From the NCBI GenBank assembly GCA_003134995.1, contig PLDC01000015.1:124001-188000 (forward strand): 64,000 nt of DNA, in the 5' to 3' direction. The translations under genes and the position numbers were made by a program. Shown in pieces: positions 1 to 64,000 of this stretch. This stretch comes from Acidobacteriaceae bacterium (GTDB taxonomy: Bacteria > Acidobacteriota > Terriglobia > Terriglobales > Acidobacteriaceae). Under the pieces are notes generated by a model. That model was not told the origin of the DNA. It saw nothing but the letters and a program-made list of their open reading frames with translations, and did not search any database. Positions within the stretch are counted from its first letter, which is position 1. Each line of letters opens with the position of its first letter.

Positions 1-99
1 TCAGCAATCGAGTAATCTAAAAATTTGATCGAGCCGGCGCAAGGGTTTCAAATTGCCAAATTACCCGATTACTAAATTACCAAATCGTCCGATCCTCTC

Positions 100-1149
100 A
101 TGAATGGCGTCATCATCGTAGACAAGCCCTCCGGTTGGACCTCGCACGATGTGGTCAACCGCTTGCGCCGAATTTTAGGCCAGCGCTCTGTCGGTCACCT
201 CGGCACGCTGGATCCCCTGGCCACGGGCGTGCTCCCTCTTGTCACCGGCAGCTTAACCCGACTGGCGCAGTTCTATACCGTATCCGAAAAAACTTATGAA
301 GGCGTAATCCGCTTCGGCTTCGCCACCAACACCTACGACGCCGATGGCGAACCCCTTGAGGCAAATGTCGGTACAGCCGCCCCCGACTCTCCAGAGGGCC
401 GCAAACCTGATCTCAGCCTGGAGGCTCTGCAAAATCTTTCCGCAAGATTCATCGGCGTGATCGACCAAGTCCCGCCGCCATTCTCAGCCAAGAAAATTCA
501 AGGTGTCCCCGCCTACAAGCTGGCCAGAAAACAACAAGAAGTAATTCTCAAGCCGGTGCAGGTAGAGATCAAAGAGTTCATCATCACAACCGTCCAAGGC
601 GACCGCGCGACCTTCCGCGCCCGCGTAGCATCGGGAACCTACATGCGTTCTGTAGCCCACGAAATGGGTCAGCAACTAGGCTGCGGAGCGCACTTGGAAT
701 CCCTGCGCCGCATTGCCGTAGCTGAATTCGAAATCACTCAAGCCCACACCCTCGAAGAAATTGAAAACAAATTGAGTGAATCCAAAAGTGGACAAAGGAG
801 TAAGATCCAAAATGCTGCGCAAGTGTTTCAGGAGCGATCGAGCGCGAGACCCAGAAAAAGTTGTCATTCCGAACCGGGCGCCAAGCCCGGTGAGGAACCC
901 GCTTTTTCTCGCCCCGAAATACTTGAAGCTCTCTTCGTTCACCCGCGCCAACTTCTGCCCCAATTCCCATCCGTCACCGCCGACGAACCAACCGTCGCTC
1001 GCATCCTCACCGGACGCCCCATCAACCTCCCAGAACATACCCGCGCTCGCCAGGTCAAAGTCTTCCAAGGGCAAAGAGACCTGATTGCTATAGCCACTCG
1101 AGTAGCTGGTACGCTATTCCACCCAAAAATCGTCTTTCCTCTCGCATAA
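100..1149 (+). CDS. truB: tRNA pseudouridine(55) synthase TruB
   Basis: Converts U55 of the tRNA T-loop to pseudouridine in the cytoplasm. The N-terminal catalytic core is clear: VDKPSGWTSHDVV near residue 8 and GHLGTLDPLATGVLP near residue 32, which holds the catalytic Asp. ASGTYMRSVAHEMG near residue 178 is the second conserved block. At 349 aa it is longer than the usual roughly 300 aa; the excess lies at about residues 228-272 in low-similarity sequence that includes an in-frame dispersed repeat. The C-terminal PUA-like end (RILTGRPINLP) follows the insertion, so the frame is intact. It converges with the phage-like block, whose last gene ends 40 bases downstream. Confidence 0.95.
   Translation: MNGVIIVDKPSGWTSHDVVNRLRRILGQRSVGHLGTLDPLATGVLPLVTGSLTRLAQFYTVSEKTYEGVIRFGFATNTYDADGEPLEANVGTAAPDSPEGRKPDLSLEALQNLSARFIGVIDQVPPPFSAKKIQGVPAYKLARKQQEVILKPVQVEIKEFIITTVQGDRATFRARVASGTYMRSVAHEMGQQLGCGAHLESLRRIAVAEFEITQAHTLEEIENKLSESKSGQRSKIQNAAQVFQERSSARPRKSCHSEPGAKPGEEPAFSRPEILEALFVHPRQLLPQFPSVTADEPTVARILTGRPINLPEHTRARQVKVFQGQRDLIAIATRVAGTLFHPKIVFPLA
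855..907 (+). repeat. Dispersed palindromic repeat inside truB
   Basis: The stretch begins AGTTGTCATTCCGAACCGGG, has a CCGGGCGCCAAGCCCGG hairpin and ends TGAGGAACCCGCTTTTT. This framework (TGTCATTCCGA, then GAGGAA, then GCTTTTT) resembles the dispersed repeats at 20509, 39156 and 55885. Here it is translated in frame as part of truB. Confidence 0.6.
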
Positions 1150-1189
1150 GCCAACATCGCTCCCGCAGCCCATGCGCAAGAACTTCTTC

Positions 1190-2440
1190 CTACGAACTTG
1201 CCTTGACGACAGCTACAGTTGGCGCGTCCAAATCCCCTAACCCCCGCATCCTCCGAACCTCATTCACCGTCAACACGCCGTTTTGCAGAAGAATCTGTTG
1301 AATCTGCGCCTCTTCCAGCGGATCCTGCGTATCCAACTCCGCAAACACAAATTCCAGATCGTTCCATCCCAGCCGTTTTTGAATCGCGTCCCGCGTAAGA
1401 TGTTCCGCGAGCAGTCGCGCCGTCGGCACAATCGCCTGCCGAAACGCCAGGTCGTTATATTCTTCAGCGGTCGAACGATTAACGTCAGCCTCCACCCCCA
1501 AATAAAACGGAGGCAGATCAAACGCATCCGCGATCACTCGCAACAAAAACTCCTGCCACTGCAATCGCAAATCAGCATCGGTGCCTCCGCCGAACCGCAG
1601 CACCTCCGGTTTGCTTTCGACCGAAAGAATCGGCACTCGCCCAGTGCCCTCAATCTCATCCTGCCACCAGCGAATCAGTCGCTCGTGATGCTCTGGAGTC
1701 AAATCCTGCAGCCACAGCGCATATTGCACTACCGAGTTCGACGCCAGCCGCGACGCATACCGGTGTGCGCCCAGAAACGCGTTGATCGTTTCAAACGCAA
1801 CTTCCAGCCGTCCCAAACCAAATGGAGTATGCGTCCGCGGATTCAGCCGGATGTAAATCAACTCATCGTCGTCCAAAGTGACTTGGCTTTTCGGCCCCGA
1901 CTGATCTGTGACCTGCAAGTAGCGCGCCCCCTGCGGCGAACCATCCCAATTCAGGTTCATCCGGATCGACGCACCGTCCACCGGCCACAATAACAACGGT
2001 CGTTTCGGATCGCCCGAAGTCTCCACCTCGATCGCCCCGTACCCGCCTACGATGATGTCTTCCAGCACCTGCTCCGAAAACGACCGGAACGAATCGTCAG
2101 GATTCGGCGAGTGGAAGTTCTCCGTAAGGATCTCCACACGCTCCGCTCCGCCAGGAATCGCTTCGAGCGAAAGGCCCTGGCGCGGTTGAATCCTCCAACG
2201 CATTCCCGCGATGCGATCCTTAATGCAATTGATCGCCCGCCGCGGCACCGGAATCTCCGAGAACCGCCGCAAGTTGTAAGCCGTAGGCTTCGGCATGATG
2301 TCGCCCGGCGGCCCGTAAGCGTTGAAAATGGAAGGCAACGGCAAAGTCCGCCGCTTCTTCTCGGCGCTCCCCAACGAAGCAGCCGAAGACACTCCCGCAA
2401 TCCGGCGCAAAGCGCCGCGCAACGTCTCTTTAATGTTCAT
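1190..2440 (-). CDS. Phage portal protein
   Basis: Portal proteins form the ring at the capsid vertex through which DNA is packaged. The 416-aa length fits the HK97-like portal family. The middle shows the typical order: NCIKDRIAGMRWRI near residue 70, a segment on displayed or synthesised values, then ADAFDLPPFYLG near residue 307 and a C-terminal helix pattern with LEEAQIQQILLQNGVLTVNE followed by VRRMRGL. It is the last gene of the minus-strand phage block and lies downstream of DUF3037. The start is ATG with only a weak purine stretch (GGAAAAA) ahead. No capsid gene follows, which is unusual for a portal gene. Confidence 0.88.
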   Translation of the reverse strand: MNIKETLRGALRRIAGVSSAASLGSAEKKRRTLPLPSIFNAYGPPGDIMPKPTAYNLRRFSEIPVPRRAINCIKDRIAGMRWRIQPRQGLSLEAIPGGAERVEILTENFHSPNPDDSFRSFSEQVLEDIIVGGYGAIEVETSGDPKRPLLLWPVDGASIRMNLNWDGSPQGARYLQVTDQSGPKSQVTLDDDELIYIRLNPRTHTPFGLGRLEVAFETINAFLGAHRYASRLASNSVVQYALWLQDLTPEHHERLIRWWQDEIEGTGRVPILSVESKPEVLRFGGGTDADLRLQWQEFLLRVIADAFDLPPFYLGVEADVNRSTAEEYNDLAFRQAIVPTARLLAEHLTRDAIQKRLGWNDLEFVFAELDTQDPLEEAQIQQILLQNGVLTVNEVRRMRGLGDLDAPTVAVVKASS

Positions 2441-2716
2441 AAGATTTTTCCGTTACTGCCGGCGCAGTTCGTGAGCGCTCAAAAAGTAAAGCCCCGCCGA
2501 AGCGAGGCCTGCGCGACACAAACTTGAAACACCACTATCGAACTCTAAACGCTTGAACCAAACACGCTACGCCTCCGATGACGAAGGCCACATCAAACAA
2601 AAACAATCTCAAGTCTCACACACCCCGAGGGTACCAAGCCTCTCTGTTTGGATCGATTCCACAGAAACCCGCCCCCAAAGCTCACGAGAAGAATACCCTC
2701 CACCAGTCGCTTCCCC

Positions 2717-3526
2717 TCACGCTCTCAACTCCCGCCGAGCCACTTCCGCAAGCATCGGCATCTCAGCCGCCACGGCAATGCGAATCTTTTCGTCCTCCAT
2801 CATGCCCAACGCAAACTGAATGCTTTCCTCTGCTCGATCCAAATCGTCATCAATAACCGCCGTCAACATCGGAGCAGCCCCAGCCACCTTCGACATGACA
2901 GGTGCAATCCGTGGATAACGCGCAGCCAATAAAACCGCCGAGTCCACTCCCGCTTTTAGAGACACCGCATGGAACAACTTGATCTCGCCCGCGACGCGAT
3001 ATCCAAAGTCAAACTGAAACGGATCACCCGGCTTGGTATAAGTCGCCACCGGCACCGGAAGAACAAACTTCGCGACTCGGGCCTGCTCGAACGCGTCCCG
3101 CATCACTGCCAGAATCCGCTGCCGCCCGCTAACCTCCCGCTTGCCTCCAACCTTCGCCGCTTCCAAATACATCGAAGCCATCATCTCAATCTCAGCAACT
3201 GGATCCTCCGCCAGGCATCCCTTCGCCGGCGAAAGCTGGATCACATTCGAAAACGAATCCTCCAACCGCCGCAGCAAAACCTCACGCTCCCGCGTAGTAG
3301 CCAGTTGTCCGCGAATGTCCCGCTCCAGCGCTGCCAGCATGTCGACATCCGCCTGCGGATCTAAACACCGCACACGCCGCCAATCCCGCGTAAATCGAAC
3401 ATCCGCAAATCCATCTCCATTCGCACCAGGCTCGACCATAACCAGCCCAATATTGACGAACTCATTCTTAACCGCGTCCGGCACATACCGCAGTAAGAAA
3501 AATTCGAGCTGTCGCCGATCAGCCAT
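2717..3526 (-). CDS. DUF3037 family protein
   Basis: The 269-aa protein opens with FFLLRYVPDAVKNEFVNIG followed by LVMVEPG, the signature of DUF3037, a family of unknown function often encoded beside HipA-like kinases. No signal peptide or membrane segment is visible. It lies 45 bases downstream of the HipA-like gene on the same strand, so co-transcription is likely. Both genes sit between terminase and portal. Family membership is recognised from the N-terminal motif; a toxin-antitoxin or defence role is only inference. The 276 bases between it and the portal gene hold no gene I can support. Confidence 0.8.
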   Translation of the reverse strand: MADRRQLEFFLLRYVPDAVKNEFVNIGLVMVEPGANGDGFADVRFTRDWRRVRCLDPQADVDMLAALERDIRGQLATTREREVLLRRLEDSFSNVIQLSPAKGCLAEDPVAEIEMMASMYLEAAKVGGKREVSGRQRILAVMRDAFEQARVAKFVLPVPVATYTKPGDPFQFDFGYRVAGEIKLFHAVSLKAGVDSAVLLAARYPRIAPVMSKVAGAAPMLTAVIDDDLDRAEESIQFALGMMEDEKIRIAVAAEMPMLAEVARRELRA

Positions 3527-3571
3527 GAATGTTCTACCCTGTGCTCCTCTGTGTCCTCTGTGTTAAAGGTC

Positions 3572-4375
3572 CTAAGCCTGTTCTCTCCACCGCGGAAACG
3601 GCCGCCGCGGCGAAACGCGAAACGCCTCAATCAACTCTCTCACCATTCCACGCCGAGTGATCAAAGTTCGCACCAGCTTCTCCAACTCATCCCACTCTCC
3701 TCCATACCACTCCGGAGGAATCTCCCCCGCCAAACTCCACACTACATCCTCTTCCATCTTTTCGATGCGCGAGAGCCACGGCTCAAACGACTCCCACCCG
3801 CGGACGCTTTCATACACTTCATTCCGCGCATACACCCCGCGTAGCGGATAATCCGGAAACGTCCACTCCCCCGCGTTGAAACAATATCCCTGATCGATAA
3901 ACGCCGCCGTATATTTTTTCTCCCGTAACTTCCTCCAAAAGGCCGCCTGCCGCCCGTTCGCGTTTCCTGTCCACTTATCCACCACGAGCATTCCTGGAAA
4001 CGTCTCCAGGTTTCGCACCAGGCCAAACATCTCCACTGGAAGATAATCAAACACCTGCCCTTCCAGCGGACTAACCGCATACCTCGATCCGAACTGCAAA
4101 CCAGCCTGGCACGGGATTGTGTTGTGCGCCAGTTGAATGCTCAACTCCGCCGTATGCTCCACCAGCCATGCGCCCACTTCCACAACCTCTGTCCCAGGCA
4201 CGGGCAGTCCTGCCCGCTCCGCCAATCGCGTCGCCAGCATCTCGTTCGTCAGAACCCGCAGATGCTGCGGATTATTTCGGAACTTCACCACATAGAACTG
4301 CCCATCGGAGCAGCGCATCAAATGCCCTTGCGCCCCGCCCCGCATCCGCCGCACGTGTTGGACAGCTTCCACCAA
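3572..4375 (-). CDS. HipA-like kinase domain protein
   Basis: Single-domain 267-aa protein resembling the HipA kinase core. FYVVKFRNN near residue 27 offers the ATP-binding Lys, LVVDKWTGNANGRQAAF near residue 130 matches the catalytic loop of HipA-type kinases (D..xGN), and FIDQGYCFNAGEW near residue 165 resembles the metal-binding segment. HipA enzymes phosphorylate proteins such as glutamyl-tRNA synthetase; the target here is unknown. The HipA N-terminal subdomain and a HipB-like partner are absent; the partner gene is DUF3037. The start is TTG, so the exact N-terminus is uncertain. Confidence 0.78.
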   Translation of the reverse strand: MVEAVQHVRRMRGGAQGHLMRCSDGQFYVVKFRNNPQHLRVLTNEMLATRLAERAGLPVPGTEVVEVGAWLVEHTAELSIQLAHNTIPCQAGLQFGSRYAVSPLEGQVFDYLPVEMFGLVRNLETFPGMLVVDKWTGNANGRQAAFWRKLREKKYTAAFIDQGYCFNAGEWTFPDYPLRGVYARNEVYESVRGWESFEPWLSRIEKMEEDVVWSLAGEIPPEWYGGEWDELEKLVRTLITRRGMVRELIEAFRVSPRRPFPRWREQA

Positions 4376-4573
4376 TCGAGTATGTCAAGCGTCAAGTGGC
4401 AGAGCCCGTGTGGCGCGGCCCCGTCCTGTTTTGCCGAAGCCCCAAGCGAAGCCGAGGGGGAAGCCGAAGGAACTCCTGCCCGCGAAAGCCTCGAAGGGGC
4501 GACACCCAACCACAAGGCCTGCAATCTTACTCCAACTCAACCCACTCGATGTGACGAATGAACTTCGCTAAGC

Positions 4574-4720
4574 TCACCCCTCCACCGCAAGGCTCCCCAC
4601 CTCTAGCGTCCTCTTCTTCACGCCGCGTCCCACATCCTGCCGCCGCACTGCGAGCGCAATCGCCATTGCCATCACGCAATCATCATGTGTTCCATCGGCA
4701 GCCGCCGCGTTTCCATTCCG
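4574..4720 (-). pseudogene. Displaced C-terminal end of the terminase (frameshift)
   Basis: The terminase frame stops at 4683, but the next frame, entered near 4713-4725, continues for about 45 codons to a stop at 4574. It reads NGNAAAADGTHDDCVMAMAI, which is the G(T)HDD...A.A nuclease-domain ending expected of large terminases. One surplus base near 4715-4725 would account for this. The rest of the gap up to 4375 is GC-rich sequence with no gene I can support. Confidence 0.7.
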
Positions 4721-6110
4721 AATGCCGAACAAACGTCCGGCACTCTTCCAGCAACCGCAGGCTATGGAACAGCTCCGGCTCTGCCATCAGCACCGCCGCC
4801 ATATTGTCAATCATCGCCGGGCGGCTCGCCGCGGACGTTAACCAGCCGAGTTGGCCATCCTTCTCAAAGATGTTTTCGTATCCCAGAGTATTCAGATACG
4901 CCAGCACTCCGAACCCATGATTGTTCCGCTCCACCGCCACCAGCGCATGCTCATATCTCTGCCCCAGGTCCGCAACCCGCCGCGCAAGTTCGAACGGCGG
5001 AAAGTGGCCATGCAATTCTGCGCACTGCATTCCCATCTCCCGTTCGATCACCTGCGCGCACGCATAATCGCCGTCCGATCCGCCCCCTGCCGTGTCCGCT
5101 CCGATGATGTATCGTCTTCCTTTTTGCGCCGGGAACCAGGTTGTAAGTCTTCCATTGTCTTCCGATGCCGTCTCATTCCCAGCCATCCCAAACGCCTTTT
5201 CAATCGCTCCCAGTTCGAACACACATTCTCCGGAGGCCAGAAAGCACGAGCTGGGATCTTCCGCATACTCCTGGGCTGCCAGTCCACGCAGCGCATTCCA
5301 TTGCTTGCGCCTCCATGCAATTTGCGCCTCGTTCAATCCATGCGTCTTCATCAACAAATTTTCTTCCGCAGTCAGCTCCAGTGGCGACAGTATCGTTCCC
5401 TTTTTCGCGACGACTCGGTAGCTGTCGTCATACCACCACGGAAAAAAATGTTGCGTGTAACCAGTCTCAATCGCCTGCTGCCACTCGCGGTAAAAAACCC
5501 CAGTCGCTCCGTTGGGCGTTGATTCCAGCACGATCTCGCCATCCGGCACCACCCCGGCCCTGAGAGAAGCCAGCGTTTCCATCCCGCCGCGGGGCCAGCG
5601 TGAGACCTCTGAACAGTGCAGATTGTGAATGGTCATCCCGCGCCCCGCGTTGTCGTCAGCCGTTTCCACTCGATATTCGCTGTCGAGTCGGGGAAATACG
5701 ATCTGACGAACATTCGAGCGCGACTTCACCAGCGCGCCCCTCAGTATCGCTTTGGGCAGGTTCTCCCAAAAGCGCTGCACAATGTTGAATATCGCCTCCG
5801 CTGATTCCTGGCTGTGCGCCACCTGCACGGTTAACGTTCCCGGTTGCGTGATCGTCTGCAGAAAAAATCGCGCTGCGATGTACGTTGTAATCCCCACCTG
5901 CCGCGCCTTCAGAATGATGTTCTGCTTGCCGCAATTCCGCGAATATTCCCGCTGCGCACGGTTCAAACGCAACCACTTGGTTCCACCCCTCTTAGGACGA
6001 ATCTTCAGCAACCCGGCGATTAAGTAGTCTCGAACCGTTTCGTCACCCATAACCATCTGCCGATCCAGAAACGATCCGAACTGCTGCAATAGATAAAGAT
6101 CAATCTCCAA
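4683..6110 (-). CDS. Phage terminase large subunit (frameshifted near the end)
   Basis: ATPase and nuclease that packages phage DNA. KWLRLNRAQREY near residue 45 and IILKARQVGITTYIAARFFL near residue 65 (a Walker-A variant with KARQVG) match the ATPase domain; LTVQVAHSQESAEAIF follows. The RNase H-like nuclease domain starts at YIIGADTAGGGSDGDYACAQ near residue 335, with the expected acidic residue; VAVERNNHGFG near residue 393 is the next nuclease motif. The start is TTG with GAGGTGAGA ahead. The last motif (HDD) lies in another frame (4574-4720), so the product as encoded lacks its final acidic residues and packaging is probably lost unless the shift is a sequencing error. Confidence 0.88.
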   Translation of the reverse strand: MEIDLYLLQQFGSFLDRQMVMGDETVRDYLIAGLLKIRPKRGGTKWLRLNRAQREYSRNCGKQNIILKARQVGITTYIAARFFLQTITQPGTLTVQVAHSQESAEAIFNIVQRFWENLPKAILRGALVKSRSNVRQIVFPRLDSEYRVETADDNAGRGMTIHNLHCSEVSRWPRGGMETLASLRAGVVPDGEIVLESTPNGATGVFYREWQQAIETGYTQHFFPWWYDDSYRVVAKKGTILSPLELTAEENLLMKTHGLNEAQIAWRRKQWNALRGLAAQEYAEDPSSCFLASGECVFELGAIEKAFGMAGNETASEDNGRLTTWFPAQKGRRYIIGADTAGGGSDGDYACAQVIEREMGMQCAELHGHFPPFELARRVADLGQRYEHALVAVERNNHGFGVLAYLNTLGYENIFEKDGQLGWLTSAASRPAMIDNMAAVLMAEPELFHSLRLLEECRTFVRHSEWKRGGCRWNT

Positions 6111-6184
6111 ATCTCACCTCAATATCACGAGAGCCGCGAATAGGACTGCCATTCAACCTGAAAGCCGGCAGCTGGCACCTTCTC

Positions 6185-7234
6185 TCACACTTCCGTCGAA
6201 TCCTCATTCCGCATCCGCGCGTACTGCCGGATTCCATCCCGCAAAATCATGCTGCGCTCGGTGAGCTGATGCAGTCCCTGCCAATCTTTTTTTAAATCGA
6301 CTTGCGGGTCGTATCCCGACTGCGCCAGAAACTTCCAACGCTGGTCATACGAGCGATTCTTTTTCGCCCCGTGAAAAAGATGGTTCACCAATCCTGGCAA
6401 ATAACCGACGTTCCGCCGGATATATTTCTCTGCCCGCTCCTGCCACTCCCGGCACAACTGGATGTATGCCGGCGAAAAACCCGAGTACAAAGATCGGTGA
6501 ACCTGCCCCACAAGTGCCGACGCCATGTGCCAATCCCCTGACCCTAGAATGGCGTGATCCATCAGCATTCCAACGTTCTCCAGCGAGCTTCGCTTCGCCG
6601 CCCAGGCAAATCCCGGATGCCAAAATTGCCCGCTGTGAACGCTGTAATAGCCGTATGCCGGCTTCGGCTGCATGAACGCCGCATCATGCGGGCTCGGCCG
6701 GTCCGTCACCCACTTGTAAAAAAACCCCGGAGTCGTGGCCAGCGGTTCATAATGCGGCCCAATGTCCTGCGCATGGCTGAACATCTGCAGCACGTCATAA
6801 TGTTGCAGAAGCTGCAGCGTTTCCTGCGCCCAGTCCGGACGATTGAACTTCACGTCCGCATCAATCCACGCGACATACTTCGCGTCCGCCGGCAGTCGCT
6901 GGATCAGCAAGTTCAGCGCATTTTCCTTGTGCCAGATTTCGCTGGTAGTGCGCAATTGCAAATGCCGCGGATTGCCCGCCTGGGTCACCTCGAAGTACCG
7001 CTCTCCAAACGCAATCTCCGCCGTATACAGAATCGCGCCCGCCGCTTCGCACTCGCGTTCGAACATCCAATAATTCCAGTAACGCGACCGCCAACGCAGC
7101 GGATTCTCCAGCATCGTTACCACATGCAACCGGTCGGGAAGCACATGGATCCCCGGCTTCGCTTGCGAAGGATGATCGATACACCGCGAGCATTCGCAGC
7201 GCACATGATGTTGCAACTTCCAGTCGTCGCTCAC
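6185..7234 (-). CDS. Glycosyltransferase-like protein (GT-A fold)
   Basis: The 349-aa protein has VAWIDADVKF near residue 123, a DxD-type motif after a predicted strand, as in GT-A nucleotide-sugar transferases. The N-terminus has a small cysteine cluster (CECSRC) and the segment LHVVTMLENPLRWRSRYWNY. AKRSSLENVG and GSGDWHMASALVG downstream resemble acceptor-side motifs of family-2-like enzymes. No signal peptide. GTG start with GGGGGATG ahead. It lies between terminase and the lipoprotein gene. A link to the giant carbohydrate-active protein upstream is inference; phage genomes do carry such enzymes for host or virion glycan modification. Confidence 0.65.
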   Translation of the reverse strand: MSDDWKLQHHVRCECSRCIDHPSQAKPGIHVLPDRLHVVTMLENPLRWRSRYWNYWMFERECEAAGAILYTAEIAFGERYFEVTQAGNPRHLQLRTTSEIWHKENALNLLIQRLPADAKYVAWIDADVKFNRPDWAQETLQLLQHYDVLQMFSHAQDIGPHYEPLATTPGFFYKWVTDRPSPHDAAFMQPKPAYGYYSVHSGQFWHPGFAWAAKRSSLENVGMLMDHAILGSGDWHMASALVGQVHRSLYSGFSPAYIQLCREWQERAEKYIRRNVGYLPGLVNHLFHGAKKNRSYDQRWKFLAQSGYDPQVDLKKDWQGLHQLTERSMILRDGIRQYARMRNEDSTEV

Positions 7235-7385
7235 AAAATCATCCCCCGATCATTTGTCATGCCGAGCCGAAATTTCCGCCTGCCGGTTCTTCTTCGCGTC
7301 CTTACCGGCCGTTCTTCGCGAACTTTGCGGTTAGAAGCTTCTGGGGTTCGCCACTCTCATGCCCCAGTCGCGAATCTAACGGCCC

Positions 7386-8051
7386 TTACTTCAAAAGCCC
7401 CGCACTGGCCCAGCGTGCCACCTTGCCATGCAAATGAATCCTCATCCCGGCCGTAGCATGGTCCAAGCCCGCATCGCCGGTCTTAGCCGTCATCGTCGCG
7501 TTGTACGAAGTCACAAACTCGCTAGCCGTTAGCGGAGGCTGCTTCTTTACTTGTTTCGCCGCCACAGCCATCATCCCCGGCGACGCATCCGCACTCACCA
7601 GCGGCACGATCGCCGCCACTGACTCCACTTCCGAAAGCAGTATTCCAATCACTGCTGTAATCTTTGCCTGCGTGGCGGGATCCGTGATATGCAGCGCCGG
7701 AAGAAGCCCGTTCAAGCTCGCTTGTACTGCACTCATCGCAGCCTGGATCTGGTTCAGCAGCCCCGGTTGCGCCGCAGCATCCGCCTTCTGATACTGTGTG
7801 ATCAACGATTGCATCAGTTGCAAATCCGAACCCGCCTGCGCGCCCGCGCTTTGTACCGTCTGCAAATCCGCAGCCGAAACATTACTCCCCGACAACGTCG
7901 CCACCAGCGTCACCAGGTTCGCGATTCCCGGAATAAGCGCCGCCACAATCTGCTCCGCTTCGCCAATCCACGCCGTTGAGCACGCCGAACACATCAGCGT
8001 CGCGCACAACATCACCGCCACCAACGCTTTCGTCATTCCAGTCTTCTTCAT
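7386..8051 (-). CDS. Predicted lipoprotein of unknown function
   Basis: The 221-aa protein begins MKKTGMTKALVAVMLCATLM and then CSAC, a lipobox with Cys near residue 24, so lipid anchoring is likely. The mature part is Ala-, Ser- and Val-rich with helical stretches (VTLVATLSGSNVSAADLQTV) and no recognisable domain. AGGAGA precedes the ATG by a good distance. It follows the 2180-aa protein gene after a cluster of hairpins. Phage-encoded lipoproteins can act in superinfection exclusion, but nothing here shows that. Confidence 0.7.
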   Translation of the reverse strand: MKKTGMTKALVAVMLCATLMCSACSTAWIGEAEQIVAALIPGIANLVTLVATLSGSNVSAADLQTVQSAGAQAGSDLQLMQSLITQYQKADAAAQPGLLNQIQAAMSAVQASLNGLLPALHITDPATQAKITAVIGILLSEVESVAAIVPLVSADASPGMMAVAAKQVKKQPPLTASEFVTSYNATMTAKTGDAGLDHATAGMRIHLHGKVARWASAGLLK

Positions 8052-8084
8052 GTTTTATCTCCTGTTCTAAATTCAATTTCGATT

Positions 8085-8165
8085 AACAAATAAAGAGGCA
8101 CGGCTTTCACCGTGCCTATAGCGCCGCCGTCTCGGCGGCTGTCGGGCGGGCGTTCTCGCCCGCCC
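8085..8165 (-). terminator. Array of three hairpins after the 2180-aa gene
   Basis: Three inverted repeats lie head to tail directly after the stop codon: GGGCGGGCG/CGCCCGCCC at 8144-8165, GCCGCCG/CGGCGGC at 8123-8139, and AGGCACGG/CCGTGCCT at 8096-8117. The last is followed on the minus strand by CTTTATTTG, a weak T-rich tail. Read together they look like a strong factor-independent terminator zone. Confidence 0.65.
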
Positions 8166-8169
8166 TTCG

Positions 8170-11100
8170 CTACTGGATCACAACCGCCTTGATCCCCACC
8201 GGAACACGATGTCCCGAGATCGTGATCGGAGTGCTCGCAGTCGTCATCTCCTGATACTGCGTCCATTGCGACCCCACCGTCTGGTTCCCCGTAGTACACA
8301 CACCATCCGAGCAACTCTGCGACGTGTCCCACATAATCAAAGACGGCGTTCCATCGTTCACAATCGTGCACGACCACACTGTGCCGCTAGCCGCGCACGG
8401 AGTAATCAGAGACGAGTTCGCCAGCCAGTTGTAAGTCTGCTGATAAGAGGTCTCCGCCGATGCCGGCTCGGCCTGAGAACTAGCGTAGTACCACGCAATT
8501 CCCGACACTCCCAGCGACCAATCCATCAGATAAAAGCGCGGCATAAACGAAGCTGCCATATCCGGGTCCGTGTACGCGTTCGTAAAACCAGTTGGGGAGT
8601 ATTGCGCTTCTCCATCCCACAGCGGCTTCGCCAGCTCTGCGGGTTGCAGGATACTTTGAATGTTCGCGATGTACCACTGCATCGCCGATTCGGTTGTGCA
8701 GAGAATCGGAGACGGACACGCATTGCCGCTTTCGCTCCCTGGCTTCATGTGGAAGTTGAGAATGTCCACCGCCGTCGCAATCGCATTCGCGGGATTAGGA
8801 CATGGCAACTCGTACGCCGGTATCCCGGAAGTGTTATTGCAATAAAGCTCGTTCTGGCCGTAGGTCAATGCTGGCCCTTTAGCGTGCGCCGAAGCCATCA
8901 CGATCTGTGCCGTCGGATCGATCGCGGTCGCCGTACACGGAGTAGACGTCCCATTACCGTTCTCATGAATCACTCCTCGCCCAGTGATAATGCAATTCGC
9001 ATCTTCCGTAAGCCGCGCCAGTGCTGCAATGCTCCCATTCCAGACCGCTTTCGTATCGGGCTCGTTCCAGATTTCCCAGTATTTAATGTGCGCATGCGTG
9101 TCTGTGTATCCCGGACTGTTGACGTGAGTTGCAATCGCGGTAATCCAGGCTTTCCAAATGGCGTCTGCCCCGCTGCCATCGCTGTTTAAATCGCTGGGAG
9201 CATCGCACTCTCCGTCGCCCAGTCCCGCGCCGCTCCCCGTGTAATTGCACGTGGCATCCGTAGGATCAGAACTCGCCCACGTCGGCGTGCGAGCCAGCGT
9301 GTACATGCCTTCCATCGCGCCGTTGGAATACGCCAGCGCTAAGTCCGAGTCCAGGCTTGTGAAATTAAACACTCCAGAAGCTGTGTTGAGATAAGGCCAC
9401 TGCAGCGGCGGCGAATCCCAGAAGCGCTGCATTCCATAAGTCACCGTCGGCCATCCCCCGCCGTTTGTATCCGACTCTGAGAAGCCCCAGAAACTTGCCA
9501 CAAGGCCCGCTGCCAAACTGTCTGGATAAGGCCCCGATCCGCAAGCCGTGCCGCAAACAAACAGATTCTGCGTCTGCGCCGCATCCATAGCCGGAATATT
9601 TGCTCCCACGCTTGTGCCGTCTGAGGCCTGTTCAGTATTCCCCGCATAAAACGAGCTGTCGGAACGCAATTCGTAGTTGTGATAATCCGGCAAAGTCAGC
9701 GGCATCGAAGTCGCGCTCATCGCCCCCGTAAATCCCACACAGGCCGATGTTGACGTCGCCCCCGCGCAGTAAGCGGTCGCCGGAAAGTACATCACCGGCG
9801 TGCCGCAAATCGCCAGCGGATTATTGCAGTAGAAGCTGTACAGAGACGCTGTGCGCCCTGGAAACACGAGGTGGTCGAAGGTCGCCGAAGTCGTGTCGAA
9901 GTAAAAAGTTTCGGTCGGCGTTCCCTCGCTTCGGCCCGATCCCCACCAGCCATCGTTCCCGCTCCCCGCTCCAAGAACAATAATGTTGTTCTGGAATATA
10001 TCGTTCTTGCCGTAGTTGGGCTGGCTCAGGTGAGTAACGCCGCCCATCGCTGTCTGCGAGTCGCTGATAAAGGTGTTGTGCGTGAGGTTAACATTTTGCG
10101 GATTGCCGCTCAGCGAACTCAGCGTGCAATAGCCGGACGCGTCGCTGATTCCCGCACTTACCCCACTCCACGCGTAACTTACTGTCGTGCCACTCGTGCT
10201 GTATGTCCCCGTCCACGCAGTCGAACCAGAAGTGACTATCGGACCAACACCAGATGGATAAGCAATCCCGGAGAACGTTGTCGTCGGAACGTTGAACCCG
10301 GGCACCGACTGGCACATCGTAATCGCTACCGAATCTCCCGCGCTGACGTCCATGACCTGCTCGCCGGCGCCAGGTACGCTCGATGTATTCTGCAGGGTGA
10401 CGCTCACCGTTCCCGTTCCCGTAGCAATTGTCGCTGCCGGAACGCTCGTATATCCTGAACCATTGTTTGTAATCGTGACCCCGCTCACTGCGCCGCTCGA
10501 GCATTGATAGGTTCCGGTCGCTTGCGCGCCTCCCGCCAGGTTCGGTGCTCCGATCGTCAGGCTCCCCGCTACGCAGCCCGTACCCGCAGTCACAACCGCG
10601 CCCCCGCTAATCTGCCCTTGGCAGGTTCCCCCGTTATATCCGTTGGATCCTCCGTTCACAGAACAGTTGGCCACGAACGTGGCCGTTCCGTTGGAGTTCA
10701 TCGTGACCGTCCCCTGCCACTGAATCTGCGGAGCGCCAAATTCCATATTGTTGCCGCTGACTTCGCTGCACCCAGGATTAGTCACGGATGTGTTATAGAA
10801 AAGATTGTTCGCCCACCATCCCCGGCGGAATGGAAAGGCCGCTCCGCCGCCCGCATTATTGCTGGGGTTCGAACCATCCACCTCAAATCCCTCACAACTA
10901 TTCCTCACGATGTTGTTGAAGAAACTGATATCGTTCATCGCCAGTTGATAGTTGAGCAAGTAGTTCTGAACGTTCCAATCATCCGTGACCCCAGACTGGC
11001 CGCCCGAATCATCGGAGTTCTCAAGAATATTTCCGCTTACCAGAACGCGCTCTCCGCTTTTGATCTCTTCAATGTTCTTCCGAACGATGCTGTACCCTGA

Positions 11101-14100
11101 GGTAGTCGTACAGCCCCAGTTAGGATTACTCGGCGGAATTGTGAAATTTGCGTGTGTGCCGCACGTTGAATTGGTAATGCCTAGCCACGCATAGGGAAAC
11201 GTAATGCGGTTGCGGCGTATTTCAACATCTTGAAAAGGTACTAATCCAAAGATCGCATAAGCCGAAGAACTTTCTGCTCCTCCCGCAAAAATTCCCGACG
11301 ATTGCCCCTCCAGCCAGTTGTGATCGAATTTGTAAGGACCCTGGCCTTGCGCCGATACGCTGTGCCCTTCCGCTCCAGGCCGTAAATTCTGGCTGAACTG
11401 CGAGTCCACCAGCGAGCAGAACAGGCAGTTGATGGCCATCCCCGCTGAAATCGAATTCGCTCCAGCGGCGAGTGATGTCCAGTCGCCATGCTGCCATATC
11501 TTGCGGAAATGAATGTGTTGCGGCATCTCCGTCAGACTGGTCTCGCTGCCAGACCCCGGCAGATTGATGATGTTGGCATTTCCAGTATTGCCAACGCTCA
11601 TGCGCGCTTCCATATCTTCGATCAACCAGTGATTAGGAGCCACAGTAGAACTAGCGCAAGTCGACACCGAACCGCCTGCCACCGGTGAGCAAAAGCTTAC
11701 AGCCGCGCAGTTTGCCCCAGAACACTCCGCCGTCCACATATATGCCACGTCGTTGTAGTTCGAAGTATTGCTCGCTATTCCGTTCGCCAGCGTGAATGCA
11801 CCTGCGGGAATGCTCGTGATAGCAGTTCCCAGCTCGTAGTACATCGCGTCCCCCGCGCAATCAGGATTGTCCAGCCCGATGTCAGTCGAAGTCGCCAGAT
11901 TATCCTGCATGCCATGGGCGCAAACGATCTGTCCATTGGGCAGACTCGCGTCTTGCGTCGAATCCAGAATCAAAAAGCTGCTCGCCGCACTACTGCTCGT
12001 CTGCGGGATAACAATCCCATTGGCCGACGTATAAAGCCCCGGCGGAATATCCAGCTTGATGCCAGCCCCGCTAGCCGTGCGGCAACTTTCAATGTCATTG
12101 ATCGCCGACTGCAATCCTGCGTTCGTCGGTGACCCTGTCCAGTAAGGCGTGTGGAACGTGCAACCCGGCGCGACTACTGTCACCCAAGTGCTGGGCAACG
12201 AAAGTTCGTAACTGTACAGCTCGTCGCCCTCGTAATTGTTCACCCAAACTTGAGGCAGAATCGCCCACGCCGGCGCCGGGTTCGCCCCCGTACCGATAGT
12301 GAACCGTCCCGCGCCCGCGGCATTCCCGTACACCGCATACGCTTCATACACATGCGCCCCGATCTCCCAACCGGTCCCGTAGCTGTTCTGGTTTACTCCG
12401 TTGATGTCGAGTTCATACGCCGTTCCCAGATTCTCCCCAGCATCCACCACCGGCGAATTCTTTGTCGGACGGAAATCCAGCGTCATGCTCGTTGCCGGCA
12501 GCGCGTAATAATAATTTCCATCTGTTCCGGTCTCTTGCGTCCCGCTCAACAACCAGTTCACCAAGCCAGTATTTGTCAGGACCGTTGCCCCGCTGTTCTT
12601 GAAATCTTGGATCAGATTCGTGATCTCAGTCCCGCCGACCGGATCATCCTGCACCAACTCGTTCAAGTGCCAGAAAACTCCCCAAGGCACTCCCCACACC
12701 GATTCTTTCCACACCAGCGCCTGAATCTTCTGATTCAACATTGCCGGCGTCACTCCCGACACTCCCATCCACGAAGGATTCACTCCAAAGCTCGTAATGT
12801 TCTGCACGTTGAATCCGTCCGCATAAGTGTCCTTCACTCCAAGATCTTCCTTCAGCGCCCCGCGTGCTCCGGTATAAGGCACGCCTTCAGTGATCCCCTG
12901 CATCGCTGTCGTCTCGTATCCGCCGGGATACACATACACCGGCGTCGCCGGAAGTCCCGTGAGGTTCGTCGTCATCCACTGTCGCGACAATGTGATCTCG
13001 TCTGTCGTCAACTGTGTCACGTTCAACTGCATGTGATAAACCGAGGTCTTAACATCCTGCGCCGTAACATCCGCCAGATCCTGTGACAACAGCGCCGCAG
13101 CGGTATACGCCGCACACCCCGTCCCATAGGGCCCTTGGCACGGAGTAAGAAATGAATACGTGTACTTCCCCGTCGCCGCCAGCGCCTCTGCCAACGCCAA
13201 CATCGTTCCCTGTGGCTGCCCCCGCGCCAGGTTGTAAGTCACTCCGTCGCTTGCCCCCGTTACCGTGATCGTCAAAGTGTTGCCGCTAACGGTCACGGTA
13301 GCCGCAGTCCCACTTCCTACGTATTGAATATCGAGCGCGTCCGAGTTTACGTAGTAGGTGTGGGATATAGAATGTGCAGTCACATCCCGTCCTGCATTCA
13401 CCCATCCCTGAAATTCCGAAATCAAAGTCTGCGCCAGCGGATATCCCACCGTAATCGCCGCGCCCACCGGAATTCCCGCCGCGTCCGCAACCGGCAACAC
13501 CGAACCCGCGTAGTACGAATCCGCTCCCGTCGTCATCCCGGAATCGTCCACCGTCAACGTGATGTTCGCCGGATATCTCTGATACACCTGCACCGCCGGC
13601 GCAGTATCCGCCGCAACATTCCCCGCTCCCGCAGTCGGACCGATCCCGCTCGTCCACTCCACATCGGTCGATCCCGCCACCGCCAGGCTCGAAGCATAAA
13701 AATGACAATATGAATAAGTCACCGCTCCCGTGTTATCCACCAGCGCTCCATCGCGATTCGCGTAGCCTTTGTCATTCACCATCGTGATCGCCGTCGCCGA
13801 TCCATCAAACCGGAAGCCGTCGTAATTCAAATGCGCCTCCGCGTTGTATATCTTGATGTCTCCCGGACCCGGAGCACTCTCGTCCACGTAAAATCCCAGC
13901 GGCTGCGTTCCCTGCGGAATCATTGAGTCCGCCTCCATGTTCGCAAACACCAGGTGATCGCTCGTCCCCTGCACATAAACTCCGTATTGATCGAACCAGT
14001 TCAGCAGGAAATGCTGGAACGTAAGCCACGACTGTCCATTAATGTTGATCACAGGCACGTTGCTGAGTGCCATCGGTACGATTGCTTCGTTGTAATAAAT

Positions 14101-14712
14101 CGATGGATTGCCAACCGAATAAACGTACACATATCCATTCGCCAGATAACAATTCCACTTCGCCGTCAAGTTCGAAGATGCCGCCGCAACCTTCTGCCCC
14201 CAGATCGACCCAAACAGGCAAAAGTTGACTGTCGTGTAAGTAGTTGGCACCGGCGCTTTCCACGCATTCCCCGTAACCAGCACCCAAGCTGCAGCCGGCA
14301 CCGCGTAATACCCAGTCAAGTTCGGCGCCGCCCCGCTGCCGTAAGCGTCGAACGCAATAGGATTTCCCGAACTCCCCGACGAAGCCGGCGTCAGACTTTC
14401 ATTCCAAACATCCCCGCGCTTGAACAGAACCGAATCCCCAGGGAGAAACGATTGCCCATTCACATGAGCAATCGTCTGCCAGGCCGACGACGAAGAAGTT
14501 CCGTTATTCGCATCATTCCCCGTACTTGAACTCACGTAGTAAGTCGCGCCCCAAGCCATGCTGCTCCACACCAGAAATGTGAAGACAATGATTTTGCGCA
14601 CTGTTATGAGTTTGATCCCCACCGCCACCCGCACAGCATCCCGCTTCACTCTGCGATCGGCCTTGCGGCGTCTACGGCTCCCTCGCTGCGTCACTGTGCG
14701 ATTCCCCTTCAT
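8170..14712 (-). CDS. Giant secreted carbohydrate-active multidomain protein
   Basis: About 2180 aa. A basic N-terminus (RRRRKADRR) precedes a hydrophobic segment ending SSMAWGA, a late signal peptide. TYYVSSSTGNDANNGTS followed by a glycine/serine-rich region suggests a right-handed beta-helix (pectate-lyase-like). Near residues 388-450, ITLTVDDS and DVTAHSISH resemble a polysaccharide-deacetylase (NodB) core. A second beta-helix region begins near residue 900 (IPPGLYT). The end resembles a clan-A glycoside hydrolase: WEIWNEPD near 1890 (acid/base Glu) and WDGEAQYSP near 2037 (nucleophile Glu). The ATG at 14712 follows AGGTGGAG. It could be a phage depolymerase or a secreted polysaccharide-degrading enzyme. 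Confidence 0.7.
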   Translation of the reverse strand: MKGNRTVTQRGSRRRRKADRRVKRDAVRVAVGIKLITVRKIIVFTFLVWSSMAWGATYYVSSSTGNDANNGTSSSSAWQTIAHVNGQSFLPGDSVLFKRGDVWNESLTPASSGSSGNPIAFDAYGSGAAPNLTGYYAVPAAAWVLVTGNAWKAPVPTTYTTVNFCLFGSIWGQKVAAASSNLTAKWNCYLANGYVYVYSVGNPSIYYNEAIVPMALSNVPVININGQSWLTFQHFLLNWFDQYGVYVQGTSDHLVFANMEADSMIPQGTQPLGFYVDESAPGPGDIKIYNAEAHLNYDGFRFDGSATAITMVNDKGYANRDGALVDNTGAVTYSYCHFYASSLAVAGSTDVEWTSGIGPTAGAGNVAADTAPAVQVYQRYPANITLTVDDSGMTTGADSYYAGSVLPVADAAGIPVGAAITVGYPLAQTLISEFQGWVNAGRDVTAHSISHTYYVNSDALDIQYVGSGTAATVTVSGNTLTITVTGASDGVTYNLARGQPQGTMLALAEALAATGKYTYSFLTPCQGPYGTGCAAYTAAALLSQDLADVTAQDVKTSVYHMQLNVTQLTTDEITLSRQWMTTNLTGLPATPVYVYPGGYETTAMQGITEGVPYTGARGALKEDLGVKDTYADGFNVQNITSFGVNPSWMGVSGVTPAMLNQKIQALVWKESVWGVPWGVFWHLNELVQDDPVGGTEITNLIQDFKNSGATVLTNTGLVNWLLSGTQETGTDGNYYYALPATSMTLDFRPTKNSPVVDAGENLGTAYELDINGVNQNSYGTGWEIGAHVYEAYAVYGNAAGAGRFTIGTGANPAPAWAILPQVWVNNYEGDELYSYELSLPSTWVTVVAPGCTFHTPYWTGSPTNAGLQSAINDIESCRTASGAGIKLDIPPGLYTSANGIVIPQTSSSAASSFLILDSTQDASLPNGQIVCAHGMQDNLATSTDIGLDNPDCAGDAMYYELGTAITSIPAGAFTLANGIASNTSNYNDVAYMWTAECSGANCAAVSFCSPVAGGSVSTCASSTVAPNHWLIEDMEARMSVGNTGNANIINLPGSGSETSLTEMPQHIHFRKIWQHGDWTSLAAGANSISAGMAINCLFCSLVDSQFSQNLRPGAEGHSVSAQGQGPYKFDHNWLEGQSSGIFAGGAESSSAYAIFGLVPFQDVEIRRNRITFPYAWLGITNSTCGTHANFTIPPSNPNWGCTTTSGYSIVRKNIEEIKSGERVLVSGNILENSDDSGGQSGVTDDWNVQNYLLNYQLAMNDISFFNNIVRNSCEGFEVDGSNPSNNAGGGAAFPFRRGWWANNLFYNTSVTNPGCSEVSGNNMEFGAPQIQWQGTVTMNSNGTATFVANCSVNGGSNGYNGGTCQGQISGGAVVTAGTGCVAGSLTIGAPNLAGGAQATGTYQCSSGAVSGVTITNNGSGYTSVPAATIATGTGTVSVTLQNTSSVPGAGEQVMDVSAGDSVAITMCQSVPGFNVPTTTFSGIAYPSGVGPIVTSGSTAWTGTYSTSGTTVSYAWSGVSAGISDASGYCTLSSLSGNPQNVNLTHNTFISDSQTAMGGVTHLSQPNYGKNDIFQNNIIVLGAGSGNDGWWGSGRSEGTPTETFYFDTTSATFDHLVFPGRTASLYSFYCNNPLAICGTPVMYFPATAYCAGATSTSACVGFTGAMSATSMPLTLPDYHNYELRSDSSFYAGNTEQASDGTSVGANIPAMDAAQTQNLFVCGTACGSGPYPDSLAAGLVASFWGFSESDTNGGGWPTVTYGMQRFWDSPPLQWPYLNTASGVFNFTSLDSDLALAYSNGAMEGMYTLARTPTWASSDPTDATCNYTGSGAGLGDGECDAPSDLNSDGSGADAIWKAWITAIATHVNSPGYTDTHAHIKYWEIWNEPDTKAVWNGSIAALARLTEDANCIITGRGVIHENGNGTSTPCTATAIDPTAQIVMASAHAKGPALTYGQNELYCNNTSGIPAYELPCPNPANAIATAVDILNFHMKPGSESGNACPSPILCTTESAMQWYIANIQSILQPAELAKPLWDGEAQYSPTGFTNAYTDPDMAASFMPRFYLMDWSLGVSGIAWYYASSQAEPASAETSYQQTYNWLANSSLITPCAASGTVWSCTIVNDGTPSLIMWDTSQSCSDGVCTTGNQTVGSQWTQYQEMTTASTPITISGHRVPVGIKAVVIQ

Positions 14713-14795
14713 AAAAATCTCCACCTAGGATTTTTTCCGCGTGCTCGGCGGTCGTTCTTAGCGATCTCCGCGAGATGCGGTTGACCTCTTCGTTC

Positions 14796-14828
14796 AATAA
14801 AAAAGGCCACCAGCTCTCGCCAATGGCC
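14796..14828 (-). terminator. Factor-independent terminator
   Basis: On the minus strand GGCCA pairs with TGGCC across a 14-base loop region and is followed by TTTTTTATT. It lies about 60 bases after the stop of the small acidic protein gene and upstream of the giant protein gene. Confidence 0.6.
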
Positions 14829-14887
14829 CGCCCAACTCTCCAATCCGCTCCGCCTTCACTGAAAGCTGACAGCTGACAGCTTTCTTA

Positions 14888-15127
14888 TCAGCCTTCGCGT
14901 TCCGCCTCATCCTGAACCGCGTCCGCGCTGTCCGCGGTGTCATAGTTCTGCAATCCCGCATTCGCCGATGGTGGCGGCCCGGGCTGTGTAACTCGGCTCT
15001 CTGACGCGGCGGGCGAAGCTGTTTGCCCGCCGTTGCCGCTCCACTCTGCGACCGGCGGATGTCGATCACTCTGTTCAAATGCCTGTGGAACGGATGGTTC
15101 TGCCGCTTCCGGATTGATGATGCTCAT
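14888..15127 (-). CDS. Small acidic protein of unknown function
   Basis: A 79-aa protein starting MSIINPEAAEPSVPQAFEQS, rich in Ala, Ser, Pro, Asp and Glu, with an acidic tail (DAVQDEAEREG). No signal peptide or domain is recognisable and it is probably disordered. The start is well supported by AAGGAGA eight bases ahead of ATG; longer upstream reading in the same frame lacks such a site. It lies between the fibre-like and giant carbohydrate-active genes on the same strand. Confidence 0.6.
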   Translation of the reverse strand: MSIINPEAAEPSVPQAFEQSDRHPPVAEWSGNGGQTASPAASESRVTQPGPPPSANAGLQNYDTADSADAVQDEAEREG

Positions 15128-15194
15128 AATTTGTTCTCCTTGAAAAGTATTCGTGTTGTATGTGAGGACAGCAGCCTGGGTCGTGCAACCAGAC

Positions 15195-18100
15195 CTAGTT
15201 CTGCATCTGATAGGTGATGGTCGCCGCAACTCCGGCCGCATTAGTCGTGCATCCCGCCGCTGCCGTAGTAATTTTGAATCGCAGTTGATGTCCTGAAGCA
15301 ACGGCCGCGCTTCCTGTGACCTGCGTGTAGAAGTTCGTGCCGGATGTAAATGTCGTGGAATAACTCCCCAGTTCCGCACCCGCCGTTCCATCCCACACCT
15401 GCAGCACTGGATAAGTCGTGCACCCCGCCGCGGCTGTGCTCGCGGCCAAATCAAACCCTGTCACGATGATTCCGGCCGGCACAGTCCAGTTGCAATTCTG
15501 CGTGACTGCCGTGGTGCCCGCCACCGCGCACGACCATGCCAGATAAATCTCCGACCGCACGTATGCCGTAGTCGCGATCTTCGTCGAGTTGTCTCCAGTC
15601 GCCGCGGTCGGAGCCGTCGGCGTACCGGTCAACCCCGGACTCGCAAGAGGAGCGCGCGATGTATCCGACGGATGCACATGATCCGCCCGCGCAAATGTAT
15701 TCGATGTCCCCACAGCCGCCGTCCCATCCATATTCGGCGCAGTCGAAGAAGCCTGCCCCAAAACAAATGCTGTAGTCGCCACTTGCGTTGTATTCGTGTT
15801 CGCCGTCGCAGTCGGAGCCGTCGGCGTCCCCGTAAGCGCCGGCGATGCAGCCGGTGCGATCGATGAATCCACATAAGCCGAAGTAATCGTCGTACAAGTT
15901 GGCCCACCAGAGAGTACTGCCGTCACCGCCTGGTTCGTGCAGCTCCCCGTTCCCGCCGATGTCCCGCTGCTCACGTTCGACCCCGGCATATCCATAAACA
16001 TCTGCACAGTCGTGCTGCCCGCGCTGGCCTGCAGCACTCGCCCCAAAATCTGCGTCCCAGTAGGCCGCGTCGTGCCCGCATCATGGCACAAAGGATAAAA
16101 TCCGCTACTAGCCGTAGGCGACGCCACCACGTAATCTCCAACCACAGTAGCGCTCCCATCAAAGCTGCAATAAGCCGAACCCTCTCGCGCCAGCGTAACC
16201 ACTCCCGAAGTTCCCGCATTCGCAATCACCACACCGATCGCCCCGCTGGTCAGCGCGCTCGCCGGCTTCGCCGCGCATCCCGCCGTTGTAAGCACCGCCA
16301 GCCCATTCACAATCGTGCCACTCGTAGTGTCGTTGCAAAGTTCATAGCTCTCGCTGGCAAACTTGCCCAGCTCAAATCCACTTCCGCTCCCGGAATTTCC
16401 CGCCACATAAACCGTCCCCGGCCGCAGCCCGGTACCTGCAGAACCGCTAAACGAACCTACGTTGTAAGTCTGGTCAGTCCAGGGCTTCAAATTACTACTC
16501 GCATCCACCACCCACTTCAACCCGTTGTTGATCCAGAATCCCAACCCCGGCGCATCTCCCGCAGTGGAATTCTCGCTGCGCACCACCGCGTAATTGTCAG
16601 CCAGGTCATATCCCAGCGATGTTCTCTGCCAAGTCGAGCTATTCGTATAGCTCGAATACACATGCAGGCTCTGCGGATTCGCCGTCGTCTCCCCCACCAC
16701 AAACTGTCCCAAGTCGTATCCATCTTCCTGGAACAGATTCGAGAAGTAAGAGCTGCTCGCAGTAGTCGCTATTTTCTGGGGAGCACCCGCACTCGCCGAA
16801 ATATAAAAATTCCCATCATTCGAAATCCCCAGCGCCGATGTCCCCGCCCCCGCCACCGCCATCGGCGTCCCCGGAATCGGCGAGCTCACCATCCACGGCC
16901 CCGCCACCAGCAACTGCCCGTTCACCGTCACATTCCCGCTGAACGCTCCCGCGGCCGCCGTGATCCCATTGCTTCCCGCGTAGTTCAGCGTCGTCCCACT
17001 GTCGGTCAGTCCGCTATCACCGCTCACCGCCGTTCCATTCGCTGCGTAAAGCGCCAGTTGTGTGGCCGATCCACTGTTCACCGTTCCCGCACCACCACCA
17101 CTGCCGCCGCACCCAGTGCAACTCCCCGTCACCGTCAGGTTCCCATTCACCGTTACCGGCACGTTGAAGGTCTTCATCGCTGCCGTCAACCGTTCCAGAT
17201 AGCTTGCGTTGTCGCCCGTGTTTCCAATGTAGAAAGAAATGGACTGCGGCGCTCCAAACGACAGGTTGCGAAAGTTTCCGCCCGTATCATCCGTGCCGAT
17301 ATATACGTCGCTCGCACTCGCCGCCAGTCGCAGAGTGCTGGCCAATGTTTTCTGCTGCTGAGAATCATGAAGCGTGATGAAGTGATTCGGAGTCGCTGGC
17401 TGGCCTTCGAACAGCAACGACCCTTGCAGAATCGAAGTCGTCCCTCCCCCTTGAGGATATGGAGCGCCACTCGTGATCACCGCCGATTGCAACGCGTTCT
17501 GCGGAAAACACACCTGCTGCGCGATACTCGGGAACTCCTGATTGGTGCAGCTCTGTGCGTGAAAAGACTGCGCATTCCCCGCAGCCACCATCACCGAACC
17601 CGCATTCGCCGGTAGTGCATCTGCGAAATACTGCGGCAGGGCGAAAGTATTTGTTGCGTCCGACGATGGCGCCAGCACGATATGCCCAGGCCACTCGTCA
17701 AGCTGCGGAATCAACGTTGGGTTCGTGCCGACTGTGTAAGACGCGGCCGCGGTCTGATTATCTGAAAAACTGCAGATCCCAGCCGCGCAACTTCCCGAGA
17801 TCGCCGTCGCCAACGCAAAAGTTCCTGTGCCCACCGGCACCAGAGTGCTTGACGTTCCTAACAGCACATCGTAAGTGATCGTTCCGTCGACGCTTGCATT
17901 CGTTGCCGGCATCTCCGGCCAGTACACGTTGATGGTTCCGGCTCCTCCGTTCGTCTTCGCGTAACCGGCGAACAACGGAATCGCATACACTCCCCCGATC
18001 GAGGAGTGCATCACAATGTAGTAATTGCGCAGCGTGCTTCCACTCGTTCCCGTGAAGGCAAACTGTGGCGTCTGCCCTACCATGTACGTCCCGCCCCGCG

Positions 18101-20486
18101 CCGTCGCCGGTTGACCTTGGTTCACCAGGCCGGAAGCGGCATAAAGCGTTCCAGGGTAAGCCGGATTGGTGCAATCCACTTCCTCATACACGGCGTCATA
18201 AAGACCGCCCTGCAATCCTGCTCCTTGAAAAATCGCGTGCTGAGAGAAGGCCTGGATCACCGTATCCCGGATCGTCATAAAGTTGCCGCTGCGATTGTTT
18301 ACTCCATTCGCGCAAGCCATCGTCAGATTCGATCCGCCGTCGATTGTCACAACCGCGCTGTTCGCGTTGTCTCCACGCGACCACACGCCCCACCCTACCC
18401 AGTTCGCGTCGTGTCGAATCTGCGCGCCGCCCTCCGTATCGAAGTGGTGAATCAGCGCCGCCTGGTCGTTGTCCACAACAATGTCGTTGTTGAACACCCC
18501 GGGATAACCATAGGAAGACATATCAATGTCTGCCATGGATGCGGCGTTGCTGTTGTCTTCAATCGCCGCTGCTTCAAGAGCCGCTGTCCCGAACGCAGTC
18601 GTCGCTCCAATATTCGTCGCGCTGGCAACCGAGAATGTAAATGTATTCGTCGTGGTCGAGGTGATCAGCCAGAAGCCGTGATAGGCGCCGTATGTCGGGA
18701 TCGAAACGTTGGTCGCGACATAATCTCCCGTCAGAAAAGGATGGCCTGCCGCAGTCATGGTCACCGCATTGCTCGCCACCGAAACTGATGTGACCTGCAC
18801 GCCATCAATATTTACTGCGGATGTGAACCGGAGCCCTTTCAGCTTTTGGCTCGAGAAATCACTCGCGAAAACACGATCTCCAATAAGCCAGCACACCGAT
18901 CGCGTGTGGCACTGCAACAGCGCCCCGTATCCCTCGACCGTCGAACGAAGATTCTGTTGGAAGATCGTGGCATAGACCTGATACGCATTCGTGTTCGCTC
19001 CAGTAGGCGGTATCACGATGAAAGCGTTCGGGCTTCCAGCGTCATTCAGCGCCTCTTGGATTCCCCCATAAGCACTCTGAATCGTGTTCGATGAGGCCGA
19101 ATGCGCCACCGTGGTAGTAACCCCAATCGTCCCGCTCACTGCCCCCGATGTACACGTCCCTCCCGTCACCAGTGCGGCTTCCGCATTCGTCGTCGGAATG
19201 TATACGTAGTAAGGCTGGGCGGAATTGTTGCTGGTATTAATTCCCAGTGGGCAAGGGGTCAACGTTATGGTTTGACCCGAGTTCGGAATCGCCAGATTCG
19301 CTGACACCGTCTGCGACCAGTTATCCGAAGGCGTTACGTATCGAACCCCGTTGAACGTGTTGGCGTTAAAGCTCGTGCCTACCGGTTGCGCAATATTCTG
19401 GTTCGATGGTGGACTGATCAATACTCCTCCCGTCCCACCCGCCGGAGTCGACGGCACATACTGCCCAGTCGCCGAAGAGTATGCCAGCACCTGTCCGTTC
19501 GTCGGCGCACCCGTGCCGACCGGCACACTCTGAATCTCTGTCGCATTGGCGCTCGAGCCGCAGGATCCCCACGTTCCGTTTCCCAGCAGGCAGTTCAATC
19601 CCGAAGCTGCTCCACTCCCTAACTCACTCGTTGGCACCAACCCGCTGATCAGGTCTGCCTTCAGCGCAATATTCGAATCGACGTATTGTTTGTCAGCCGC
19701 TTGCAGCGGCGCCGTCGGGGTTCCACTCAAAGTAAGCGCCCCCGTCATCGCCCCGCCGGCCGTCGGCAAGTAATTCCCCGCGCCCACATTAGCGATGGAA
19801 GTATCCACGTAGGATTTATTCGCCACGTCTCCCGTGTTCACCGGATTCGGAACATTCGGCGGCGTCGTGAAACTCTTGACGCCCGTCACCGTCTCCGCAT
19901 TGGCGAGATGCACCACTGCATTGTCATTCGCCTTCGCTGCCAGCGCCGTGTTCACGTATTGCATCGATACCGGCTGCGCCGCCGTCCCCGATCCCGGAGT
20001 AGTCCGCACCTGCGCCAGCGTCGCCGGAGAGCTAGTCGGCACCACCCAATATTCCGTTCGCACTTCGCTCGGTTGTAGCTGGTAGACCACGGTGTAGTAA
20101 GTGTTTGCCGGAGTCGCGTTCGCGTTCGGCGTCAGCGCCACATCCAGCGCCCCGTTCGTTCCCAGCGTCACATCCAACGACCCCGGAGCGACCGCCATCC
20201 CATCCGCTGCCACAAACGCTGGCCAGGTAATAATCAGCACGCCTTGAGCGGGACTTCCACTCGCCATGTAGACGGTATCAATCACGCTCGTCAACTCCGG
20301 CCCGCTCTGGGGGGCCGGCGAAGCCGCGCGCGCAGATGGACTTGCCGCGCCCGGCTTCGCCGTCGGGGAAGTTGCCGGCTTTCCCGTGGAAGCTTCTTCA
20401 CCAGCCCAAACTCGGACGCTCGCCGCCATCACCACCACTAGCACCCAATAAAAAAGCCGCCCTGTCGGGCGGCAAGCCTGAAACAT
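15195..20486 (-). CDS. Tail-fibre-like giant protein with a signal peptide
   Basis: 1763 aa. The N-terminus has Arg residues, a hydrophobic stretch (YWVLVVVMAASV) and VWA|GEE, a plausible signal peptide. Near residues 240-290 it has GAMTGALTLSGTPTAPLQ then ADKQYVDSNIA, and near the C-terminus GTPTAPTA, TTQVATTAFV, ADHVHPSDTSRAPLASP and a second GTPTAPTA copy. These units are typical of phage tail-fibre repeat proteins. A middle section (IQEALNDAGSPNAFIVIPP) suggests a beta-helix. TTAGGAGGA precedes the ATG. A terminator-like hairpin overlaps codons 5-13. Fibre repeats on a secreted protein are odd, and its cellular location is unknown. Confidence 0.7.
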   Translation of the reverse strand: MFQACRPTGRLFYWVLVVVMAASVRVWAGEEASTGKPATSPTAKPGAASPSARAASPAPQSGPELTSVIDTVYMASGSPAQGVLIITWPAFVAADGMAVAPGSLDVTLGTNGALDVALTPNANATPANTYYTVVYQLQPSEVRTEYWVVPTSSPATLAQVRTTPGSGTAAQPVSMQYVNTALAAKANDNAVVHLANAETVTGVKSFTTPPNVPNPVNTGDVANKSYVDTSIANVGAGNYLPTAGGAMTGALTLSGTPTAPLQAADKQYVDSNIALKADLISGLVPTSELGSGAASGLNCLLGNGTWGSCGSSANATEIQSVPVGTGAPTNGQVLAYSSATGQYVPSTPAGGTGGVLISPPSNQNIAQPVGTSFNANTFNGVRYVTPSDNWSQTVSANLAIPNSGQTITLTPCPLGINTSNNSAQPYYVYIPTTNAEAALVTGGTCTSGAVSGTIGVTTTVAHSASSNTIQSAYGGIQEALNDAGSPNAFIVIPPTGANTNAYQVYATIFQQNLRSTVEGYGALLQCHTRSVCWLIGDRVFASDFSSQKLKGLRFTSAVNIDGVQVTSVSVASNAVTMTAAGHPFLTGDYVATNVSIPTYGAYHGFWLITSTTTNTFTFSVASATNIGATTAFGTAALEAAAIEDNSNAASMADIDMSSYGYPGVFNNDIVVDNDQAALIHHFDTEGGAQIRHDANWVGWGVWSRGDNANSAVVTIDGGSNLTMACANGVNNRSGNFMTIRDTVIQAFSQHAIFQGAGLQGGLYDAVYEEVDCTNPAYPGTLYAASGLVNQGQPATARGGTYMVGQTPQFAFTGTSGSTLRNYYIVMHSSIGGVYAIPLFAGYAKTNGGAGTINVYWPEMPATNASVDGTITYDVLLGTSSTLVPVGTGTFALATAISGSCAAGICSFSDNQTAAASYTVGTNPTLIPQLDEWPGHIVLAPSSDATNTFALPQYFADALPANAGSVMVAAGNAQSFHAQSCTNQEFPSIAQQVCFPQNALQSAVITSGAPYPQGGGTTSILQGSLLFEGQPATPNHFITLHDSQQQKTLASTLRLAASASDVYIGTDDTGGNFRNLSFGAPQSISFYIGNTGDNASYLERLTAAMKTFNVPVTVNGNLTVTGSCTGCGGSGGGAGTVNSGSATQLALYAANGTAVSGDSGLTDSGTTLNYAGSNGITAAAGAFSGNVTVNGQLLVAGPWMVSSPIPGTPMAVAGAGTSALGISNDGNFYISASAGAPQKIATTASSSYFSNLFQEDGYDLGQFVVGETTANPQSLHVYSSYTNSSTWQRTSLGYDLADNYAVVRSENSTAGDAPGLGFWINNGLKWVVDASSNLKPWTDQTYNVGSFSGSAGTGLRPGTVYVAGNSGSGSGFELGKFASESYELCNDTTSGTIVNGLAVLTTAGCAAKPASALTSGAIGVVIANAGTSGVVTLAREGSAYCSFDGSATVVGDYVVASPTASSGFYPLCHDAGTTRPTGTQILGRVLQASAGSTTVQMFMDMPGSNVSSGTSAGTGSCTNQAVTAVLSGGPTCTTITSAYVDSSIAPAASPALTGTPTAPTATANTNTTQVATTAFVLGQASSTAPNMDGTAAVGTSNTFARADHVHPSDTSRAPLASPGLTGTPTAPTAATGDNSTKIATTAYVRSEIYLAWSCAVAGTTAVTQNCNWTVPAGIIVTGFDLAASTAAAGCTTYPVLQVWDGTAGAELGSYSTTFTSGTNFYTQVTGSAAVASGHQLRFKITTAAAGCTTNAAGVAATITYQMQN
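20449..20473 (-). terminator. Terminator-like hairpin inside the start of the fibre-like gene
   Basis: Minus strand: GCCGCCC-GACA-GGGCGGC followed by TTTTTTA. It has the form of a factor-independent terminator yet lies within codons 5-13 of the 1763-aa gene. It may end upstream transcription or attenuate this gene. Confidence 0.6.
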
Positions 20487-20508
20487 ACTTCCTCCTAAAA
20501 CTTTATAT

Positions 20509-20570
20509 TGTCATCATGAGCGAAGGTTGTGCGTCGCGAAGCAAAGCACAACCGCAGTCGAAGGATCCCT
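20509..20570. repeat. Dispersed palindromic repeat, copy 2
   Basis: TGTCATCATGAGCGAAGG, an inner GTTGTGC/GCACAAC inverted repeat and GCAGTCGAAGGATCCCT. It matches the copy at 55885-55946 nearly throughout. It lies just upstream of the ribosome-binding site of the fibre-like gene, in the region where its promoter would be expected. Confidence 0.75.
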
Positions 20571-20657
20571 GTCCAGCCCGCACTACCCAAAGCCCCACAA
20601 GGAATTTCCATCACGATGCATGTCTACTCCCCGAAAGCCGGAAGCCGAAGCCCGGTC

Positions 20658-21284
20658 TCAACCCCGCCCATTCAAAAACCTCTCCACGCTCTGCACATAA
20701 ACATCCGCGAAATCAGCAACGGGACGCTTGTTCTCAATCATCTCCATGGCATCCTCCACGGTCCATCCCAGCACTCCCAGCAGCGCTAACGTCATCATCG
20801 GCGCCCGGTGAACTCCAGCCGCGCAATGCACCAACACCTTCGTCCCATGCTGCTTCAAAGCCGCCAGCGCGAAATCCACGCCGCGCTTAAACACCGCAGC
20901 AGGCTTTGGCTCAAAGTCATCGTCCACCGGATTCCAGCAAACGGAAATCCTGAACGGAACCGCCAGCGGCGTGTCATCGAACTCAATCTGCATGTCGATA
21001 ATGTGCGTAATCCCCGCGCGCGACAACGCCGCCATGTTGTCCGCGTTCCAGATTCCGCCCCCGACCGCGATCCGGTCGTCGATCCACGTTATGTCTATTC
21101 CCACTTTGCGTCCTGCGGCGCGGACATATCTGCCCGCTCGAATTTTCCGGAGAGATTCATTTCCTGGAACTACATCGGTCAAAAACACATCCAGCAGATT
21201 CTTCTCTCGCGATCCCACCCGCGGCGAAACCGATAACACCGTGCCCGCGCCAATCTCGCCTGCGCCCCAACTCCCGCGCTTCAT
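20658..21284 (-). CDS. Dual-specificity protein phosphatase-like protein
   Basis: The 208-aa protein has VHCAAGVHRAP near residue 152, matching the HCxxGxxR catalytic loop of Cys-based phosphatases, with an upstream Asp-containing loop (WNPVDDD) that could supply the general acid, and SRAGITHIIDMQIE as the typical dual-specificity fold element. Ala-Pro replaces the more common Ser/Thr after the Arg. No signal peptide. Its start overlaps the stop of the Lys-rich protein gene by four bases (ATGA), so translation is probably coupled. The substrate is unknown; it could act on phosphoproteins, and the block also encodes a kinase-like protein. Confidence 0.82.
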   Translation of the reverse strand: MKRGSWGAGEIGAGTVLSVSPRVGSREKNLLDVFLTDVVPGNESLRKIRAGRYVRAAGRKVGIDITWIDDRIAVGGGIWNADNMAALSRAGITHIIDMQIEFDDTPLAVPFRISVCWNPVDDDFEPKPAAVFKRGVDFALAALKQHGTKVLVHCAAGVHRAPMMTLALLGVLGWTVEDAMEMIENKRPVADFADVYVQSVERFLNGRG

Positions 21285-21775
21285 TCTACGGCATCCCCTT
21301 TATCGACCGGCTTTGCTTCGCCGATCTCCACCAAAGCCGCCCGCTTGTTTTTCCGATCGTTTCCCGAATCTTCATTCGCCTCGCGAGCGGCTTCCTCTTG
21401 CGAGCCTCTTGCGGCTGGAATAGCAAACTCATCGTCGTCGTAAACCACCGGCTCCGTCGGTATTCCCATCCGCGCCAACAGCGTTTGAGCCAGCGAACCA
21501 TCCACCGGAGCAGGCTCCGTCGCTTCCGTCGCTGGATACAACCCAACCGCCTCAAACAAATACTTCGCCGACGCCAGCTGGCCGGTCTTCGCAACTTCAA
21601 TCACTTTGTTCGCGATCTTATTTGCCGAAGCCTTAACCAGTTCGTTAATGTGTTCCCTCACCTCAACGATATCCTTACCTTTTTTCTTCTTTGCCGGACT
21701 CTTCTTCGCCGCAGACTGAACCACAGGCTTCTTTGGCACAACCTTGATTTTTCCCTTTGCCTTCTTCTTCTTCAC
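21281..21775 (-). CDS. Lys-rich protein of unknown function
   Basis: A 164-aa protein with a strongly basic first 35 residues (KKKKAKGKIKVVPKK, KKSPAKKKKGKD) and then an acidic-to-neutral C-terminal half containing AKYLFEAVGLYP. The basic tail suggests nucleic-acid binding; the helical segment EHINELVKASANKIANKVIE is the best-ordered part. It is followed by the phosphatase gene with a four-base overlap. It could be a phage DNA-packaging accessory such as a small terminase, but no diagnostic motif supports that. Confidence 0.6.
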   Translation of the reverse strand: MKKKKAKGKIKVVPKKPVVQSAAKKSPAKKKKGKDIVEVREHINELVKASANKIANKVIEVAKTGQLASAKYLFEAVGLYPATEATEPAPVDGSLAQTLLARMGIPTEPVVYDDDEFAIPAARGSQEEAAREANEDSGNDRKNKRAALVEIGEAKPVDKGDAVE

Positions 21776-21886
21776 GACTCGCCCTCCACAAAACTTGGGT
21801 GGAGCAGGCCGTCAAGCCTGCGCACAGGCGCGTCGTGTTTGTAAACCGCGTTAGCCCATAAGGCGCCTGTCCACAAAATCCTGCCC

Positions 21887-21919
21887 CAAAAAACGAAAGG
21901 CGCGCTTTTCAGCGCGCCT
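21887..21919 (-). terminator. Factor-independent terminator
   Basis: Minus strand: AGGCGCGC-TGAAAA-GCGCGCCT followed by TTCGTTTTTT. It lies downstream of the sigma-like gene (stop at 22070) and ahead of the Lys-rich protein gene. The interval 21940-22069 is AT-rich and may hold a promoter for the next genes. Confidence 0.8.
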
Positions 21920-22069
21920 CAATAGAGTATTTCTTTTTTTCTTTACTCTATATATTCAGAATAGCATTTTGCAGGGGGTAAACCCGCCACATTTTGCAAA
22001 TTTATATTTGCCGTATCATCAACAACTTGCGGAAATTTCGCCCGAATTTGCCTATTGACAAGATTTTTG

Positions 22070-22663
22070 TCATTGCGAGAATCCCTTCTTCGAAGGCACC
22101 GGGGCCAGCAATCCCACTCTAAGAAAGTCTTCGCTCAGCAAATCGAGTACCTGGGGTAGTCTACGCTCGACAGTCCTCAGTCCCCAGCGCAGAATACGCG
22201 CCGTCTGCTCCTGGCTGTATTCCTGAAAAATTGTGCGTGCGATTAACTGTTGATCTCCATAGGCCAATCGTTCCAACGACTTCTCGACATCTCGCACGAA
22301 GATAACTCGATCCTCGAACGTAGCCGCCGTGTAGAACGTAATCTTCGCGCGAAAGCACTCCCGCCCAATAAACGATGGCAACCGCCCGGTCTCCAGTGAA
22401 AAACGCAGATAACGATGCAACAAGCCCACGGTTCGTTTCCTGTACATCCACAAATCAGGATTGCGATCAAGTGGATCATCCTGCATCTGGGCTTCGTTAG
22501 GAGCCGCCGGATGCGTCGGAAAATTATGCGCCGGCAAACCCTGCCATTCAGTTGCCGCATCAGCGGCCTTGCTGAGAGACTGTTTATCTCCGCCGGGTTC
22601 AATCGGTTTTGGGCAAGGAACGTCGTCTGCCACAGCCGCGATCCAATCCACGTATCCGCTCAT
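22070..22663 (-). CDS. Sigma-region-4-like HTH protein
   Basis: A 197-aa protein. The C-terminal part, ARTIFQEYSQEQTARILRWG followed by LRTVERRLPQVLDLL, reads as a sigma-70 region-4-like helix-turn-helix. The central part (LHRYLRFSLETGRLPSFIG) is helical. No region 2 is apparent, so it is unlikely to be a full sigma factor. A transcription regulator or small terminase-like DNA binder fits its place near the head of the phage operon. Its start overlaps the stop of the zinc-ribbon gene (ATGA). Confidence 0.6.
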   Translation of the reverse strand: MSGYVDWIAAVADDVPCPKPIEPGGDKQSLSKAADAATEWQGLPAHNFPTHPAAPNEAQMQDDPLDRNPDLWMYRKRTVGLLHRYLRFSLETGRLPSFIGRECFRAKITFYTAATFEDRVIFVRDVEKSLERLAYGDQQLIARTIFQEYSQEQTARILRWGLRTVERRLPQVLDLLSEDFLRVGLLAPVPSKKGFSQ

Positions 22664-22944
22664 GCCACACCTCCATCCCCATCCAGATCCAATCCCTCGG
22701 ACTCCTCGTAGTCATCGAAATCGCTGTAATCCAGATTCCCTCGCACTGGACCTTGCGGAACCTTCGGATTTCCCGTGCGGTCGTACGTAGCTGCCGGCAT
22801 TTTGGCCATCTCGCGCCCGCAAGCCACGCAATAAACCTGCCCGCCACCCACCGGACGCAGCCACAATCCCCCGCAGCGTTCGCAATACTTCAACTCGAAT
22901 TTCAACTCGTTTGTAGGATCGATCTCTCCTGTCCTGGATTTCAT
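22660..22944 (-). CDS. Zinc-ribbon small protein
   Basis: A 94-aa protein with two Cys pairs, YCERCGG and YCVACGRE, about 16 residues apart, fitting a zinc ribbon. The C-terminus is acidic (DYSDFDDYEESEGLDLDGDG). It is the first gene of the minus-strand block and overlaps the sigma-like gene by four bases, suggesting translational coupling. Its function is unknown; zinc ribbons of this size often bind nucleic acids or partner proteins. Confidence 0.65.
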   Translation of the reverse strand: MKSRTGEIDPTNELKFELKYCERCGGLWLRPVGGGQVYCVACGREMAKMPAATYDRTGNPKVPQGPVRGNLDYSDFDDYEESEGLDLDGDGGVA

Positions 22945-23030
22945 CGTTTCTCCTGAAGTCTCGAGGCTCCGCGTTGCGAACCTGAGCGGTTGCGGTTCAA
23001 ACGGTTTTGCTGAAGCCCGTAGGCTGCAGC

Positions 23031-23087
23031 CGAAAGAAAAGCCCTGCGCCGGCCGCCGCTTCTGAAGCGGTAACCGAACGCAGGGCT
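23031..23087 (-). terminator. Factor-independent terminator
   Basis: Minus strand: AGCCCTGCG pairs with CGCAGGGCT around a roughly 30-base internal region that itself can pair (CCGCTTC/GAAGCGG), followed by TTTCTTTCG. It lies after the small gene at 23210-23449. The rest of the 22945-23209 gap shows nothing else I can name. Confidence 0.7.
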
Positions 23088-23209
23088 CGTTTCTCTTACG
23101 ATGGCCTGCTTGAGCTATTTATTTGTCAGACTTCTATCGGCGCTACGTTGTTTCCTCCCTTGTTCGCTTGATCCATCAAAATCACCCTAACTCCATTGCC
23201 GCCAGCTAT

Positions 23210-23449
23210 TTATGGTTCGATCGCCACCCCTCCATCGAGCATCCTAGCGGATTCGCGCTGCCGGAAGAATCCCTCTTCATACCCCGATTTAAGAACCCGG
23301 CCGTTCTGCACCACGACGCTGATGCGCCCGCTGAACCTCACTGACTTCAACAGTCGCTCCATTGAAGCGTTGAGCACTTCCGCATCCCGCACCTTCCGGC
23401 GGAATTCCACGAAGTGCTTCTCTTCATTGCAGTTATCCTCACTACTCAT
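23210..23449 (-). CDS. Small protein of unknown function
   Basis: A 79-aa protein reading MSSEDNCNEEKHFVEFRRKV at its start and a helical N-terminal half, then VRFSGRISVVVQNGRVLKSG, a beta-type segment. No family is recognised. A start at 23449 is preferred over the longer frame because the extra 51 residues overlap the IS66 start region and lack conservation-like composition. A terminator follows it. It lies between the phage block and the IS66 element and may belong to either's flank. Confidence 0.5.
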   Translation of the reverse strand: MSSEDNCNEEKHFVEFRRKVRDAEVLNASMERLLKSVRFSGRISVVVQNGRVLKSGYEEGFFRQRESARMLDGGVAIEP

Positions 23450-23567
23450 TGGCTGGCCATCCCTGAAAAACAAATTTGGGTTGTGTCCTTTCGGCAGGTT
23501 TGCGTGACTTGATCTGATCGAGGCTGCTAACGTCAGTCTTTCCTGTGCGAGCAGAGGAGGGCTGACG

Positions 23568-24065
23568 ATGGCAAACGGGCGGTCTGAGATTCCCCACGGC
23601 ATGAAGAGGATTTACCAGCGCTTTGCGGGTTGGCGGAGCGCTCACCCTGGGGTGCGCTTGCCGATCCCGTCGCGATTGTGGAAAGCGGCGGCGAAGGTGG
23701 CGCGCGAACACGGGGTTTGTCGCACCGCGCAGGTTCTGCGTTTGGAGTACGGCAAGCTGAAGCGCATCACAGAGTCAGGCCAGTTTCCTATCCAGTCCGA
23801 TTCCCGCAAGGGTCGCGCGATCCGCCGTTCGACGGCATCGCTGAGCGCTACGGCGGGGGTGCCACGCCCAAGGGCGAGCCGCGCTCGGGTTGCGGCTTCG
23901 CTGCCGTCCTTCCTGGAGGTAGTCGGATCATCGGCGATCACTGGGTCGGAGTGTGTGATCGAGCTGGAAGGACCGCAGGGCAAGATGCGGATTCAGTGGA
24001 AAGGGATGGGCGCGCCAGATCTAGCCGCCCTGGGCCGCGTGTTATTGGAGCCAGGAACCAGGTGA
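23568..24065 (+). CDS. tnpA: IS66 TnpA-like accessory protein
   Basis: A 165-aa basic protein; residues 12-60 (KRIYQRFAGWRSAHPGVRLP, then LWKAAAKVAREHGVCRTAQVLRLEY) read as a helix-turn-helix-like DNA-binding part, and the end (VIELEGPQGKMRIQWKGM) resembles the C-terminal tail common in IS66 first-ORF proteins. GAGGAGGG precedes the ATG. It is followed after four bases by tnpB. Assignment depends partly on position. In IS66 elements this protein and TnpB are required alongside TnpC for transposition. Confidence 0.75.
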   Translation: MANGRSEIPHGMKRIYQRFAGWRSAHPGVRLPIPSRLWKAAAKVAREHGVCRTAQVLRLEYGKLKRITESGQFPIQSDSRKGRAIRRSTASLSATAGVPRPRASRARVAASLPSFLEVVGSSAITGSECVIELEGPQGKMRIQWKGMGAPDLAALGRVLLEPGTR

Positions 24066-24069
24066 GGCG

Positions 24070-24423
24070 GTGATCCAGATTACGCCGCAGATGCGGATTC
24101 TGGTGGCGATCGAGGCCGTGGATGGACGCAAGGGCATCGACTCGCTGGCCCAGTTATGTCAGGAAAAACTGCAGGCCGATCCTTTCTCGGGCTGCCTGTT
24201 TGTGTTTCGCAGCCGGCGAGGAACATCGATCCGCATTCTGGTGTATGACGGGCAAGGATTCTGGCTGGCGCAGAAGCGGTTGTCCAAGGGACGTTTCGTG
24301 TGGTGGCCGAGTGGCAACCAACCCACGCGGGTGCTGGAAGCTCATCAGGCGCAGTTGCTGCTGGCCGCTGGGAACCCGGATGCGGTGGCCGCACCAGTAT
24401 GGCGGCGGGTGAGCGCGAAGTGA
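24070..24423 (+). CDS. tnpB: IS66 family accessory protein TnpB
   Basis: A 117-aa protein of the IS66 Orf2 family: residues 50-80 read GTSIRILVYDGQGFWLAQKR and LSKGRFVWWP, the family signature. It is GTG-initiated with GTGAGGCG ahead, four bases after tnpA. TnpB is essential for IS66 transposition but its biochemical role is unknown. No truncation is visible. Confidence 0.92.
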   Translation: MIQITPQMRILVAIEAVDGRKGIDSLAQLCQEKLQADPFSGCLFVFRSRRGTSIRILVYDGQGFWLAQKRLSKGRFVWWPSGNQPTRVLEAHQAQLLLAAGNPDAVAAPVWRRVSAK

Positions 24424-24430
24424 TCTTGAC

Positions 24431-25354
24431 TTGCGTTTTTCACTTGCGTTCCATTTTGTACTCTGCCACACTGCAGGTGTGCCTGCTCCGTGCCGATATC
24501 GTGGTCGAGAGATTCGCGCGGAAGATATCGTCTTCATCCGACAGCACATTGCGGAACATCCCGGAGTCAGTCGGCGGAGGCTCTCGCAGAAGCTATGCGA
24601 GGCTTGGCAGTGGAAGCAGGCCAACGGCGCGCTGTGCGACATGGTGTGCCGCGGTCTTCTCTTAAGGTTGCATCGGGCGGGCGAGATCGAGTTGCCGCCG
24701 GTTCGCTACACGCCGCCGAATCCTCTGGCGAAACGCCAACCGCCGCCGCCGCGGTTGATCGACATTACTCCGATCCGCGCTGCGCTCCGTCAGCTCCAGC
24801 CCATCGAGATTCAGCCGGTGCGGCGCACGCCCGAGGAAGCGTGGTTCAACAGCTTGATGGAACAGTATCACTATCTCGGTTATGAGCAGCCGGTGGGTGA
24901 GCACCTCAAGTATGTGGTGTGGGCGCACGGGCGGCCGATCGCGTGCCTGGCGTGGAGTTCGGCGCCGCGTCACTTGGGCAGCCGGGATCGCTTTATTGGC
25001 TGGAGTGCGGAAGCGCGGCGATGTAACCTTCGCTTCCTGGCCTACAACACGCGCTTTCTGATTCTGCCCTGGGTGGAGGTGCCGCATCTGGCTTCGCATT
25101 TGCTAGGTCGCATGGCGAAGCGGTTGTCGGAGGATTGGGAAGGCCTCTACCAACACCCCATCTATTTTCTGGAAACCTTCGTGGACCCGGAGCGGTTCCG
25201 CGGCACCTGTTACCGCGCTGCCAACTGGATTCTCTTAGGACTAACGACGGGGCGGGGCAAAGACGATCAGACCAATCGCCGGAATCGTTCGCTCAAGCAA
25301 GTGCTGGGATATCCGCTAACTCCGCGCTTTCGCGAGTTACTGCAGGAGACTTAG
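24431..25354 (+). CDS. DruA-like DUF4338 protein carried by the IS66 element
   Basis: A 307-aa protein. Residues 22-70 (YRGREIRAEDIVFIRQHIAE ... HPGVSRRRLSQKLCEAW) form a winged-helix-like N-terminal part; residues 125-290 hold the DUF4338 core: FNSLMEQYHYLGY, LAWSSAPRHLGSRDRFIGW, LRFLAYNTRFLILPWV, LETFVDPERFRGTCYRAANW and LGYPLTPRFRELL. This family includes DruA of the Druantia antiphage systems, and many members are transposon-borne. No other Druantia gene is nearby. TTG at 24431 or GTG at 24479 could be the start. Its stop abuts the tnpC ATG, so it is part of the element's operon. A role in transposition is likelier than defence, but untested. Confidence 0.82.
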   Translation: MRFSLAFHFVLCHTAGVPAPCRYRGREIRAEDIVFIRQHIAEHPGVSRRRLSQKLCEAWQWKQANGALCDMVCRGLLLRLHRAGEIELPPVRYTPPNPLAKRQPPPPRLIDITPIRAALRQLQPIEIQPVRRTPEEAWFNSLMEQYHYLGYEQPVGEHLKYVVWAHGRPIACLAWSSAPRHLGSRDRFIGWSAEARRCNLRFLAYNTRFLILPWVEVPHLASHLLGRMAKRLSEDWEGLYQHPIYFLETFVDPERFRGTCYRAANWILLGLTTGRGKDDQTNRRNRSLKQVLGYPLTPRFRELLQET

Positions 25355-26983
25355 ATGCAGCCGGCAGCGCCGCCTCTCGATGTTACTCCGGAAGAATTGG
25401 AGACGTTGCTGGAGGGCGTGCGCGAAGCACTGGGCGAGGCCGGATATCAGAAACTGAAAGCCGCGATCCGCACGCTGAGCTACGTAACCGAGCTATTGGA
25501 GAATCGCGAAGCGACCCTGCAGAGCCTGCGCCGATTGTTGTGCCGTGCGCGCAGCGAGAAGACCGAGGCGGTGCTGGAACAGGCAGGCATTCCGAGCAGT
25601 CCGACCCAGGGGAAACCGGAGACAAAAGAGACTGCGAAAAAGCCGGATATCGGCCACGGTCGTAATGGCGCCCAAGCGTATCACGGAGCGTGCCACGTCC
25701 AGGTTTCACACCTGTCGCTGCACCAAGGGGATCGATGCCCGGAGTGTCAGCGCGGGAAAGTCTATCCGCTGAAGGAGCCGGGACGACTGGTGCGGATGCG
25801 AGGTCAGGCGCCGATCGCCGCCACCGTGTACGAGTTGGAGAAGCTACGCTGCAATCTATGCGGAGAAGTGTTCACCGCCAACCCACCAAACGGAGTGGGC
25901 GAAGAGAAGTATGACGCGACGGCGGCCAGCATGATCGCGCTGCTCCGCTACGGCAGCGGATTTCCGTGGAATCGCCTGGCCGACCTGGAAGCGAGTTTGG
26001 GCATTCCGCTGCCCGTTGCGACGCAATGCGAGATCGTTGTGGAAGCGGCGGCTACGATGCAACCGGCGATGGAGGAGTTGATTCGCCAAGCGGCGCAAGG
26101 CGAAGTGCTGCACAACGACGACACCTCCATGCCCGTGCTGGCGCTGCGGAACGCAGGCTTGGACCATGACGAGGGCGACGCTGTCGAGCGCACGGGCGTG
26201 TTCACCAGCGGGATTGTCTCGACCGCGCAGAAACAAACCATCGCCCTATTTTTCACTGGACGCCAGCACGCGGGCGAGAACCTGGCCGACGTGCTCCAGC
26301 GGCGAGCTGCGGAACTGGCTCCGCCCCTGCAGATGTGCGACGCACTGTCGCGCAACCTGCCCAAGCTGCCGGAGAAGTTGCAAGTCATTGTGGGCTATTG
26401 TCTGGCACATGCTCGCCGGCGCTTTGTGGAGGTGACACCCAACTTCCCCGAGCCGTGTCGACACGTGCTGGAACAACTGGGCAAGATCTACGGCAACGAT
26501 GCTGTAGCGCGGGAACAAACCATGACGCCGGAAGAACGGTTGCGCTTTCACCAGCGGAAGAGCGCCTCGGTGATGGACCAACTGCATATCTGGCTTACCG
26601 CGCAGTTTGCGGAGAAGAAAGTGGAACCGAACTCCGGTCTGGGAGTGGCGATGCGGTATCTGCTCAAGCACTGGGAGCGGCTCACGCTGTTTCTGCGGCA
26701 GCCGGGAGCGCCGCTGGATAATAACATTTGCGAAAGAGCCTTGAAGAAAGCCATCCTGCACCGCAAGAACTCGCTGTTCTACAAGACCGAGAACGGAGCG
26801 CACGTCGGCGATCTGTTCATGAGCCTGATTCACACCTGCGAACTCTCGGACGCCAACCCCTTCGACTACCTAACCCAGTTGCAGCGGCATGCTGGCGAGT
26901 TAGCCCGCAATCCGTCGCAGTGGATGCCGTGGAACTACCCAGCCACGCTGGAAGCAGGCGGCGCCCGTCTCGACTCCAGTTAG
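25355..26983 (+). CDS. tnpC: IS66 family transposase TnpC
   Basis: A 542-aa DDE transposase. The N-terminal coiled coil/leucine-zipper part (residues 12-75) is followed by a zinc finger (CPECQRGK and CNLC near residues 128 and 168). The catalytic core shows LHNDDTSMPVL (Asp near 254), MCDALSRN (Asp near 328) and DNNICERALKKAILHRKNSL (Glu near 458). The C-terminal IS66 domain follows (LFMSLIHTCELSDANPFDYL). The gene appears intact and starts directly at the stop of the DruA-like gene. Activity is plausible. Confidence 0.95.
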   Translation: MQPAAPPLDVTPEELETLLEGVREALGEAGYQKLKAAIRTLSYVTELLENREATLQSLRRLLCRARSEKTEAVLEQAGIPSSPTQGKPETKETAKKPDIGHGRNGAQAYHGACHVQVSHLSLHQGDRCPECQRGKVYPLKEPGRLVRMRGQAPIAATVYELEKLRCNLCGEVFTANPPNGVGEEKYDATAASMIALLRYGSGFPWNRLADLEASLGIPLPVATQCEIVVEAAATMQPAMEELIRQAAQGEVLHNDDTSMPVLALRNAGLDHDEGDAVERTGVFTSGIVSTAQKQTIALFFTGRQHAGENLADVLQRRAAELAPPLQMCDALSRNLPKLPEKLQVIVGYCLAHARRRFVEVTPNFPEPCRHVLEQLGKIYGNDAVAREQTMTPEERLRFHQRKSASVMDQLHIWLTAQFAEKKVEPNSGLGVAMRYLLKHWERLTLFLRQPGAPLDNNICERALKKAILHRKNSLFYKTENGAHVGDLFMSLIHTCELSDANPFDYLTQLQRHAGELARNPSQWMPWNYPATLEAGGARLDSS

Positions 26984-27048
26984 AGTAAAATGATCCTCGC
27001 TCTGGCCGGAATCTCTCGATTCTGGCCAGGCGGGAAGGTCCCTGGAAA

Positions 27049-27711
27049 ATGCCCGCCAAACGGGCCTCTCTGCTCACCGAATCGCGCCGGGTTTTTGGCC
27101 AGGGGGCTGGCCGGAGGGAAACTCCGTTTCGCGCCGGCCTGTACGCGCGCGTGTCCACCCACGACCAGCAGACGCTGCCGATGCAAAGTCGTGCCCTGCG
27201 CGAGTACGCCGCACGGCGAAGTTGGACCGTCGTGATGCAGGTAAAAGAGGTTGGCTCCGGCGCGGCACAACGCGAAGCTCGCGAGAAACTGCTGGAAGCC
27301 GCGCGCCGCCGGGAGATCGACGCCGTGCTGGTGTGGCGGCTGGATCGCTGGGGACGCTCGGTCACCGACCTGCTCAGCACGTTGCAGGAACTGGAGCATC
27401 TGGGCGTCGGTTTCGTCTCGCTGACCGAAGCGCTGGACCTGACCACGCCCGCCGGTCGGGCCATGGCCGGACTGCTCGCCGTGTTTGCCGAGTTTGAGCG
27501 CGAGATCTTGCGTGAGCGGGTGCGCGCTGGTTTGGCTCATGCCCGGCAGAATGGCAAACGCCTGGGCCGGCCCATCACCGCCGCGTTGCATGCCGGTCAG
27601 GTCCGCCAACTACGCCGCTCCGGATTCAGCAAATCGGCCATCGCCCGCCGCCTGAACATTGGCCGCACCTCGGTGCGCCGTATCCTGGCAGCTCCGTCCG
27701 CACAGAAATAG
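27049..27711 (+). CDS. Small serine recombinase (resolvase/invertase family)
   Basis: A 220-aa protein with the catalytic-domain start LYARVSTHDQQT (nucleophile Ser near residue 37), VLVWRLDRWGRSVTDLL near 96, and EFEREILRERVRAGLAHAR near 145, all standard for resolvases and invertases, then a C-terminal helix-turn-helix (FSKSAIARRLNIGRTSVRRI). The N-terminal 30 residues precede the usual domain and may not be translated; an internal start is possible. It lies 65 bases after tnpC across a CTGGCC...GGCCAG palindrome (27001-27029) that could be part of its target site. It could resolve cointegrates or be unrelated to the IS66 element. Confidence 0.88.
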   Translation: MPAKRASLLTESRRVFGQGAGRRETPFRAGLYARVSTHDQQTLPMQSRALREYAARRSWTVVMQVKEVGSGAAQREAREKLLEAARRREIDAVLVWRLDRWGRSVTDLLSTLQELEHLGVGFVSLTEALDLTTPAGRAMAGLLAVFAEFEREILRERVRAGLAHARQNGKRLGRPITAALHAGQVRQLRRSGFSKSAIARRLNIGRTSVRRILAAPSAQK

Positions 27712-27810
27712 CTCCCCACTCCTTTACTTGTATTAGTTTGAACTCGACCTTGCGGACAGGGCTGGCAAGACTCCACGTATCGGACACAGACTGGTATCCA
27801 AATTGGGGGA

Positions 27811-27841
27811 TTTTGAGTGTAAAGGCGATTTTGCAACAGCT
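27811..27841 (+). repeat. GAGTGTAA-type degenerate repeat, copy A
   Basis: Contains TTTTGAGTGTAAAGGCGATT, then TTGCAACAGCT. Related copies lie at 29635, 31284 and 33029. It sits in the 309-base gap between the recombinase and the first GloVer gene; nothing else is recognised in that gap apart from the promoter-proximal region. Confidence 0.5.
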
Positions 27842-28020
27842 AGCATCAGCGGCTTTAGCGCTCTAGCCGAGGCACGAATCGAAGTTCCGTTTCGGTCGCT
27901 TGCTTGCAAGATTGTCCGGGTGTATGATCCCGGAACCCCCAAGTGAGGCGTGTTTTCGACGCCCCCCTAGTTTCGCGTCGAACGGTCAAGCCCCCAAAAT
28001 ATCTCGAAGGAGCTGTCCTA

Positions 28021-29486
28021 TGCACATCGCAAATCAAACCTCAAACCGGCTCTGCCGGGCAATATTCATCGCTTGTGTAACGGCTAGTGCGGCCTATGCG
28101 GCCAGCTCGGGCGAGAAGGTCCTTTACCAATTTCAAGGAGCTCCCGATGGAGCTGGACCTCAATCGAGCTTGATCGTCGACGCGAACCATCTGTTGTACG
28201 GCACAACGCCCTATGGGGGACAGGGGAAATGCGGCTCATCCGGATGCGGCACAGTTTTCGAACTCATCCCACCTGCGGCAGGCTCCAACAAGTGGACGGA
28301 GAAAGTTTTGTACAGCTTTCAAGGCGGAACTGACGGCGCGCTGCCTCAGGCAGGATTGGTACTCGACCAGAGTGGCAATCTCTACGGCACGACGGCATCG
28401 GGCGGCGGTAACAGCACCGCCTTAGGCTGCGCATTCGGCGAAATCGCCGGTTGCGGTACCGTATTTCGCCTGTCGCGGCCCACGACCAAGGGCGGCGCCT
28501 GGGCGGAGACTGTTCTTTACGCATTCCAGGGAAACCCGGACGGCTCCCAACCCATGGGAAGCCTGATCTTTGACGCCAAGGGGAATCTCTACGGCACCAC
28601 GGCTGAAGGCGGCGCCGGATATTGCGAAAATGGATATAACAACCCCTACGGCGGCTGTGGCTCTGTGTTCGAACTGTCGCCCCCGGTCAAGGGAAATGAT
28701 CCTTGGACGGAAGCCATTCTTTATGCCTTTAACGGTCTTGGAGGCGGCGACACGGACGGAGCAGTCCCGACGGGCGGTGTCATCTTCGACCAGAACGGAA
28801 ATCTCTACGGCACGACGTTAGCGGGCGGAGTGTCGTGCGGCGGCGGCGAGTTTTGTGGTGGAACCGTCTTCCAGTTAACGCCTCCAGCAGAGAAGGGCAA
28901 CCCCTGGACGGAAACGGAGCTGACAACTTTCTTCGGCGCCAAAGCAGGCGAAGGCGCAACCCTCCCTGGAGCAAGCCTGATTTTCGACAAGAAAGGCAAC
29001 CTCTACGGCACGACCCTGCTAGGAGGCAACGGAGCTTGCAACACCTATGAGGAAGAGGCGCTCCCGAGCTGCGGAACTATCTTCAGTCTAAGTCCGCCCA
29101 CGAATGGAGGAACCTGGACGCTGACCGCCATTTATAGCTTTAACGGCACCATTGACGGCGCCTACCCTGCCTACTACGGTTCAGCGAGTATGGCAATCGA
29201 CGGCAAGGGCAACCTCTACGGTACAACGCCTTCCGCCGGCGACCAGCCGGGTTGCAGTTTCCTTGGGCGCATTCCTGATCCCGGATGTGGCACGGTTTGG
29301 AAGTTGACGCCACCTTCCAGCAAAGGTGAGGCTTGGGCCGAAACTACGTTGCATACTTTTGCCGGCGCCAGTGACGGCGCAGTCGCTTTGGGCGGCGTGG
29401 TTTTCAAAGACGGAACTCTTTTCGGCACCACCACCGGCCTGGGAAGTTCCGCAAGCAGCGGAACGGTGTTCTCTATCGTCCCGTAA
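28021..29486 (+). CDS. Secreted GloVer-repeat protein 1
   Basis: About 488 aa. MHIANQTSNRLCRAIFIACV followed by AYA is a signal peptide. The mature part consists of repeats of the GloVer type (TIGR03803): DGxxPxxxL..D..GNLYGTT..GG....GTVF(E/R)L, about eight to nine copies, spaced 50-60 residues, predicted to form a beta-propeller-like fold. Extra Cys residues pair within several repeats (CGSSGCG). AAGGAG precedes the ATG at 28021 by eight bases; the longer in-frame upstream reading is not supported. The function is unknown; family members are secreted or surface proteins. Confidence 0.85.
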
Positions 29487-29634
29487 AGAATGGATTTTCG
29501 GTGCCCCGCTCTTGTGGCCCAATCGTGGCGATCCACAGCGCTCGCTCGCGCCCCGTGGACCGCCTCGGGTTAAACTACATAAGGTCAGCATAAGCCGCGA
29601 AAATGCAAACGGCCAAGGTCAATTGGCGCTAGCA

Positions 29635-29703
29635 GCGATTACATGTTTTGATTCCGAAACCGGGGAGCCCCGGTCAATGAGTGTAATGGCGATTTTTCGC
29701 CAG
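29635..29703 (+). repeat. GAGTGTAA-type degenerate repeat, copy B
   Basis: Contains GCGATTACATGTTTTGA, an internal CCGGGGAGCCCCGG hairpin, and TCAATGAGTGTAATGGCGAT. It shares GCGATTACAnGTTTTGA and GGTCAATGAGTGTAA with the copy at 33029. It lies in the 415-base gap between GloVer genes 1 and 2, which has no supportable gene. Confidence 0.6.
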
Positions 29704-29901
29704 ATTACGCAGAACAGGCTCCTGTGTGAATGAAACGTGAGGAAACTGATGCAGTTCCGGTGGTTTTTTCGCGTTGACTCCGAAAAGAGCTTCAGGGTAT
29801 ATTTTCTGCTCCTCCCCAGTGAGAGCACTTCTCACACCAGCATCTAGTTTGTATCCCGGGCTCCGCAAGACAAATAAAAATTAATGAGAGGATATTTCCC
29901 T

Positions 29902-31110
29902 ATGCGAAGCAAATTGTGTTCGAAACTGGCGGTAGGATTGGCAACTTTTGCCTTGGCATCGATGGCGATCAATACACGCGTGGCTGCACAGTCGGAGACG
30001 CCGGTGTACAACTTTGGCGCCACCAGCGCCGGTGCTCCTTACGGAGGCGTAATTTTTGACGCGGCCGGAAATCTTTATGGCACGACGACGGATGGAAATG
30101 GGGCGGTGTTTGAACTCACACCGGAATCCGGTGGATGGAACGAAACCGTGCTCTACACCTTCAGTGGAGGAACTGACGGCAACGATCCACAGGCCGGTCT
30201 GGTGATGGATGGCGCCGGCAATCTTTATGGAACAACGATGCAAGGTGGCGCCTACGGGTTCGGCACCGTCTTCGAATTGTCTCCGCTAAGCGGAGGCGGC
30301 TGGAGCGAGAGCATCATCCACAGCTTCGGCAACGGTACGGACGGACAGTCTCCGCAGGCAAGCCTGATTATTGATTCGAAGCAAAACCTCTACGGAACGG
30401 CGCCAACCGGCGGGAAATACGGGAAGGGTGTTGTGTTTGAGCTGTCCCCGAAAACAGGAGGGAGCTGGACAGAAAAGCTGCTGCATCAGTTCGGGAATGC
30501 GTCGGATGGGGCAAATCCCAATGGCGCGCTGATTTTTGATGCGTCGGGAAATCTGTATGGAACAGCCACACGCGGTGGTACCCACGCCGCTGGAATCGTA
30601 TTCGAACTGTTGCCTGCGGCGCACGGCATGTGGTCGGAGAAGACGCTGCATGTGTTCAATCTGGCAGGCGGCGGCCAAGCTCCTGCAAACGGAGTCATCC
30701 TTGATAGCCACGGGAACTTATATGGCACTGCGGGAGCCGGGAGCGCAGGTGCGGGCGTGGTATTCGAGTTGGTCCATCAAACAAGCGGTGTTTACAACGA
30801 GAAAGTTGTGCATACTTTCCTTCAGAACGGAATTGACGGCTACGGACCTCAGGGGCTCATCATTGACGCCTCCGGCAATTTGTACGGCACCACCTATGTC
30901 GGAGGAGCTTATGCCTTCGGCACCGCGTATGAGTTGTCGCCAACAGCGAAGGGGAATTTTTCCGAGACGATCTTGCACAGCTTCAACCTGTACGGAGACG
31001 GCGCGTATCCTTATGGCACGTTAGTTCGTGATTCGGCGGGGAACGTTTACGGCACAACGTACCAAGGCGGCACGAACGAGAACGGATTGGTGTTCGAGAT
31101 CACTCCGTAA
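29902..31110 (+). CDS. Secreted GloVer-repeat protein 2
   Basis: About 402 aa, starting MRSKLCSKLAVGLATFALAS with signal peptide ending AAQ. Seven or more GNLYGTT-GG-GxVFEL repeats follow without the Cys pairs of protein 1. GAGAGGA precedes the ATG at 29902, which is preferred to the ATG at 29884. A strong terminator follows (31137-31180). It is a paralogue of its neighbours: the same repeat unit (D..GNLYGTT..GG) appears with about 45-55 residue spacing. Likely a secreted or cell-surface protein of unknown role. Confidence 0.85.
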   Translation: MRSKLCSKLAVGLATFALASMAINTRVAAQSETPVYNFGATSAGAPYGGVIFDAAGNLYGTTTDGNGAVFELTPESGGWNETVLYTFSGGTDGNDPQAGLVMDGAGNLYGTTMQGGAYGFGTVFELSPLSGGGWSESIIHSFGNGTDGQSPQASLIIDSKQNLYGTAPTGGKYGKGVVFELSPKTGGSWTEKLLHQFGNASDGANPNGALIFDASGNLYGTATRGGTHAAGIVFELLPAAHGMWSEKTLHVFNLAGGGQAPANGVILDSHGNLYGTAGAGSAGAGVVFELVHQTSGVYNEKVVHTFLQNGIDGYGPQGLIIDASGNLYGTTYVGGAYAFGTAYELSPTAKGNFSETILHSFNLYGDGAYPYGTLVRDSAGNVYGTTYQGGTNENGLVFEITP

Positions 31111-31136
31111 GCACGATAGAAAAGAAAGATAGAAGA

Positions 31137-31180
31137 GGCCCTCACAAATCTTAGACTCAGGTGAGGGCCTTATTTCTTGT
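31137..31180 (+). terminator. Factor-independent terminator
   Basis: GGCCCTCAC (31137) pairs with GTGAGGGCC (31161) and is followed by TTATTTCTTGTT. It lies 27 bases after the second GloVer gene. Confidence 0.85.
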
Positions 31181-31237
31181 TGAGTATTCAACTAGATGTC
31201 GCCACGGGCAGGCGAGGCTCCAGATGGCTGTCGCTAT

Positions 31238-31272
31238 CAGGCCATAGCACAAGCTTGCGCCGTTTATTCGCC
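31238..31272 (+). repeat. 36-bp repeat, copy 1
   Basis: Contains CAGGCCATAGCACAAGCTTG and CGCCGTTTATTCGCC. It is repeated at 33443-33478 with only a few differences (TAGCACAAGC and GCGCCGTTT conserved). It lies in the gap between GloVer genes 2 and 3, just before copy C of the GAGTGTAA-type repeat. Confidence 0.7.
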
Positions 31273-31283
31273 TTTTTGCGGGC

Positions 31284-31311
31284 AAATGAGTGCAATGGGG
31301 ATTTTTCGTCA
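31284..31311 (+). repeat. GAGTGTAA-type degenerate repeat, copy C
   Basis: AAATGAGTGCAATGGGGATT followed by TTTCGTCA, a close relative of copy B (TGAGTGTAATGGCGATTTTT). Weaker than B and D. The interval 31312-31585 has nothing else I can support. Confidence 0.5.
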
Positions 31312-31585
31312 ATTGATGTCGGCTTCCGAGTAGCCGACGATCAACGAATTGGCGCAGTTTGCGGAGACAAGGCATTTATCGATATTGATCATCGCTGCAA
31401 GATACCCTTAACTTCAGGGGTTGCGCGTTGGTGAGAACCGAAAAACAGGTTGGCCCCTTCCTAAGACAGGTGTCAGCGATTTTTTCCTTAAGGAGTGGGA
31501 ACATTGTGGTATGTTTGCTGCCTCCCCTTGACGCCGTTTGGCGCGCCGGCGAATCCTGATTTGCTCTGAACCTCGGAGGTTCCTC

Positions 31586-32854
31586 ATGAAGCGACTAAAT
31601 CTCTCTCTCATCATGTTGGCCGTTTGCGCGATTGCGGCGATAGCGGTTGCGCTCCCCGTCCTCGCGCGGGCGCAAAGTTTGGAAACTGTCATCCACCATT
31701 TTCCCAGCGAGAGTGGTGACGGATCCGCACCGCTTGCCACTTTGTCTGCAGATAACACCGGTAACTTCTACGGAACGACAGATTTCGGCGGCGCCTACGG
31801 CGAGGGATCGGTGTTCGAGCTGACGCCTACCGCGACAGGCTGGAGCGAGAGCGTCATCTATAGCTTTGCCGGTGGGGCAACTGGTTCGTCTCCGGGCTAT
31901 ACGGGCGTCGCCGTTGACAAGAACGGAAATCTTTACGGCACAACCTACAGTGGCGGAACTGTGAACTCAGCGTGCAGCATCGGATGCGGGTTAGTGTACG
32001 AACTATCGCCCACCTCCAGCGGCTGGCAGGAAACTGTGCTCTACAACTTCACCGGCCCTGATGGCCAGTATCCGAATGAAGGTACCCTCGTCTTCGATGC
32101 CAGCGGCAATCTTTATGGTGTGACTGGAAATGGAGGGACGAGTGGTACCGGGGTGGTCTTCAAGCTCGCGCCTTCGGCCGGAACGTGGACGGAGAGCGTC
32201 ATCTACGATTTCCCGGATCACGTCGGTCTGGCAGTGAATCCCTGGTCCGTGAGCATGGACGCCAGCGGCAACCTTTATGGAGTCGCGGTGGGCGGCGGAA
32301 TGTATGGTTTCGGGACGATCTTCAAACTCACGCCCAACTCCTCCGGCGGTTGGACCGAGAGCAACATCTACTCATTCACCGGCGGTGCGGACAGCGGCTA
32401 CCCGCGCACAAATCTGATCTTTGATTCTGCTGGGAACATTTATGGCATGAGCTCCGGTAATCCGGGCGGTGCGGGATTCGGCGCGGTTTTCAAACTGTCG
32501 CCGGCTTTCGGAGGCGGCTTGAAGTTCAGCGTGCTTTACACCTTTACCGGGGTAACGGGCGGATTCAACCCTGGCTACCAATTGGCCATGGACGCGGCGG
32601 GGAATCTTTACGGGACAACATTCTATGGCGGTAACGCCAGCTACTGTGTCGGGAACGCCGGTTGCGGCGTGGTCTTTAAGCTGACGCCCAAAGGCAGCGC
32701 GTGGAAGGAAAGCGTGCTTCGCATCTTCACCGGTCGGACCGGCGGGAACTTTCCCAATGGTGTGATCTTCAACGCGGCTGGCACTGCTTTGCTGGGCACA
32801 ACGGCAGAAGGCGGCGCAGGGAAGGACGGCGTGGTGTTTGAAGTCGTCCCGTAA
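31586..32854 (+). CDS. Secreted GloVer-repeat protein 3
   Basis: 422 aa, starting MKRLNLSLIMLAVCAIAAIA with signal peptide ending ARAQ. GloVer-type repeats follow (GNLYGTT, GNIYGMS, GVVFKL); two contain Cys pairs (CSIGCG, CVGNAGCG). CGGAGG precedes the ATG. It is the third member of the tandem array. The first repeat has GNFYGTT, and later repeats end in FKL rather than FEL. No enzymatic motif is visible; a surface or secreted beta-propeller-like role is inferred from the family. Confidence 0.85.
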   Translation: MKRLNLSLIMLAVCAIAAIAVALPVLARAQSLETVIHHFPSESGDGSAPLATLSADNTGNFYGTTDFGGAYGEGSVFELTPTATGWSESVIYSFAGGATGSSPGYTGVAVDKNGNLYGTTYSGGTVNSACSIGCGLVYELSPTSSGWQETVLYNFTGPDGQYPNEGTLVFDASGNLYGVTGNGGTSGTGVVFKLAPSAGTWTESVIYDFPDHVGLAVNPWSVSMDASGNLYGVAVGGGMYGFGTIFKLTPNSSGGWTESNIYSFTGGADSGYPRTNLIFDSAGNIYGMSSGNPGGAGFGAVFKLSPAFGGGLKFSVLYTFTGVTGGFNPGYQLAMDAAGNLYGTTFYGGNASYCVGNAGCGVVFKLTPKGSAWKESVLRIFTGRTGGNFPNGVIFNAAGTALLGTTAEGGAGKDGVVFEVVP

Positions 32855-33028
32855 AGGTCGTTCTCATTTCGGGCGTTCCTGGTAGAGTGGACTCGCGGCG
32901 CGAGGATTTTGCGTCTTCAAGCACCCTCGCGGAAGTCGCGTGCATTGCGCTGCAGAACGTCGGAACCAATTATAGGACCTTAACTTTGGGAAATCCTAGT
33001 TCCCGCAGTTCTCAACTGTCGAGAACAG

Positions 33029-33085
33029 GCGATTACACGTTTTGACTGCGGGTCAATGAGTGTAACCGAGATGTTACGACAGCTA
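33029..33085 (+). repeat. GAGTGTAA-type degenerate repeat, copy D
   Basis: GCGATTACACGTTTTGACTG, then GGGTCAATGAGTGTAACCGA and TTACGACAGCT. It shares two separated blocks with copy B (29635), so B and D probably derive from one element. It slightly overlaps the end of the membrane-protein gene at 33083. Confidence 0.6.
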
Positions 33086-33400
33086 AGGCTTGTAAATACC
33101 TCTCAACCCGAACAGCAACATTGCAGCGCCTGAGAAAAATAAACAGGCTCCAATGATGCCAAATCGGATAGCTTTACCGGGTCGAGGGCTTTGAGGTAGC
33201 AAACTTCGTTGGAGGCGACGGAGTTGCATCCGCTTGCCAAGCGGCCAAAACAGCGGCTCGAACTTATCCGACTGCGGCAGTCGATCGTTCACTTCGGATT
33301 GTAGCTCCAGCCATTGCAGGCTACTTGCGATGAAGTGACCGATTCCTGTGGCCATCAAGGCAGCACCGACGACGATGGCAACGATAAACACAACCCACAA
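33083..33400 (-). CDS. Two-helix membrane protein of unknown function
   Basis: A 105-aa protein: a membrane segment at residues 2-24 (WVVFIVAIVVGAALMATGIG), a charged 50-residue middle, and a second segment at 80-100 (FGIIGACLFFSGAAMLLFGL). Probable inner-membrane protein. No family recognised. It is the only minus-strand gene in the 23.5-34.5 kb interval and stands alone. Its 3' end touches the degenerate repeat copy D. Confidence 0.55.
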   Translation of the reverse strand: MWVVFIVAIVVGAALMATGIGHFIASSLQWLELQSEVNDRLPQSDKFEPLFWPLGKRMQLRRLQRSLLPQSPRPGKAIRFGIIGACLFFSGAAMLLFGLRGIYKP

Positions 33401-33442
33401 TTTACGCCGAAGCTTTAGAGATTTCCAGATAGCTGCTGTTAA

Positions 33443-33478
33443 CAGGCGTTAGCACAAGCGTGCGCCGTTTGTTCGCCC
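33443..33478 (+). repeat. 36-bp repeat, copy 2
   Basis: CAGGCGTTAGCACAAGCGTG and CGCCGTTTGTTCGCCC; the partner of the copy at 31238-31272. It lies in the 400-base gap between the membrane protein and the repressor gene, which also holds the duplicated promoter at 33690. Confidence 0.7.
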
Positions 33479-33728
33479 TTCAGCCCAATTACGCTCAAAA
33501 CCCCCGCTACGGCCTGACGGTAGCGACCCCGTCCGACAGCGTGGCGTGCAAGGTCAAGTCGTGGCTATTACACCTTATTACTCAGTCTTGCCGAAAACTC
33601 ACTTTGGGTTATAGATTGTCGTGATCGTATAGCTGCTAAAAACCAGAGTGGTTGCCACGTCGAAAGGGCTGTGGAAAACTTTATTTTGTTTAGCGTATTG
33701 CTATAAGGCGCGTGCTAAACTCCCAGCT

Positions 33729-33779
33729 ATGAACTCCCGAGTACTGCAAGACACCCCCCCTGTTAGCGTATTGCTATAA
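33729..33779 (+). CDS. 16-residue upstream ORF from the duplicated start
   Basis: ATG at 33729 is the duplicated counterpart of the repressor start and reads MNSRVLQDTPPVSVLL before TAA at 33777. The first residues parallel the repressor N-terminus (MKFRVLQD). It may be an accidental by-product of the duplication or act as a decoy/leader ORF; it ends inside the second promoter copy. Confidence 0.35.
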   Translation: MNSRVLQDTPPVSVLL

Positions 33780-33788
33780 GCCGCATGC

Positions 33789-33794
33789 TATACT
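33789..33794 (+). promoter_or_regulatory. -10 element of the S24 repressor gene (leaderless)
   Basis: TGCTATACT at 33786-33794 is an extended -10. A start site six to seven bases on falls at or next to the ATG (33802), so the mRNA is probably leaderless; no Shine-Dalgarno sequence is present. The first copy carries TGCTAAACT at the equivalent place. Confidence 0.55.
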
Positions 33795-33801
33795 CCCAGC
33801 T

Positions 33802-34518
33802 ATGAAATTCCGAGTACTGCAAGACAACCTCCGCGAAACTCTTTGGGAGCGCATCGACGAAGGCGATCTGACCGGGCTCCGGCTGGCACAACAGACCGGA
33901 TTCAAGCAGGCTCACATCTCCAACTTCTTGAATCGCAAGCGCGGCTTGAGCCTCGAGGGCATGGACCGGGTCCTGGCGGTCCAGCACCTTTCAGTGCTGG
34001 ATCTGCTGGACCCAGCCGAGGTAAACAAGCGCGCTTCGATCATGCCTCCCAGCAATGACGAGTTCCAAAACGTCCTGTTGACCGACGGAACCGTCGCGGC
34101 CACCCAACCACTCATCACCAGCATGCACGTCAAAGAAATCCTGAAATTCAAGAAGAGCTTTCTGAAAAAACTGAAAGCCGAAACCGAAGGCGATCGTGAG
34201 CAGTGGGAGCGCTTCGTACTCATCAAGGTGGACGCCCGCGAAGGCATGAGCATGTACCCTCGCCTGCTGCCCGGGGCCACACTTCTCATCGACCGCCATT
34301 ACAACTCGCTAAAACCCTATCGCAAGGGCGAATTCAACATGTACGCTGTGCTCAAAAACGAAGATTGCACGGTGAAGTACGTCGAAATCGCTGGTAACCA
34401 TCTGATTCTGCGGCCTCACAACCAGGCCTACCCCATCGAAGTCGTGACTATGGAAGAAGGCAAGTCCGCCTCCGACTACCTGGTCGGCCGCGTCTGCCAT
34501 GTGGGAATTGAAACGTAA
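33802..34518 (+). CDS. XRE-type repressor with S24 peptidase-like domain
   Basis: A 238-aa protein. Residues 15-55 form a helix-turn-helix (GLRLAQQTGFKQAHISNFLN, then RKRGLSLEGMDRVL). The C-terminal part resembles the LexA/CI S24 fold: EGMSMYPRLLPGATLLIDRH near residue 150 holds the Ser and CTVKYVEIAGNHLILRPHN near 190 holds the Lys of the catalytic pair. Self-cleavage upon DNA damage is known for relatives; no obvious Ala-Gly cleavage site was singled out here. Its promoter is duplicated, and the gene may autoregulate through the repeats. It may be a prophage-type repressor without a prophage nearby. Confidence 0.85.
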   Translation: MKFRVLQDNLRETLWERIDEGDLTGLRLAQQTGFKQAHISNFLNRKRGLSLEGMDRVLAVQHLSVLDLLDPAEVNKRASIMPPSNDEFQNVLLTDGTVAATQPLITSMHVKEILKFKKSFLKKLKAETEGDREQWERFVLIKVDAREGMSMYPRLLPGATLLIDRHYNSLKPYRKGEFNMYAVLKNEDCTVKYVEIAGNHLILRPHNQAYPIEVVTMEEGKSASDYLVGRVCHVGIET

Positions 34519-34523
34519 CAAAC

Positions 34524-34609
34524 CAGTTCTCAGTTCTCGGTTCCCAGTTCTCAGCGAATGCCCTTGGGTTTTTACTGAGAACCGAGAACTGAGAACTGAA
34601 CTGAGAACT
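34524..34609. repeat. Iterated-word inverted repeat
   Basis: CCAGTTCTCAGTTCTCGGTT ... on one arm and GAACCGAGAACTGAGAACTG on the other, both built of repeated AGTTCTC/GAGAACT units around a short spacer. It lies between convergent genes and could fold into a long hairpin, possibly a bidirectional terminator. Confidence 0.7.
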
Positions 34610-34610
34610 T

Positions 34611-36233
34611 CTACTCCGAAAGGCTGTCGAACATTTTCGTCAGCTTGTCAGCCGACGCTCGATAAATCACATATCCACTGCCGGCATCTGTGGTCTCGCG
34701 AAACAACAACTCTCCGCGGCCGTCTCCATCCGCATCGACCGCATCAATCAGTTCCAGCCGCGGAGTCACGTCCAGATGGAACTTGTCGGTCACGCCTGCA
34801 TACAATTTGCGCAGACTGCCGTAGATATCGGTTCGCGCCACCAGCGTAATCGAATACTGTTCTGGCGCCGTCGTCGCTCCCGGTGCAGCAGGAAAGTGCG
34901 CCTCCGCGCTCAGAATCATCACCGGCTGGCTGGTCGCCCACACATCGAAGGTGCGAAACTGAATGTTCTCAAGCACCGGCTGCACAGGCCTGGCTGGTGT
35001 CTTGCGGCTTTTCGCCGTCGTAGTGGAGGCAGGCGGTGGCGTGGCGGAGATGCGATTCTTCGCCAGCGTGGTCGCGTAAGCTTGCACTTCATTGCCGGCA
35101 AGCGTGAGCATTTGCTGGCGTCGCTCGTCCTCTTCGCCGGGCTTCCAATAAAATTGGTAAGGCCGCGGGTCGGGCCCACCCCCATCGGAAATTGCCGCCA
35201 CAAGCTGCACCGGCTCAGAAGGCACCGCGGCGGCTTTCCCCAAAGACGAAGACGCGGGTTTGCCGGCATTCGATTTGTCAGCCAGCGCAGCGTCGTATTC
35301 CTGCGGCGCAGACTCAGTGGGCTTGCCCCGCCGCAGCGTCGGACGATAGTTATTGTCCGAGGCTTGCCCTCGGGATGCCGAATCCTGCGATGCCGCAGCC
35401 TTCGACTCTTGAGCTGACGAAGCGGATTTATCAGAAGCCGGGGAAGCTGCAGGCTTCGCCGCGTCTTGCCCTGAAGGTCCTCCTCCAGATGAAGCGCTCG
35501 CCGGTTGAGAAGTCGCCGGAGGTGCGGCAGTGCCGGACTTCTCTGACGGCGCTGACGATGCCCCAGTCCCGGCCGGAGTTCCTGAAGGAGCCGGAGTCGA
35601 ACTCGGAGTGGAAGCCGGCGCAGGAGTCGGCGCAGGCGTGTCAGCGGTTCCTCGCTTCAGCCGTGGCCGATCGTCGCTGCTGCTTCCACCACTCTTGCCG
35701 GTGCTGTCCATCCCAACCGGCACGTCTTCCGCTTTGCGCGTGCTCTTCGGAGCTTCCGTTCCCTTGGGAAGAAACGAGCCCGCGCCCACCCACGGATGCG
35801 GCGCACCCTGCGCCTTGCTATGCAGCGCTCCGTTCACGGTAAACAGTCCCAGCGAATCGCCGGCCTGTTCGGCTTCGTAGACGGTGCCGCCTTCGAGCGC
35901 CATCGGTATCGGGTCCGCCTTATAGGCGCTCGCGTCGTAGAATTTTCCATCAACGAGAATCGCGACAGGAATCAAAGTCGCCTTCCCGCTCTTCGTGAGC
36001 TGCAGCACACCTACGGCTCGCGGTCCTTTGATCTTTTTCTTCGGCTTGGTCTCTTCAGGAACCTTTTCCGGAGTAGTCTCCTGCGGACGCTTCAACTGCG
36101 GCGAGCCCTGTGTGACCGCGTGCGAGGCAGTCAGCGCAAACAGAAGTCCCAGAATGACGATGACGGCCCGCCCCGATCTGCGGTATAAGAACTTTCTGGA
36201 TACAAATCGTGGAAGTGAGGCGCTTATGAGCAT
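34611..36233 (-). CDS. Secreted/membrane-anchored protein with low-complexity Ala/Ser/Pro region
   Basis: About 540 aa. A hydrophobic segment near the start (AVIVILGLLFALTASHA) suggests signal peptide or anchor. A globular part follows (TLIPVAILVDGKFYDASAYK), then a long Ala/Ser/Pro/Thr-rich region near residues 200-350 (TPAPTPAPASTPSS), and a C-terminal part with DADGDGRGELLF near residue 500, a Ca-binding-like loop as in FG-GAP/VCBS repeats. ATG at 36233 is preferred; it overlaps the start of the divergent peroxiredoxin gene by eight bases. Function unknown. Confidence 0.65.
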   Translation of the reverse strand: MLISASLPRFVSRKFLYRRSGRAVIVILGLLFALTASHAVTQGSPQLKRPQETTPEKVPEETKPKKKIKGPRAVGVLQLTKSGKATLIPVAILVDGKFYDASAYKADPIPMALEGGTVYEAEQAGDSLGLFTVNGALHSKAQGAPHPWVGAGSFLPKGTEAPKSTRKAEDVPVGMDSTGKSGGSSSDDRPRLKRGTADTPAPTPAPASTPSSTPAPSGTPAGTGASSAPSEKSGTAAPPATSQPASASSGGGPSGQDAAKPAASPASDKSASSAQESKAAASQDSASRGQASDNNYRPTLRRGKPTESAPQEYDAALADKSNAGKPASSSLGKAAAVPSEPVQLVAAISDGGGPDPRPYQFYWKPGEEDERRQQMLTLAGNEVQAYATTLAKNRISATPPPASTTTAKSRKTPARPVQPVLENIQFRTFDVWATSQPVMILSAEAHFPAAPGATTAPEQYSITLVARTDIYGSLRKLYAGVTDKFHLDVTPRLELIDAVDADGDGRGELLFRETTDAGSGYVIYRASADKLTKMFDSLSE

Positions 36234-36705
36234 CAATGTCAATGATAAGGCTCCCGAGTTTACTTTGCAGGACGAGAATGGAAAGGAAATCTCGCTGAAA
36301 AGTTTGCGGGGCAAAGTGGTGGTGCTGTATTTCTATCCTCGCGCGGATACTCCGGGATGCACGGTCGAGGCCTGCGAGTTTCGCGATACTTACAAACAGA
36401 TGCAGAAAACCGGCGCCGTGTTACTTGGCATCTCGCCCGACACGCCCCAGGCACAGAAGAAATTTCAGGACAAGTTCAAGTTGCCCTTCTCGCTGCTGGC
36501 CGATGCCGACAAGAAAATCGCCGACGCCTTCGGCGTGCTGCAAGAGAAGAACATGTACGGCAAGAAAGTCATGGGCATAGTCCGGACCACGTTCATCATC
36601 GGCCCGGACGGCAAGATTCAACACATCTTCCCCAAGGTAAAGCCAGAGGGACACGCGGAGGAAGTGCTGGCGTACCTGAAAGGATCGGCCAAAGGCGCAG
36701 CGTAA
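36226..36705 (+). CDS. bcp: Thioredoxin-dependent peroxiredoxin (BCP/PrxQ family)
   Basis: Reduces peroxides using thioredoxin. 159 aa, with YFYPRADTPGCTVEACEF holding the peroxidatic Cys45 and resolving Cys50, the BCP pair. GISPDTPQAQKKF and FIIGPDGKI are the later conserved blocks. GAAGTGAGG precedes the ATG at 36226, which removes a long non-conserved N-terminal extension from the open frame. The divergent secreted-protein gene overlaps its first bases, so both may share a regulatory zone. Confidence 0.95.
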   Translation: MSINVNDKAPEFTLQDENGKEISLKSLRGKVVVLYFYPRADTPGCTVEACEFRDTYKQMQKTGAVLLGISPDTPQAQKKFQDKFKLPFSLLADADKKIADAFGVLQEKNMYGKKVMGIVRTTFIIGPDGKIQHIFPKVKPEGHAEEVLAYLKGSAKGAA

Positions 36706-36806
36706 GAAAGCGGCGGTCGGCGAAAGCCGGAACAAATCTGCGTTGCCCGCGTACCATCTAAGGGGGACGCATATTTCCGTCCACAGAGTCGGCAAGGAGA
36801 ACAATC

Positions 36807-37361
36807 GTGCGCAATACTGTCAAAGCATTCTGGATTCTTGCAGTGCTCGTATTCGCCGTGGCGGGCAGCACGGCCGCGTCTGCTGACGAACATGGCTCGA
36901 TAGTCATTGTTTTCAAAGACGGACATCGCCAAAATCTGGACGTAGCAGATATCGCGCGGATCGATTTCAAGGCTCCCGCGGCCATTGTTTTCAAAGATGG
37001 GCACCGTTCGACGATTCCCGCTACGGACATCGAGCGCATTGAATTCGAAAATACGGCGAGCGCTTCATGGCCCAGCCGGAACCACTTTGTGGGCAAGTGG
37101 GAGGTGGGCGATGGCAATGGCAGCAATTTCTATATCACGCTCGAAACCGACGGCGAGGCCAGGAAAACTCGCGGCTCGAGTCATGGTACCTGGAGCATGG
37201 CGGATGGCGAAGCCCGCATCAGTTGGGATGATGGCTGGCACGATGCAATACGCAAAGTTGGCACAAAGCACGAGAAGGTCGCCTATGAACCCGGCAAATC
37301 GTTCAGCGATACGCCCTCAAACGTCACCACCGCCAGGAACACTGAGCCGAGACCCATTTAG
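36807..37361 (+). CDS. Secreted protein with duplicated IVFKDGHR motif
   Basis: A 184-aa protein with signal peptide (MRNTVKAFWILAVLVFAVAG, cut near ASA). The mature start holds two copies of a 24-30 residue unit: IVFKDGHRQNLDVADIARIDF and IVFKDGHRSTIPATDIERIEF in part, a fold seen in small beta-rich secreted proteins. The second half (VGKWEVGDGNGSNFYITLET) resembles a lipocalin-like or DUF-type small barrel. GTG start with AAGGAGA ahead. Function unknown. Confidence 0.65.
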   Translation: MRNTVKAFWILAVLVFAVAGSTAASADEHGSIVIVFKDGHRQNLDVADIARIDFKAPAAIVFKDGHRSTIPATDIERIEFENTASASWPSRNHFVGKWEVGDGNGSNFYITLETDGEARKTRGSSHGTWSMADGEARISWDDGWHDAIRKVGTKHEKVAYEPGKSFSDTPSNVTTARNTEPRPI

Positions 37362-37427
37362 CCGCTTTTCCAACAAGAAGTCTACCTTCGCCCGACGAAC
37401 GTCGTTCTAGTTTAAGATTTCGCTGGC

Positions 37428-38078
37428 ATGGGCACGCGTTCCAGTGAAGCTACTCCTAAATTTCAGTCTCTGAATCGAGCGTTCTTTGCGCGCAATCCGC
37501 GGCGCGTGGCTCGCGAACTTCTTGGCAAGGTGCTGGTGCGAGATTCCGGAAAGCTGCACCTCACCGGCCGCATCGTGGAGGTTGAGGCTTACCTCGGAGC
37601 GAACGATCCCGCATCCCACTCCTTCGCCGGCGAGACCGCGCGCAATTCCGTTCTGTTCGGACCGCCCGGCTTTGCCTACGTCTATTTCATCTACGGCGCC
37701 CACTACTGTCTCAACGTTTCCTGCGAGCGCGACGGAAAAGCCGGCGGAGTTCTTTTCCGCGCGCTCGAACCGCTGGAGGGCATTGAGGAAATGGCGCGGG
37801 CGCGGCAAATCGAGCTGCTGGGCCCGCGCGATCTGGTTCGACTTACCAGCGGACCGGGCCGCATGGCCGAAGCTTTCGGCGTCACGCGCGAGCGCGACAA
37901 CGGCTGCGACCTGACCTCTTCCAGTTCCGGCTTGTGGATTGGGGACGACGGCTTTCGCGCACGAAATATCCAGGTCACTGTGCGCATTGGCATTACCAAG
38001 GCAGCGGACAATCCCCTGCGGTACATCCTTGGCGGGAACAAGTTCGTCTCCGGCAGAAAAACTCTTGCTAGAGACTAA
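37428..38078 (+). CDS. mpg: 3-methyladenine DNA glycosylase (MPG family)
   Basis: Excises alkylated purines in base excision repair. A 216-aa protein of the AAG/MPG family: RVARELLGKVLVR near residue 27, IVEVEAYLGANDPASH near 50 (catalytic Glu), GPPGFAYVYFIYGAHYCLNV near 80 and LTSGPGRMAEAFGV near 143. Length is normal. A -10-like TAAGAT lies nine bases before the ATG with no Shine-Dalgarno, so the mRNA may be leaderless. A GC-rich 230-base gap follows. Confidence 0.95.
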   Translation: MGTRSSEATPKFQSLNRAFFARNPRRVARELLGKVLVRDSGKLHLTGRIVEVEAYLGANDPASHSFAGETARNSVLFGPPGFAYVYFIYGAHYCLNVSCERDGKAGGVLFRALEPLEGIEEMARARQIELLGPRDLVRLTSGPGRMAEAFGVTRERDNGCDLTSSSSGLWIGDDGFRARNIQVTVRIGITKAADNPLRYILGGNKFVSGRKTLARD

Positions 38079-38310
38079 AGTACGACGCCGGTCTGGCAGT
38101 TGCGATTGACAAACGGGTGTAGACTGACCCCCAGGCCAAATGCGGGAACGCCGCTTTGTTCAAGGCATTTGACCGAAGTGCCGGGAAGTTCCGAAGCGCC
38201 GGCGGGGAACGATTAGCGAGTTATGCCCGCCGAATGAACGCCCGGCTGTGATTCGTCCGTTTTTCTAGCAACCCCTGACCGGACGAGTCATCTGATAAGC
38301 GGGAGCCCCG
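38079..38310 (+). other. Gene-free GC-rich gap, possible structured leader
   Basis: 232 bases without an ORF. It holds TTGACA at about 38107 and several self-complementary stretches (GCGGGAACGCCGC; GCCGGCGGGG and CCCGCCG). It precedes the GTG start of a secreted protein. It could be a structured 5' leader. I recognise no known riboswitch. Confidence 0.3.
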
Positions 38311-39120
38311 GTGAGCCGGTTCGTTTTATTTCGCACCATACTCGTTATTTTGCTTGTCGCTGCGGCGATTCTCGGTGCGCCTCGACCGGGCTTGTCGCGC
38401 GAGGCGAATGCCGCGTCTCCTACGACTCAGACCATTGCCGCTCCTTCTAACATCGTAATCGGTTTCGTTGGTGGTTTCGTCCGCCATGACAATCCGCATC
38501 ACGGCCCGGTGCGACTTGCGAAGCAGATCCGGCGCACCGTTCCCAAAGACACCTATGTGCAGGTTTTTGAAAACCGGCGCAGAAGGCTGGCTTATGAGAC
38601 GATCCTGCGCCAACTGGATACGAATCATGACGGCGTCCTTTCCAGCGAAGAAAAATCGCGGGCGCGAATTATTCTCTTCGGTCACAGTTGGGGAGCGTCG
38701 GCGGCGGTGCTGCTGGCGCGCGACTTGCGCCGTGAAGGCGTTCCGGTTTTGCTGACGGTGCAGGTGGATAGCGTCGCCAAAGTCTGGCAAAACGATTCTG
38801 TGATTCCCGACAACGTCGCGGAGGCCGTGAACTTTTATCAGCCGCATGGCTTTGTGCACGGACGGACGAGAATCACCGCCGCCGACCCGGCGAAGACTGA
38901 GATTCTGGGAAATTACCTCAAGGATTATCAGAAGAATCCGATCGTGTGCACCGGAACTTCCTGGTTCGATCGCACGTTCACCCCCGACCACATGTATAGC
39001 GAGTGCGACGACCATGTCTGGTCGCAGATTGGGGATCTGGTGCGGCTGCGGCTGGCGTCCGACCGAATTGCTTCGAACACTTCTGCGGCTGTTTCTGCCG
39101 GGGAGCCTGCGCAGCGCTAG
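38311..39120 (+). CDS. Secreted alpha/beta-hydrolase-like protein with EF-hand-like loop
   Basis: A 269-aa protein, GTG start. Signal-type N-terminus (VILLVAAAILGAPRPG). FGHSWGASAAVLLAR near residue 127 fits the GxSxG nucleophile elbow (GHSWG) of lipases and esterases. LDTNHDGVLSSEE near 102 is an EF-hand-type Ca-binding loop. HMYSECDDHVW near 230 may hold the catalytic His/Asp. The substrate is unknown. A dispersed inverted repeat begins 35 bases past the stop. Possible Ca-dependent secreted esterase. Confidence 0.65.
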   Translation: MSRFVLFRTILVILLVAAAILGAPRPGLSREANAASPTTQTIAAPSNIVIGFVGGFVRHDNPHHGPVRLAKQIRRTVPKDTYVQVFENRRRRLAYETILRQLDTNHDGVLSSEEKSRARIILFGHSWGASAAVLLARDLRREGVPVLLTVQVDSVAKVWQNDSVIPDNVAEAVNFYQPHGFVHGRTRITAADPAKTEILGNYLKDYQKNPIVCTGTSWFDRTFTPDHMYSECDDHVWSQIGDLVRLRLASDRIASNTSAAVSAGEPAQR

Positions 39121-39155
39121 TACGTACCGATTATTTGTCATCTCCAACTCCGGAT

Positions 39156-39261
39156 TGTCATCCCGAAGCGAAGCGAGGGATCTTGGTTTGTGCTTGCCGC
39201 GACTGCATTGCCGCCGCGAGCAAACACCAAGATCCCTCGCTTCGCTTCGCTTCGGGATGAC
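39156..39261. repeat. Long dispersed inverted repeat, copy 3
   Basis: TTGTCATCCCGAAGCGAAGC, then AGGGATCTTGGT, a middle with GCAAGC-type stems, and ACCAAGATCCCT with GCTTCGCTTCGGGATGAC. The two arms are nearly perfect inverse complements over about 40 bases. It lies between the hydrolase gene and the convergent panC. Confidence 0.85.
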
Positions 39262-39286
39262 TTTCTTGCAGGGGGAATGACACGTC

Positions 39287-40141
39287 TTACTGGGATCGTT
39301 TCGGCAGCACGAGGTTGTCGATGAGCCGCGTCTGGCCTACGAATGCGGCGACCGCGACCAGCGCGCCGTTCCCGACGTCATCGAGCGGATCCAGATTGTC
39401 GGGATCGACGATTTCGAAATAATCGAGACGAACTGATTTTTCTGCGGCAAATTCTTCCTGAGCCGTAGCTACGATTTTGGCGGCATCGCGTTCGCCGGCT
39501 TCCCATAATTTATTCGCGCGGAACAGCGAACGATGCAATAGCAGCGCTTGTTTTCTTTGCTGCGGATCGAGATAGGCGTTGCGCGAACTCATGGCCAAGC
39601 CGTCGGGTTCGCGCATGATCGGGCAGGCGACGATTTCCACTGGAAAGTTCAGGTCGGCGGCCATGCGGCGAATGATGGCGACCTGCGCGGCGTCCTTCTG
39701 GCCGAAGAAGGCAGCGTCGGGCTCGACGATGTGGAATAGTTTGGCAACAACAGTGGTGACTCCGCGAAAATGACCGGGGCGGGAACGGCCGTCCAGCTTG
39801 GCGCTCAAGCCCTCGACCGTCACCCAGGTTACGGCGCCCGCCGGATACATTTCCTCAACCGATGGCGCGAAAAGCAATTCCACACCTTCTTTTTCGAGCA
39901 ACTCCCGGTCGCGCTCGAAGTTTCGCGGATACTTTGCCAAATCTTCTGTCGGCCCGAACTGCGCAGGATTCACGAAGATCGAAGCCGCGACGGCATCGCA
40001 CGAAGCTTTTGCAGCCCGCGCCAGCGATAAGTGGCCTTCGTGCAGCGCTCCCATGGTGGGCACGAACCCTAATCGCTTGCCTGCGTGGCGTACCGCGCGG
40101 CTTGCGGCACGCATGTCTTCGATGGTGTTGCAGATTCTCAT
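39287..40141 (-). CDS. panC: Pantothenate synthetase
   Basis: Joins pantoate and beta-alanine with ATP, the last step of pantothenate synthesis. 284 aa, normal length. FVPTMGALHEGHLSLARAA near residue 27 is the HxGH-type ATP site; DGRSRPGHFRGVTTVV and FFGQKDAAQVAIIRR follow; PDGLAMSSRNAYLDPQQR near 188 is the second motif. It is the last gene of a minus-strand run that begins with panB. The upstream lipoprotein gene ends 12 bases before its start. Confidence 0.97.
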   Translation of the reverse strand: MRICNTIEDMRAASRAVRHAGKRLGFVPTMGALHEGHLSLARAAKASCDAVAASIFVNPAQFGPTEDLAKYPRNFERDRELLEKEGVELLFAPSVEEMYPAGAVTWVTVEGLSAKLDGRSRPGHFRGVTTVVAKLFHIVEPDAAFFGQKDAAQVAIIRRMAADLNFPVEIVACPIMREPDGLAMSSRNAYLDPQQRKQALLLHRSLFRANKLWEAGERDAAKIVATAQEEFAAEKSVRLDYFEIVDPDNLDPLDDVGNGALVAVAAFVGQTRLIDNLVLPKRSQ

Positions 40142-40153
40142 TCTTGGGAAATT

Positions 40154-40624
40154 TCAGGGCGCAGGGATCCAAGTGATCGCGACGTTCGCACCTTCGAGGT
40201 CACCGGCGACAATACCACGGTTGCGGCGGAGCGCGGCCTTATCTTGCTCAGAGCTGGTCGGTTTCTCATCTACCAGAATTGCCACTGCGCGACCGTAAGG
40301 CCAGGCGGATGCGGGTAAATGGACGAGCGCATGCAACACCTCATCCGGTTTTAGAATCTGCTCTTCATTCGCAGCGACACTGGTCAGAAGTCCAACGGCG
40401 TCAGGGCGAATCACGAGATACGGATTGCTCCAGTGTTTAGCCTCTCGCAAGGCTGGGTACTTCGCTGGATCAGCGGGAGGGACGACCTGCAGCATGAGCG
40501 CATCCCGCGGAAGTGGGGCAGGCTGCTGCCAACAGGCCGCAGACCAAAGACTCGTCGAAAGAAGAAACACGAAAGCGGGTACGAGCCGGGCCGGCGGGCA
40601 ACCTCGGGCCGCCGACAAACTCAC
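40154..40624 (-). CDS. Predicted secreted/lipoprotein in the pantothenate operon
   Basis: About 156 aa from GTG at 40624: a hydrophobic N-terminus (LVPAFVFLLSTSLWSAAC) with a lipobox-like SAAC, then VPPADPAKYPALREAKHWSN and GNPYLVIRPD-type sequence. GTG overlaps the TGA of the preceding superinfection-immunity-like gene, so they are translationally coupled. The mature part has no recognised domain. It lies immediately before panC, but a metabolic role there is not evident. Confidence 0.6.
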   Translation of the reverse strand: MSLSAARGCPPARLVPAFVFLLSTSLWSAACWQQPAPLPRDALMLQVVPPADPAKYPALREAKHWSNPYLVIRPDAVGLLTSVAANEEQILKPDEVLHALVHLPASAWPYGRAVAILVDEKPTSSEQDKAALRRNRGIVAGDLEGANVAITWIPAP

Positions 40625-40830
40625 CGCGCTACCATCGGCGCATCGGTCTTCACCGCCCAAATCAACGCGATCACCCATCCGATCGCTGTCCATCCCAGAA
40701 AGAAGTTCAGCAGGATGATCGCGGCGATGTCGCGCTTACTGCGGGCGAGAGCGATGATCGACGGCAGAAAATACAGCACAAAGCCGAAGCCAAAAAATGG
40801 CAAGAAAAACGCGGGCAAGAGGTGTGTCAT
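40621..40830 (-). CDS. Superinfection-immunity-family small membrane protein
   Basis: A 69-aa protein with two membrane segments: FFLPFFGFGFVLYFLPSIIA and IAAIILLNFFLGWTAIGWVI, with LPSIIALARSKRDIAAIILL between. This is the pattern of the Imm_superinfect family, named for a T4 protein that blocks DNA entry of related phages; bacterial relatives are common and mostly of unknown function. GAGGAGG precedes the ATG. It lies between panB and panC, overlapping the lipoprotein start. Confidence 0.75.
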   Translation of the reverse strand: MTHLLPAFFLPFFGFGFVLYFLPSIIALARSKRDIAAIILLNFFLGWTAIGWVIALIWAVKTDAPMVAR

Positions 40831-40929
40831 AGGAACCTCCTCAACGCACTAGCCTAGCACTATCGCCGCCCGGATTTGAAGCCTTCCATCACGCGTCCGT
40901 GTGATCCGTGTAAATCCGTGGCTTAGTTC

Positions 40930-41835
40930 TTACGACCGCATCGCGTGCTTGCGCGCGAGAACCGTATCCAGCCCGGCTTTGGTCTCTTTCGGCAGATGGT
41001 ACGACTCCTCATCTGACGGATATTGCAGCGACTTCACATCGGCGCGAAACGCCTGTACTGATTGCGTGATCAGCGCAGCCGCGTCGCCGTAGCGGCGCAC
41101 AAACTTGGCCGGAGGCGCGAACGTGAGGTTTAGCAAGTCGTGGATTACCAGCACCTGTCCATCGCACTCCGGACCAGCGCCGATGCCGATGGTGGGCGTG
41201 CCAACTTCGGCCGTAATCATCGCGGCTACTTCGCGGGGAATGCCTTCGAGCACAAGGCAGGCGACGCCCGCGCGATCGAGAGCCACAGCATCGCGCATGA
41301 GTTGCTCGATGCCGCTGAGATTTTTCCCCTGCACTTTATAGCCGCCCATGACGTTGACCGATTGCGGAGTCAGTCCAATGTGGCCGGCCACGGGAATTTC
41401 CGCGTCGATGATGCGGCGAATCAGGTCGGCACGTTTTTCGCCGCCCTCGATCTTCACCACTTCCGCGCCGCCTTCTTTCACAAAGCGCGTGGCATTGCTA
41501 AGAGCGGTTTGAGGGTCAACGTGGTACGACCCGTAAGGCATGTCAGCGAGCAGTAGTGCGTGCTTCACGCCGCGGCGAACTGCCTTCACGTGGTGCAGCA
41601 TCTCGTCCATGGTGACCGAGAGCGTGTTTTCGTAGCCGAGCATAGCCTGGGCCAGCGAATCGCCGACCAGAATCATCTCGATACCAGCCTCGTCGATCAG
41701 GCGAGCGGTGGCGTAATCGTAGGCGGTGAGGCAGGTGATGGGTTCGCGACGGAGTTTCTGTTCCCGGATGGAAGCAGTTGTTACCTTTGGGCGGGTTGCG
41801 TCGTGGAAATGCCCGCTAATCGGGGTAATGCTCAT
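40930..41835 (-). CDS. panB: 3-methyl-2-oxobutanoate hydroxymethyltransferase
   Basis: Adds a hydroxymethyl group to ketoisovalerate to give ketopantoate. 301 aa. LTAYDYATARLIDEAGIEMI near residue 37, LVGDSLAQAMLGYENTLSVT near 57 with metal ligands, and GHIGLTPQSV near 148 are the family blocks; GIGAGPECDGQVLVIHDLL near 211 is the fourth. GGAGG precedes the ATG. First of the panB-to-panC minus-strand set. The 25-40 residues before the core are slightly longer than usual. Confidence 0.97.
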   Translation of the reverse strand: MSITPISGHFHDATRPKVTTASIREQKLRREPITCLTAYDYATARLIDEAGIEMILVGDSLAQAMLGYENTLSVTMDEMLHHVKAVRRGVKHALLLADMPYGSYHVDPQTALSNATRFVKEGGAEVVKIEGGEKRADLIRRIIDAEIPVAGHIGLTPQSVNVMGGYKVQGKNLSGIEQLMRDAVALDRAGVACLVLEGIPREVAAMITAEVGTPTIGIGAGPECDGQVLVIHDLLNLTFAPPAKFVRRYGDAAALITQSVQAFRADVKSLQYPSDEESYHLPKETKAGLDTVLARKHAMRS

Positions 41836-42001
41836 TATGTCCTCCAGTGCCCCTCCGGCGCGGCCGGATAGAGCCTGTTCAGCATCTTCGAGGATGCTGA
41901 AGGTATTCTAACCTCAACATCGCGCATTTACCAGTGATTGATGGCGGCCTCTAAATACATGTGCCACAATTGCTTAAGGGCGACAACAGCACACGAAGCG
42001 A

Positions 42002-42286
42002 ATGATGTTCGCGTCCTTGGGCACTCGTGTCACTTGGCTCGAAGAGAAAGGCCGACTCATTCTGGCTCCGATGACCTCGCGGCGGATAAGAGAAATCCGA
42101 GGATTTCAAAAACCTAAACCCGGCGAGCCATCCATGTTCGAGGAATCTTTCAAAGAGAGGGCGCGGGAGCGGCGCCGGGAAGACCCTAAGGCGGCACAGT
42201 ACGATGCTGAGTTCAAGAGAAAGACGGGCAAGGCGGAGAAGATCATGAAGCGTTATCGCAGCACTTTTCGCGCCTTGGCAAAGTAA
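42002..42286 (+). CDS. AbrB-like fragment or short protein
   Basis: A 94-aa protein. Residues 8-45 (TRVTWLEEKGRLILAPMTSR and IRGFQKPKPGEPSMFEES) resemble the C-terminal half of AbrB/MazE-type antitoxin-like DNA-binding proteins, with a basic tail. The N-terminal swapped-hairpin half is missing and a stop lies 24 bases upstream in frame. Likely a remnant of a toxin-antitoxin antitoxin; no toxin gene is adjacent. It is flanked by panB and the deoxynucleoside kinase genes on the other strand. Confidence 0.4.
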   Translation: MMFASLGTRVTWLEEKGRLILAPMTSRRIREIRGFQKPKPGEPSMFEESFKERARERRREDPKAAQYDAEFKRKTGKAEKIMKRYRSTFRALAK

Positions 42287-42336
42287 CGGCTGACTGCTGT
42301 TAGCGCGGGCCAACGACTAACGACCAACGACGGTCT

Positions 42337-43002
42337 TCAAGCTCCCACCGCTTCCTGCCCGCCGAGCGGCAAGAAGTATTGCGTGCCTTTGATCGGCTCC
42401 GTTACTTTGCGCAGCAGTTCCTGCAGGTCTTCGTTGCGGTCGACGAAATCAATGTCGGACGTGTTCACGATCAGCAGGTCCGACGATGTGTAGTGAAAAA
42501 AGAAGTGCTCGTAGGCCTTGACGACTTCTTCCAAATATTCGTCGCTGACGGCGCGCTCGCCGGGGGCATTCTTTTTCTTCAGCCGCTTCTTTAGAACGTC
42601 AGGCGTGGCCTGCAAATAAATCACAAGGTCGGGCGTGGGCAATTTCTCGCGGAAGTGGTTGTAATAGCGGTTGTAGGTATCGAGTTCCTGATCGGTGAGG
42701 TTGAGGCAGGCGAAGAGTTTGTCTTTTTCGATGATATAGTCGGCGACGATTGTTTTTTGCGAGCGCGGGCCGAGATCGAGGGCCTGCAACTGTTCAAAGC
42801 GCTTCACGAGAAACGTGAACTGCGCCTGAAACGCCGCGCCGCGCTCGCCCTCGTAAAAAGCTGTGAGAAACGGATTCGATTCAGGCTCGATCACACGCTG
42901 CGCATTCAGGCGCTCTGCCAGGATGCGGGCCAGCGTGCTCTTGCCCACTCGGATGGGGCCCTCCACTGCAATGTAGCGGGGCAGCTCGAAAAGATTAGCC
43001 AT
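42337..43002 (-). CDS. Deoxynucleoside kinase
   Basis: Phosphorylates deoxynucleosides in salvage. About 221 aa from ATG at 43002 (MANLFELPRYIAVEG); VEGPIRVGKSTLA is the P-loop. VIEPESNPFLTAFY, TIVADYIIEKDKLFA and LVIYLQATPDVLKKRLKKK match the deoxyadenosine/deoxyguanosine kinase family. The 18 residues upstream of this start in the longer frame are not family-like. Located before the pan genes; the arrangement deoxynucleoside kinase-panB-panC is common in related bacteria. Confidence 0.9.
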   Translation of the reverse strand: MANLFELPRYIAVEGPIRVGKSTLARILAERLNAQRVIEPESNPFLTAFYEGERGAAFQAQFTFLVKRFEQLQALDLGPRSQKTIVADYIIEKDKLFACLNLTDQELDTYNRYYNHFREKLPTPDLVIYLQATPDVLKKRLKKKNAPGERAVSDEYLEEVVKAYEHFFFHYTSSDLLIVNTSDIDFVDRNEDLQELLRKVTEPIKGTQYFLPLGGQEAVGA

Positions 43003-43078
43003 GGTTTCGCGATATTTCGGAAACTGCAGGATAGCTCGGATGCGGCTGAGTGGCAATTGAGGGAAGAGTTAACAGAGG

Positions 43079-43183
43079 AAATTGAGTCATTGAGCGATTG
43101 AGTGATCGAGTGATTGGAACCGGAGGTTTGAGATTTTCAATCGCTCAATGGCCCGATCACTCAATCACTCAATCACTCAATGC
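43079..43183. repeat. Iterated-word inverted repeat upstream of the deacetylase
   Basis: ATTGAGTCATTGAGCGATTG, then GAGTGATCGAGTGATT on one arm; AATCGCTCAATGGCCCGATC and CACTCAATCACTCAATCACT on the other. Both arms are runs of ATTGAGTG/CACTCAAT-type words. It lies between the divergent kinase and deacetylase genes. Confidence 0.75.
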
Positions 43184-43197
43184 AATACAATCCCTGC

Positions 43198-43902
43198 ATG
43201 CTTGCGCTTGCCCTGACTGCTGCATCGGCCGCGGCCGCTTGCGCCGCGGGTTATCAGTCGATGGCACCTACGGGGCAGTGGTATGGAAAGACATTCATAG
43301 GACTTGCGCGCGGCTCGCGCTCGCTTGCGCTCACCTTCGACGACGGGCCTAACGACCCGCATACGATGCGATTGCTGGAAGTGCTTGCGCGGCACGGGAT
43401 TCATGCTACTTTTTTTCTGATCGGGCGGTACGTCCAACAACGTCCGGACATCGCCCGCGAAATTGTTCAAGCTGGCCACGTTGTCGGTAATCACACATTC
43501 ACGCATCCTCTGCTGATTTTCAAAAGAGAAAGTGAAATCCGCGAGGAACTCAGCCAATGCCGCTCCGCTTTGCAGGATGCCGTCGGCCAACATTCCAATC
43601 TTTTCCGTCCGCCCTTTGGAGGGCGACGCCCTGCTGTGCTGCGCGTGGCGCGTGAACTCGGCCTTGCGCCCGTGATGTGGAACGTAACCGGTTACGATTG
43701 GAACGCTCCGCCGGCTGAGGCGATCGAGCGCAAGGTGGCGAAACAAATTCGCGGCGGCGATGTCATCCTGCTGCACGATGGCGGGCACAAGCAGATGGGC
43801 GCGGATCGCTCCAATACCGTAATCGCCACCGATCATCTGATTGCCACGTACAAATCCGAAGGCTATGACTTCCTCACCATTCCGCAGATGATGGGGCGAT
43901 GA
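43198..43902 (+). CDS. Polysaccharide deacetylase (NodB family)
   Basis: Secreted or periplasmic deacetylase of N-acetylated polysaccharide. About 234 aa; N-terminus MLALALTAASAAAACAAG is a signal peptide with possible lipobox. LALTFDDGPND near residue 46 (catalytic Asp pair), VVGNHTFTHPLL near 96 (metal His), LFRPPFGGRRP near 135 and ILLHDGGHKQ near 186 are the NodB motifs. A -10-like TACAAT lies six bases before the ATG, predicting a leaderless mRNA; the longer frame starting at 43180 is unlikely. The GH18 gene follows. Confidence 0.9.
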   Translation: MLALALTAASAAAACAAGYQSMAPTGQWYGKTFIGLARGSRSLALTFDDGPNDPHTMRLLEVLARHGIHATFFLIGRYVQQRPDIAREIVQAGHVVGNHTFTHPLLIFKRESEIREELSQCRSALQDAVGQHSNLFRPPFGGRRPAVLRVARELGLAPVMWNVTGYDWNAPPAEAIERKVAKQIRGGDVILLHDGGHKQMGADRSNTVIATDHLIATYKSEGYDFLTIPQMMGR

Positions 43903-43977
43903 CGACGTCGCCGGTGCGATAAATCAATGTTGAAAACTCGAATCGAAATTCACATGCGAGCATTCAGGGGCTGTCCG

Positions 43978-45003
43978 ATGAAGCAACTTGTTTTCCTTTT
44001 TCTGGCGAGTACGTTCATGTTCGCGGCGCAGCCCAAGGCGCTTTTCTACATGACAGAGAATCCCAATTCCGTTAAATCATTTACCGACCATGCCGACAAG
44101 ATCGACGTACTTGTGCCCGCCTGGTATTGGATCGACGGCAACGGACTCATGTGGGGCGGTCCGAATCCTCATGTCCTGGAGACGGCCGCGCAGCACCACG
44201 TGCCGGTCATGCCCATCGTCGCCACCTTTGTTCAGGCTGACCTGCACAAACTTTTCACGACTCCCGAGGCGCGAAAGGCTTTCATCGATTCGGTTCTCAG
44301 CGAATGCAAGAAGAACGGATACAGCGGCTTTCAAATCGATTTCGAAAATGTGTTATGGACCGATCGCGATTTGCTCTCGAACCTGGTGGCCGAGACGGCG
44401 GCTTCGCTGCACAAGGCCGGCTTGCAACTCACTATTGCAACTGTGCCGAACGCTCCCGGCGCTCCGGGTAAGAGTACCTACGCTCATTGGCTCTATGCGA
44501 ACTGGCGCGGCGCATACGATCTGAAGGCGCTGTCCCAGTCCGTCGATCTGATCTGCCTGATGACCTACGATCAAAACACGCGCTGGACGGCGCCCGGACC
44601 GGTCGCGGGTTATCCGTGGACGGTGCAGCAACTGGAATACGCGCTGCAATCGGTGCCGAAAGAAAAGTTGTCGTTGGGCATTCCCATCTATGGATATCAC
44701 TGGTTCGCGGGAGATCCGGGGAAGGATGAGAAACCGAATCCGAGTGCCGAATATATCGGGCAGCAGGATGTCGATCAATATGTCACTGCCTACCACCCGC
44801 ATGTCGAGTGGGACTCGTTCGATCGCGTCGCCTGGTTTTATTTTTACAAAGACGACAATCGTGAGTGGGTCTTCTACACCGACAAGCGCGGATTTCAGGA
44901 ACGCTGGAACCTAGCCCGCGACCGCAGTCTACAGGGCTTTTGTTCGTGGGTGCTGGGAACCGAGGATCCTGAAATATGGACCGTGCTGCCCTCGCACAAA
45001 TAA
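43978..45003 (+). CDS. GH18-type glycoside hydrolase
   Basis: About 341 aa. MKQLVFLFLASTFMFAAQPK is a signal peptide. GYSGFQIDFENVLW near residue 108 is the DxxDxE-type catalytic site of family 18 (Asp and Glu present), and LICLMTYDQNTRW near 197 and LSLGIPIYGYHWF near 235 are typical barrel motifs, with WFYFYKDDNREWVFYTD near the end. Start ATG at 43978 is preferred because it gives the signal peptide. Probably acts on chitin-like or peptidoglycan-like N-acetylglucosamine polymers. Downstream of the deacetylase, suggesting a shared role in amino-sugar polysaccharide processing. Confidence 0.85.
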   Translation: MKQLVFLFLASTFMFAAQPKALFYMTENPNSVKSFTDHADKIDVLVPAWYWIDGNGLMWGGPNPHVLETAAQHHVPVMPIVATFVQADLHKLFTTPEARKAFIDSVLSECKKNGYSGFQIDFENVLWTDRDLLSNLVAETAASLHKAGLQLTIATVPNAPGAPGKSTYAHWLYANWRGAYDLKALSQSVDLICLMTYDQNTRWTAPGPVAGYPWTVQQLEYALQSVPKEKLSLGIPIYGYHWFAGDPGKDEKPNPSAEYIGQQDVDQYVTAYHPHVEWDSFDRVAWFYFYKDDNREWVFYTDKRGFQERWNLARDRSLQGFCSWVLGTEDPEIWTVLPSHK

Positions 45004-45006
45004 CGA

Positions 45007-46314
45007 TTACGACTTTGCGAACGCCTGCTTCGCCGCTGCGATCGTCTGCTGAACATCTTCGGGCGAGTGCGCCGCGCTCAGGAACGCCGCTTCGTACTGC
45101 GATGGTGGAAGATACACTCCGCTGTCGAGCGTGCTGCGGAAGAATTTGCCGAATGCCTCTGTGTTCGATTTCGACGCTGAATCCCAATCGGTTACCGGGC
45201 CCGGCGTGAAGAACCAGGTGAACATCGACCCGACGCGGTTGTAACAGAGCTCCACGTCCGCATTTGTTGCTGCTGCGGCGACTCCTTCGACTAACTCTCC
45301 GCTCAATTTGTCGATGCGCGAATAAATCTCCTGCTTGTGATCGCGCAGATGCTTCAACATCGCGCACCCAGCCGCCATCGCCAGAGGATTGCCCGACAGA
45401 GTTCCCGCCTGATACATCGGACCCAGCGGCGCGACCAGATTCATAATCTCGCTGGGACCGCCATAAGCGCCGACCGGCAAGCCTCCGCCGATGATCTTCC
45501 CCATGGTCGTGAGATCTGGACGAATGCTGTAGAGTTCCTGTGCACCGCCGTAAGCCACGCGAAATCCAGTCATCACCTCATCGAAAATCAGCACTGCCTT
45601 CTCGCGCTCGGTTAACAAGCGCAGGGCCACCAGGTAATCGTCCGCGGCGGGGACGCATCCCATGTTGCCGACCACCGGCTCAACAATCACGCAGGCGATC
45701 TGATGCTTGAATTTCTGGAAGGCGTATTCGACAGCGGTGATGTTATTGAAGGGCAAGGCCAGCGTAAATTGCGTAAACTCCTCGGGAACGCCCGCCGATC
45801 CTGGGATTCCGAGCGTCGCAACGCCTGAACCCGCTTTCACCAGCAGCGAATCCGAGTGACCGTGGTAGCAGCCCTCGAACTTCACAATGTATTTGCGTTT
45901 TGTGTACGCGCGAGCCAAACGAATCGCCGACATCGTAGCTTCGGTTCCAGAACTCACGAAGCGAACTTTCTGCATGGAAGGAACCGCGGCCAGCACCAAC
46001 TCTGCGAGGTCGGCCTCAGAGGGCGTGGAAGCGCCGAAACTGGTGCCGTTGCAGGCAGCGCTGACGATGGCGTCGAGTACGTCGGGCGCGGCGTGGCCGA
46101 GAATGAGCGGTCCCCAGGAACCGACGTAGTCGATGAACTCGTTCTCGTCGGCGTCCCAAATGTGCGAGCCTTTGCCGCGCACAATAAACGGCGGATCGCC
46201 GCCCACGGAACCAAATGCGCGCACCGGCGAATTCACTCCGCCGGGAATCATGCTCTCGGCGCGTTGCTGCAAACGGCGCGACTGCTCGACTTTTCGAGAT
46301 GTTGTGGACGGCAT
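45007..46314 (-). CDS. hemL: Glutamate-1-semialdehyde 2,1-aminomutase
   Basis: Makes 5-aminolevulinate for tetrapyrroles in the C5 pathway; uses PLP. About 435 aa. [51 protein letters not shown] and DEVMTGFRV are all present; the PLP Lys lies in [18 protein letters not shown] near residue 265. GGGAG precedes ATG at 46314; the GTG four codons earlier is less likely. No glutamyl-tRNA reductase gene in the window. Confidence 0.97.
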
Positions 46315-46552
46315 CGAGGCTCCCACAATAAGTTATGAACAGAACGGTATGAATAGAACAGGACCGCGCGAATACTATACCAGCGCTGCCGCGGACGAAT
46401 TCACCAGATATTCACGATTTCGCCATCATCTTGCAACATCGCTTCGGTAATGTCGAGTCATCAAGTTGCCCTTCTAACCGGGAGGGTTTCCCAAGGACGG
46501 CTTCGGGGGCTCCGGGCTGTCCTTATTTTTTTGGCCGGCCAACTGACGCGCG

Positions 46553-46840
46553 TCACTTCAGATAGGCGCGAACCAGGCCGATCAAATCCTCGCCCAACTC
46601 TTCGGGCGACTCCATTTCGTGATCGGGATTCATCATGTGGAGGCGGATGTGGTCTTCCAGAATCTCCGCCATCAAGCCGTTCACCCCGCCGCGAATCGCG
46701 GCCAGCAGCATGAGGATGTCGGCGCATTCATCTCCGGCAGTGAGCGCGCGTTCGACGGCAGCGAACTGGCCGCGGATGCGCTTGATCCGGAACAGGAGCT
46801 TTTGTTTCTCTTTTGAAATCACGGGAATCTTATCTTGCAT
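46553..46840 (-). CDS. FrmR/RcnR-type metal- or formaldehyde-sensing repressor
   Basis: A 95-aa member of the CsoR/RcnR/FrmR (DUF156) family. LLFRIKRIRGQFAAVERAL near residue 15, then Cys39 in GDECADIL, and His64 and His68 in LEDHIRLHM correspond to the Cys-His-His fingerprint of the FrmR/RcnR subgroup. Start ATG at 46840 with AGAGG ahead is preferred. A matching operator (TACCCTAGGGGGGTA) lies 33 bases upstream, so it probably autoregulates. The regulated transporter or enzyme is not obvious next to it. Confidence 0.9.
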   Translation of the reverse strand: MQDKIPVISKEKQKLLFRIKRIRGQFAAVERALTAGDECADILMLLAAIRGGVNGLMAEILEDHIRLHMMNPDHEMESPEELGEDLIGLVRAYLK

Positions 46841-46872
46841 CGTCGACCTCTGTGGCACTTTCCTCTTGCGTG

Positions 46873-46887
46873 TACCCTAGGGGGGTA
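46873..46887. promoter_or_regulatory. Operator for the FrmR/RcnR-type regulator
   Basis: TACCCTAGGGGGGTA is an almost palindromic TACCC...GGGTA site with G/C tract, as in operators of this family. It overlaps a -10-like TATAGC region of the regulator promoter on the minus strand and lies beside TGCTATAAG on the plus strand. Confidence 0.65.
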
Positions 46888-47098
46888 TGCTATAAGATTT
46901 CTAGCAAATATTCCATAGCCTGTTCCTGCGGCCAGTTTTTGTGGATTTTTTATTTAGTGAATGGGGCGACAATAAGAGCAATGGTCAAGAGGTTTCGTCT
47001 GTAACATTCCCTTAACCCGCGCTGCGTAATCTCTACGTTTGGCATTTCCGTTGAATGGAGAATGAGTGGCACGCGGCAGCGCTGTAGACCCGCTTTAG

Positions 47099-47128
47099 TT
47101 AACTGTAGTTAAGTTAGAATGATATACT
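47099..47128 (+). promoter_or_regulatory. Porin promoter with TTAACT-type palindrome
   Basis: TTAACTGTAGTTAA (47099-47112) is a perfect inverted repeat of TTAACT; TATACT at 47123-47128 is the -10. The NRAMP-gene promoter at 58185 has the same TTAACT, the same 18-base gap and the same TATACTTGCG. Confidence 0.55.
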
Positions 47129-47191
47129 TGCGTTAACCAATTTTTTGGCAAAGGCTGAGAAAGCGCAAGAAATCTCTCCAGCCTGGGCGGC

Positions 47192-47205
47192 GTGACCTAT
47201 ATCAC
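47192..47205. promoter_or_regulatory. CRP/FNR-type site upstream of the porin
   Basis: GTGACCTATATCAC fits GTGA-N6-TCAC, the core of CRP-family sites. It lies 57 bases before the porin start and downstream of the predicted promoter. The match is to the family consensus only. Confidence 0.4.
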
Positions 47206-47261
47206 AGCCATGGGTGAGATCACGCCTTGAGCCGAGTCCTTTGCTGGCCTAAGTTGTAATT

Positions 47262-48800
47262 ATGAAATTGAAATTCATTTTCAATATCGCGCGGCAGCCG
47301 GCAGGCGCCAAAGGAGATTCGGCCCTAGGCCCGAAGCCTGCCGCGGCGGGGGTTCTCCCTACTCTTGGCGTGGTTTTTGCACTGTGCTTGGCGAGTCTGG
47401 CCGGCGTTACGTTTGAGGGTGAGGCGCAGCAGTCAGACCCGCCTTCTGCTTCCAACTCTGCGGCGAATCCGCAGACAGGCGCAGCGGCGCCGGCTCCTAC
47501 GCCCGATCCTCCTGCAGATGACGATCCCGAAGTGATGTTCCCTCATTTCAAAAACACGCGCTTCTGGATTTCCGGCCAGGCGAACTTCATTTTTCAAACT
47601 CATCCTCCGTTTGATGCCGCGTACAGCGGCACTCACAGTCTCGGGCCCAATTATGAGAAAGCGACGTCCCGCGTGATGACGCTCTACACGGGCGTGCGGC
47701 TCAATCACTCGACGGAAATTCTGGTCGACATTGAAGAGGCCGGCGGAGCTGCGCTCAGCCAGGGTTTCGGTCTCGCCGGCAATACCGACCTCGATATCGT
47801 GCGCAATCCGCTATTGAGCAAAGTGCCTTACCTGGGCCGCGGCATGATTCACAAAGTGTTTGCGTTGAGCAAGGATAAAGTCGAAAACCAGCGCAGCTAT
47901 CTCTCGCTTTTCGACGAACTGCCGCGCCGTCGCTTGGAGATCCGCTTCGGCAAGTTCACGCTGCCAGACTTCATGGACCTGAATTCCGTGGGTTCCGACA
48001 CTCACCGTCAATTCGCCAATTGGACCATCGACAACAACGGCGCCTGGGACTATGCCGCCGACACGCGCGGCTACACTGTCGGCCTCACTGCGGACTTCGA
48101 AGACCGCAACTGGGGCCTTCGCTTCGTCGAGGGGCTCATGCCCAAGGTCGCGAACGGAATCGATCTGGTTTGGAAGCCGTGGCAAGTTCACGCGGAGAAC
48201 TTTGAATACGAGCTACGCCGCGGCCTGATCCCGAAAAAAGCCGGAGTGGTTCGACTGTTGGCTTACACCAACTATGCCAACATGGGCATCTACCGCCAGG
48301 CCATCGCCAACTTCGAAGCCGGCCTTACATCAATTCCAGAAATCACGGATCATCCCTGGCACATCACTCGCAAATATGGATTCGGGGTGAACCTCGAGCA
48401 GAATCTCACGCGCTACGTTACGGCATTCGCGCGCTTCGGCTGGGACAACGGCAAGACCGAATCCTTCGCCTACACCGAAGTCGATCAAACATTCGCCGAA
48501 GGAGTGGGCGCAAACGGCGCCTGGTGGCATCGCAAGCACGACCTCGCCGGCGTCGCTTTTGTGTCGAATGCGATCAAGAAGGATCACCAGACCTACCTCG
48601 CGGATGGCGGCCTCGGCTTTCTTCTTGGCGATGGCAAGCTGAACTACGGCCGCGAAAATGTTCTGGAGACCTACTATACGATCCACGTGTGGCGCGGCAT
48701 TTATATGGGGCCGGGCCTGCAACACATTGTTGACCCCGGCTACAATCGCGATCGCGGTCCCGTGCTGGTGCCCGCGTTCCGCGCCCACGCGGAGTTCTAG
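47262..48800 (+). CDS. OprB-like carbohydrate-selective porin
   Basis: Outer-membrane channel of 512 aa. The N-terminus has a long signal-type region (GVVFALCLASLAGVTFEGEA) after a basic start; the mature part begins near a Pro/Ala-rich linker (PAPTPDPPADDDPEVMFPHF). FWISGQANFIFQTHPPFDAA and the C-terminal ENVLETYYTIHVWRGIYMGP, then LQHIVDPGYNRDRGPVLVPA and RAHAEF, end in Phe as outer-membrane proteins do. The shared promoter pattern with the NRAMP gene suggests a metal-related rather than sugar role, but this is inference. Confidence 0.85.
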   Translation: MKLKFIFNIARQPAGAKGDSALGPKPAAAGVLPTLGVVFALCLASLAGVTFEGEAQQSDPPSASNSAANPQTGAAAPAPTPDPPADDDPEVMFPHFKNTRFWISGQANFIFQTHPPFDAAYSGTHSLGPNYEKATSRVMTLYTGVRLNHSTEILVDIEEAGGAALSQGFGLAGNTDLDIVRNPLLSKVPYLGRGMIHKVFALSKDKVENQRSYLSLFDELPRRRLEIRFGKFTLPDFMDLNSVGSDTHRQFANWTIDNNGAWDYAADTRGYTVGLTADFEDRNWGLRFVEGLMPKVANGIDLVWKPWQVHAENFEYELRRGLIPKKAGVVRLLAYTNYANMGIYRQAIANFEAGLTSIPEITDHPWHITRKYGFGVNLEQNLTRYVTAFARFGWDNGKTESFAYTEVDQTFAEGVGANGAWWHRKHDLAGVAFVSNAIKKDHQTYLADGGLGFLLGDGKLNYGRENVLETYYTIHVWRGIYMGPGLQHIVDPGYNRDRGPVLVPAFRAHAEF

Positions 48801-48812
48801 AAAAACGGCGAT

Positions 48813-49097
48813 TTACTTCTCCACCTTCACGCCCTTCCAGAACGCCATATGTCCCTTGATCTGCTTCGCCTCCGGCTTGGGCTCGGGATAAAACCAGGCC
48901 GCTCCGGCGTTCCGTTTCCCGTTGACTTCAAGGTCGTAATAGCTAGCCGTGCCCTTCCACGGACAAACTGTATGCGTGTCGCTCGGCTTGAAATATTCCT
49001 TGTGGATCGCGTCCGGCGGAAAATACTGGTTGCCTTCTACTTCCACTGTCTTGTCGCTCTCTGCGAGCACTGCGCCTTCCCAGATTGCTTTTGCCAT
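48813..49097 (-). CDS. DUF427 domain protein
   Basis: A 94-aa protein, nearly the whole DUF427 domain: MAKAIWEGAVLAESDKTVEV at the start, NQYFPPDAIHKEYF near residue 24, CPWKGTASYYDLEVNG near 45 and AAWFYPEPKPEAKQIKGHMA near 67. The family is of unknown function; members contain the WKG...Y motif seen here. ATG at 49097 gives the family-length protein. It converges with the porin gene, with 12 bases between stops. Confidence 0.92.
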   Translation of the reverse strand: MAKAIWEGAVLAESDKTVEVEGNQYFPPDAIHKEYFKPSDTHTVCPWKGTASYYDLEVNGKRNAGAAWFYPEPKPEAKQIKGHMAFWKGVKVEK

Positions 49098-49154
49098 AAT
49101 GCCCATATAGATTCCTATCAGCCTCAGCAGGTTCAGAACGTTTTTTGAGACTAG

Positions 49155-50054
49155 ATGCCAGAGACAGCAACAAAAGCGCGCTTCAACGGACACTCGATGG
49201 TCGGCGCACTGGAGCGCGTCATGGTGTGCTCTCCGCGCACCGCGGGCTGGAACCAGCCGGAGCCCGCCGCGCGTTGGCAAGAATTAGGATTTCATCACGC
49301 GCCGGACTTCGCGAAAGCTCAAGCCCAGCATGAAGCACTCTGCCGCGAGCTGAAGGCAGCAGGCGCAGAGCTTGTGGAAATGCCTGCTGCGTCCGATCTT
49401 TCCCTCGACGCCGTCTATGCCCACGACGCGTCTCTCGCGACCGACCACGGCTTAATCGTGATGCGTCCCGGCAAGCCGAACCGCGTGGCTGAGGGTCCGG
49501 CCCACGCCGCGTTCTGCGAGACGCTCGAGATTCCGATGCTAGGCAAGATCACTTCTCCCGGCACGGCCGAGGCCGGAGACATTGTCTGGCTAGATCGAAA
49601 CACTCTGCTGGTCGGCCGCGGCTATCGCACCAACGCAGAAGGCATCCAGCAGATGCGCGATGTTTTGTCGCCCAAGGGCATCGAAGTTCTTTCCGCGCCA
49701 CTGCCCTACGGTGCCGGCCCATCCGCGTGCCTGCATTTGATGTCGCTGATCAGCCTGCTCGACGAGCACACCGCTCTCGTCGATTTGGCGTGGCTGGCGG
49801 TAGAGACTGTCGAATTGCTCAAGGCGCGAAGATTCAGCTTCATCGAAATCGATGCGTCCGAGCGTGACACGCTAGCCTGCAACGTGCTCGCGCTCGGAAA
49901 TAATTGCCTGCTGGCAATCGAAGAAAATCACAAGACGAACGACCGCCTGCGCCGCGCCGGATTCGACGTCCGCGCCTTCCCCGGCAGCGAACTCTGCATC
50001 AACGGCAGCGGCGGCCCGACGTGCTTAACGCGTCCACTGCTGCGTGGTGACTAA
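49155..50054 (+). CDS. Amidinotransferase / dimethylarginine dimethylaminohydrolase family enzyme
   Basis: About 299 aa, guanidino-group-modifying enzyme family. VMVCSPRTAGWNQPEP near residue 24, VYAHDASLATDHGLIVMRPG near 87, TAEAGDIVWLDRNTLLVGRG near 137, CLHLMSLISLLDEHTALVDL near 192 (catalytic His) and INGSGGPTCLTRPL near 287 (nucleophilic Cys). These match DDAH/arginine deiminase-like enzymes. The substrate (methylated arginine or other guanidine) is not shown. It precedes mfd. Confidence 0.9.
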   Translation: MPETATKARFNGHSMVGALERVMVCSPRTAGWNQPEPAARWQELGFHHAPDFAKAQAQHEALCRELKAAGAELVEMPAASDLSLDAVYAHDASLATDHGLIVMRPGKPNRVAEGPAHAAFCETLEIPMLGKITSPGTAEAGDIVWLDRNTLLVGRGYRTNAEGIQQMRDVLSPKGIEVLSAPLPYGAGPSACLHLMSLISLLDEHTALVDLAWLAVETVELLKARRFSFIEIDASERDTLACNVLALGNNCLLAIEENHKTNDRLRRAGFDVRAFPGSELCINGSGGPTCLTRPLLRGD

Positions 50055-50150
50055 GAACCATGTGGTGATAGCCGCCTCGGCTGTCCCGGCAGAGCGAAGC
50101 TCGCTGGCCGCTCATCAGTTCTCCTCCCATCCCTGCTAAAATGATCCTGC

Positions 50151-53100
50151 ATGCTTCTTCCCTTCGTCCGCGAACTCTTCGTGGACGTAGAAAAGCTTCC
50201 CGCCTTCGCGCGTGTAGCCTCCCACCTCAAGGAGGGCACGGGGCGTATTCGTGTCTCTGGCCTCACGCCCACTGCGAAAGCCTTGCTGCTCGTGATGTTT
50301 CAACGTGCCGCGGCACGACCTTTGATCTTTGTTGTCAACGACAACCGCGCCGTCGAAGACTTCGTTCCCATTCTTCGCGGCTTCTGCGAACTCACCGGCG
50401 CGTGCAATTCGGACTCCGTCATCTCCCTGCCCGCGCGCGATGTGCTTCCCTATCAGAACCTCTCGCCGCACCCCGAACTCCAGGAGGAACGCGCGACCGC
50501 CTTATGGAAAATCGCAACCGGCGCGGCGTCGATTGTCGTTTCTCCGGTCGCAGCCACCGCAGTCCGCCTGCGCTCCAGCGATTACTATGCCGATCTCGCC
50601 CGCACCATCCGCCGCGGCGAGTCCTTCGATCTCGATGCCCTGCTCGCTCACCTCAACACCGTCGGCTACGAGTCAACCGATGTGGTCGAAATGCCGGGAC
50701 AATATGCAGTTCGCGGCGGCATTCTTGATGTTTATTCTCCCGAAGCCGATCGCCCCTTGCGCATCGAATTCTTCGGCGACGAAGCCGATTCCATTCGCAA
50801 ATTCGACCCCACCTCGCAGCGGTCGTCGAATCCAGTTGACGAGGCTTTGCTGCTTCCGCTCACCGAAACGCCTGTAAGCGAACAGCTGCTCGGCGCAATT
50901 CATGCGCGTCTCAGCGGCAAAAGAATTGAGGGCGCAGAAGAGATCGTAGAAGCCGCCGTCCGCGCCGGCGGTGTCAACGTTTTTCCCGGCTGGGAGTTTT
51001 ATTCTCCCGTCGCAGGAGCCGACAGCACTATTTTCGATCTCATCCCGCGAGCCGCGGTTTTGCTCGACGAAACCGATCAGCTCAAGCAGGAGTTCGACCG
51101 CTTCTGGACTCGCGTGGAAGAAGCGCACGAGCGCAGCGGCGTCGGCAATCTGGTGCGCCCAGAAGATTTATTCCTGCCGCCGGACGATTGGTGGCAGAAA
51201 ACCGCAAGCCTCGCAGGCGCCGACGTCGAGCATCTCGGCATCACCCGCAGCCTCAACGAAGACGTAATCACTTTTCTCACTCAGCCGTCGCCGCGTTTTC
51301 ACGGCGCGGTTCCCGCGATGCTCGAAGAAGTGCAGAAGCTCAACCTCGATGGAAAGAGCGTTCTCTTCGCAGTCCCCAACATCGGTGAGGTCGAGCGCCT
51401 TGCCGATGTTTTCACGGAGTACAACGTTTCATTCAAACTAGGAAGCCGCACTCGCGGTGGCGAGAGCTACGCCGACGAAACCAGCTACTTCGCCGGCGAA
51501 GTCCTCACTACGACGCTGGCCACGGCCTACGTTCCAGACGGCGTGCTCTTGCCCGAGGCAAATCTCGCAGTCTTCGGCGCGCGCGATCTGTTCGACGAAT
51601 CTGAATCCGTCGCTTCGCGTCCGCAACGTCAGAAATCCAAAGTCTCCGCATTTCTTTCTGACTTCCGCGATCTCCAGGTCGGCGATTACGTCGTGCACGT
51701 CGAACATGGCATCGGCCAGTACCAGGGCCTGAAGGAAATCAATCACGGAGACGGCCCCGCCGAGTTCATGCTGCTCGAATTCGCCGATGCCGCGCGCCTC
51801 TATGTTCCGCTTACGCGCCTCGACCTCGTGCAGAAGTATCGTTCGTCAGAAGGCGCCAAGCCGGCACTGAGTCATCTCGGCACGCAATCCTGGTCGAAGA
51901 CCAAAGCTCGCGTACGTAAGGCCATGAAAGATATGGCCGACGAACTTCTCAAGCTGTACGCTGAGCGCAAAACGGCCGTGGGACACGCGTATCCGCCGGC
52001 CAACGAGTGGTTCCGCGAGTTCGAAGACGCCTTCGAATTCAACGAGACGGAAGATCAGGCTCAAGCCATCAAAGATGTAATCCGCGACATGGAATCTTCG
52101 CAGCCCATGGATCGCCTGCTCTGTGGCGACGTCGGCTACGGCAAAACAGAAGTCGCAATGCGTGCTGCGTTCAAGGCGATCAACGACAACAAGCAGGTCG
52201 CAGTGCTCGCGCCGACGACGGTTCTAGCTTTTCAGCATTTCGAAACTTTCAAGCAGCGGTTCGCGCCGTTCCCGGTCACTATCGAAATGATCAGCCGCTT
52301 CCGCAATGCGAAGCAGCAAAAAGAAATTCTGCAGAAAACTGAAGCCGGCAAGATCGATGTCCTCATCGGCACGCACCGCATACTGTCGAAAGATATAAAA
52401 TTTTCCGATCTCGGTCTGCTCATCGTTGACGAAGAGCAGCGCTTTGGCGTTCGCCACAAAGAACGCATCAAGCAAATGCGCAAGCAAGTGGACGTGCTCA
52501 CCATGTCGGCAACGCCCATCCCGCGCACTCTGCACATGTCGCTGATCGGCCTGCGCGACATGAGCGTGATCGAAACTCCGCCAAAAGATCGCATGGCGAT
52601 TCAGACGGTAGTCGCCGCCTGGGATGAAAAGCTGATCCAGTCGGCCATCGAGCAAGAACTCGAGCGCGGCGGCCAGGTTTATTTCGTCCACAACCGCGTC
52701 GACACTATCTGGGAAATCGCCGCCAAGCTTCAGGCGCTCGTTCCGCCCGCACGAATCATCGTCGGCCACGGACAAATGTCAGAAGGCGAACTCGAAAAAG
52801 TGATGCTGAAGTTTATGCATCACGAAGCCGACATTCTGGTTTCGACCACGATCATCGAGAACGGCCTCGATATCCCGCTGTGCAACACAATTCTGATCAA
52901 CCGCGCCGACCGCCTCGGCTTGTCAGAGCTTTACCAACTCCGCGGACGAGTCGGCCGATCCAGTCGCCGCGCCTACGCCTATCTAATGCTTCCGCCGGAG
53001 ATCGAACTAACGCCGATCGCCCGCCGCCGTCTCGCCGCGTTGAAAGAATTCTCCGACCTGGGCGCAGGATTCAAAATCGCCGCGCTCGATCTCGAACTGC

Positions 53101-53711
53101 GCGGCGCAGGCAACATGCTAGGCGGCGAGCAGAGCGGCCACATCGAGGCCATCGGCTTCGAACTCTACACGCAGATGCTCGAGCGCGCGGTTCGTGAGAT
53201 GAAAGGCGAATCAGCGCCCGACGAAGCCGAAACCCAGCTCAATCTCGGCCTCAACATTCGCATTCCCGCGGATTACGTGCCCGAAGAAAACCAGCGCCTG
53301 CAGATGTACAAGCGAGTAGCGCGAGTTGAAACCGAATCGCAACTTACGGACGTTGCCGGAGAACTGCAAGACCGCTTCGGCCCACCTCCGCCCGCAGTCC
53401 GCAACCTGCTCGACTACGCCTCGCTCAAATTGCTATGCATGAAGATCGGTGTGAACGCGATCGAGCGCAAACGCGACTTCATAACGTTGAAATTCCGCCA
53501 CGATGCGACGGTCGACCCGGAGCAGTTGGCCCGCTTCGTCTCCGCCCAGCGCGGCGCACAATTCACTCCGGATGGCATGTTGAAATTTGTTTTGAAGGCA
53601 ACCGCGGCAGATGAAGTGCTCCGCGCTCTGCGCGCCGTTCTGGAACAACTCGCCAGCGCGGAGATAGCGTCAGAAGTTCGAACCGGAGTCAGCGAAACCA
53701 GCTCTCAGTAG
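50151..53711 (+). CDS. mfd: Transcription-repair coupling factor
   Basis: Removes stalled RNA polymerase and recruits UvrA to the lesion. 1186 aa, normal length. The UvrB-like N-terminal part includes DVLPYQNLSPHPELQEERA near residue 100; QVGDYVVHVEHGIGQYQGLK near 508 is the RNA-polymerase-interacting domain; CGDVGYGKTEVAMRAAFKA near 658 (Walker A), LLIVDEEQRFGVRHKE near 757 and VLTMSATPIPRTLHMSL near 782 are the translocase motifs; the C-terminal domain follows (NLLDYASLKLLCMKIG). A -10-like TAAAAT lies eight bases before the ATG with no Shine-Dalgarno. Confidence 0.98.
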   Translation: MLLPFVRELFVDVEKLPAFARVASHLKEGTGRIRVSGLTPTAKALLLVMFQRAAARPLIFVVNDNRAVEDFVPILRGFCELTGACNSDSVISLPARDVLPYQNLSPHPELQEERATALWKIATGAASIVVSPVAATAVRLRSSDYYADLARTIRRGESFDLDALLAHLNTVGYESTDVVEMPGQYAVRGGILDVYSPEADRPLRIEFFGDEADSIRKFDPTSQRSSNPVDEALLLPLTETPVSEQLLGAIHARLSGKRIEGAEEIVEAAVRAGGVNVFPGWEFYSPVAGADSTIFDLIPRAAVLLDETDQLKQEFDRFWTRVEEAHERSGVGNLVRPEDLFLPPDDWWQKTASLAGADVEHLGITRSLNEDVITFLTQPSPRFHGAVPAMLEEVQKLNLDGKSVLFAVPNIGEVERLADVFTEYNVSFKLGSRTRGGESYADETSYFAGEVLTTTLATAYVPDGVLLPEANLAVFGARDLFDESESVASRPQRQKSKVSAFLSDFRDLQVGDYVVHVEHGIGQYQGLKEINHGDGPAEFMLLEFADAARLYVPLTRLDLVQKYRSSEGAKPALSHLGTQSWSKTKARVRKAMKDMADELLKLYAERKTAVGHAYPPANEWFREFEDAFEFNETEDQAQAIKDVIRDMESSQPMDRLLCGDVGYGKTEVAMRAAFKAINDNKQVAVLAPTTVLAFQHFETFKQRFAPFPVTIEMISRFRNAKQQKEILQKTEAGKIDVLIGTHRILSKDIKFSDLGLLIVDEEQRFGVRHKERIKQMRKQVDVLTMSATPIPRTLHMSLIGLRDMSVIETPPKDRMAIQTVVAAWDEKLIQSAIEQELERGGQVYFVHNRVDTIWEIAAKLQALVPPARIIVGHGQMSEGELEKVMLKFMHHEADILVSTTIIENGLDIPLCNTILINRADRLGLSELYQLRGRVGRSSRRAYAYLMLPPEIELTPIARRRLAALKEFSDLGAGFKIAALDLELRGAGNMLGGEQSGHIEAIGFELYTQMLERAVREMKGESAPDEAETQLNLGLNIRIPADYVPEENQRLQMYKRVARVETESQLTDVAGELQDRFGPPPPAVRNLLDYASLKLLCMKIGVNAIERKRDFITLKFRHDATVDPEQLARFVSAQRGAQFTPDGMLKFVLKATAADEVLRALRAVLEQLASAEIASEVRTGVSETSSQ

Positions 53712-53730
53712 CGATATCCCGTGAGGTCCG

Positions 53731-54174
53731 CTAACGAGCAGTCAACGTTTCTTGGCTCGCGGCACAGAGCCAAGCACCTTTTTCCTCGATCCAAATGTCA
53801 GTGAAGCGTCCGCGACGAGTATAGGCCTTACCTTTTTCCATACCGTGCTCCCGATAGGTTCCAGTAACCACCACCGCATGATCGTAGGGCTGCGCATTCA
53901 TTGAGTCATTCACGATCTGTTCGGGACGGTAGCTGGCACCCGCGATGTTGGCAAGAAATTCTTGCTTGTTCACGAATGACCCATCGGAATCCGTAAAAGC
54001 GAAAAAGGGCGCGAGCAGGCCGTCAATGGCTTTCGCGTCTTTGTGTTTCTCCGCTTCGTTCCACGCGTTTTCCAGCGAAAGCACGCGCGCTTTGTCGGAG
54101 TCGCGCGCGCCCACTTGCGCGTAGCTAGCGAGGATCATGGATACCCCTACGACGCAAACGATCGCGGCCTTCAT
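53731..54174 (-). CDS. Secreted DUF4440/NTF2-like protein
   Basis: 147 aa. MKAAIVCVVGVSMILASYAQ is a signal peptide. The mature part, VLSLENAWNEAEKHKDAKAI with LLAPFFAFTDSDGSFVNKQE, is the DUF4440 form of the NTF2-like fold; the end (YTRRGRFTDIWIEEKGAWLC) is the beta-sheet part. These small proteins bind or process small molecules; no catalytic residue can be assigned. It converges with mfd. Confidence 0.8.
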   Translation of the reverse strand: MKAAIVCVVGVSMILASYAQVGARDSDKARVLSLENAWNEAEKHKDAKAIDGLLAPFFAFTDSDGSFVNKQEFLANIAGASYRPEQIVNDSMNAQPYDHAVVVTGTYREHGMEKGKAYTRRGRFTDIWIEEKGAWLCAASQETLTAR

Positions 54175-54392
54175 AAGAATGCCTCCTCGTGCGACCTATA
54201 CCGTTGGAAAGAAAGCAGGCATTTATCACCCGACTGAAAATGAGACTGTAGATCCCACGTTCATCAATCCAGACACTGTCTGCTGATTCCCACTATCGCC
54301 AGCCACAAACTACAGCAGGTACAATTGTCCGGCAACCAGAGTCGCACCGCAAACGACTAACGACTAAACGATCGACACTAAAGACTGCCCCT

Positions 54393-55274
54393 ATGCCCAT
54401 GAAAGTCCGCAAAGCCGTTTTCCCCGCAGCCGGCCTCGGCACCCGCTTCCTGCCTGCAACCAAGGCCCAGCCGAAAGAAATGCTTCCTCTCGTCGACAAG
54501 CCCATCATTCAATACGGCGTCGAAGAGGCGATGGCCTCGGGTTGCAATCAGATTCTCATCATCACCGGCCGCGGTAAGCAGGCCATCGAAGACCACTTCG
54601 ACGTGAGTTACGAACTCGAGAAGATGCTCGAGGAACGCCACAAGACGGATCTTCTCCAGATCGTGCGCTCCATCTCCGACATGATGTACATCGCCTACGT
54701 CCGGCAGAAAGAGGCTCTCGGCCTCGGCCACGCCGTTCTCATGGCGCGCGAGATGGTAGGAAACGAACCTTTCGCCGTACTGCTCGCCGATGACGTGATC
54801 GACGCCAAAGTTCCATGCCTCAAGCAGATGGTCGAGGTCTTCGACCAGACCCAGTGCTCGGTAATCGCAACTCAGATCGTCGAAGGCAAAATGATTTCTT
54901 CCTACGGAGTTCTCGACGTGAAGCCTGTCGACAGTCGATTCGGCGAGCGACTGTATGAAATAAAAAACATGGTCGAGAAACCGAAGCCCGAGGACGCGCC
55001 TTCGAACCTTGCCATCATCGGCCGCTACATTCTCACGCCCGCAATTTTTGATTGCCTGGCCAACACGCCGACCGGAGCGGGCGGCGAGCTGCAATTAACT
55101 GACGGCATGCGCCTGCTGTTGCAGAAAGAAAAAATGTACGCCTACGTCTACGAAGGCCGCCGCCACGACACCGGCGACAAGCTAGGCTTCCTGAAAGCCA
55201 CAGTAGAGTTCGCTCTAAAGCGAGAAGACCTGGGACAACCCTTCCGCGAATACCTAAAGGGATTAAAGTTGTAG
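54393..55274 (+). CDS. galU: UTP-glucose-1-phosphate uridylyltransferase
   Basis: Forms UDP-glucose. 293 aa. [20 protein letters not shown] near residue 4, [20 protein letters not shown] near 28, [17 protein letters not shown] near 126 and [17 protein letters not shown] near 258 are the GalU motifs. ATG at 54393 or the ATG two codons on could start the protein. No Shine-Dalgarno is clear. An iterated short-word stretch (AACGACTAACGACTAA) lies just upstream. Confidence 0.97.
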
Positions 55275-55359
55275 ATGCTGGTGTGGAGATTGCTTGTGTG
55301 GGGACGGACGCATTAGTCCGTCCAGCCGAGCAAAGCGAGGCGCGGCGCCATTACCGAGC

Positions 55360-55860
55360 TCAGACAGAACTCTTCAGCTTCTTCGACTTCTCCTCCACCC
55401 CACGCGCCAGCTTCTCTTTGTGCGCCACAAGCTTCTTAGCAATCGCAGCATCACTCAACCCAATCATCTGCGCCGCAAGAATCCCTGCATTAGTCGCCCC
55501 CGGCTTCCCAATAGCCACAGTCGCCACCGGAATCCCAGCCGGCATCTGCACCGTAGCCAGCAAAGAATCCATCCCTTGCAATGAAGTGGAAGGAATCGGC
55601 ACTCCAATCACAGGCAGAGTAGTATGAGCCGCGATGACGCCCGCCAGGTGTGCCGCGCCTCCAGCTCCGGCGATGATCACGCGAATCCCGCGCTCCGCGG
55701 CCTTGCGCGCGAAATCCGCCGTACGATCCGGCGAACGGTGCGCCGAAGTAACGTCGATCTCATAAGCGATCCCGAACTCTTCCAACGCCTTTCCAGACTC
55801 CCGCATAATCTCGAGATCCGAATCGCTGCCCATCACAATCGAAACCAGAACCTTGCTCAT
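55360..55860 (-). CDS. purE: N5-carboxyaminoimidazole ribonucleotide mutase
   Basis: Catalyses the CAIR-forming step of purine synthesis. About 166 aa: [20 protein letters not shown] near residue 8, [19 protein letters not shown] near 40, [20 protein letters not shown] near 71 and PVIGVPI. Start ATG at 55860 with GGGAGAG ahead removes the ten-residue extension in the longer frame. A dispersed repeat lies between it and purD, which precedes it on the same strand. Confidence 0.97.
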
Positions 55861-55884
55861 GAACTCTCCCGTCACCCTGTAATT

Positions 55885-55946
55885 TGTCATCCTGAGCGAA
55901 GGTTGTGCTTCGTGAAACGAAGCACAACCGCAGTCGAAGGATCCCT
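55885..55946. repeat. Dispersed palindromic repeat, copy 4
   Basis: TTGTCATCCTGAGCGAAGGT, a GTTGTGCTTCGT/ACGAAGCACAAC perfect inverted repeat, then GCAGTCGAAGGATCCCT. Near-identical in the flanks to the copy at 20509. Lies between purD and purE. Confidence 0.85.
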
Positions 55947-56019
55947 TTCGCTCAAATTACCTGCGGCCTCAACCGGAATTTCCAGCACGTCACTCGACGC
56001 AGCCGCAAACTGGTTGGGC

Positions 56020-57291
56020 CTATTTCTTCAGCGCGCGCGCGGCAATATCTTTCCGATAGTGCGCGCCGTCAAAGCGAATCTTCTCGCAAGCCTCGTAGGC
56101 CCGCGCAACCGCAGTCTGCAACTCCGGCGCCCGCGCCGAAACACCTAACACGCGTCCACCTGCAGTATAAAATTCTCCAGCGCGCTTCGAAGTGCCAGCG
56201 TGAAAAACTTTCACGCCTTCAATCCCCGCAGCTGCGCCCAGCCCCACAATATTTTTCCCCACATCGTACGTCCCCGGATATCCTCCCGAAGCCATCACGA
56301 CGCACACCGACGCATCCGGCGACCACTTGAAATCGCCATCGCTCACGCGCCCTTCAATCGAAGCCTCTAGCGCCTCGACCAGATCACTCTCCAGCCGCAT
56401 CAGAATCGGCTGCGTCTCCGGATCGCCAAGGCGGCAATTAAATTCCAGCACCATCGGGCCGCGCGCCGTCATCATCAGCCCGCAATAAAGCACGCCCTTA
56501 TACTCCGCGCCCTCAGCCTTCATGCCCTCAACCACAGGCCGCGCAATGTGATGCACGAGCCAATCGCGCATCTCGTCGTCAATGATGCTCGCCGTCGAAT
56601 ACGCGCCCATCCCACCCGTATTCGGCCCCGTGTCGCCATCGCCCACGCGCTTGTGATCCTGCGCGGCAACCAGCGGAGCCACCCGCTCGCCATCGCTCAG
56701 CACAAGAAACGAAAGTTCGTCGCCTTCCAAACACTCTTCCAGAACCACGCGCGCGCCCGCCGCGCCGACCATTTTGCCGTTGAGCATTTCAGCCGCCACG
56801 GCAGCCGCTTCCTCTTTCGTTGCGGCAATCACCACGCCCTTGCCAGCCGCCAGCCCGTCAGCCTTCACTACCACCGGCAAATGAAAATGCGTCAGCGCTG
56901 AACGCACCTCGTCGATTGAATCGCACACCGCATAAGGAGCCGTGGGAATATGATGCCGCTGCAAGAACTCCTTCGCGAAGCTCTTGCTCGCTTCCAGTTG
57001 CGCCGCAGCTTTCGTCGGACCGAACACAGGCCATCCGCGGCGCGTGAATTCATCCACGACGCCCAGCGTCAGCGGCAACTCAGGCCCTACCACAGTAAGA
57101 TCCGGACGAATCTTCTCGCCCAGCGCCACGAGTGACTCCAGACTCTTGAGATTAACCGGCAGACATTCTGCTTCGTCTTCGATGCCGCCGTTGCCCGGCG
57201 CGCAGTAAAGCTTAGAAACGCGCGGGGACTGCCGCAGCTTCCACACCAGCGCGTGCTCGCGCCCACCGTTGCCGAGAACCAAAACTTTCAT
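56020..57291 (-). CDS. purD: Phosphoribosylamine-glycine ligase
   Basis: Joins phosphoribosylamine and glycine with ATP in purine synthesis. 423 aa. KVLVLGNGGREHALVWKLRQ at the start, KSFAKEFLQRHHIPTAPYAV near residue 108, VVVKADGLAAGKGVVIA near 141, GDTGPNTGGMGAYS near 215 and EFNCRLGDPETQPILMRLES near 274 are the ATP-grasp motifs. Length normal. It is followed by purE; no other purine genes in the window. Confidence 0.98.
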   Translation of the reverse strand: MKVLVLGNGGREHALVWKLRQSPRVSKLYCAPGNGGIEDEAECLPVNLKSLESLVALGEKIRPDLTVVGPELPLTLGVVDEFTRRGWPVFGPTKAAAQLEASKSFAKEFLQRHHIPTAPYAVCDSIDEVRSALTHFHLPVVVKADGLAAGKGVVIAATKEEAAAVAAEMLNGKMVGAAGARVVLEECLEGDELSFLVLSDGERVAPLVAAQDHKRVGDGDTGPNTGGMGAYSTASIIDDEMRDWLVHHIARPVVEGMKAEGAEYKGVLYCGLMMTARGPMVLEFNCRLGDPETQPILMRLESDLVEALEASIEGRVSDGDFKWSPDASVCVVMASGGYPGTYDVGKNIVGLGAAAGIEGVKVFHAGTSKRAGEFYTAGGRVLGVSARAPELQTAVARAYEACEKIRFDGAHYRKDIAARALKK

Positions 57292-57413
57292 AGCAGAAGA
57301 ATCAAGGTTAGGGGCAGAGCAGGAAGGCTGTCAAACGCCGAGCGAAGCCTTCGCTTTTAACTTACCCCGTGTTCCTCCGTGTCCCCTGGGGTAAAGGTTT
57401 TATCTTGATCGTA

Positions 57414-57441
57414 TTAACCACGCTTAACTCCGTCGTATAAT
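57414..57441 (+). promoter_or_regulatory. Promoter of the DtxR/MntR-type regulator
   Basis: TATAAT at 57436-57441 lies eight bases before the ATG (57450), again without a Shine-Dalgarno sequence (leaderless). TTAACC at 57414 and TTAACT at 57424 are half-sites like those at the NRAMP and porin promoters, suggesting autoregulation. Confidence 0.55.
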
Positions 57442-57449
57442 CTCCCAAG

Positions 57450-58118
57450 ATGATCACAGTCTCCAAAGAGGACTATCTCAAGGCCATTCTCGAAGCCGAG
57501 AGCGAAGGAGAATCTGTGATCTCCGCGCGGCTCGCGGACTGGCTGAAAGTCTCAGCGCCCGCCGTCACTATGGCGGTTCGCCGGCTGCGGAAGGACGGTC
57601 TGGTGCGCGTGCAGGCTGACGGCCATGTGCGCCTCACGGCCGCCGGACGCAAGATCGCCCGCAAACTCACGCTCCGCCATCACTTAATCGAACGCATGTT
57701 GGCGGAACTCTTCGGCATGGAGTGGTGGAAGGTGCACGACGAAGCGGAACGATTGGAGCACGCTGTGTCGCCCGACTTCGAAGCCAAACTTCTCGCGAAA
57801 TTAGGCAAGCGCGGCATTTGTCCGCATGGCAACCTCAGCGAGATGGAAAGCCCCGCCAGTCGCCGCCGGCGCGGCCTGCAGTTACTTGCCGATGCTTCGC
57901 CCGGATCCAGTTATGCCGTCAGCGGCATCTATGAACGCGACCGGCGACTGCTCGAATTTCTCGAAGCGCGCGGCATTCGTCCGGGAGCCAAGCTCCGCAT
58001 TCTCGAACGCAATTACGACCAGACCCTCACTTTATCCACGCGCACCGGCAACATCTCCTTGGGCCGTGCAGCGGCTGAACGCGTATGGGTTTCCGCTGAC
58101 CCGCATCCCTCGCGCTAG
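57450..58118 (+). CDS. DtxR/MntR-family metal-dependent regulator
   Basis: A 222-aa regulator. Residues 1-60 are the winged HTH (YLKAILEAESEGESVISARL and LKVSAPAVTMAVRRLRKDGL). Dimerisation region follows with metal ligands probable in LRHHLIERMLAELFGMEWWK (His/Glu) and HDEAERLEHAVSP. Residues 145-222 form an FeoA/SH3-like domain (IRPGAKLRILERNYDQTLTL). Metal-loaded DtxR/MntR proteins repress uptake genes. It lies 175 bases upstream of the NRAMP transporter gene on the same strand. Mn or Fe as corepressor is likely but undecided. Confidence 0.92.
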   Translation: MITVSKEDYLKAILEAESEGESVISARLADWLKVSAPAVTMAVRRLRKDGLVRVQADGHVRLTAAGRKIARKLTLRHHLIERMLAELFGMEWWKVHDEAERLEHAVSPDFEAKLLAKLGKRGICPHGNLSEMESPASRRRRGLQLLADASPGSSYAVSGIYERDRRLLEFLEARGIRPGAKLRILERNYDQTLTLSTRTGNISLGRAAAERVWVSADPHPSR

Positions 58119-58184
58119 CCATCTCGCATATGGGTTCTTGCAAAGACTCATGCAAAAAGTAGTTCCTGGGGATTCGGCTATCGG

Positions 58185-58214
58185 TTAACTATGGTTTATG
58201 TGATCGTGTATACT
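58185..58214 (+). promoter_or_regulatory. Promoter/operator of the NRAMP-type transporter
   Basis: TTAACT (58185), an 18-base gap and TATACT (58209), then TGCGCTAA. The half-site is partly mirrored by GGTTTA. The same layout occurs at the OprB-like porin (47099-47128). Confidence 0.55.
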
Positions 58215-58293
58215 TGCGCTAATCTCCTCAGCGGATCGCTCGCCCGCTGGAGAGACGGACCGACTCACTGCAAATCATTTCAGCCCTCAGCCG

Positions 58294-59664
58294 ATGAAGC
58301 CTGTTGTCCCCCAAGCCGAAGACGAAGCCGTAGTCATCACTCACGAAGATGTTGACCGCGCCCATGATCGTGTTCGCGTGTCCACAGCCCGCGCGCAGCG
58401 TGGATTTTTCTCCAGAGCGCGTCTGCTGTGGCTGCTGGTCGGTCCCGGCGTCCTGGTCATGCTCGGAGAGAACGACGGACCCAGCATGCTCTCCTACGCC
58501 GCGACCGGCGCCAAATTCGGCATCGGCTTCTTCATCCCGTTCGTCGCCCTCACGTTTTGCATGGCGATCATCGTCCAGGAAATGACCGTGCGCCTCGGAG
58601 CTGCCACACATCGCGGCCACGCCGAATTAATCTTCGAGCGCTTCGGTCCCTTCTGGGGATGGTTTTCCATGGTCGACCTCGGCATCGGCAACTTTCTCAC
58701 CCTCATCACCGAGTTCATCGCCGTCCGCGCCGGGCTGGGTTTCTTTGGAGTGCCTCCCTGGATTGCAATTCTGATCGCTCTCGTCATCCTCTACGCCGCG
58801 CTCATGAGTCACCGCTATTGGACCTGGGAACGCATCACGCTCGCCGCCGCATTATTCAACTTAATCTTCATTCCGGTCGCGCTCATGACTCATCCCAGCG
58901 GCCACTCGGTCGCCCACGCGTTCCTCACCTGGCAGCCGCTTCCCGGCTTCAACAAAGACACTCTTCTGATCGTCCTCGCCGATATCGGCGCAACGGTCAC
59001 GCCGTGGATGCTCTTCTTCCAGCAAAGCGCAACTGTCGACAAAGGAATGACCGTTAAAGACATTCGCTTCGGCCGCATCGACACCGTGCTCGGCGCCGCG
59101 TTAGCAAGCGCCGCGGCCATCGCCACGATTCTCGCGACCGCGCCTCTGTTCGCCCATCAGATGACCGCCGACAATTTTCAGGCCGCCGAATTCGCCCAGG
59201 CTCTTCAGCCGATCATCGGCCGCTTCGGCGCGTCTCTCTTCGCTCTCGGGATGGTAGAGGCCGGAATCGTGGCCGCCATCACCATCTCAGCTTCTTCCGC
59301 CTATGCCTTCGGCGAGGTCGCGCACAAACCTCACAGCCTCAACCTGCCGATGGGCGAAGGCAAATCCTTTTACGCGGTGCTCACTTTGTGCGCACTGGCT
59401 GCCGCAGGCATCGTTCTAATTCCGGGACTGCCGCTGGTTTACGTGGTTCTACTCGTAAACGTTGTAGCGGTTCTCGCGATGCCGCCAGCGCTGGTGTTTC
59501 TTTTTATGCTGGTCAATGACAAAGAAATCATGGGCAACCTGGTCAGTCCGTGGTGGGCGAACGTACTCGCTACGGCCGTCGTACTCATCCTGACCGCCGC
59601 CGGCGTACTTTTCGGAATCAGCATAATCGCCCCCAACATCTTCGCCGCGCTAGGCGGGACGTAG
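58294..59664 (+). CDS. Divergent NRAMP-family divalent-metal transporter
   Basis: 456 aa with about eleven membrane segments. The first segment reads LLVGPGVLVMLGENDGPSML; canonical NRAMPs have DPGN there. The sixth-segment motif MPH is replaced by TPW (GATVTPWMLFFQQSATVDKG). Such changes occur in NRAMP-related Mg transporters and other divergent members, so the metal may be other than Mn or Fe. The first 30 residues are hydrophilic (EAVVITHEDVDRAHDRV). It is located after the DtxR/MntR-type regulator, which supports metal control. Confidence 0.88.
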   Translation: MKPVVPQAEDEAVVITHEDVDRAHDRVRVSTARAQRGFFSRARLLWLLVGPGVLVMLGENDGPSMLSYAATGAKFGIGFFIPFVALTFCMAIIVQEMTVRLGAATHRGHAELIFERFGPFWGWFSMVDLGIGNFLTLITEFIAVRAGLGFFGVPPWIAILIALVILYAALMSHRYWTWERITLAAALFNLIFIPVALMTHPSGHSVAHAFLTWQPLPGFNKDTLLIVLADIGATVTPWMLFFQQSATVDKGMTVKDIRFGRIDTVLGAALASAAAIATILATAPLFAHQMTADNFQAAEFAQALQPIIGRFGASLFALGMVEAGIVAAITISASSAYAFGEVAHKPHSLNLPMGEGKSFYAVLTLCALAAAGIVLIPGLPLVYVVLLVNVVAVLAMPPALVFLFMLVNDKEIMGNLVSPWWANVLATAVVLILTAAGVLFGISIIAPNIFAALGGT

Positions 59665-59767
59665 GAGCGCAAGCAATAACGCGGAGGAGAGGGCACGCAT
59701 TAACGTAGACATAGAAGTAAATGAGACGCGGAACGTGGAAGAGAAAGCGTGCAGCACCGTGGAAGAG

Positions 59768-59785
59768 CGGCGCTTTAGCGCCGCG
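59768..59785 (+). terminator. Hairpin after the NRAMP gene
   Basis: GCGGCGCTTTAGCGCCGC is a perfect hairpin about 104 bases after the stop, followed by GTAAAGTTTC, a poor T-tract. Weak terminator or other structured element. Confidence 0.35.
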
Positions 59786-59832
59786 TAAAGTTTCACAGCG
59801 AACAAAGGCTTCAGCCCCTGAGGTTTAAAAGA

Positions 59833-60042
59833 GTGACAACGGACAACACGCCCGCGGCGGTCTCAGATCGAATCCTGGTTCTATCATCGCTCGAGCCCGA
59901 TCAACTCGCGCGAGCCAAAAAGCATCCCATTCCGCGGCGGAGGCTCAAAGGCTTCGAACTCCTCATCCTATGGGCGCTTCGCCTCTACCTGATTTTCATG
60001 ATCGTTGTCGTCGCTTACCAGGTTTGGATCGCCCGCACTTAA
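59833..60042 (+). CDS. Single-pass small membrane protein
   Basis: 69 aa, GTG start with TGAGG ahead. A hydrophilic, basic first half (EPDQLARAKKHPIPRRRLKG) is followed by a single membrane helix (LLILWALRLYLIFMIVVVAY) and a short tail. No family recognised. Downstream of the NRAMP gene; probably an inner-membrane protein. Confidence 0.55.
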   Translation: MTTDNTPAAVSDRILVLSSLEPDQLARAKKHPIPRRRLKGFELLILWALRLYLIFMIVVVAYQVWIART

Positions 60043-60047
60043 CTGAC

Positions 60048-60073
60048 GAAAAAACGCCGCCCTCGCGGGCGGC
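60048..60073 (-). terminator. Factor-independent terminator
   Basis: Minus strand: GCCGCCC-GCGA-GGGCGGC followed by GTTTTTTCGT. It lies 28 bases after the DUF481 gene's stop codon. Confidence 0.85.
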
Positions 60074-60100
60074 TCTCACACTCCCACAATCAAAACCGCT

Positions 60101-61207
60101 TCAGTGCGTGAACGCGATATTCAGCCCAGTCGTAAAAATCACGTCGTTCTTCTTCGCGGTAGAGGGCGGGTTCGAAACGTAGATGTCGCCGAACTGGTTC
60201 TGCCAGCCCAGCCATTTGCTGATCTTCGTCACCGATCCAAAGCCAAACGTCATCCGGTAGTTCCCGGTATCCGACAAATCCGGAAAGAAATACAACTTCT
60301 CAGTCAGGACGGTCGTCTTCCCCGCCTTGTGCGTCAACTCTTCACCCAGGGTAAGAGCGGCAAATTTATTCGTCACGCCGTACGAAGTGTAACCGACGCC
60401 CACAGTGGCAGGCGGGACCGGCGGGTTCGGCGGCCCATTCGAATAAGTTTCATGCGTGTAGTTAAGGCCGGCCAGAAAATCGAGCACCGTCTTATCGGAC
60501 TTGATCGCGTGGTAGCCCAGACCGCCCGTGTAAACCGCGCGCAGATCCAAATCTTGCAGCGCGTTGGCCATAAAGTCCGCCGCTCCAAAGCCGAATAGTC
60601 GCGCGCCAACATTGCGATCGTAGCGAAGCCCTCCCTCGGTCAAATTAGCCACCGTGCTGGGAGTCGACAACTGGTTCTGCGTATCGATCGAACTCGTATA
60701 CAAAGTTATTTTGTCATGCAAGGTCGCATGCACGGCGTTAAAAGCCAGCGCAAGATTTTCCGTTTCGCTGTTGCCGCGCGCCAGCGAGAAGCCTACATTC
60801 ACGCCGCCATTCCAGCCGTGCAGCAGGCCCGGACTTAACGACTTGTCGTAAGCGGCCTGCTCGGCGTCATTTCTGATCAACACGACATTGGCCGGAGGAA
60901 CTTCCACCGTGCCGCCCGTCTTGGTGGCGACTTCTATCTTTCCATCGCTGGTGGTGACGGAGCCGACAACCGTTTTCTTATCCGAAGTGCTGACGTGCAA
61001 TTCTTTGTCGGATGTAATCTGCGTGATCGCGCCAAACTGCAGCGTGACGTCGCCGGCGAACTCCGTGTGCAGCACCAAAGTCTTGCCGTCGGATTTAACG
61101 ATTGTGCCCGTCAAGTGGTCGCCATTCTTCAAAGTGATCTGATCGGCGAAAGCTGCCGAAGCCAATCCCAGAAACATGATGAACGCAATAAACTCAACTT
61201 TACGCAA
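60101..61207 (-). CDS. DUF481 outer-membrane protein
   Basis: 368 aa. TTG start with GGAGG ahead. MRKVEFIAFIMFLGLASAAF and ADQ give a signal peptide. Residues 22-110 contain SH3-like repeats (ITLKNGDHLTGTIVKSDGKT, LVLHTEFAGDVTLQF). The DUF481 beta-barrel follows: WNGGVNVGFSLARGNSETEN, YGVTNKFAALTLGEELTHKA and the closing WQNQFGDIYVSNPPSTAKKN. A terminal aromatic/His (NIAFTH) end fits a beta-barrel. Such proteins are poorly characterised; some are salt-stress induced. Confidence 0.88.
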   Translation of the reverse strand: MRKVEFIAFIMFLGLASAAFADQITLKNGDHLTGTIVKSDGKTLVLHTEFAGDVTLQFGAITQITSDKELHVSTSDKKTVVGSVTTSDGKIEVATKTGGTVEVPPANVVLIRNDAEQAAYDKSLSPGLLHGWNGGVNVGFSLARGNSETENLALAFNAVHATLHDKITLYTSSIDTQNQLSTPSTVANLTEGGLRYDRNVGARLFGFGAADFMANALQDLDLRAVYTGGLGYHAIKSDKTVLDFLAGLNYTHETYSNGPPNPPVPPATVGVGYTSYGVTNKFAALTLGEELTHKAGKTTVLTEKLYFFPDLSDTGNYRMTFGFGSVTKISKWLGWQNQFGDIYVSNPPSTAKKNDVIFTTGLNIAFTH

Positions 61208-61381
61208 TGCTGCCTACCTCCAGATTTTTAGAGTCAGTTTTACAGCTCAGATGCTATTTAACGGCACGGGGCTTCTTAGATGCGGAACAGAAAACGCACG
61301 GAAACAGAAAACGTTCGGAACAGAAAACGGCAACAAAGCGGCGGCTAAAGTAAAGAAGATTGCTGCTCGCGAAGCGAACAG

Positions 61382-61591
61382 TCAGCTCTTGATTTCCTTG
61401 GAGTCTTTGGATTCTGTGTTCTTGCTCTGCTCGGTCGGAGCCGAAGCATTGTCCTTCATGCCCTCTTTCAGGGCACGAATCCCCTCGCCCAGACCCTTGC
61501 CCAGCTCAGGCAACTTCCTGGGACCAAAAATCAGCAGGGCAATCGCGAAAATGATGATCAGGTGCGTAGGTTGAAACAGGCCTTCAAACAT
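61382..61591 (-). CDS. tatA: Twin-arginine translocase subunit TatA/E
   Basis: Pore-forming subunit of the Tat system. 69 aa: FQPTHLIIIFAIALLIFGPR is the membrane helix, then the amphipathic helix KLPELGKGLGEGIRALKEGM, with the FGPRKLPELGKGLG family signature. C-terminus is charged and disordered. TatC/TatB are not in the window. GGAGGTTCCG lies ahead of the ATG. The 61592-61986 gap upstream holds no supportable gene apart from this promoter region. Confidence 0.95.
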   Translation of the reverse strand: MFEGLFQPTHLIIIFAIALLIFGPRKLPELGKGLGEGIRALKEGMKDNASAPTEQSKNTESKDSKEIKS

Positions 61592-61986
61592 CGGAACCTC
61601 CAGGAAACCATACTGCTAGCTGTTTATACGGTACCGGAGGGGTATAGGGAAGTCAAACCTCTCCTCCGGAATCAAACTCGGTTCAGAACCCCAGTTCCTG
61701 CTCTGTTTGGGCTACTGGGTTTCTATCCCCACTCCCGCAGTCTCGCACCCGGGGACGATGAATGCGGTGACGAAAATCACACCGCACTGTGATCGCCTGC
61801 AAGCTGTCTGGACCATGCCAACCTCGTCATCTCCGCGCCCTATTACTTCCGTGACCTTACCTGCGGCTCCATCCCCGGGCTAATGTGGGATTGCGGCTCC
61901 GAACTTGTAGGACCGTGCAAACGCAATCGAGTCAACGCAACCCAGTCATCGCACCCAGCAAACCAAATCGTTGCCGGAGAAGTCGA

Positions 61987-63480
61987 GTGAAGCACAAGGG
62001 CCTTTCAGTATTCTTATTTCTTCTTGGAGTGGCTCTCGCCGCTCACTCCAGCGAAAGCCAGCCGGTAAATTCCATCCAGTTGATGGCTTGGTTGACTGCG
62101 GGCGTACCGAACAATCGCCTGGTACGCATCGTGCAAGAACGCGGCCTGGCAAGCGTTCCCGGCAAAGACCAGATTCATCAGCTAGAGGTCGCCGGCGCGG
62201 ATGCAAATCTGCTCCGGACGCTGACGGATGCGAAGTCGTCCGCCACAAGTTCTTCCGCGAGCGCAGCTTCCGGAATTTCCGAGGCAAAGATTCCCGCAGC
62301 GATTGTGCAAGCCGCGGCTCAAGCCCATGCTCAACGCTTCCACGAAGCCGAACTAGCCCTGCGCCAAGCTCTGACCACCGATTCCGAAAACGCTGCGCTG
62401 CACTTCGCCCTGGCAGCGATGCTTCGCCAACTAGGAAATTTCGACGAGGCCTTCGAGGAGTTCACGCGCTCCGCGCAACTCATGCCCGACCTCCCCGAAA
62501 ACCACAGCGCCCTCGCTTACATTTTCTATCTCGTGGATGACGGCCCGAACGCGATCGCCGAAGCGCGCACCGCCCTGAGTATGGATCCGCAAAACGCCGA
62601 GGGCTATCAGTTCTTGGGTCTGGCTTTGTACTCGAACGGAAAATACGGCGCGGCGGTTCACGCTTTCGACGAATCTCTCGCCCGCGATGCCAGCAACGTC
62701 GATGCCTATTACGATCTCGGCATCACCTTTAATGCCGAGGGAAATGATTCCGCAGCTATCGCCGCCTATCGCCAGGCTCTTCATCTGAATCCGGCTTTCT
62801 GGCAGGCCCATTCCAATCTCGCGCTGATTTTGCACGAGCAACACAAGCTCGACGAAGCCGTTGCCGAATATCAGGAAGCCAAGCGCCTCGCGCCCGAGGA
62901 AGCGTCCGTTCGCAACAACCTGGGCAACACTTACTGCGATAAAGGCGACTTCGACGCTGCCATCGTCGAAATGCGCGAACTTTACCGCCAGCATCCCGAA
63001 TGGGAGCAAGGGCACGGATGCCTGGCTCGCGCCTACATGTCGAAGAAGGATTACCCGAACGCCATCGACGAATTACAGCTGTCGGTTCGCCAGAATCCCA
63101 CCGGCGCAACAGAACACCGCGTCCTGGGCGAAGCTTTGTTGTTGAATGACAAGATCGACGACGGCGTGAAAGAGTTGCGCCTCGCAGTCAGCCTCAATCC
63201 CGATTCTGACGCTACGCATCGCGCTCTCGGCACAGCGCTCTTTCAGCAACGCCTGCTTCCCGCGGCGGAAAAAGAATTCCGCGAAGCGCTTCGCCTCAAT
63301 GCGTCGCCGGACAACCATTACGCACTCGCGGCCTGCCTGATGACCATGGACCGTTACGAAGAAGCGTTGTCAGAACTGGAAACCGCCGCGCGCCTCGACC
63401 CGGAGCGCAAGCTCTACCAGGCTCGCCGCGACGAGCTGCAGAAGCTGATACAGACGCAGTCAGAAGTGCAGAGTAAATGA
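61987..63480 (+). CDS. Secreted TPR-repeat protein
   Basis: About 497 aa from GTG at 61987, preceded by GGAGAAG. KHKGLSVFLFLLGVALAAHS is a signal peptide. An N-terminal helical part (IQLMAWLTAGVPNNRLVRIV) precedes roughly nine tetratricopeptide repeats from about residue 95 to the end: FHEAELALRQALTTDSENAA, EGYQFLGLALYSNGKYGAAV, DAYYDLGITFNAEGNDSAAI and so on. TPR proteins mediate protein contacts in the envelope. No enzymatic domain. It lies alone; the downstream gene is 122 bases on. Confidence 0.85.
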   Translation: MKHKGLSVFLFLLGVALAAHSSESQPVNSIQLMAWLTAGVPNNRLVRIVQERGLASVPGKDQIHQLEVAGADANLLRTLTDAKSSATSSSASAASGISEAKIPAAIVQAAAQAHAQRFHEAELALRQALTTDSENAALHFALAAMLRQLGNFDEAFEEFTRSAQLMPDLPENHSALAYIFYLVDDGPNAIAEARTALSMDPQNAEGYQFLGLALYSNGKYGAAVHAFDESLARDASNVDAYYDLGITFNAEGNDSAAIAAYRQALHLNPAFWQAHSNLALILHEQHKLDEAVAEYQEAKRLAPEEASVRNNLGNTYCDKGDFDAAIVEMRELYRQHPEWEQGHGCLARAYMSKKDYPNAIDELQLSVRQNPTGATEHRVLGEALLLNDKIDDGVKELRLAVSLNPDSDATHRALGTALFQQRLLPAAEKEFREALRLNASPDNHYALAACLMTMDRYEEALSELETAARLDPERKLYQARRDELQKLIQTQSEVQSK

Positions 63481-63601
63481 AAGCCGCGATCTGCCGGCAG
63501 CGTAGCGCCGGAGGACACTGCCGGGCACTGTACTCCCGGCATTAACGGCGGGGCCGTAAGACTGCTTAGACTTGAAGACAGGCATTCGGGGAGATTCGAT
63601 C

Positions 63602-64000
63602 ATGGATATGACGCGATCCACAACAGCCGCAGCCGCTCAACCGGCAAAGTCCGCCGTGCCGGAAACCGATGTCCGGAAAACTGATTCCCTAAGCACCGAT
63701 CCTCGAAGTAACGTTCGCAACGATCTGCGCAACGCGGTGCGCCATGAGTCAGCCACCTCGCGTAAGCCCTCGACCTCTGGCTACGGCATGCCTTGCGCCA
63801 GTTGCCGTCTCTATTACCCCGCCGATCTTGACTCGTGCCCGGCGTGCAACAGTAAAGTGCGGGTTTCTCCTAACGTGGTTCCGGCCATTCCAAAAACGCA
63901 GGCCGCAGCTGAACCGTTGCCCGATACCGCCGTCGTTGAGCAGGAGCGGGAAGCTTTTCTGAAAGAGTTTAAGTCTCAGCTTTTTGCCGCGCATGCGGAA
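63602..64000 (+). CDS. Zinc-ribbon protein, cut by the window end
   Basis: 133 codons are visible with no stop before the window end. GGGGAGA precedes the ATG at 63602. The N-terminus is Ala/Thr-rich (MDMTRSTTAAAAQPAKSAVP). Near residue 62 CASC and near residue 75 CPAC form a zinc ribbon. The rest ends in a helical stretch (EAFLKEFKSQLFAAHAE). The domain beyond is unseen. Function unknown. Confidence 0.6.
   Translation, partial: MDMTRSTTAAAAQPAKSAVPETDVRKTDSLSTDPRSNVRNDLRNAVRHESATSRKPSTSGYGMPCASCRLYYPADLDSCPACNSKVRVSPNVVPAIPKTQAAAEPLPDTAVVEQEREAFLKEFKSQLFAAHAE

What the first reader, a model, noticed from the sequence alone, without database searches (positions are those of the whole stretch)
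23568..27711. IS66 element carrying a DruA-like (DUF4338) gene between tnpB and tnpC
The DruA-family gene is set in the transposase operon: its stop codon adjoins the tnpC start and tnpB ends seven bases before it. DruA belongs to Druantia antiphage systems, yet no other Druantia gene is present. A plausible idea is that the family serves transposition, or protects the element, and was recruited to defence later. The element appears intact.
Basis: partly seen in the sequence, partly recalled or inferred. Interest (0 to 1): 0.75.

Follow-up and report, generated by a model that had tools for sequence, protein, structure and literature searches.

The report
Possible DNA-marking gene carried by transposons
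A jumping gene in this bacterium carries, between its own transposition genes, a gene resembling the DNA-marking enzyme Mom of phage Mu; relatives of it sit beside or inside transposases of several families, so it probably helps transposons move or protects their DNA.

Summary
In detail: tnpA-tnpB-druA-tnpC-resolvase at 23568-27711, frames open. The element is larger than reported: terminal repeats at 23483 and 33602 with a perfect 8-bp duplication, so 10,120 bp with three GloVer-repeat passenger genes; three genus relatives checked have the empty site. The arrangement is not accidental. Of 80 named-genome relatives (ranked by druA similarity), 62 read tnpB-druA-tnpC and 75 have tnpC directly downstream, over 16 phyla. 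druA is under purifying selection like tnpB and tnpC. Of 55 loci found by druA alone in the window's phylum, 43 have a transposase fused or adjacent: IS66, ISAs1-type and Tn5-type (fused), other DDE types. The protein is a predicted Mom-like GNAT acyltransferase: phage Mu Mom is the best PDB match of the AlphaFold model (Z 14.5), profile-profile E about 1e-12, and the residue changed in the inactive Mom crystal aligns with S222 (S or T in 36 of 37). It is not a Druantia component: PADLOC models do not match it, and the defence-type DruAs compared lack the Mom-like residues. Most likely it acylates DNA during transposition; that substrate is inferred, not shown. Later recruitment to defence is weakly supported.

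The parts
23475..23482 (.). left target-site duplication TTTGGGTT
   Evidence: identical to 33603-33610
23483..23507 (+). left terminal inverted repeat of the IS66-family element
   Evidence: 22 of 25 to the consensus made from relatives
23568..24065 (+). tnpA
   Evidence: no Pfam or NCBIfam hit; an HMM started from it matches the same position in relatives
24070..24423 (+). tnpB
   Evidence: PF05717 4.2e-28; NF033819 4.7e-27
24431..25354 (+). DruA-family (PF14236) gene: N-terminal HTH-like domain plus Mom-like GNAT domain (about residues 119-307); start could instead be GTG 24479
25355..26983 (+). tnpC, IS66 DDE transposase
   Evidence: PF03050 3.3e-48; NF033517 216 bits against cut-off 180
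27049..27711 (+). serine resolvase
   Evidence: PF00239 7.4e-43; present at the same place in a subset of relatives
27900..29486 (+). passenger: GloVer tandem-repeat protein 1
   Evidence: TIGR03803 5e-44
29884..31110 (+). passenger: GloVer tandem-repeat protein 2
   Evidence: TIGR03803 3e-78
31538..32854 (+). passenger: GloVer tandem-repeat protein 3
   Evidence: TIGR03803 7e-58
33578..33602 (-). right terminal inverted repeat
   Evidence: 19 of 25 to the consensus; second-best site in the window
33603..33610 (.). right target-site duplication TTTGGGTT

Best explanation
The gene is a dedicated, functional part of an IS66-subfamily transposon, not a Druantia remnant. Its product has a small HTH-like domain followed by a GNAT domain of the Mom type. 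The most likely mechanism is that the HTH domain, contact with the transposase, or (in the ISAs1-type and Tn5-type relatives) covalent fusion to the transposase brings the acyltransferase to transposon DNA, where it transfers an acyl-type group from an acyl-CoA-like donor to a base, perhaps adenine, as Mom does. The mark would protect the element's DNA or transposition intermediate from host nucleases, or set when and where the transposase acts, as Dam methylation does for Tn5 and IS10 (recalled). Shown here: anatomy, element ends, recurrence, co-inheritance, constraint, fusion to transposases, a predicted Mom-like fold and conserved Mom-type residues. Inferred: DNA as substrate, the chemistry, and the benefit.
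For: Operon recurrence: 62 of 80 loci tnpB-druA-tnpC, 6 of 80 with tnpB-tnpA inverted beyond tnpC, 75 of 80 with tnpC directly downstream, 16 named phyla. Search by DruA alone in 396 genomes of the phylum: 55 loci read, 43 with a transposase fused or adjacent: 24 IS66, 9 ISAs1-type, 4 Tn5-type, 1 other DDE_Tnp_1 fused, 5 adjacent to other DDE types (Pfam over 46 of the proteins). Coupling to IS66 transposases appears to have happened more than once. Median dN/dS over 44 pairs: druA 0.32, tnpB 0.27, tnpC 0.37; druA-tnpC distance correlation 0.837, reached by 0 of 1000 permutations. Model pLDDT 90; Foldseek's best PDB match is Mom 8bv8, E 2.4e-7; VIA-align Z 14.5, 168 aligned, next 13.0. hhalign DruA against Mom: probability 95-98, E 1.8e-8 to 3e-13; against an alignment of 14 ordinary GNATs of this genome probability 26, E 7e-4; 30 column-shuffled Mom alignments at best probability 0.5. 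The Pfam Mom profile meets DruA loci in 3 of the 9 genomes it matches, out of 297, and matches 3 of 46 DruA proteins, best E 6e-4; the PHROG 'Mom-like DNA modification protein' matches one DruA relative of four proteins scanned. The inactive Mom crystal has Ala where S222 aligns; S222 is S/T in 36 of 37 and 76 of 77, Mom S114 is S/T in 14 of 14; H147, Y148, R208, G258, Y261, A263, N265 and G270 match conserved Mom residues.
Against: The Mom profile does not match the window's own protein at E 1e-3 (G000 without a match), and 43 of 46 DruA proteins likewise; a single Mom sequence gives only probability 8, E 0.004 to the DruA profile. Two residues invariant in 14 Moms are not kept: E98 has no counterpart, and D139 corresponds to D252, which is D in only 18 of 37 (E in 10). 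A shared GNAT-type fold does not show a DNA substrate; most GNATs act on proteins or small molecules. DruA-less IS66 elements exist in the same phylum: 11 of 30 loci have tnpB beside tnpC without druA against 7 of 30 with it, and L253 and L258 lack it inside the druA-bearing TnpC clade, so it is not indispensable. The HTH domain has only weak structural support (best Z 5.0; no Foldseek E under 0.001). The 80 loci were ranked by druA similarity, which favours intact druA; some of the 55 phylum loci are near-copies of each other (e.g. L040 and L042, L059 and L061, L076-L078).
Confidence: 0.45

Rival explanations
1. The GNAT domain acylates a protein: the transposase itself or a host factor, thereby tuning transposition, with no DNA mark.
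For: Most GNATs act on proteins or small molecules (established knowledge); operon position and fusions to transposases fit cis-modification of the transposase. A published analysis treats the DUF4338 GNAT of DndF as possibly acting on proteins (PMC10853773, passages seen).
Against: The nearest structure and profile is Mom, a DNA-modifying enzyme, not a protein acetyltransferase. No conserved substrate segment in TnpC was sought.
Confidence: 0.25
2. The gene protects element-bearing DNA or cells more generally: a Mom-like anti-restriction or anti-phage mark that benefits the element through host survival or transfer, not through transposition itself.
For: Mom of Mu gives resistance to restriction (recalled); related DruAs occur in a Druantia-like locus and next to NurA-HerA-type genes.
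Against: Fusion into transposases of two or three families and position inside tnp operons point to transposition; the defence-type DruAs compared lack the Mom-like residues; the element's other genes are tnp genes, a resolvase and GloVer genes.
Confidence: 0.2
3. A passenger gene without role in the element, caught between tnpB and tnpC and kept by polar effects on tnpC.
For: DruA-less IS66 elements exist, including two inside the same TnpC clade.
Against: 62 of 80 same order over 16 phyla, repeated couplings with other transposases, dN/dS close to that of tnpB and tnpC, conserved putative catalytic residues.
Confidence: 0.05
4. The domain is a catalytically dead GNAT used as a DNA- or transposase-binding scaffold.
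For: D252 varies and Mom's E98 has no counterpart; the five defence proteins compared have lost the Mom-like residues.
Against: H147, R208 and S/T222 are retained in nearly all of the 37 diverse members, fusions included.
Confidence: 0.05

Closest known systems
Phage Mu Mom (PF25680; PDB 8bv8, deposited as 'Methylcarbamoylase mom')
   Same: GNAT-type fold, best of the PDB matches; H-Y, R, S/T, G..Y.A.N...G residues align; Mu is itself a transposing element (established knowledge)
   Different: Extra N-terminal domain; Mom's E98 not kept and D139 not invariant; adjacent to or fused with DDE transposases; the Mom profile does not recognise the window protein
DruA of Druantia type I (PF14236, PADLOC PDLC00001/2)
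   Same: Same Pfam family, profile-profile probability 98.6
   Different: PADLOC models do not match the window; of 46 non-defence phylum proteins at most 11 match one model, none better than 4e-7, against 1e-94 or better for five defence proteins; no DruE; five of five defence proteins lack the HY, NxR and S positions; separate clade 98/96
IS66-family insertion sequences
   Same: TnpB, TnpC, inverted repeats, 8-bp duplication
   Different: druA between tnpB and tnpC, a resolvase, three passenger genes, 10.1 kb; ends GTGTCC/GTGAGT rather than the GTAA I recall for classical IS66
DUF4338-GNAT fused to DndF (PMC10853773)
   Same: Same domain, called a GNAT in print (passages seen)
   Different: Defence context; the text does not use the word Mom (0 occurrences), and the passages seen do not link this domain with transposases

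Membership tests
IS66 family | IS66-type TnpC (DDE) and TnpB | tested here: met
IS66 family | terminal inverted repeats and 8-bp target duplication | tested here: met
   empty sites in relatives
IS66 family | tnpA upstream of tnpB | tested here: inconclusive
   an ORF at the right place, conserved in relatives, but no library match
Druantia type I | DruA recognised by PADLOC models | tested here: not met
   0 families for the window protein; the same models match the defence DruAs L034-L036, L048, L297 and, by the other model, L299
Druantia type I | DruE helicase in the genome or neighbourhood | tested here: not met
   only two short matches elsewhere in the genome, E 1.5e-4 and 3.2e-4, of a model that rings in 12 of 14 control genomes
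Druantia type I | DruB, DruC, DruD | not tested
   not searched one by one; the genes beside druA are tnp genes
Pfam DruA (PF14236) | profile match over the gathering score | tested here: met
   103.8 bits against 27
Mom (PF25680) | profile match over the gathering score | tested here: not met
   no match to the window protein; only weak or sub-cut-off matches to some other DruA proteins
Mom (PF25680) | Mom-type fold | tested here: met
   best PDB match by Foldseek and by VIA-align of the predicted model
Mom (PF25680) | conserved residues including the Ser whose change inactivates Mom | tested here: inconclusive
   H, Y, R, S/T, G, Y, A, N, G kept; E98 and D139 not strictly
Mom (PF25680) | modifies adenine in DNA | not testable with these tools
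   needs nucleoside mass spectrometry
GNAT superfamily | GNAT fold | tested here: met
   Foldseek 213 matches at E up to 0.001; the 50 listed are Mom or acetyltransferase-type entries

The most novel reading that the evidence does not exclude
Transposons of several unrelated DDE families carry their own DNA-hypermodifying enzyme, in operon or fused to the transposase, that chemically marks transposon or target DNA as part of the transposition reaction: a self-marking class of transposons. The Druantia component DruA would be a derived branch that lost the active site.
Probability: 0.3. Interest if true: 0.9.

Novelty: new variant of a known kind. Interest (0 to 1): 0.74.

Why it matters
A Mom-like enzyme built into transposition operons and fused to transposases would mean that simple transposons may mark DNA chemically, a step so far tied to phages and to restriction-modification (recalled). 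It also changes how the 'Druantia anti-phage system protein DruA' annotation should be read: in the phylum sampled, 43 of 55 DruA-family loci have a transposase fused or adjacent; four of the 55 match the PADLOC DruA models strongly (E 1e-94 or better), while of the 46 others scanned at most 11 match, none better than 4e-7. And it gives Druantia, whose mechanism I recall as unsolved, a testable ancestry. The key claim can be tested by nucleoside mass spectrometry and a transposition assay with an S222A mutant.

Tried and rejected
Considered and rejected: (1) that the gene is a leftover of a Druantia system: no PADLOC match, no DruE. (2) That the element ends just outside tnpA and the resolvase: no right repeat above the shuffle level between 27650 and 28400 (best 14 of 25; shuffles average 14.2 and reach 16); the right end is at 33602. 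(3) The end-pairing script on the window slice (which stops at 33000) paired the left end with a false right end inside the resolvase gene, without a duplication; superseded. (4) An ordinary GNAT: comparison with 14 GNATs of the same genome gave probability 26, E 7e-4. The first version of that control translated several loci on the wrong strand and is not used, except for its shuffles and the single-Mom row.

Led nowhere or weak: no PDB relative by sequence; N-terminal domain search weak; five defence DruAs against Mom gave probability 2, inconclusive with five rows; the plasmid collection holds two records with a match to the window protein at E 1e-5. Target duplications in relatives: 108 druA ORFs over 300 bits (window included), 51 with both repeat candidates (window slice included), 6 with an 8 of 8 duplication; the others lack one, many on short contigs. 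Eight of 55 phylum loci have no assigned neighbour, and two further match rows on one contig (G196:C242) were not fetched; the first look scored at most five candidates in genomes with many, so the 57 matches are a lower bound.

Literature: no paper in the open library holds both DUF4338 and IS66; three hold DUF4338, passages read in all three. Of nine papers holding DruA, Druantia and transposase I read passages in four and saw five as listings only. Searches were seen as listings, apart from passages of PMC7824862. Nothing seen reports DruA with transposases or with Mom. Subscription papers and ISfinder could not be searched.
Full report
WHAT IS THERE. The window holds tnpA-tnpB-druA-tnpC-resolvase on the + strand, all frames open. 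druA (24431-25354) is a solid PF14236 match (1.2e-29). Its stop abuts the tnpC start, and seven bases separate tnpB from the TTG at 24431. The start codon is not certain: residues 1-17 are of low confidence in the model and the close relative L060 begins at the position of GTG 24479.

THE ELEMENT IS 10.1 KB. Inverted-repeat candidates in relatives gave a terminal consensus. In the window the two best sites, and the only ones with at least 17 of 25 matches, are 23483-23507 (+, 22 of 25) and 33578-33602 (-, 19 of 25); both are flanked by TTTGGGTT, 8 of 8, with chance about 2e-5 for one pair. The element is therefore 23483-33602, 10,120 bp. Between resolvase and right end lie three GloVer tandem-repeat protein genes (TIGR03803). 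Relatives with the resolvase and no room for such passengers span about 4.0-4.1 kb (L090, L097, L098). Perfect 8-bp duplications also flank six relatives (L111, L120, L143, L145, L149, L166), of 51 with both repeat candidates, of 108 druA ORFs examined. In three genus relatives checked (G409, G398, G406; 31 genomes were searched, own genome included) left and right flank lie within 77 to 118 bases of each other with no element between. The element is single copy in its genome.

IS THE ARRANGEMENT REAL BIOLOGY. Of these 80, 62 read tnpB-druA-tnpC, 6 read druA-tnpC with tnpB-tnpA inverted beyond tnpC, 5 have druA-tnpC without a detected tnpB, 2 have tnpC but too little upstream sequence, 3 end too soon after druA, 1 has tnpB but no detected tnpC, and 1 has neither. 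So 75 of 80 have tnpC directly downstream. 77 of the 80 could be placed, in 16 phyla; many are metagenome-assembled genomes, so single placements are unsure. The set was ranked by druA similarity and cannot tell how often druA is lost. In the window's phylum (Acidobacteriota, inferred because contig C53 of G148 has the length and gene positions of the named record of L103), 35 of 199 genomes have an IS66 TnpC match; the 30 loci given (one a genome, the window's included) were read: 7 carry druA before tnpC, 11 have tnpB next to tnpC without druA, 2 have inverted tnpB, 10 are fragments or lack flank. On a TnpC tree (42 rows, short search without bootstrap) one clade holds 29 druA-bearing and 2 druA-less rows (L253, L258), while L054 and L055/L056 are druA-bearing outside it: five changes against 9.2 for shuffled labels. 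druA is therefore a stable but not indispensable member of one IS66 subfamily, and appears to have joined IS66 more than once.

CONSTRAINT. For 57 loci with tnpB, druA and tnpC each covered to 85% in one open frame, median dN/dS over 44 usable (non-independent) pairs is 0.32 for druA, 0.27 for tnpB and 0.37 for tnpC; druA-tnpC distances correlate at 0.837 (0 of 1000 permutations as high, the best permutation being 0.758).

NOT ONLY IS66. A search of 396 genomes of the phylum with the DruA profile alone gave 57 matches in 31 genomes, a lower bound. Neighbourhoods of 55 loci were read (54 fetched, plus the window); two match rows on one further contig were not fetched. Tally: 24 next to IS66 tnpC (one decayed, L065); 9 fused, or apparently once fused and now broken, with ISAs1-type transposases; 4 with Tn5-type transposases (one broken); 1 fused to another DDE_Tnp_1 transposase; 5 directly beside other DDE transposases (DDE_5 as in IS701 in L046, DUF772 as in IS1182 in L038, DDE_Tnp_1 in L049, L053 and, broken, L079); 4 of the defence type (L034, L035, L036, L048); 8 unassigned. 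That is 43 of 55 with a transposase; some are near-copies of each other. (The names IS701 and IS1182 for those Pfam domains are recalled.) A Pfam scan of 46 of these proteins finds DruA in 46, the ISAs1-type domain PF13808 in 6 and the Tn5-type domain PF14706 in 4. A named public record shows the same: a Thiodictyon plasmid protein annotated 'ISAs1 family transposase' carries the DruA domain.

WHAT THE PROTEIN IS. AlphaFold2 on the window protein with 76 relatives gives pLDDT 90. The best PDB match by Foldseek is phage Mu Mom, 8bv8, E 2.4e-7; by VIA-align it is again Mom, Z 14.5, rmsd 4.0, 168 residues, the next being Z 13.0. Profile-profile comparison with 14 Mom proteins gives probability 95.4 (E 1.8e-8) or, with a more diverse DruA set, 97.5 (E 6.9e-12). 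Controls: an alignment of 14 ordinary GNATs of the same genome gives probability 26, E 7e-4; 30 column-shuffled Mom alignments give at best probability 0.5. Independently, the Pfam Mom profile run over 297 genomes matched nine, and in three of them (two of the loci near-identical) the match is a DruA locus, below the curated cut-off; it matches 3 of 46 DruA proteins in a direct scan, best E 6e-4; and a PHROG called Mom-like DNA modification protein matches a DruA relative in a viral contig (E 1.5e-4, one of four proteins scanned). The Mom crystal is the inactive S124A mutant; its sequence carries Ala at residue 114 of the 231-residue protein. DruA S222 aligns with that Ser and is S or T in 36 of 37 diverse and 76 of 77 mostly close members; in Mom it is S or T in 14 of 14. 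H147-Y148, R208, G258, Y261, A263, N265 and G270 correspond to conserved Mom residues. Against: Mom's invariant E98 has no counterpart, D252 (Mom D139) is D in 18 and E in 10 of 37, and the Mom profile does not match the window protein itself. The N-terminal domain is predicted as three helices with HTH-like matches, but weakly (best Z 5.0).

RELATION TO DRUANTIA. PADLOC druA models match L034, L035, L036, L048 and the plasmid loci L297 and L299, annotated 'Druantia anti-phage system protein DruA', at E 1e-94 or better. They do not match the window protein; of 46 non-defence proteins of the phylum set, the window included, 11 match one model and 6 the other, none better than 4e-7. L297 lies before two hypothetical genes and a large helicase, the Druantia layout (layout recalled). 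L034 lies before NurA- and HerA-type genes. In the five defence proteins aligned, the HY, NxR and Ser positions, as hhalign maps them, are replaced in 5 of 5. On a Mom-rooted tree of 50 GNAT-domain rows the defence proteins form one clade (98/96) inside the transposon-linked radiation (87/77 and 90/68 for the joins), with a warning about long branches and with partial sequences. So the transposon form may be the older and the defence form derived, but this is not settled.

MECHANISM. Established here: a constrained component that travels with, and in relatives is repeatedly fused to, DDE transposases and has a Mom-like set of conserved residues. Inferred: that it acylates a DNA base. The fusions suggest that it acts where the transposase acts. 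A mark on transposon or target DNA could protect it from restriction, as Mom protects Mu (recalled), or regulate the transposase, as Dam methylation regulates Tn5 and IS10 (recalled). The chief rival is acylation of the transposase or a host protein.

NOVELTY. That DUF4338 is a GNAT domain is in print (PMC10853773, passages seen); that text does not use the word Mom. Phage proteins with DruA-like structure are in print (PMC12774648, passages seen). I found no report of the transposase association or the Mom link in the open library (mostly seen as listings), which lacks most subscription papers. I rate it a new variant of a known kind, with a real chance of more.

Noticed in passing
window 27900-32854: Three GloVer-repeat (TIGR03803) protein genes are passengers inside the IS66-type element, between the resolvase and the right end.
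   Followed up: partly
L101, L107, L116, L117, L136, L154: A layout variant of the element: druA-tnpC on one strand and tnpB-tnpA inverted beyond tnpC (6 of 80 loci).
   Followed up: partly
window 27049-27711; L060, L088-L092, L097, L098, L112, L114, L135: A serine resolvase recurs after tnpC in a subset of the elements, which hints at cointegrate formation and resolution, unusual for a simple insertion sequence.
   Followed up: no
L034, L036: PADLOC-type DruA genes directly before large genes; in L034 these match NurA and HerA-type domains, a possible defence layout different from Druantia type I.
   Followed up: no
L173-L187: Viral contigs carry DruA-type GNAT domains at about 27-32% identity to the window protein; their neighbourhoods were not read.
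   Followed up: no
L168, L169: One 42.7-kb IMG/VR contig has a druA of the IS66 type near each end (71% identity), possibly two elements flanking a segment.
   Followed up: no
window about 34520-34609: A repeat of about 80-90 bases, with matches on both strands, occurs many times in this genome and in genus relatives; it looks like a dispersed palindromic repeat.
   Followed up: no
window 33690-33759 and 33763-33832: Tandem duplication of 70 bases at 90% identity just right of the element; the empty-site relative G409 appears to have a single copy.
   Followed up: no
window 8170-14724 and 15195-20486, minus strand: Two very long open frames (2184 and 1763 codons) left of the element, not examined.
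   Followed up: no
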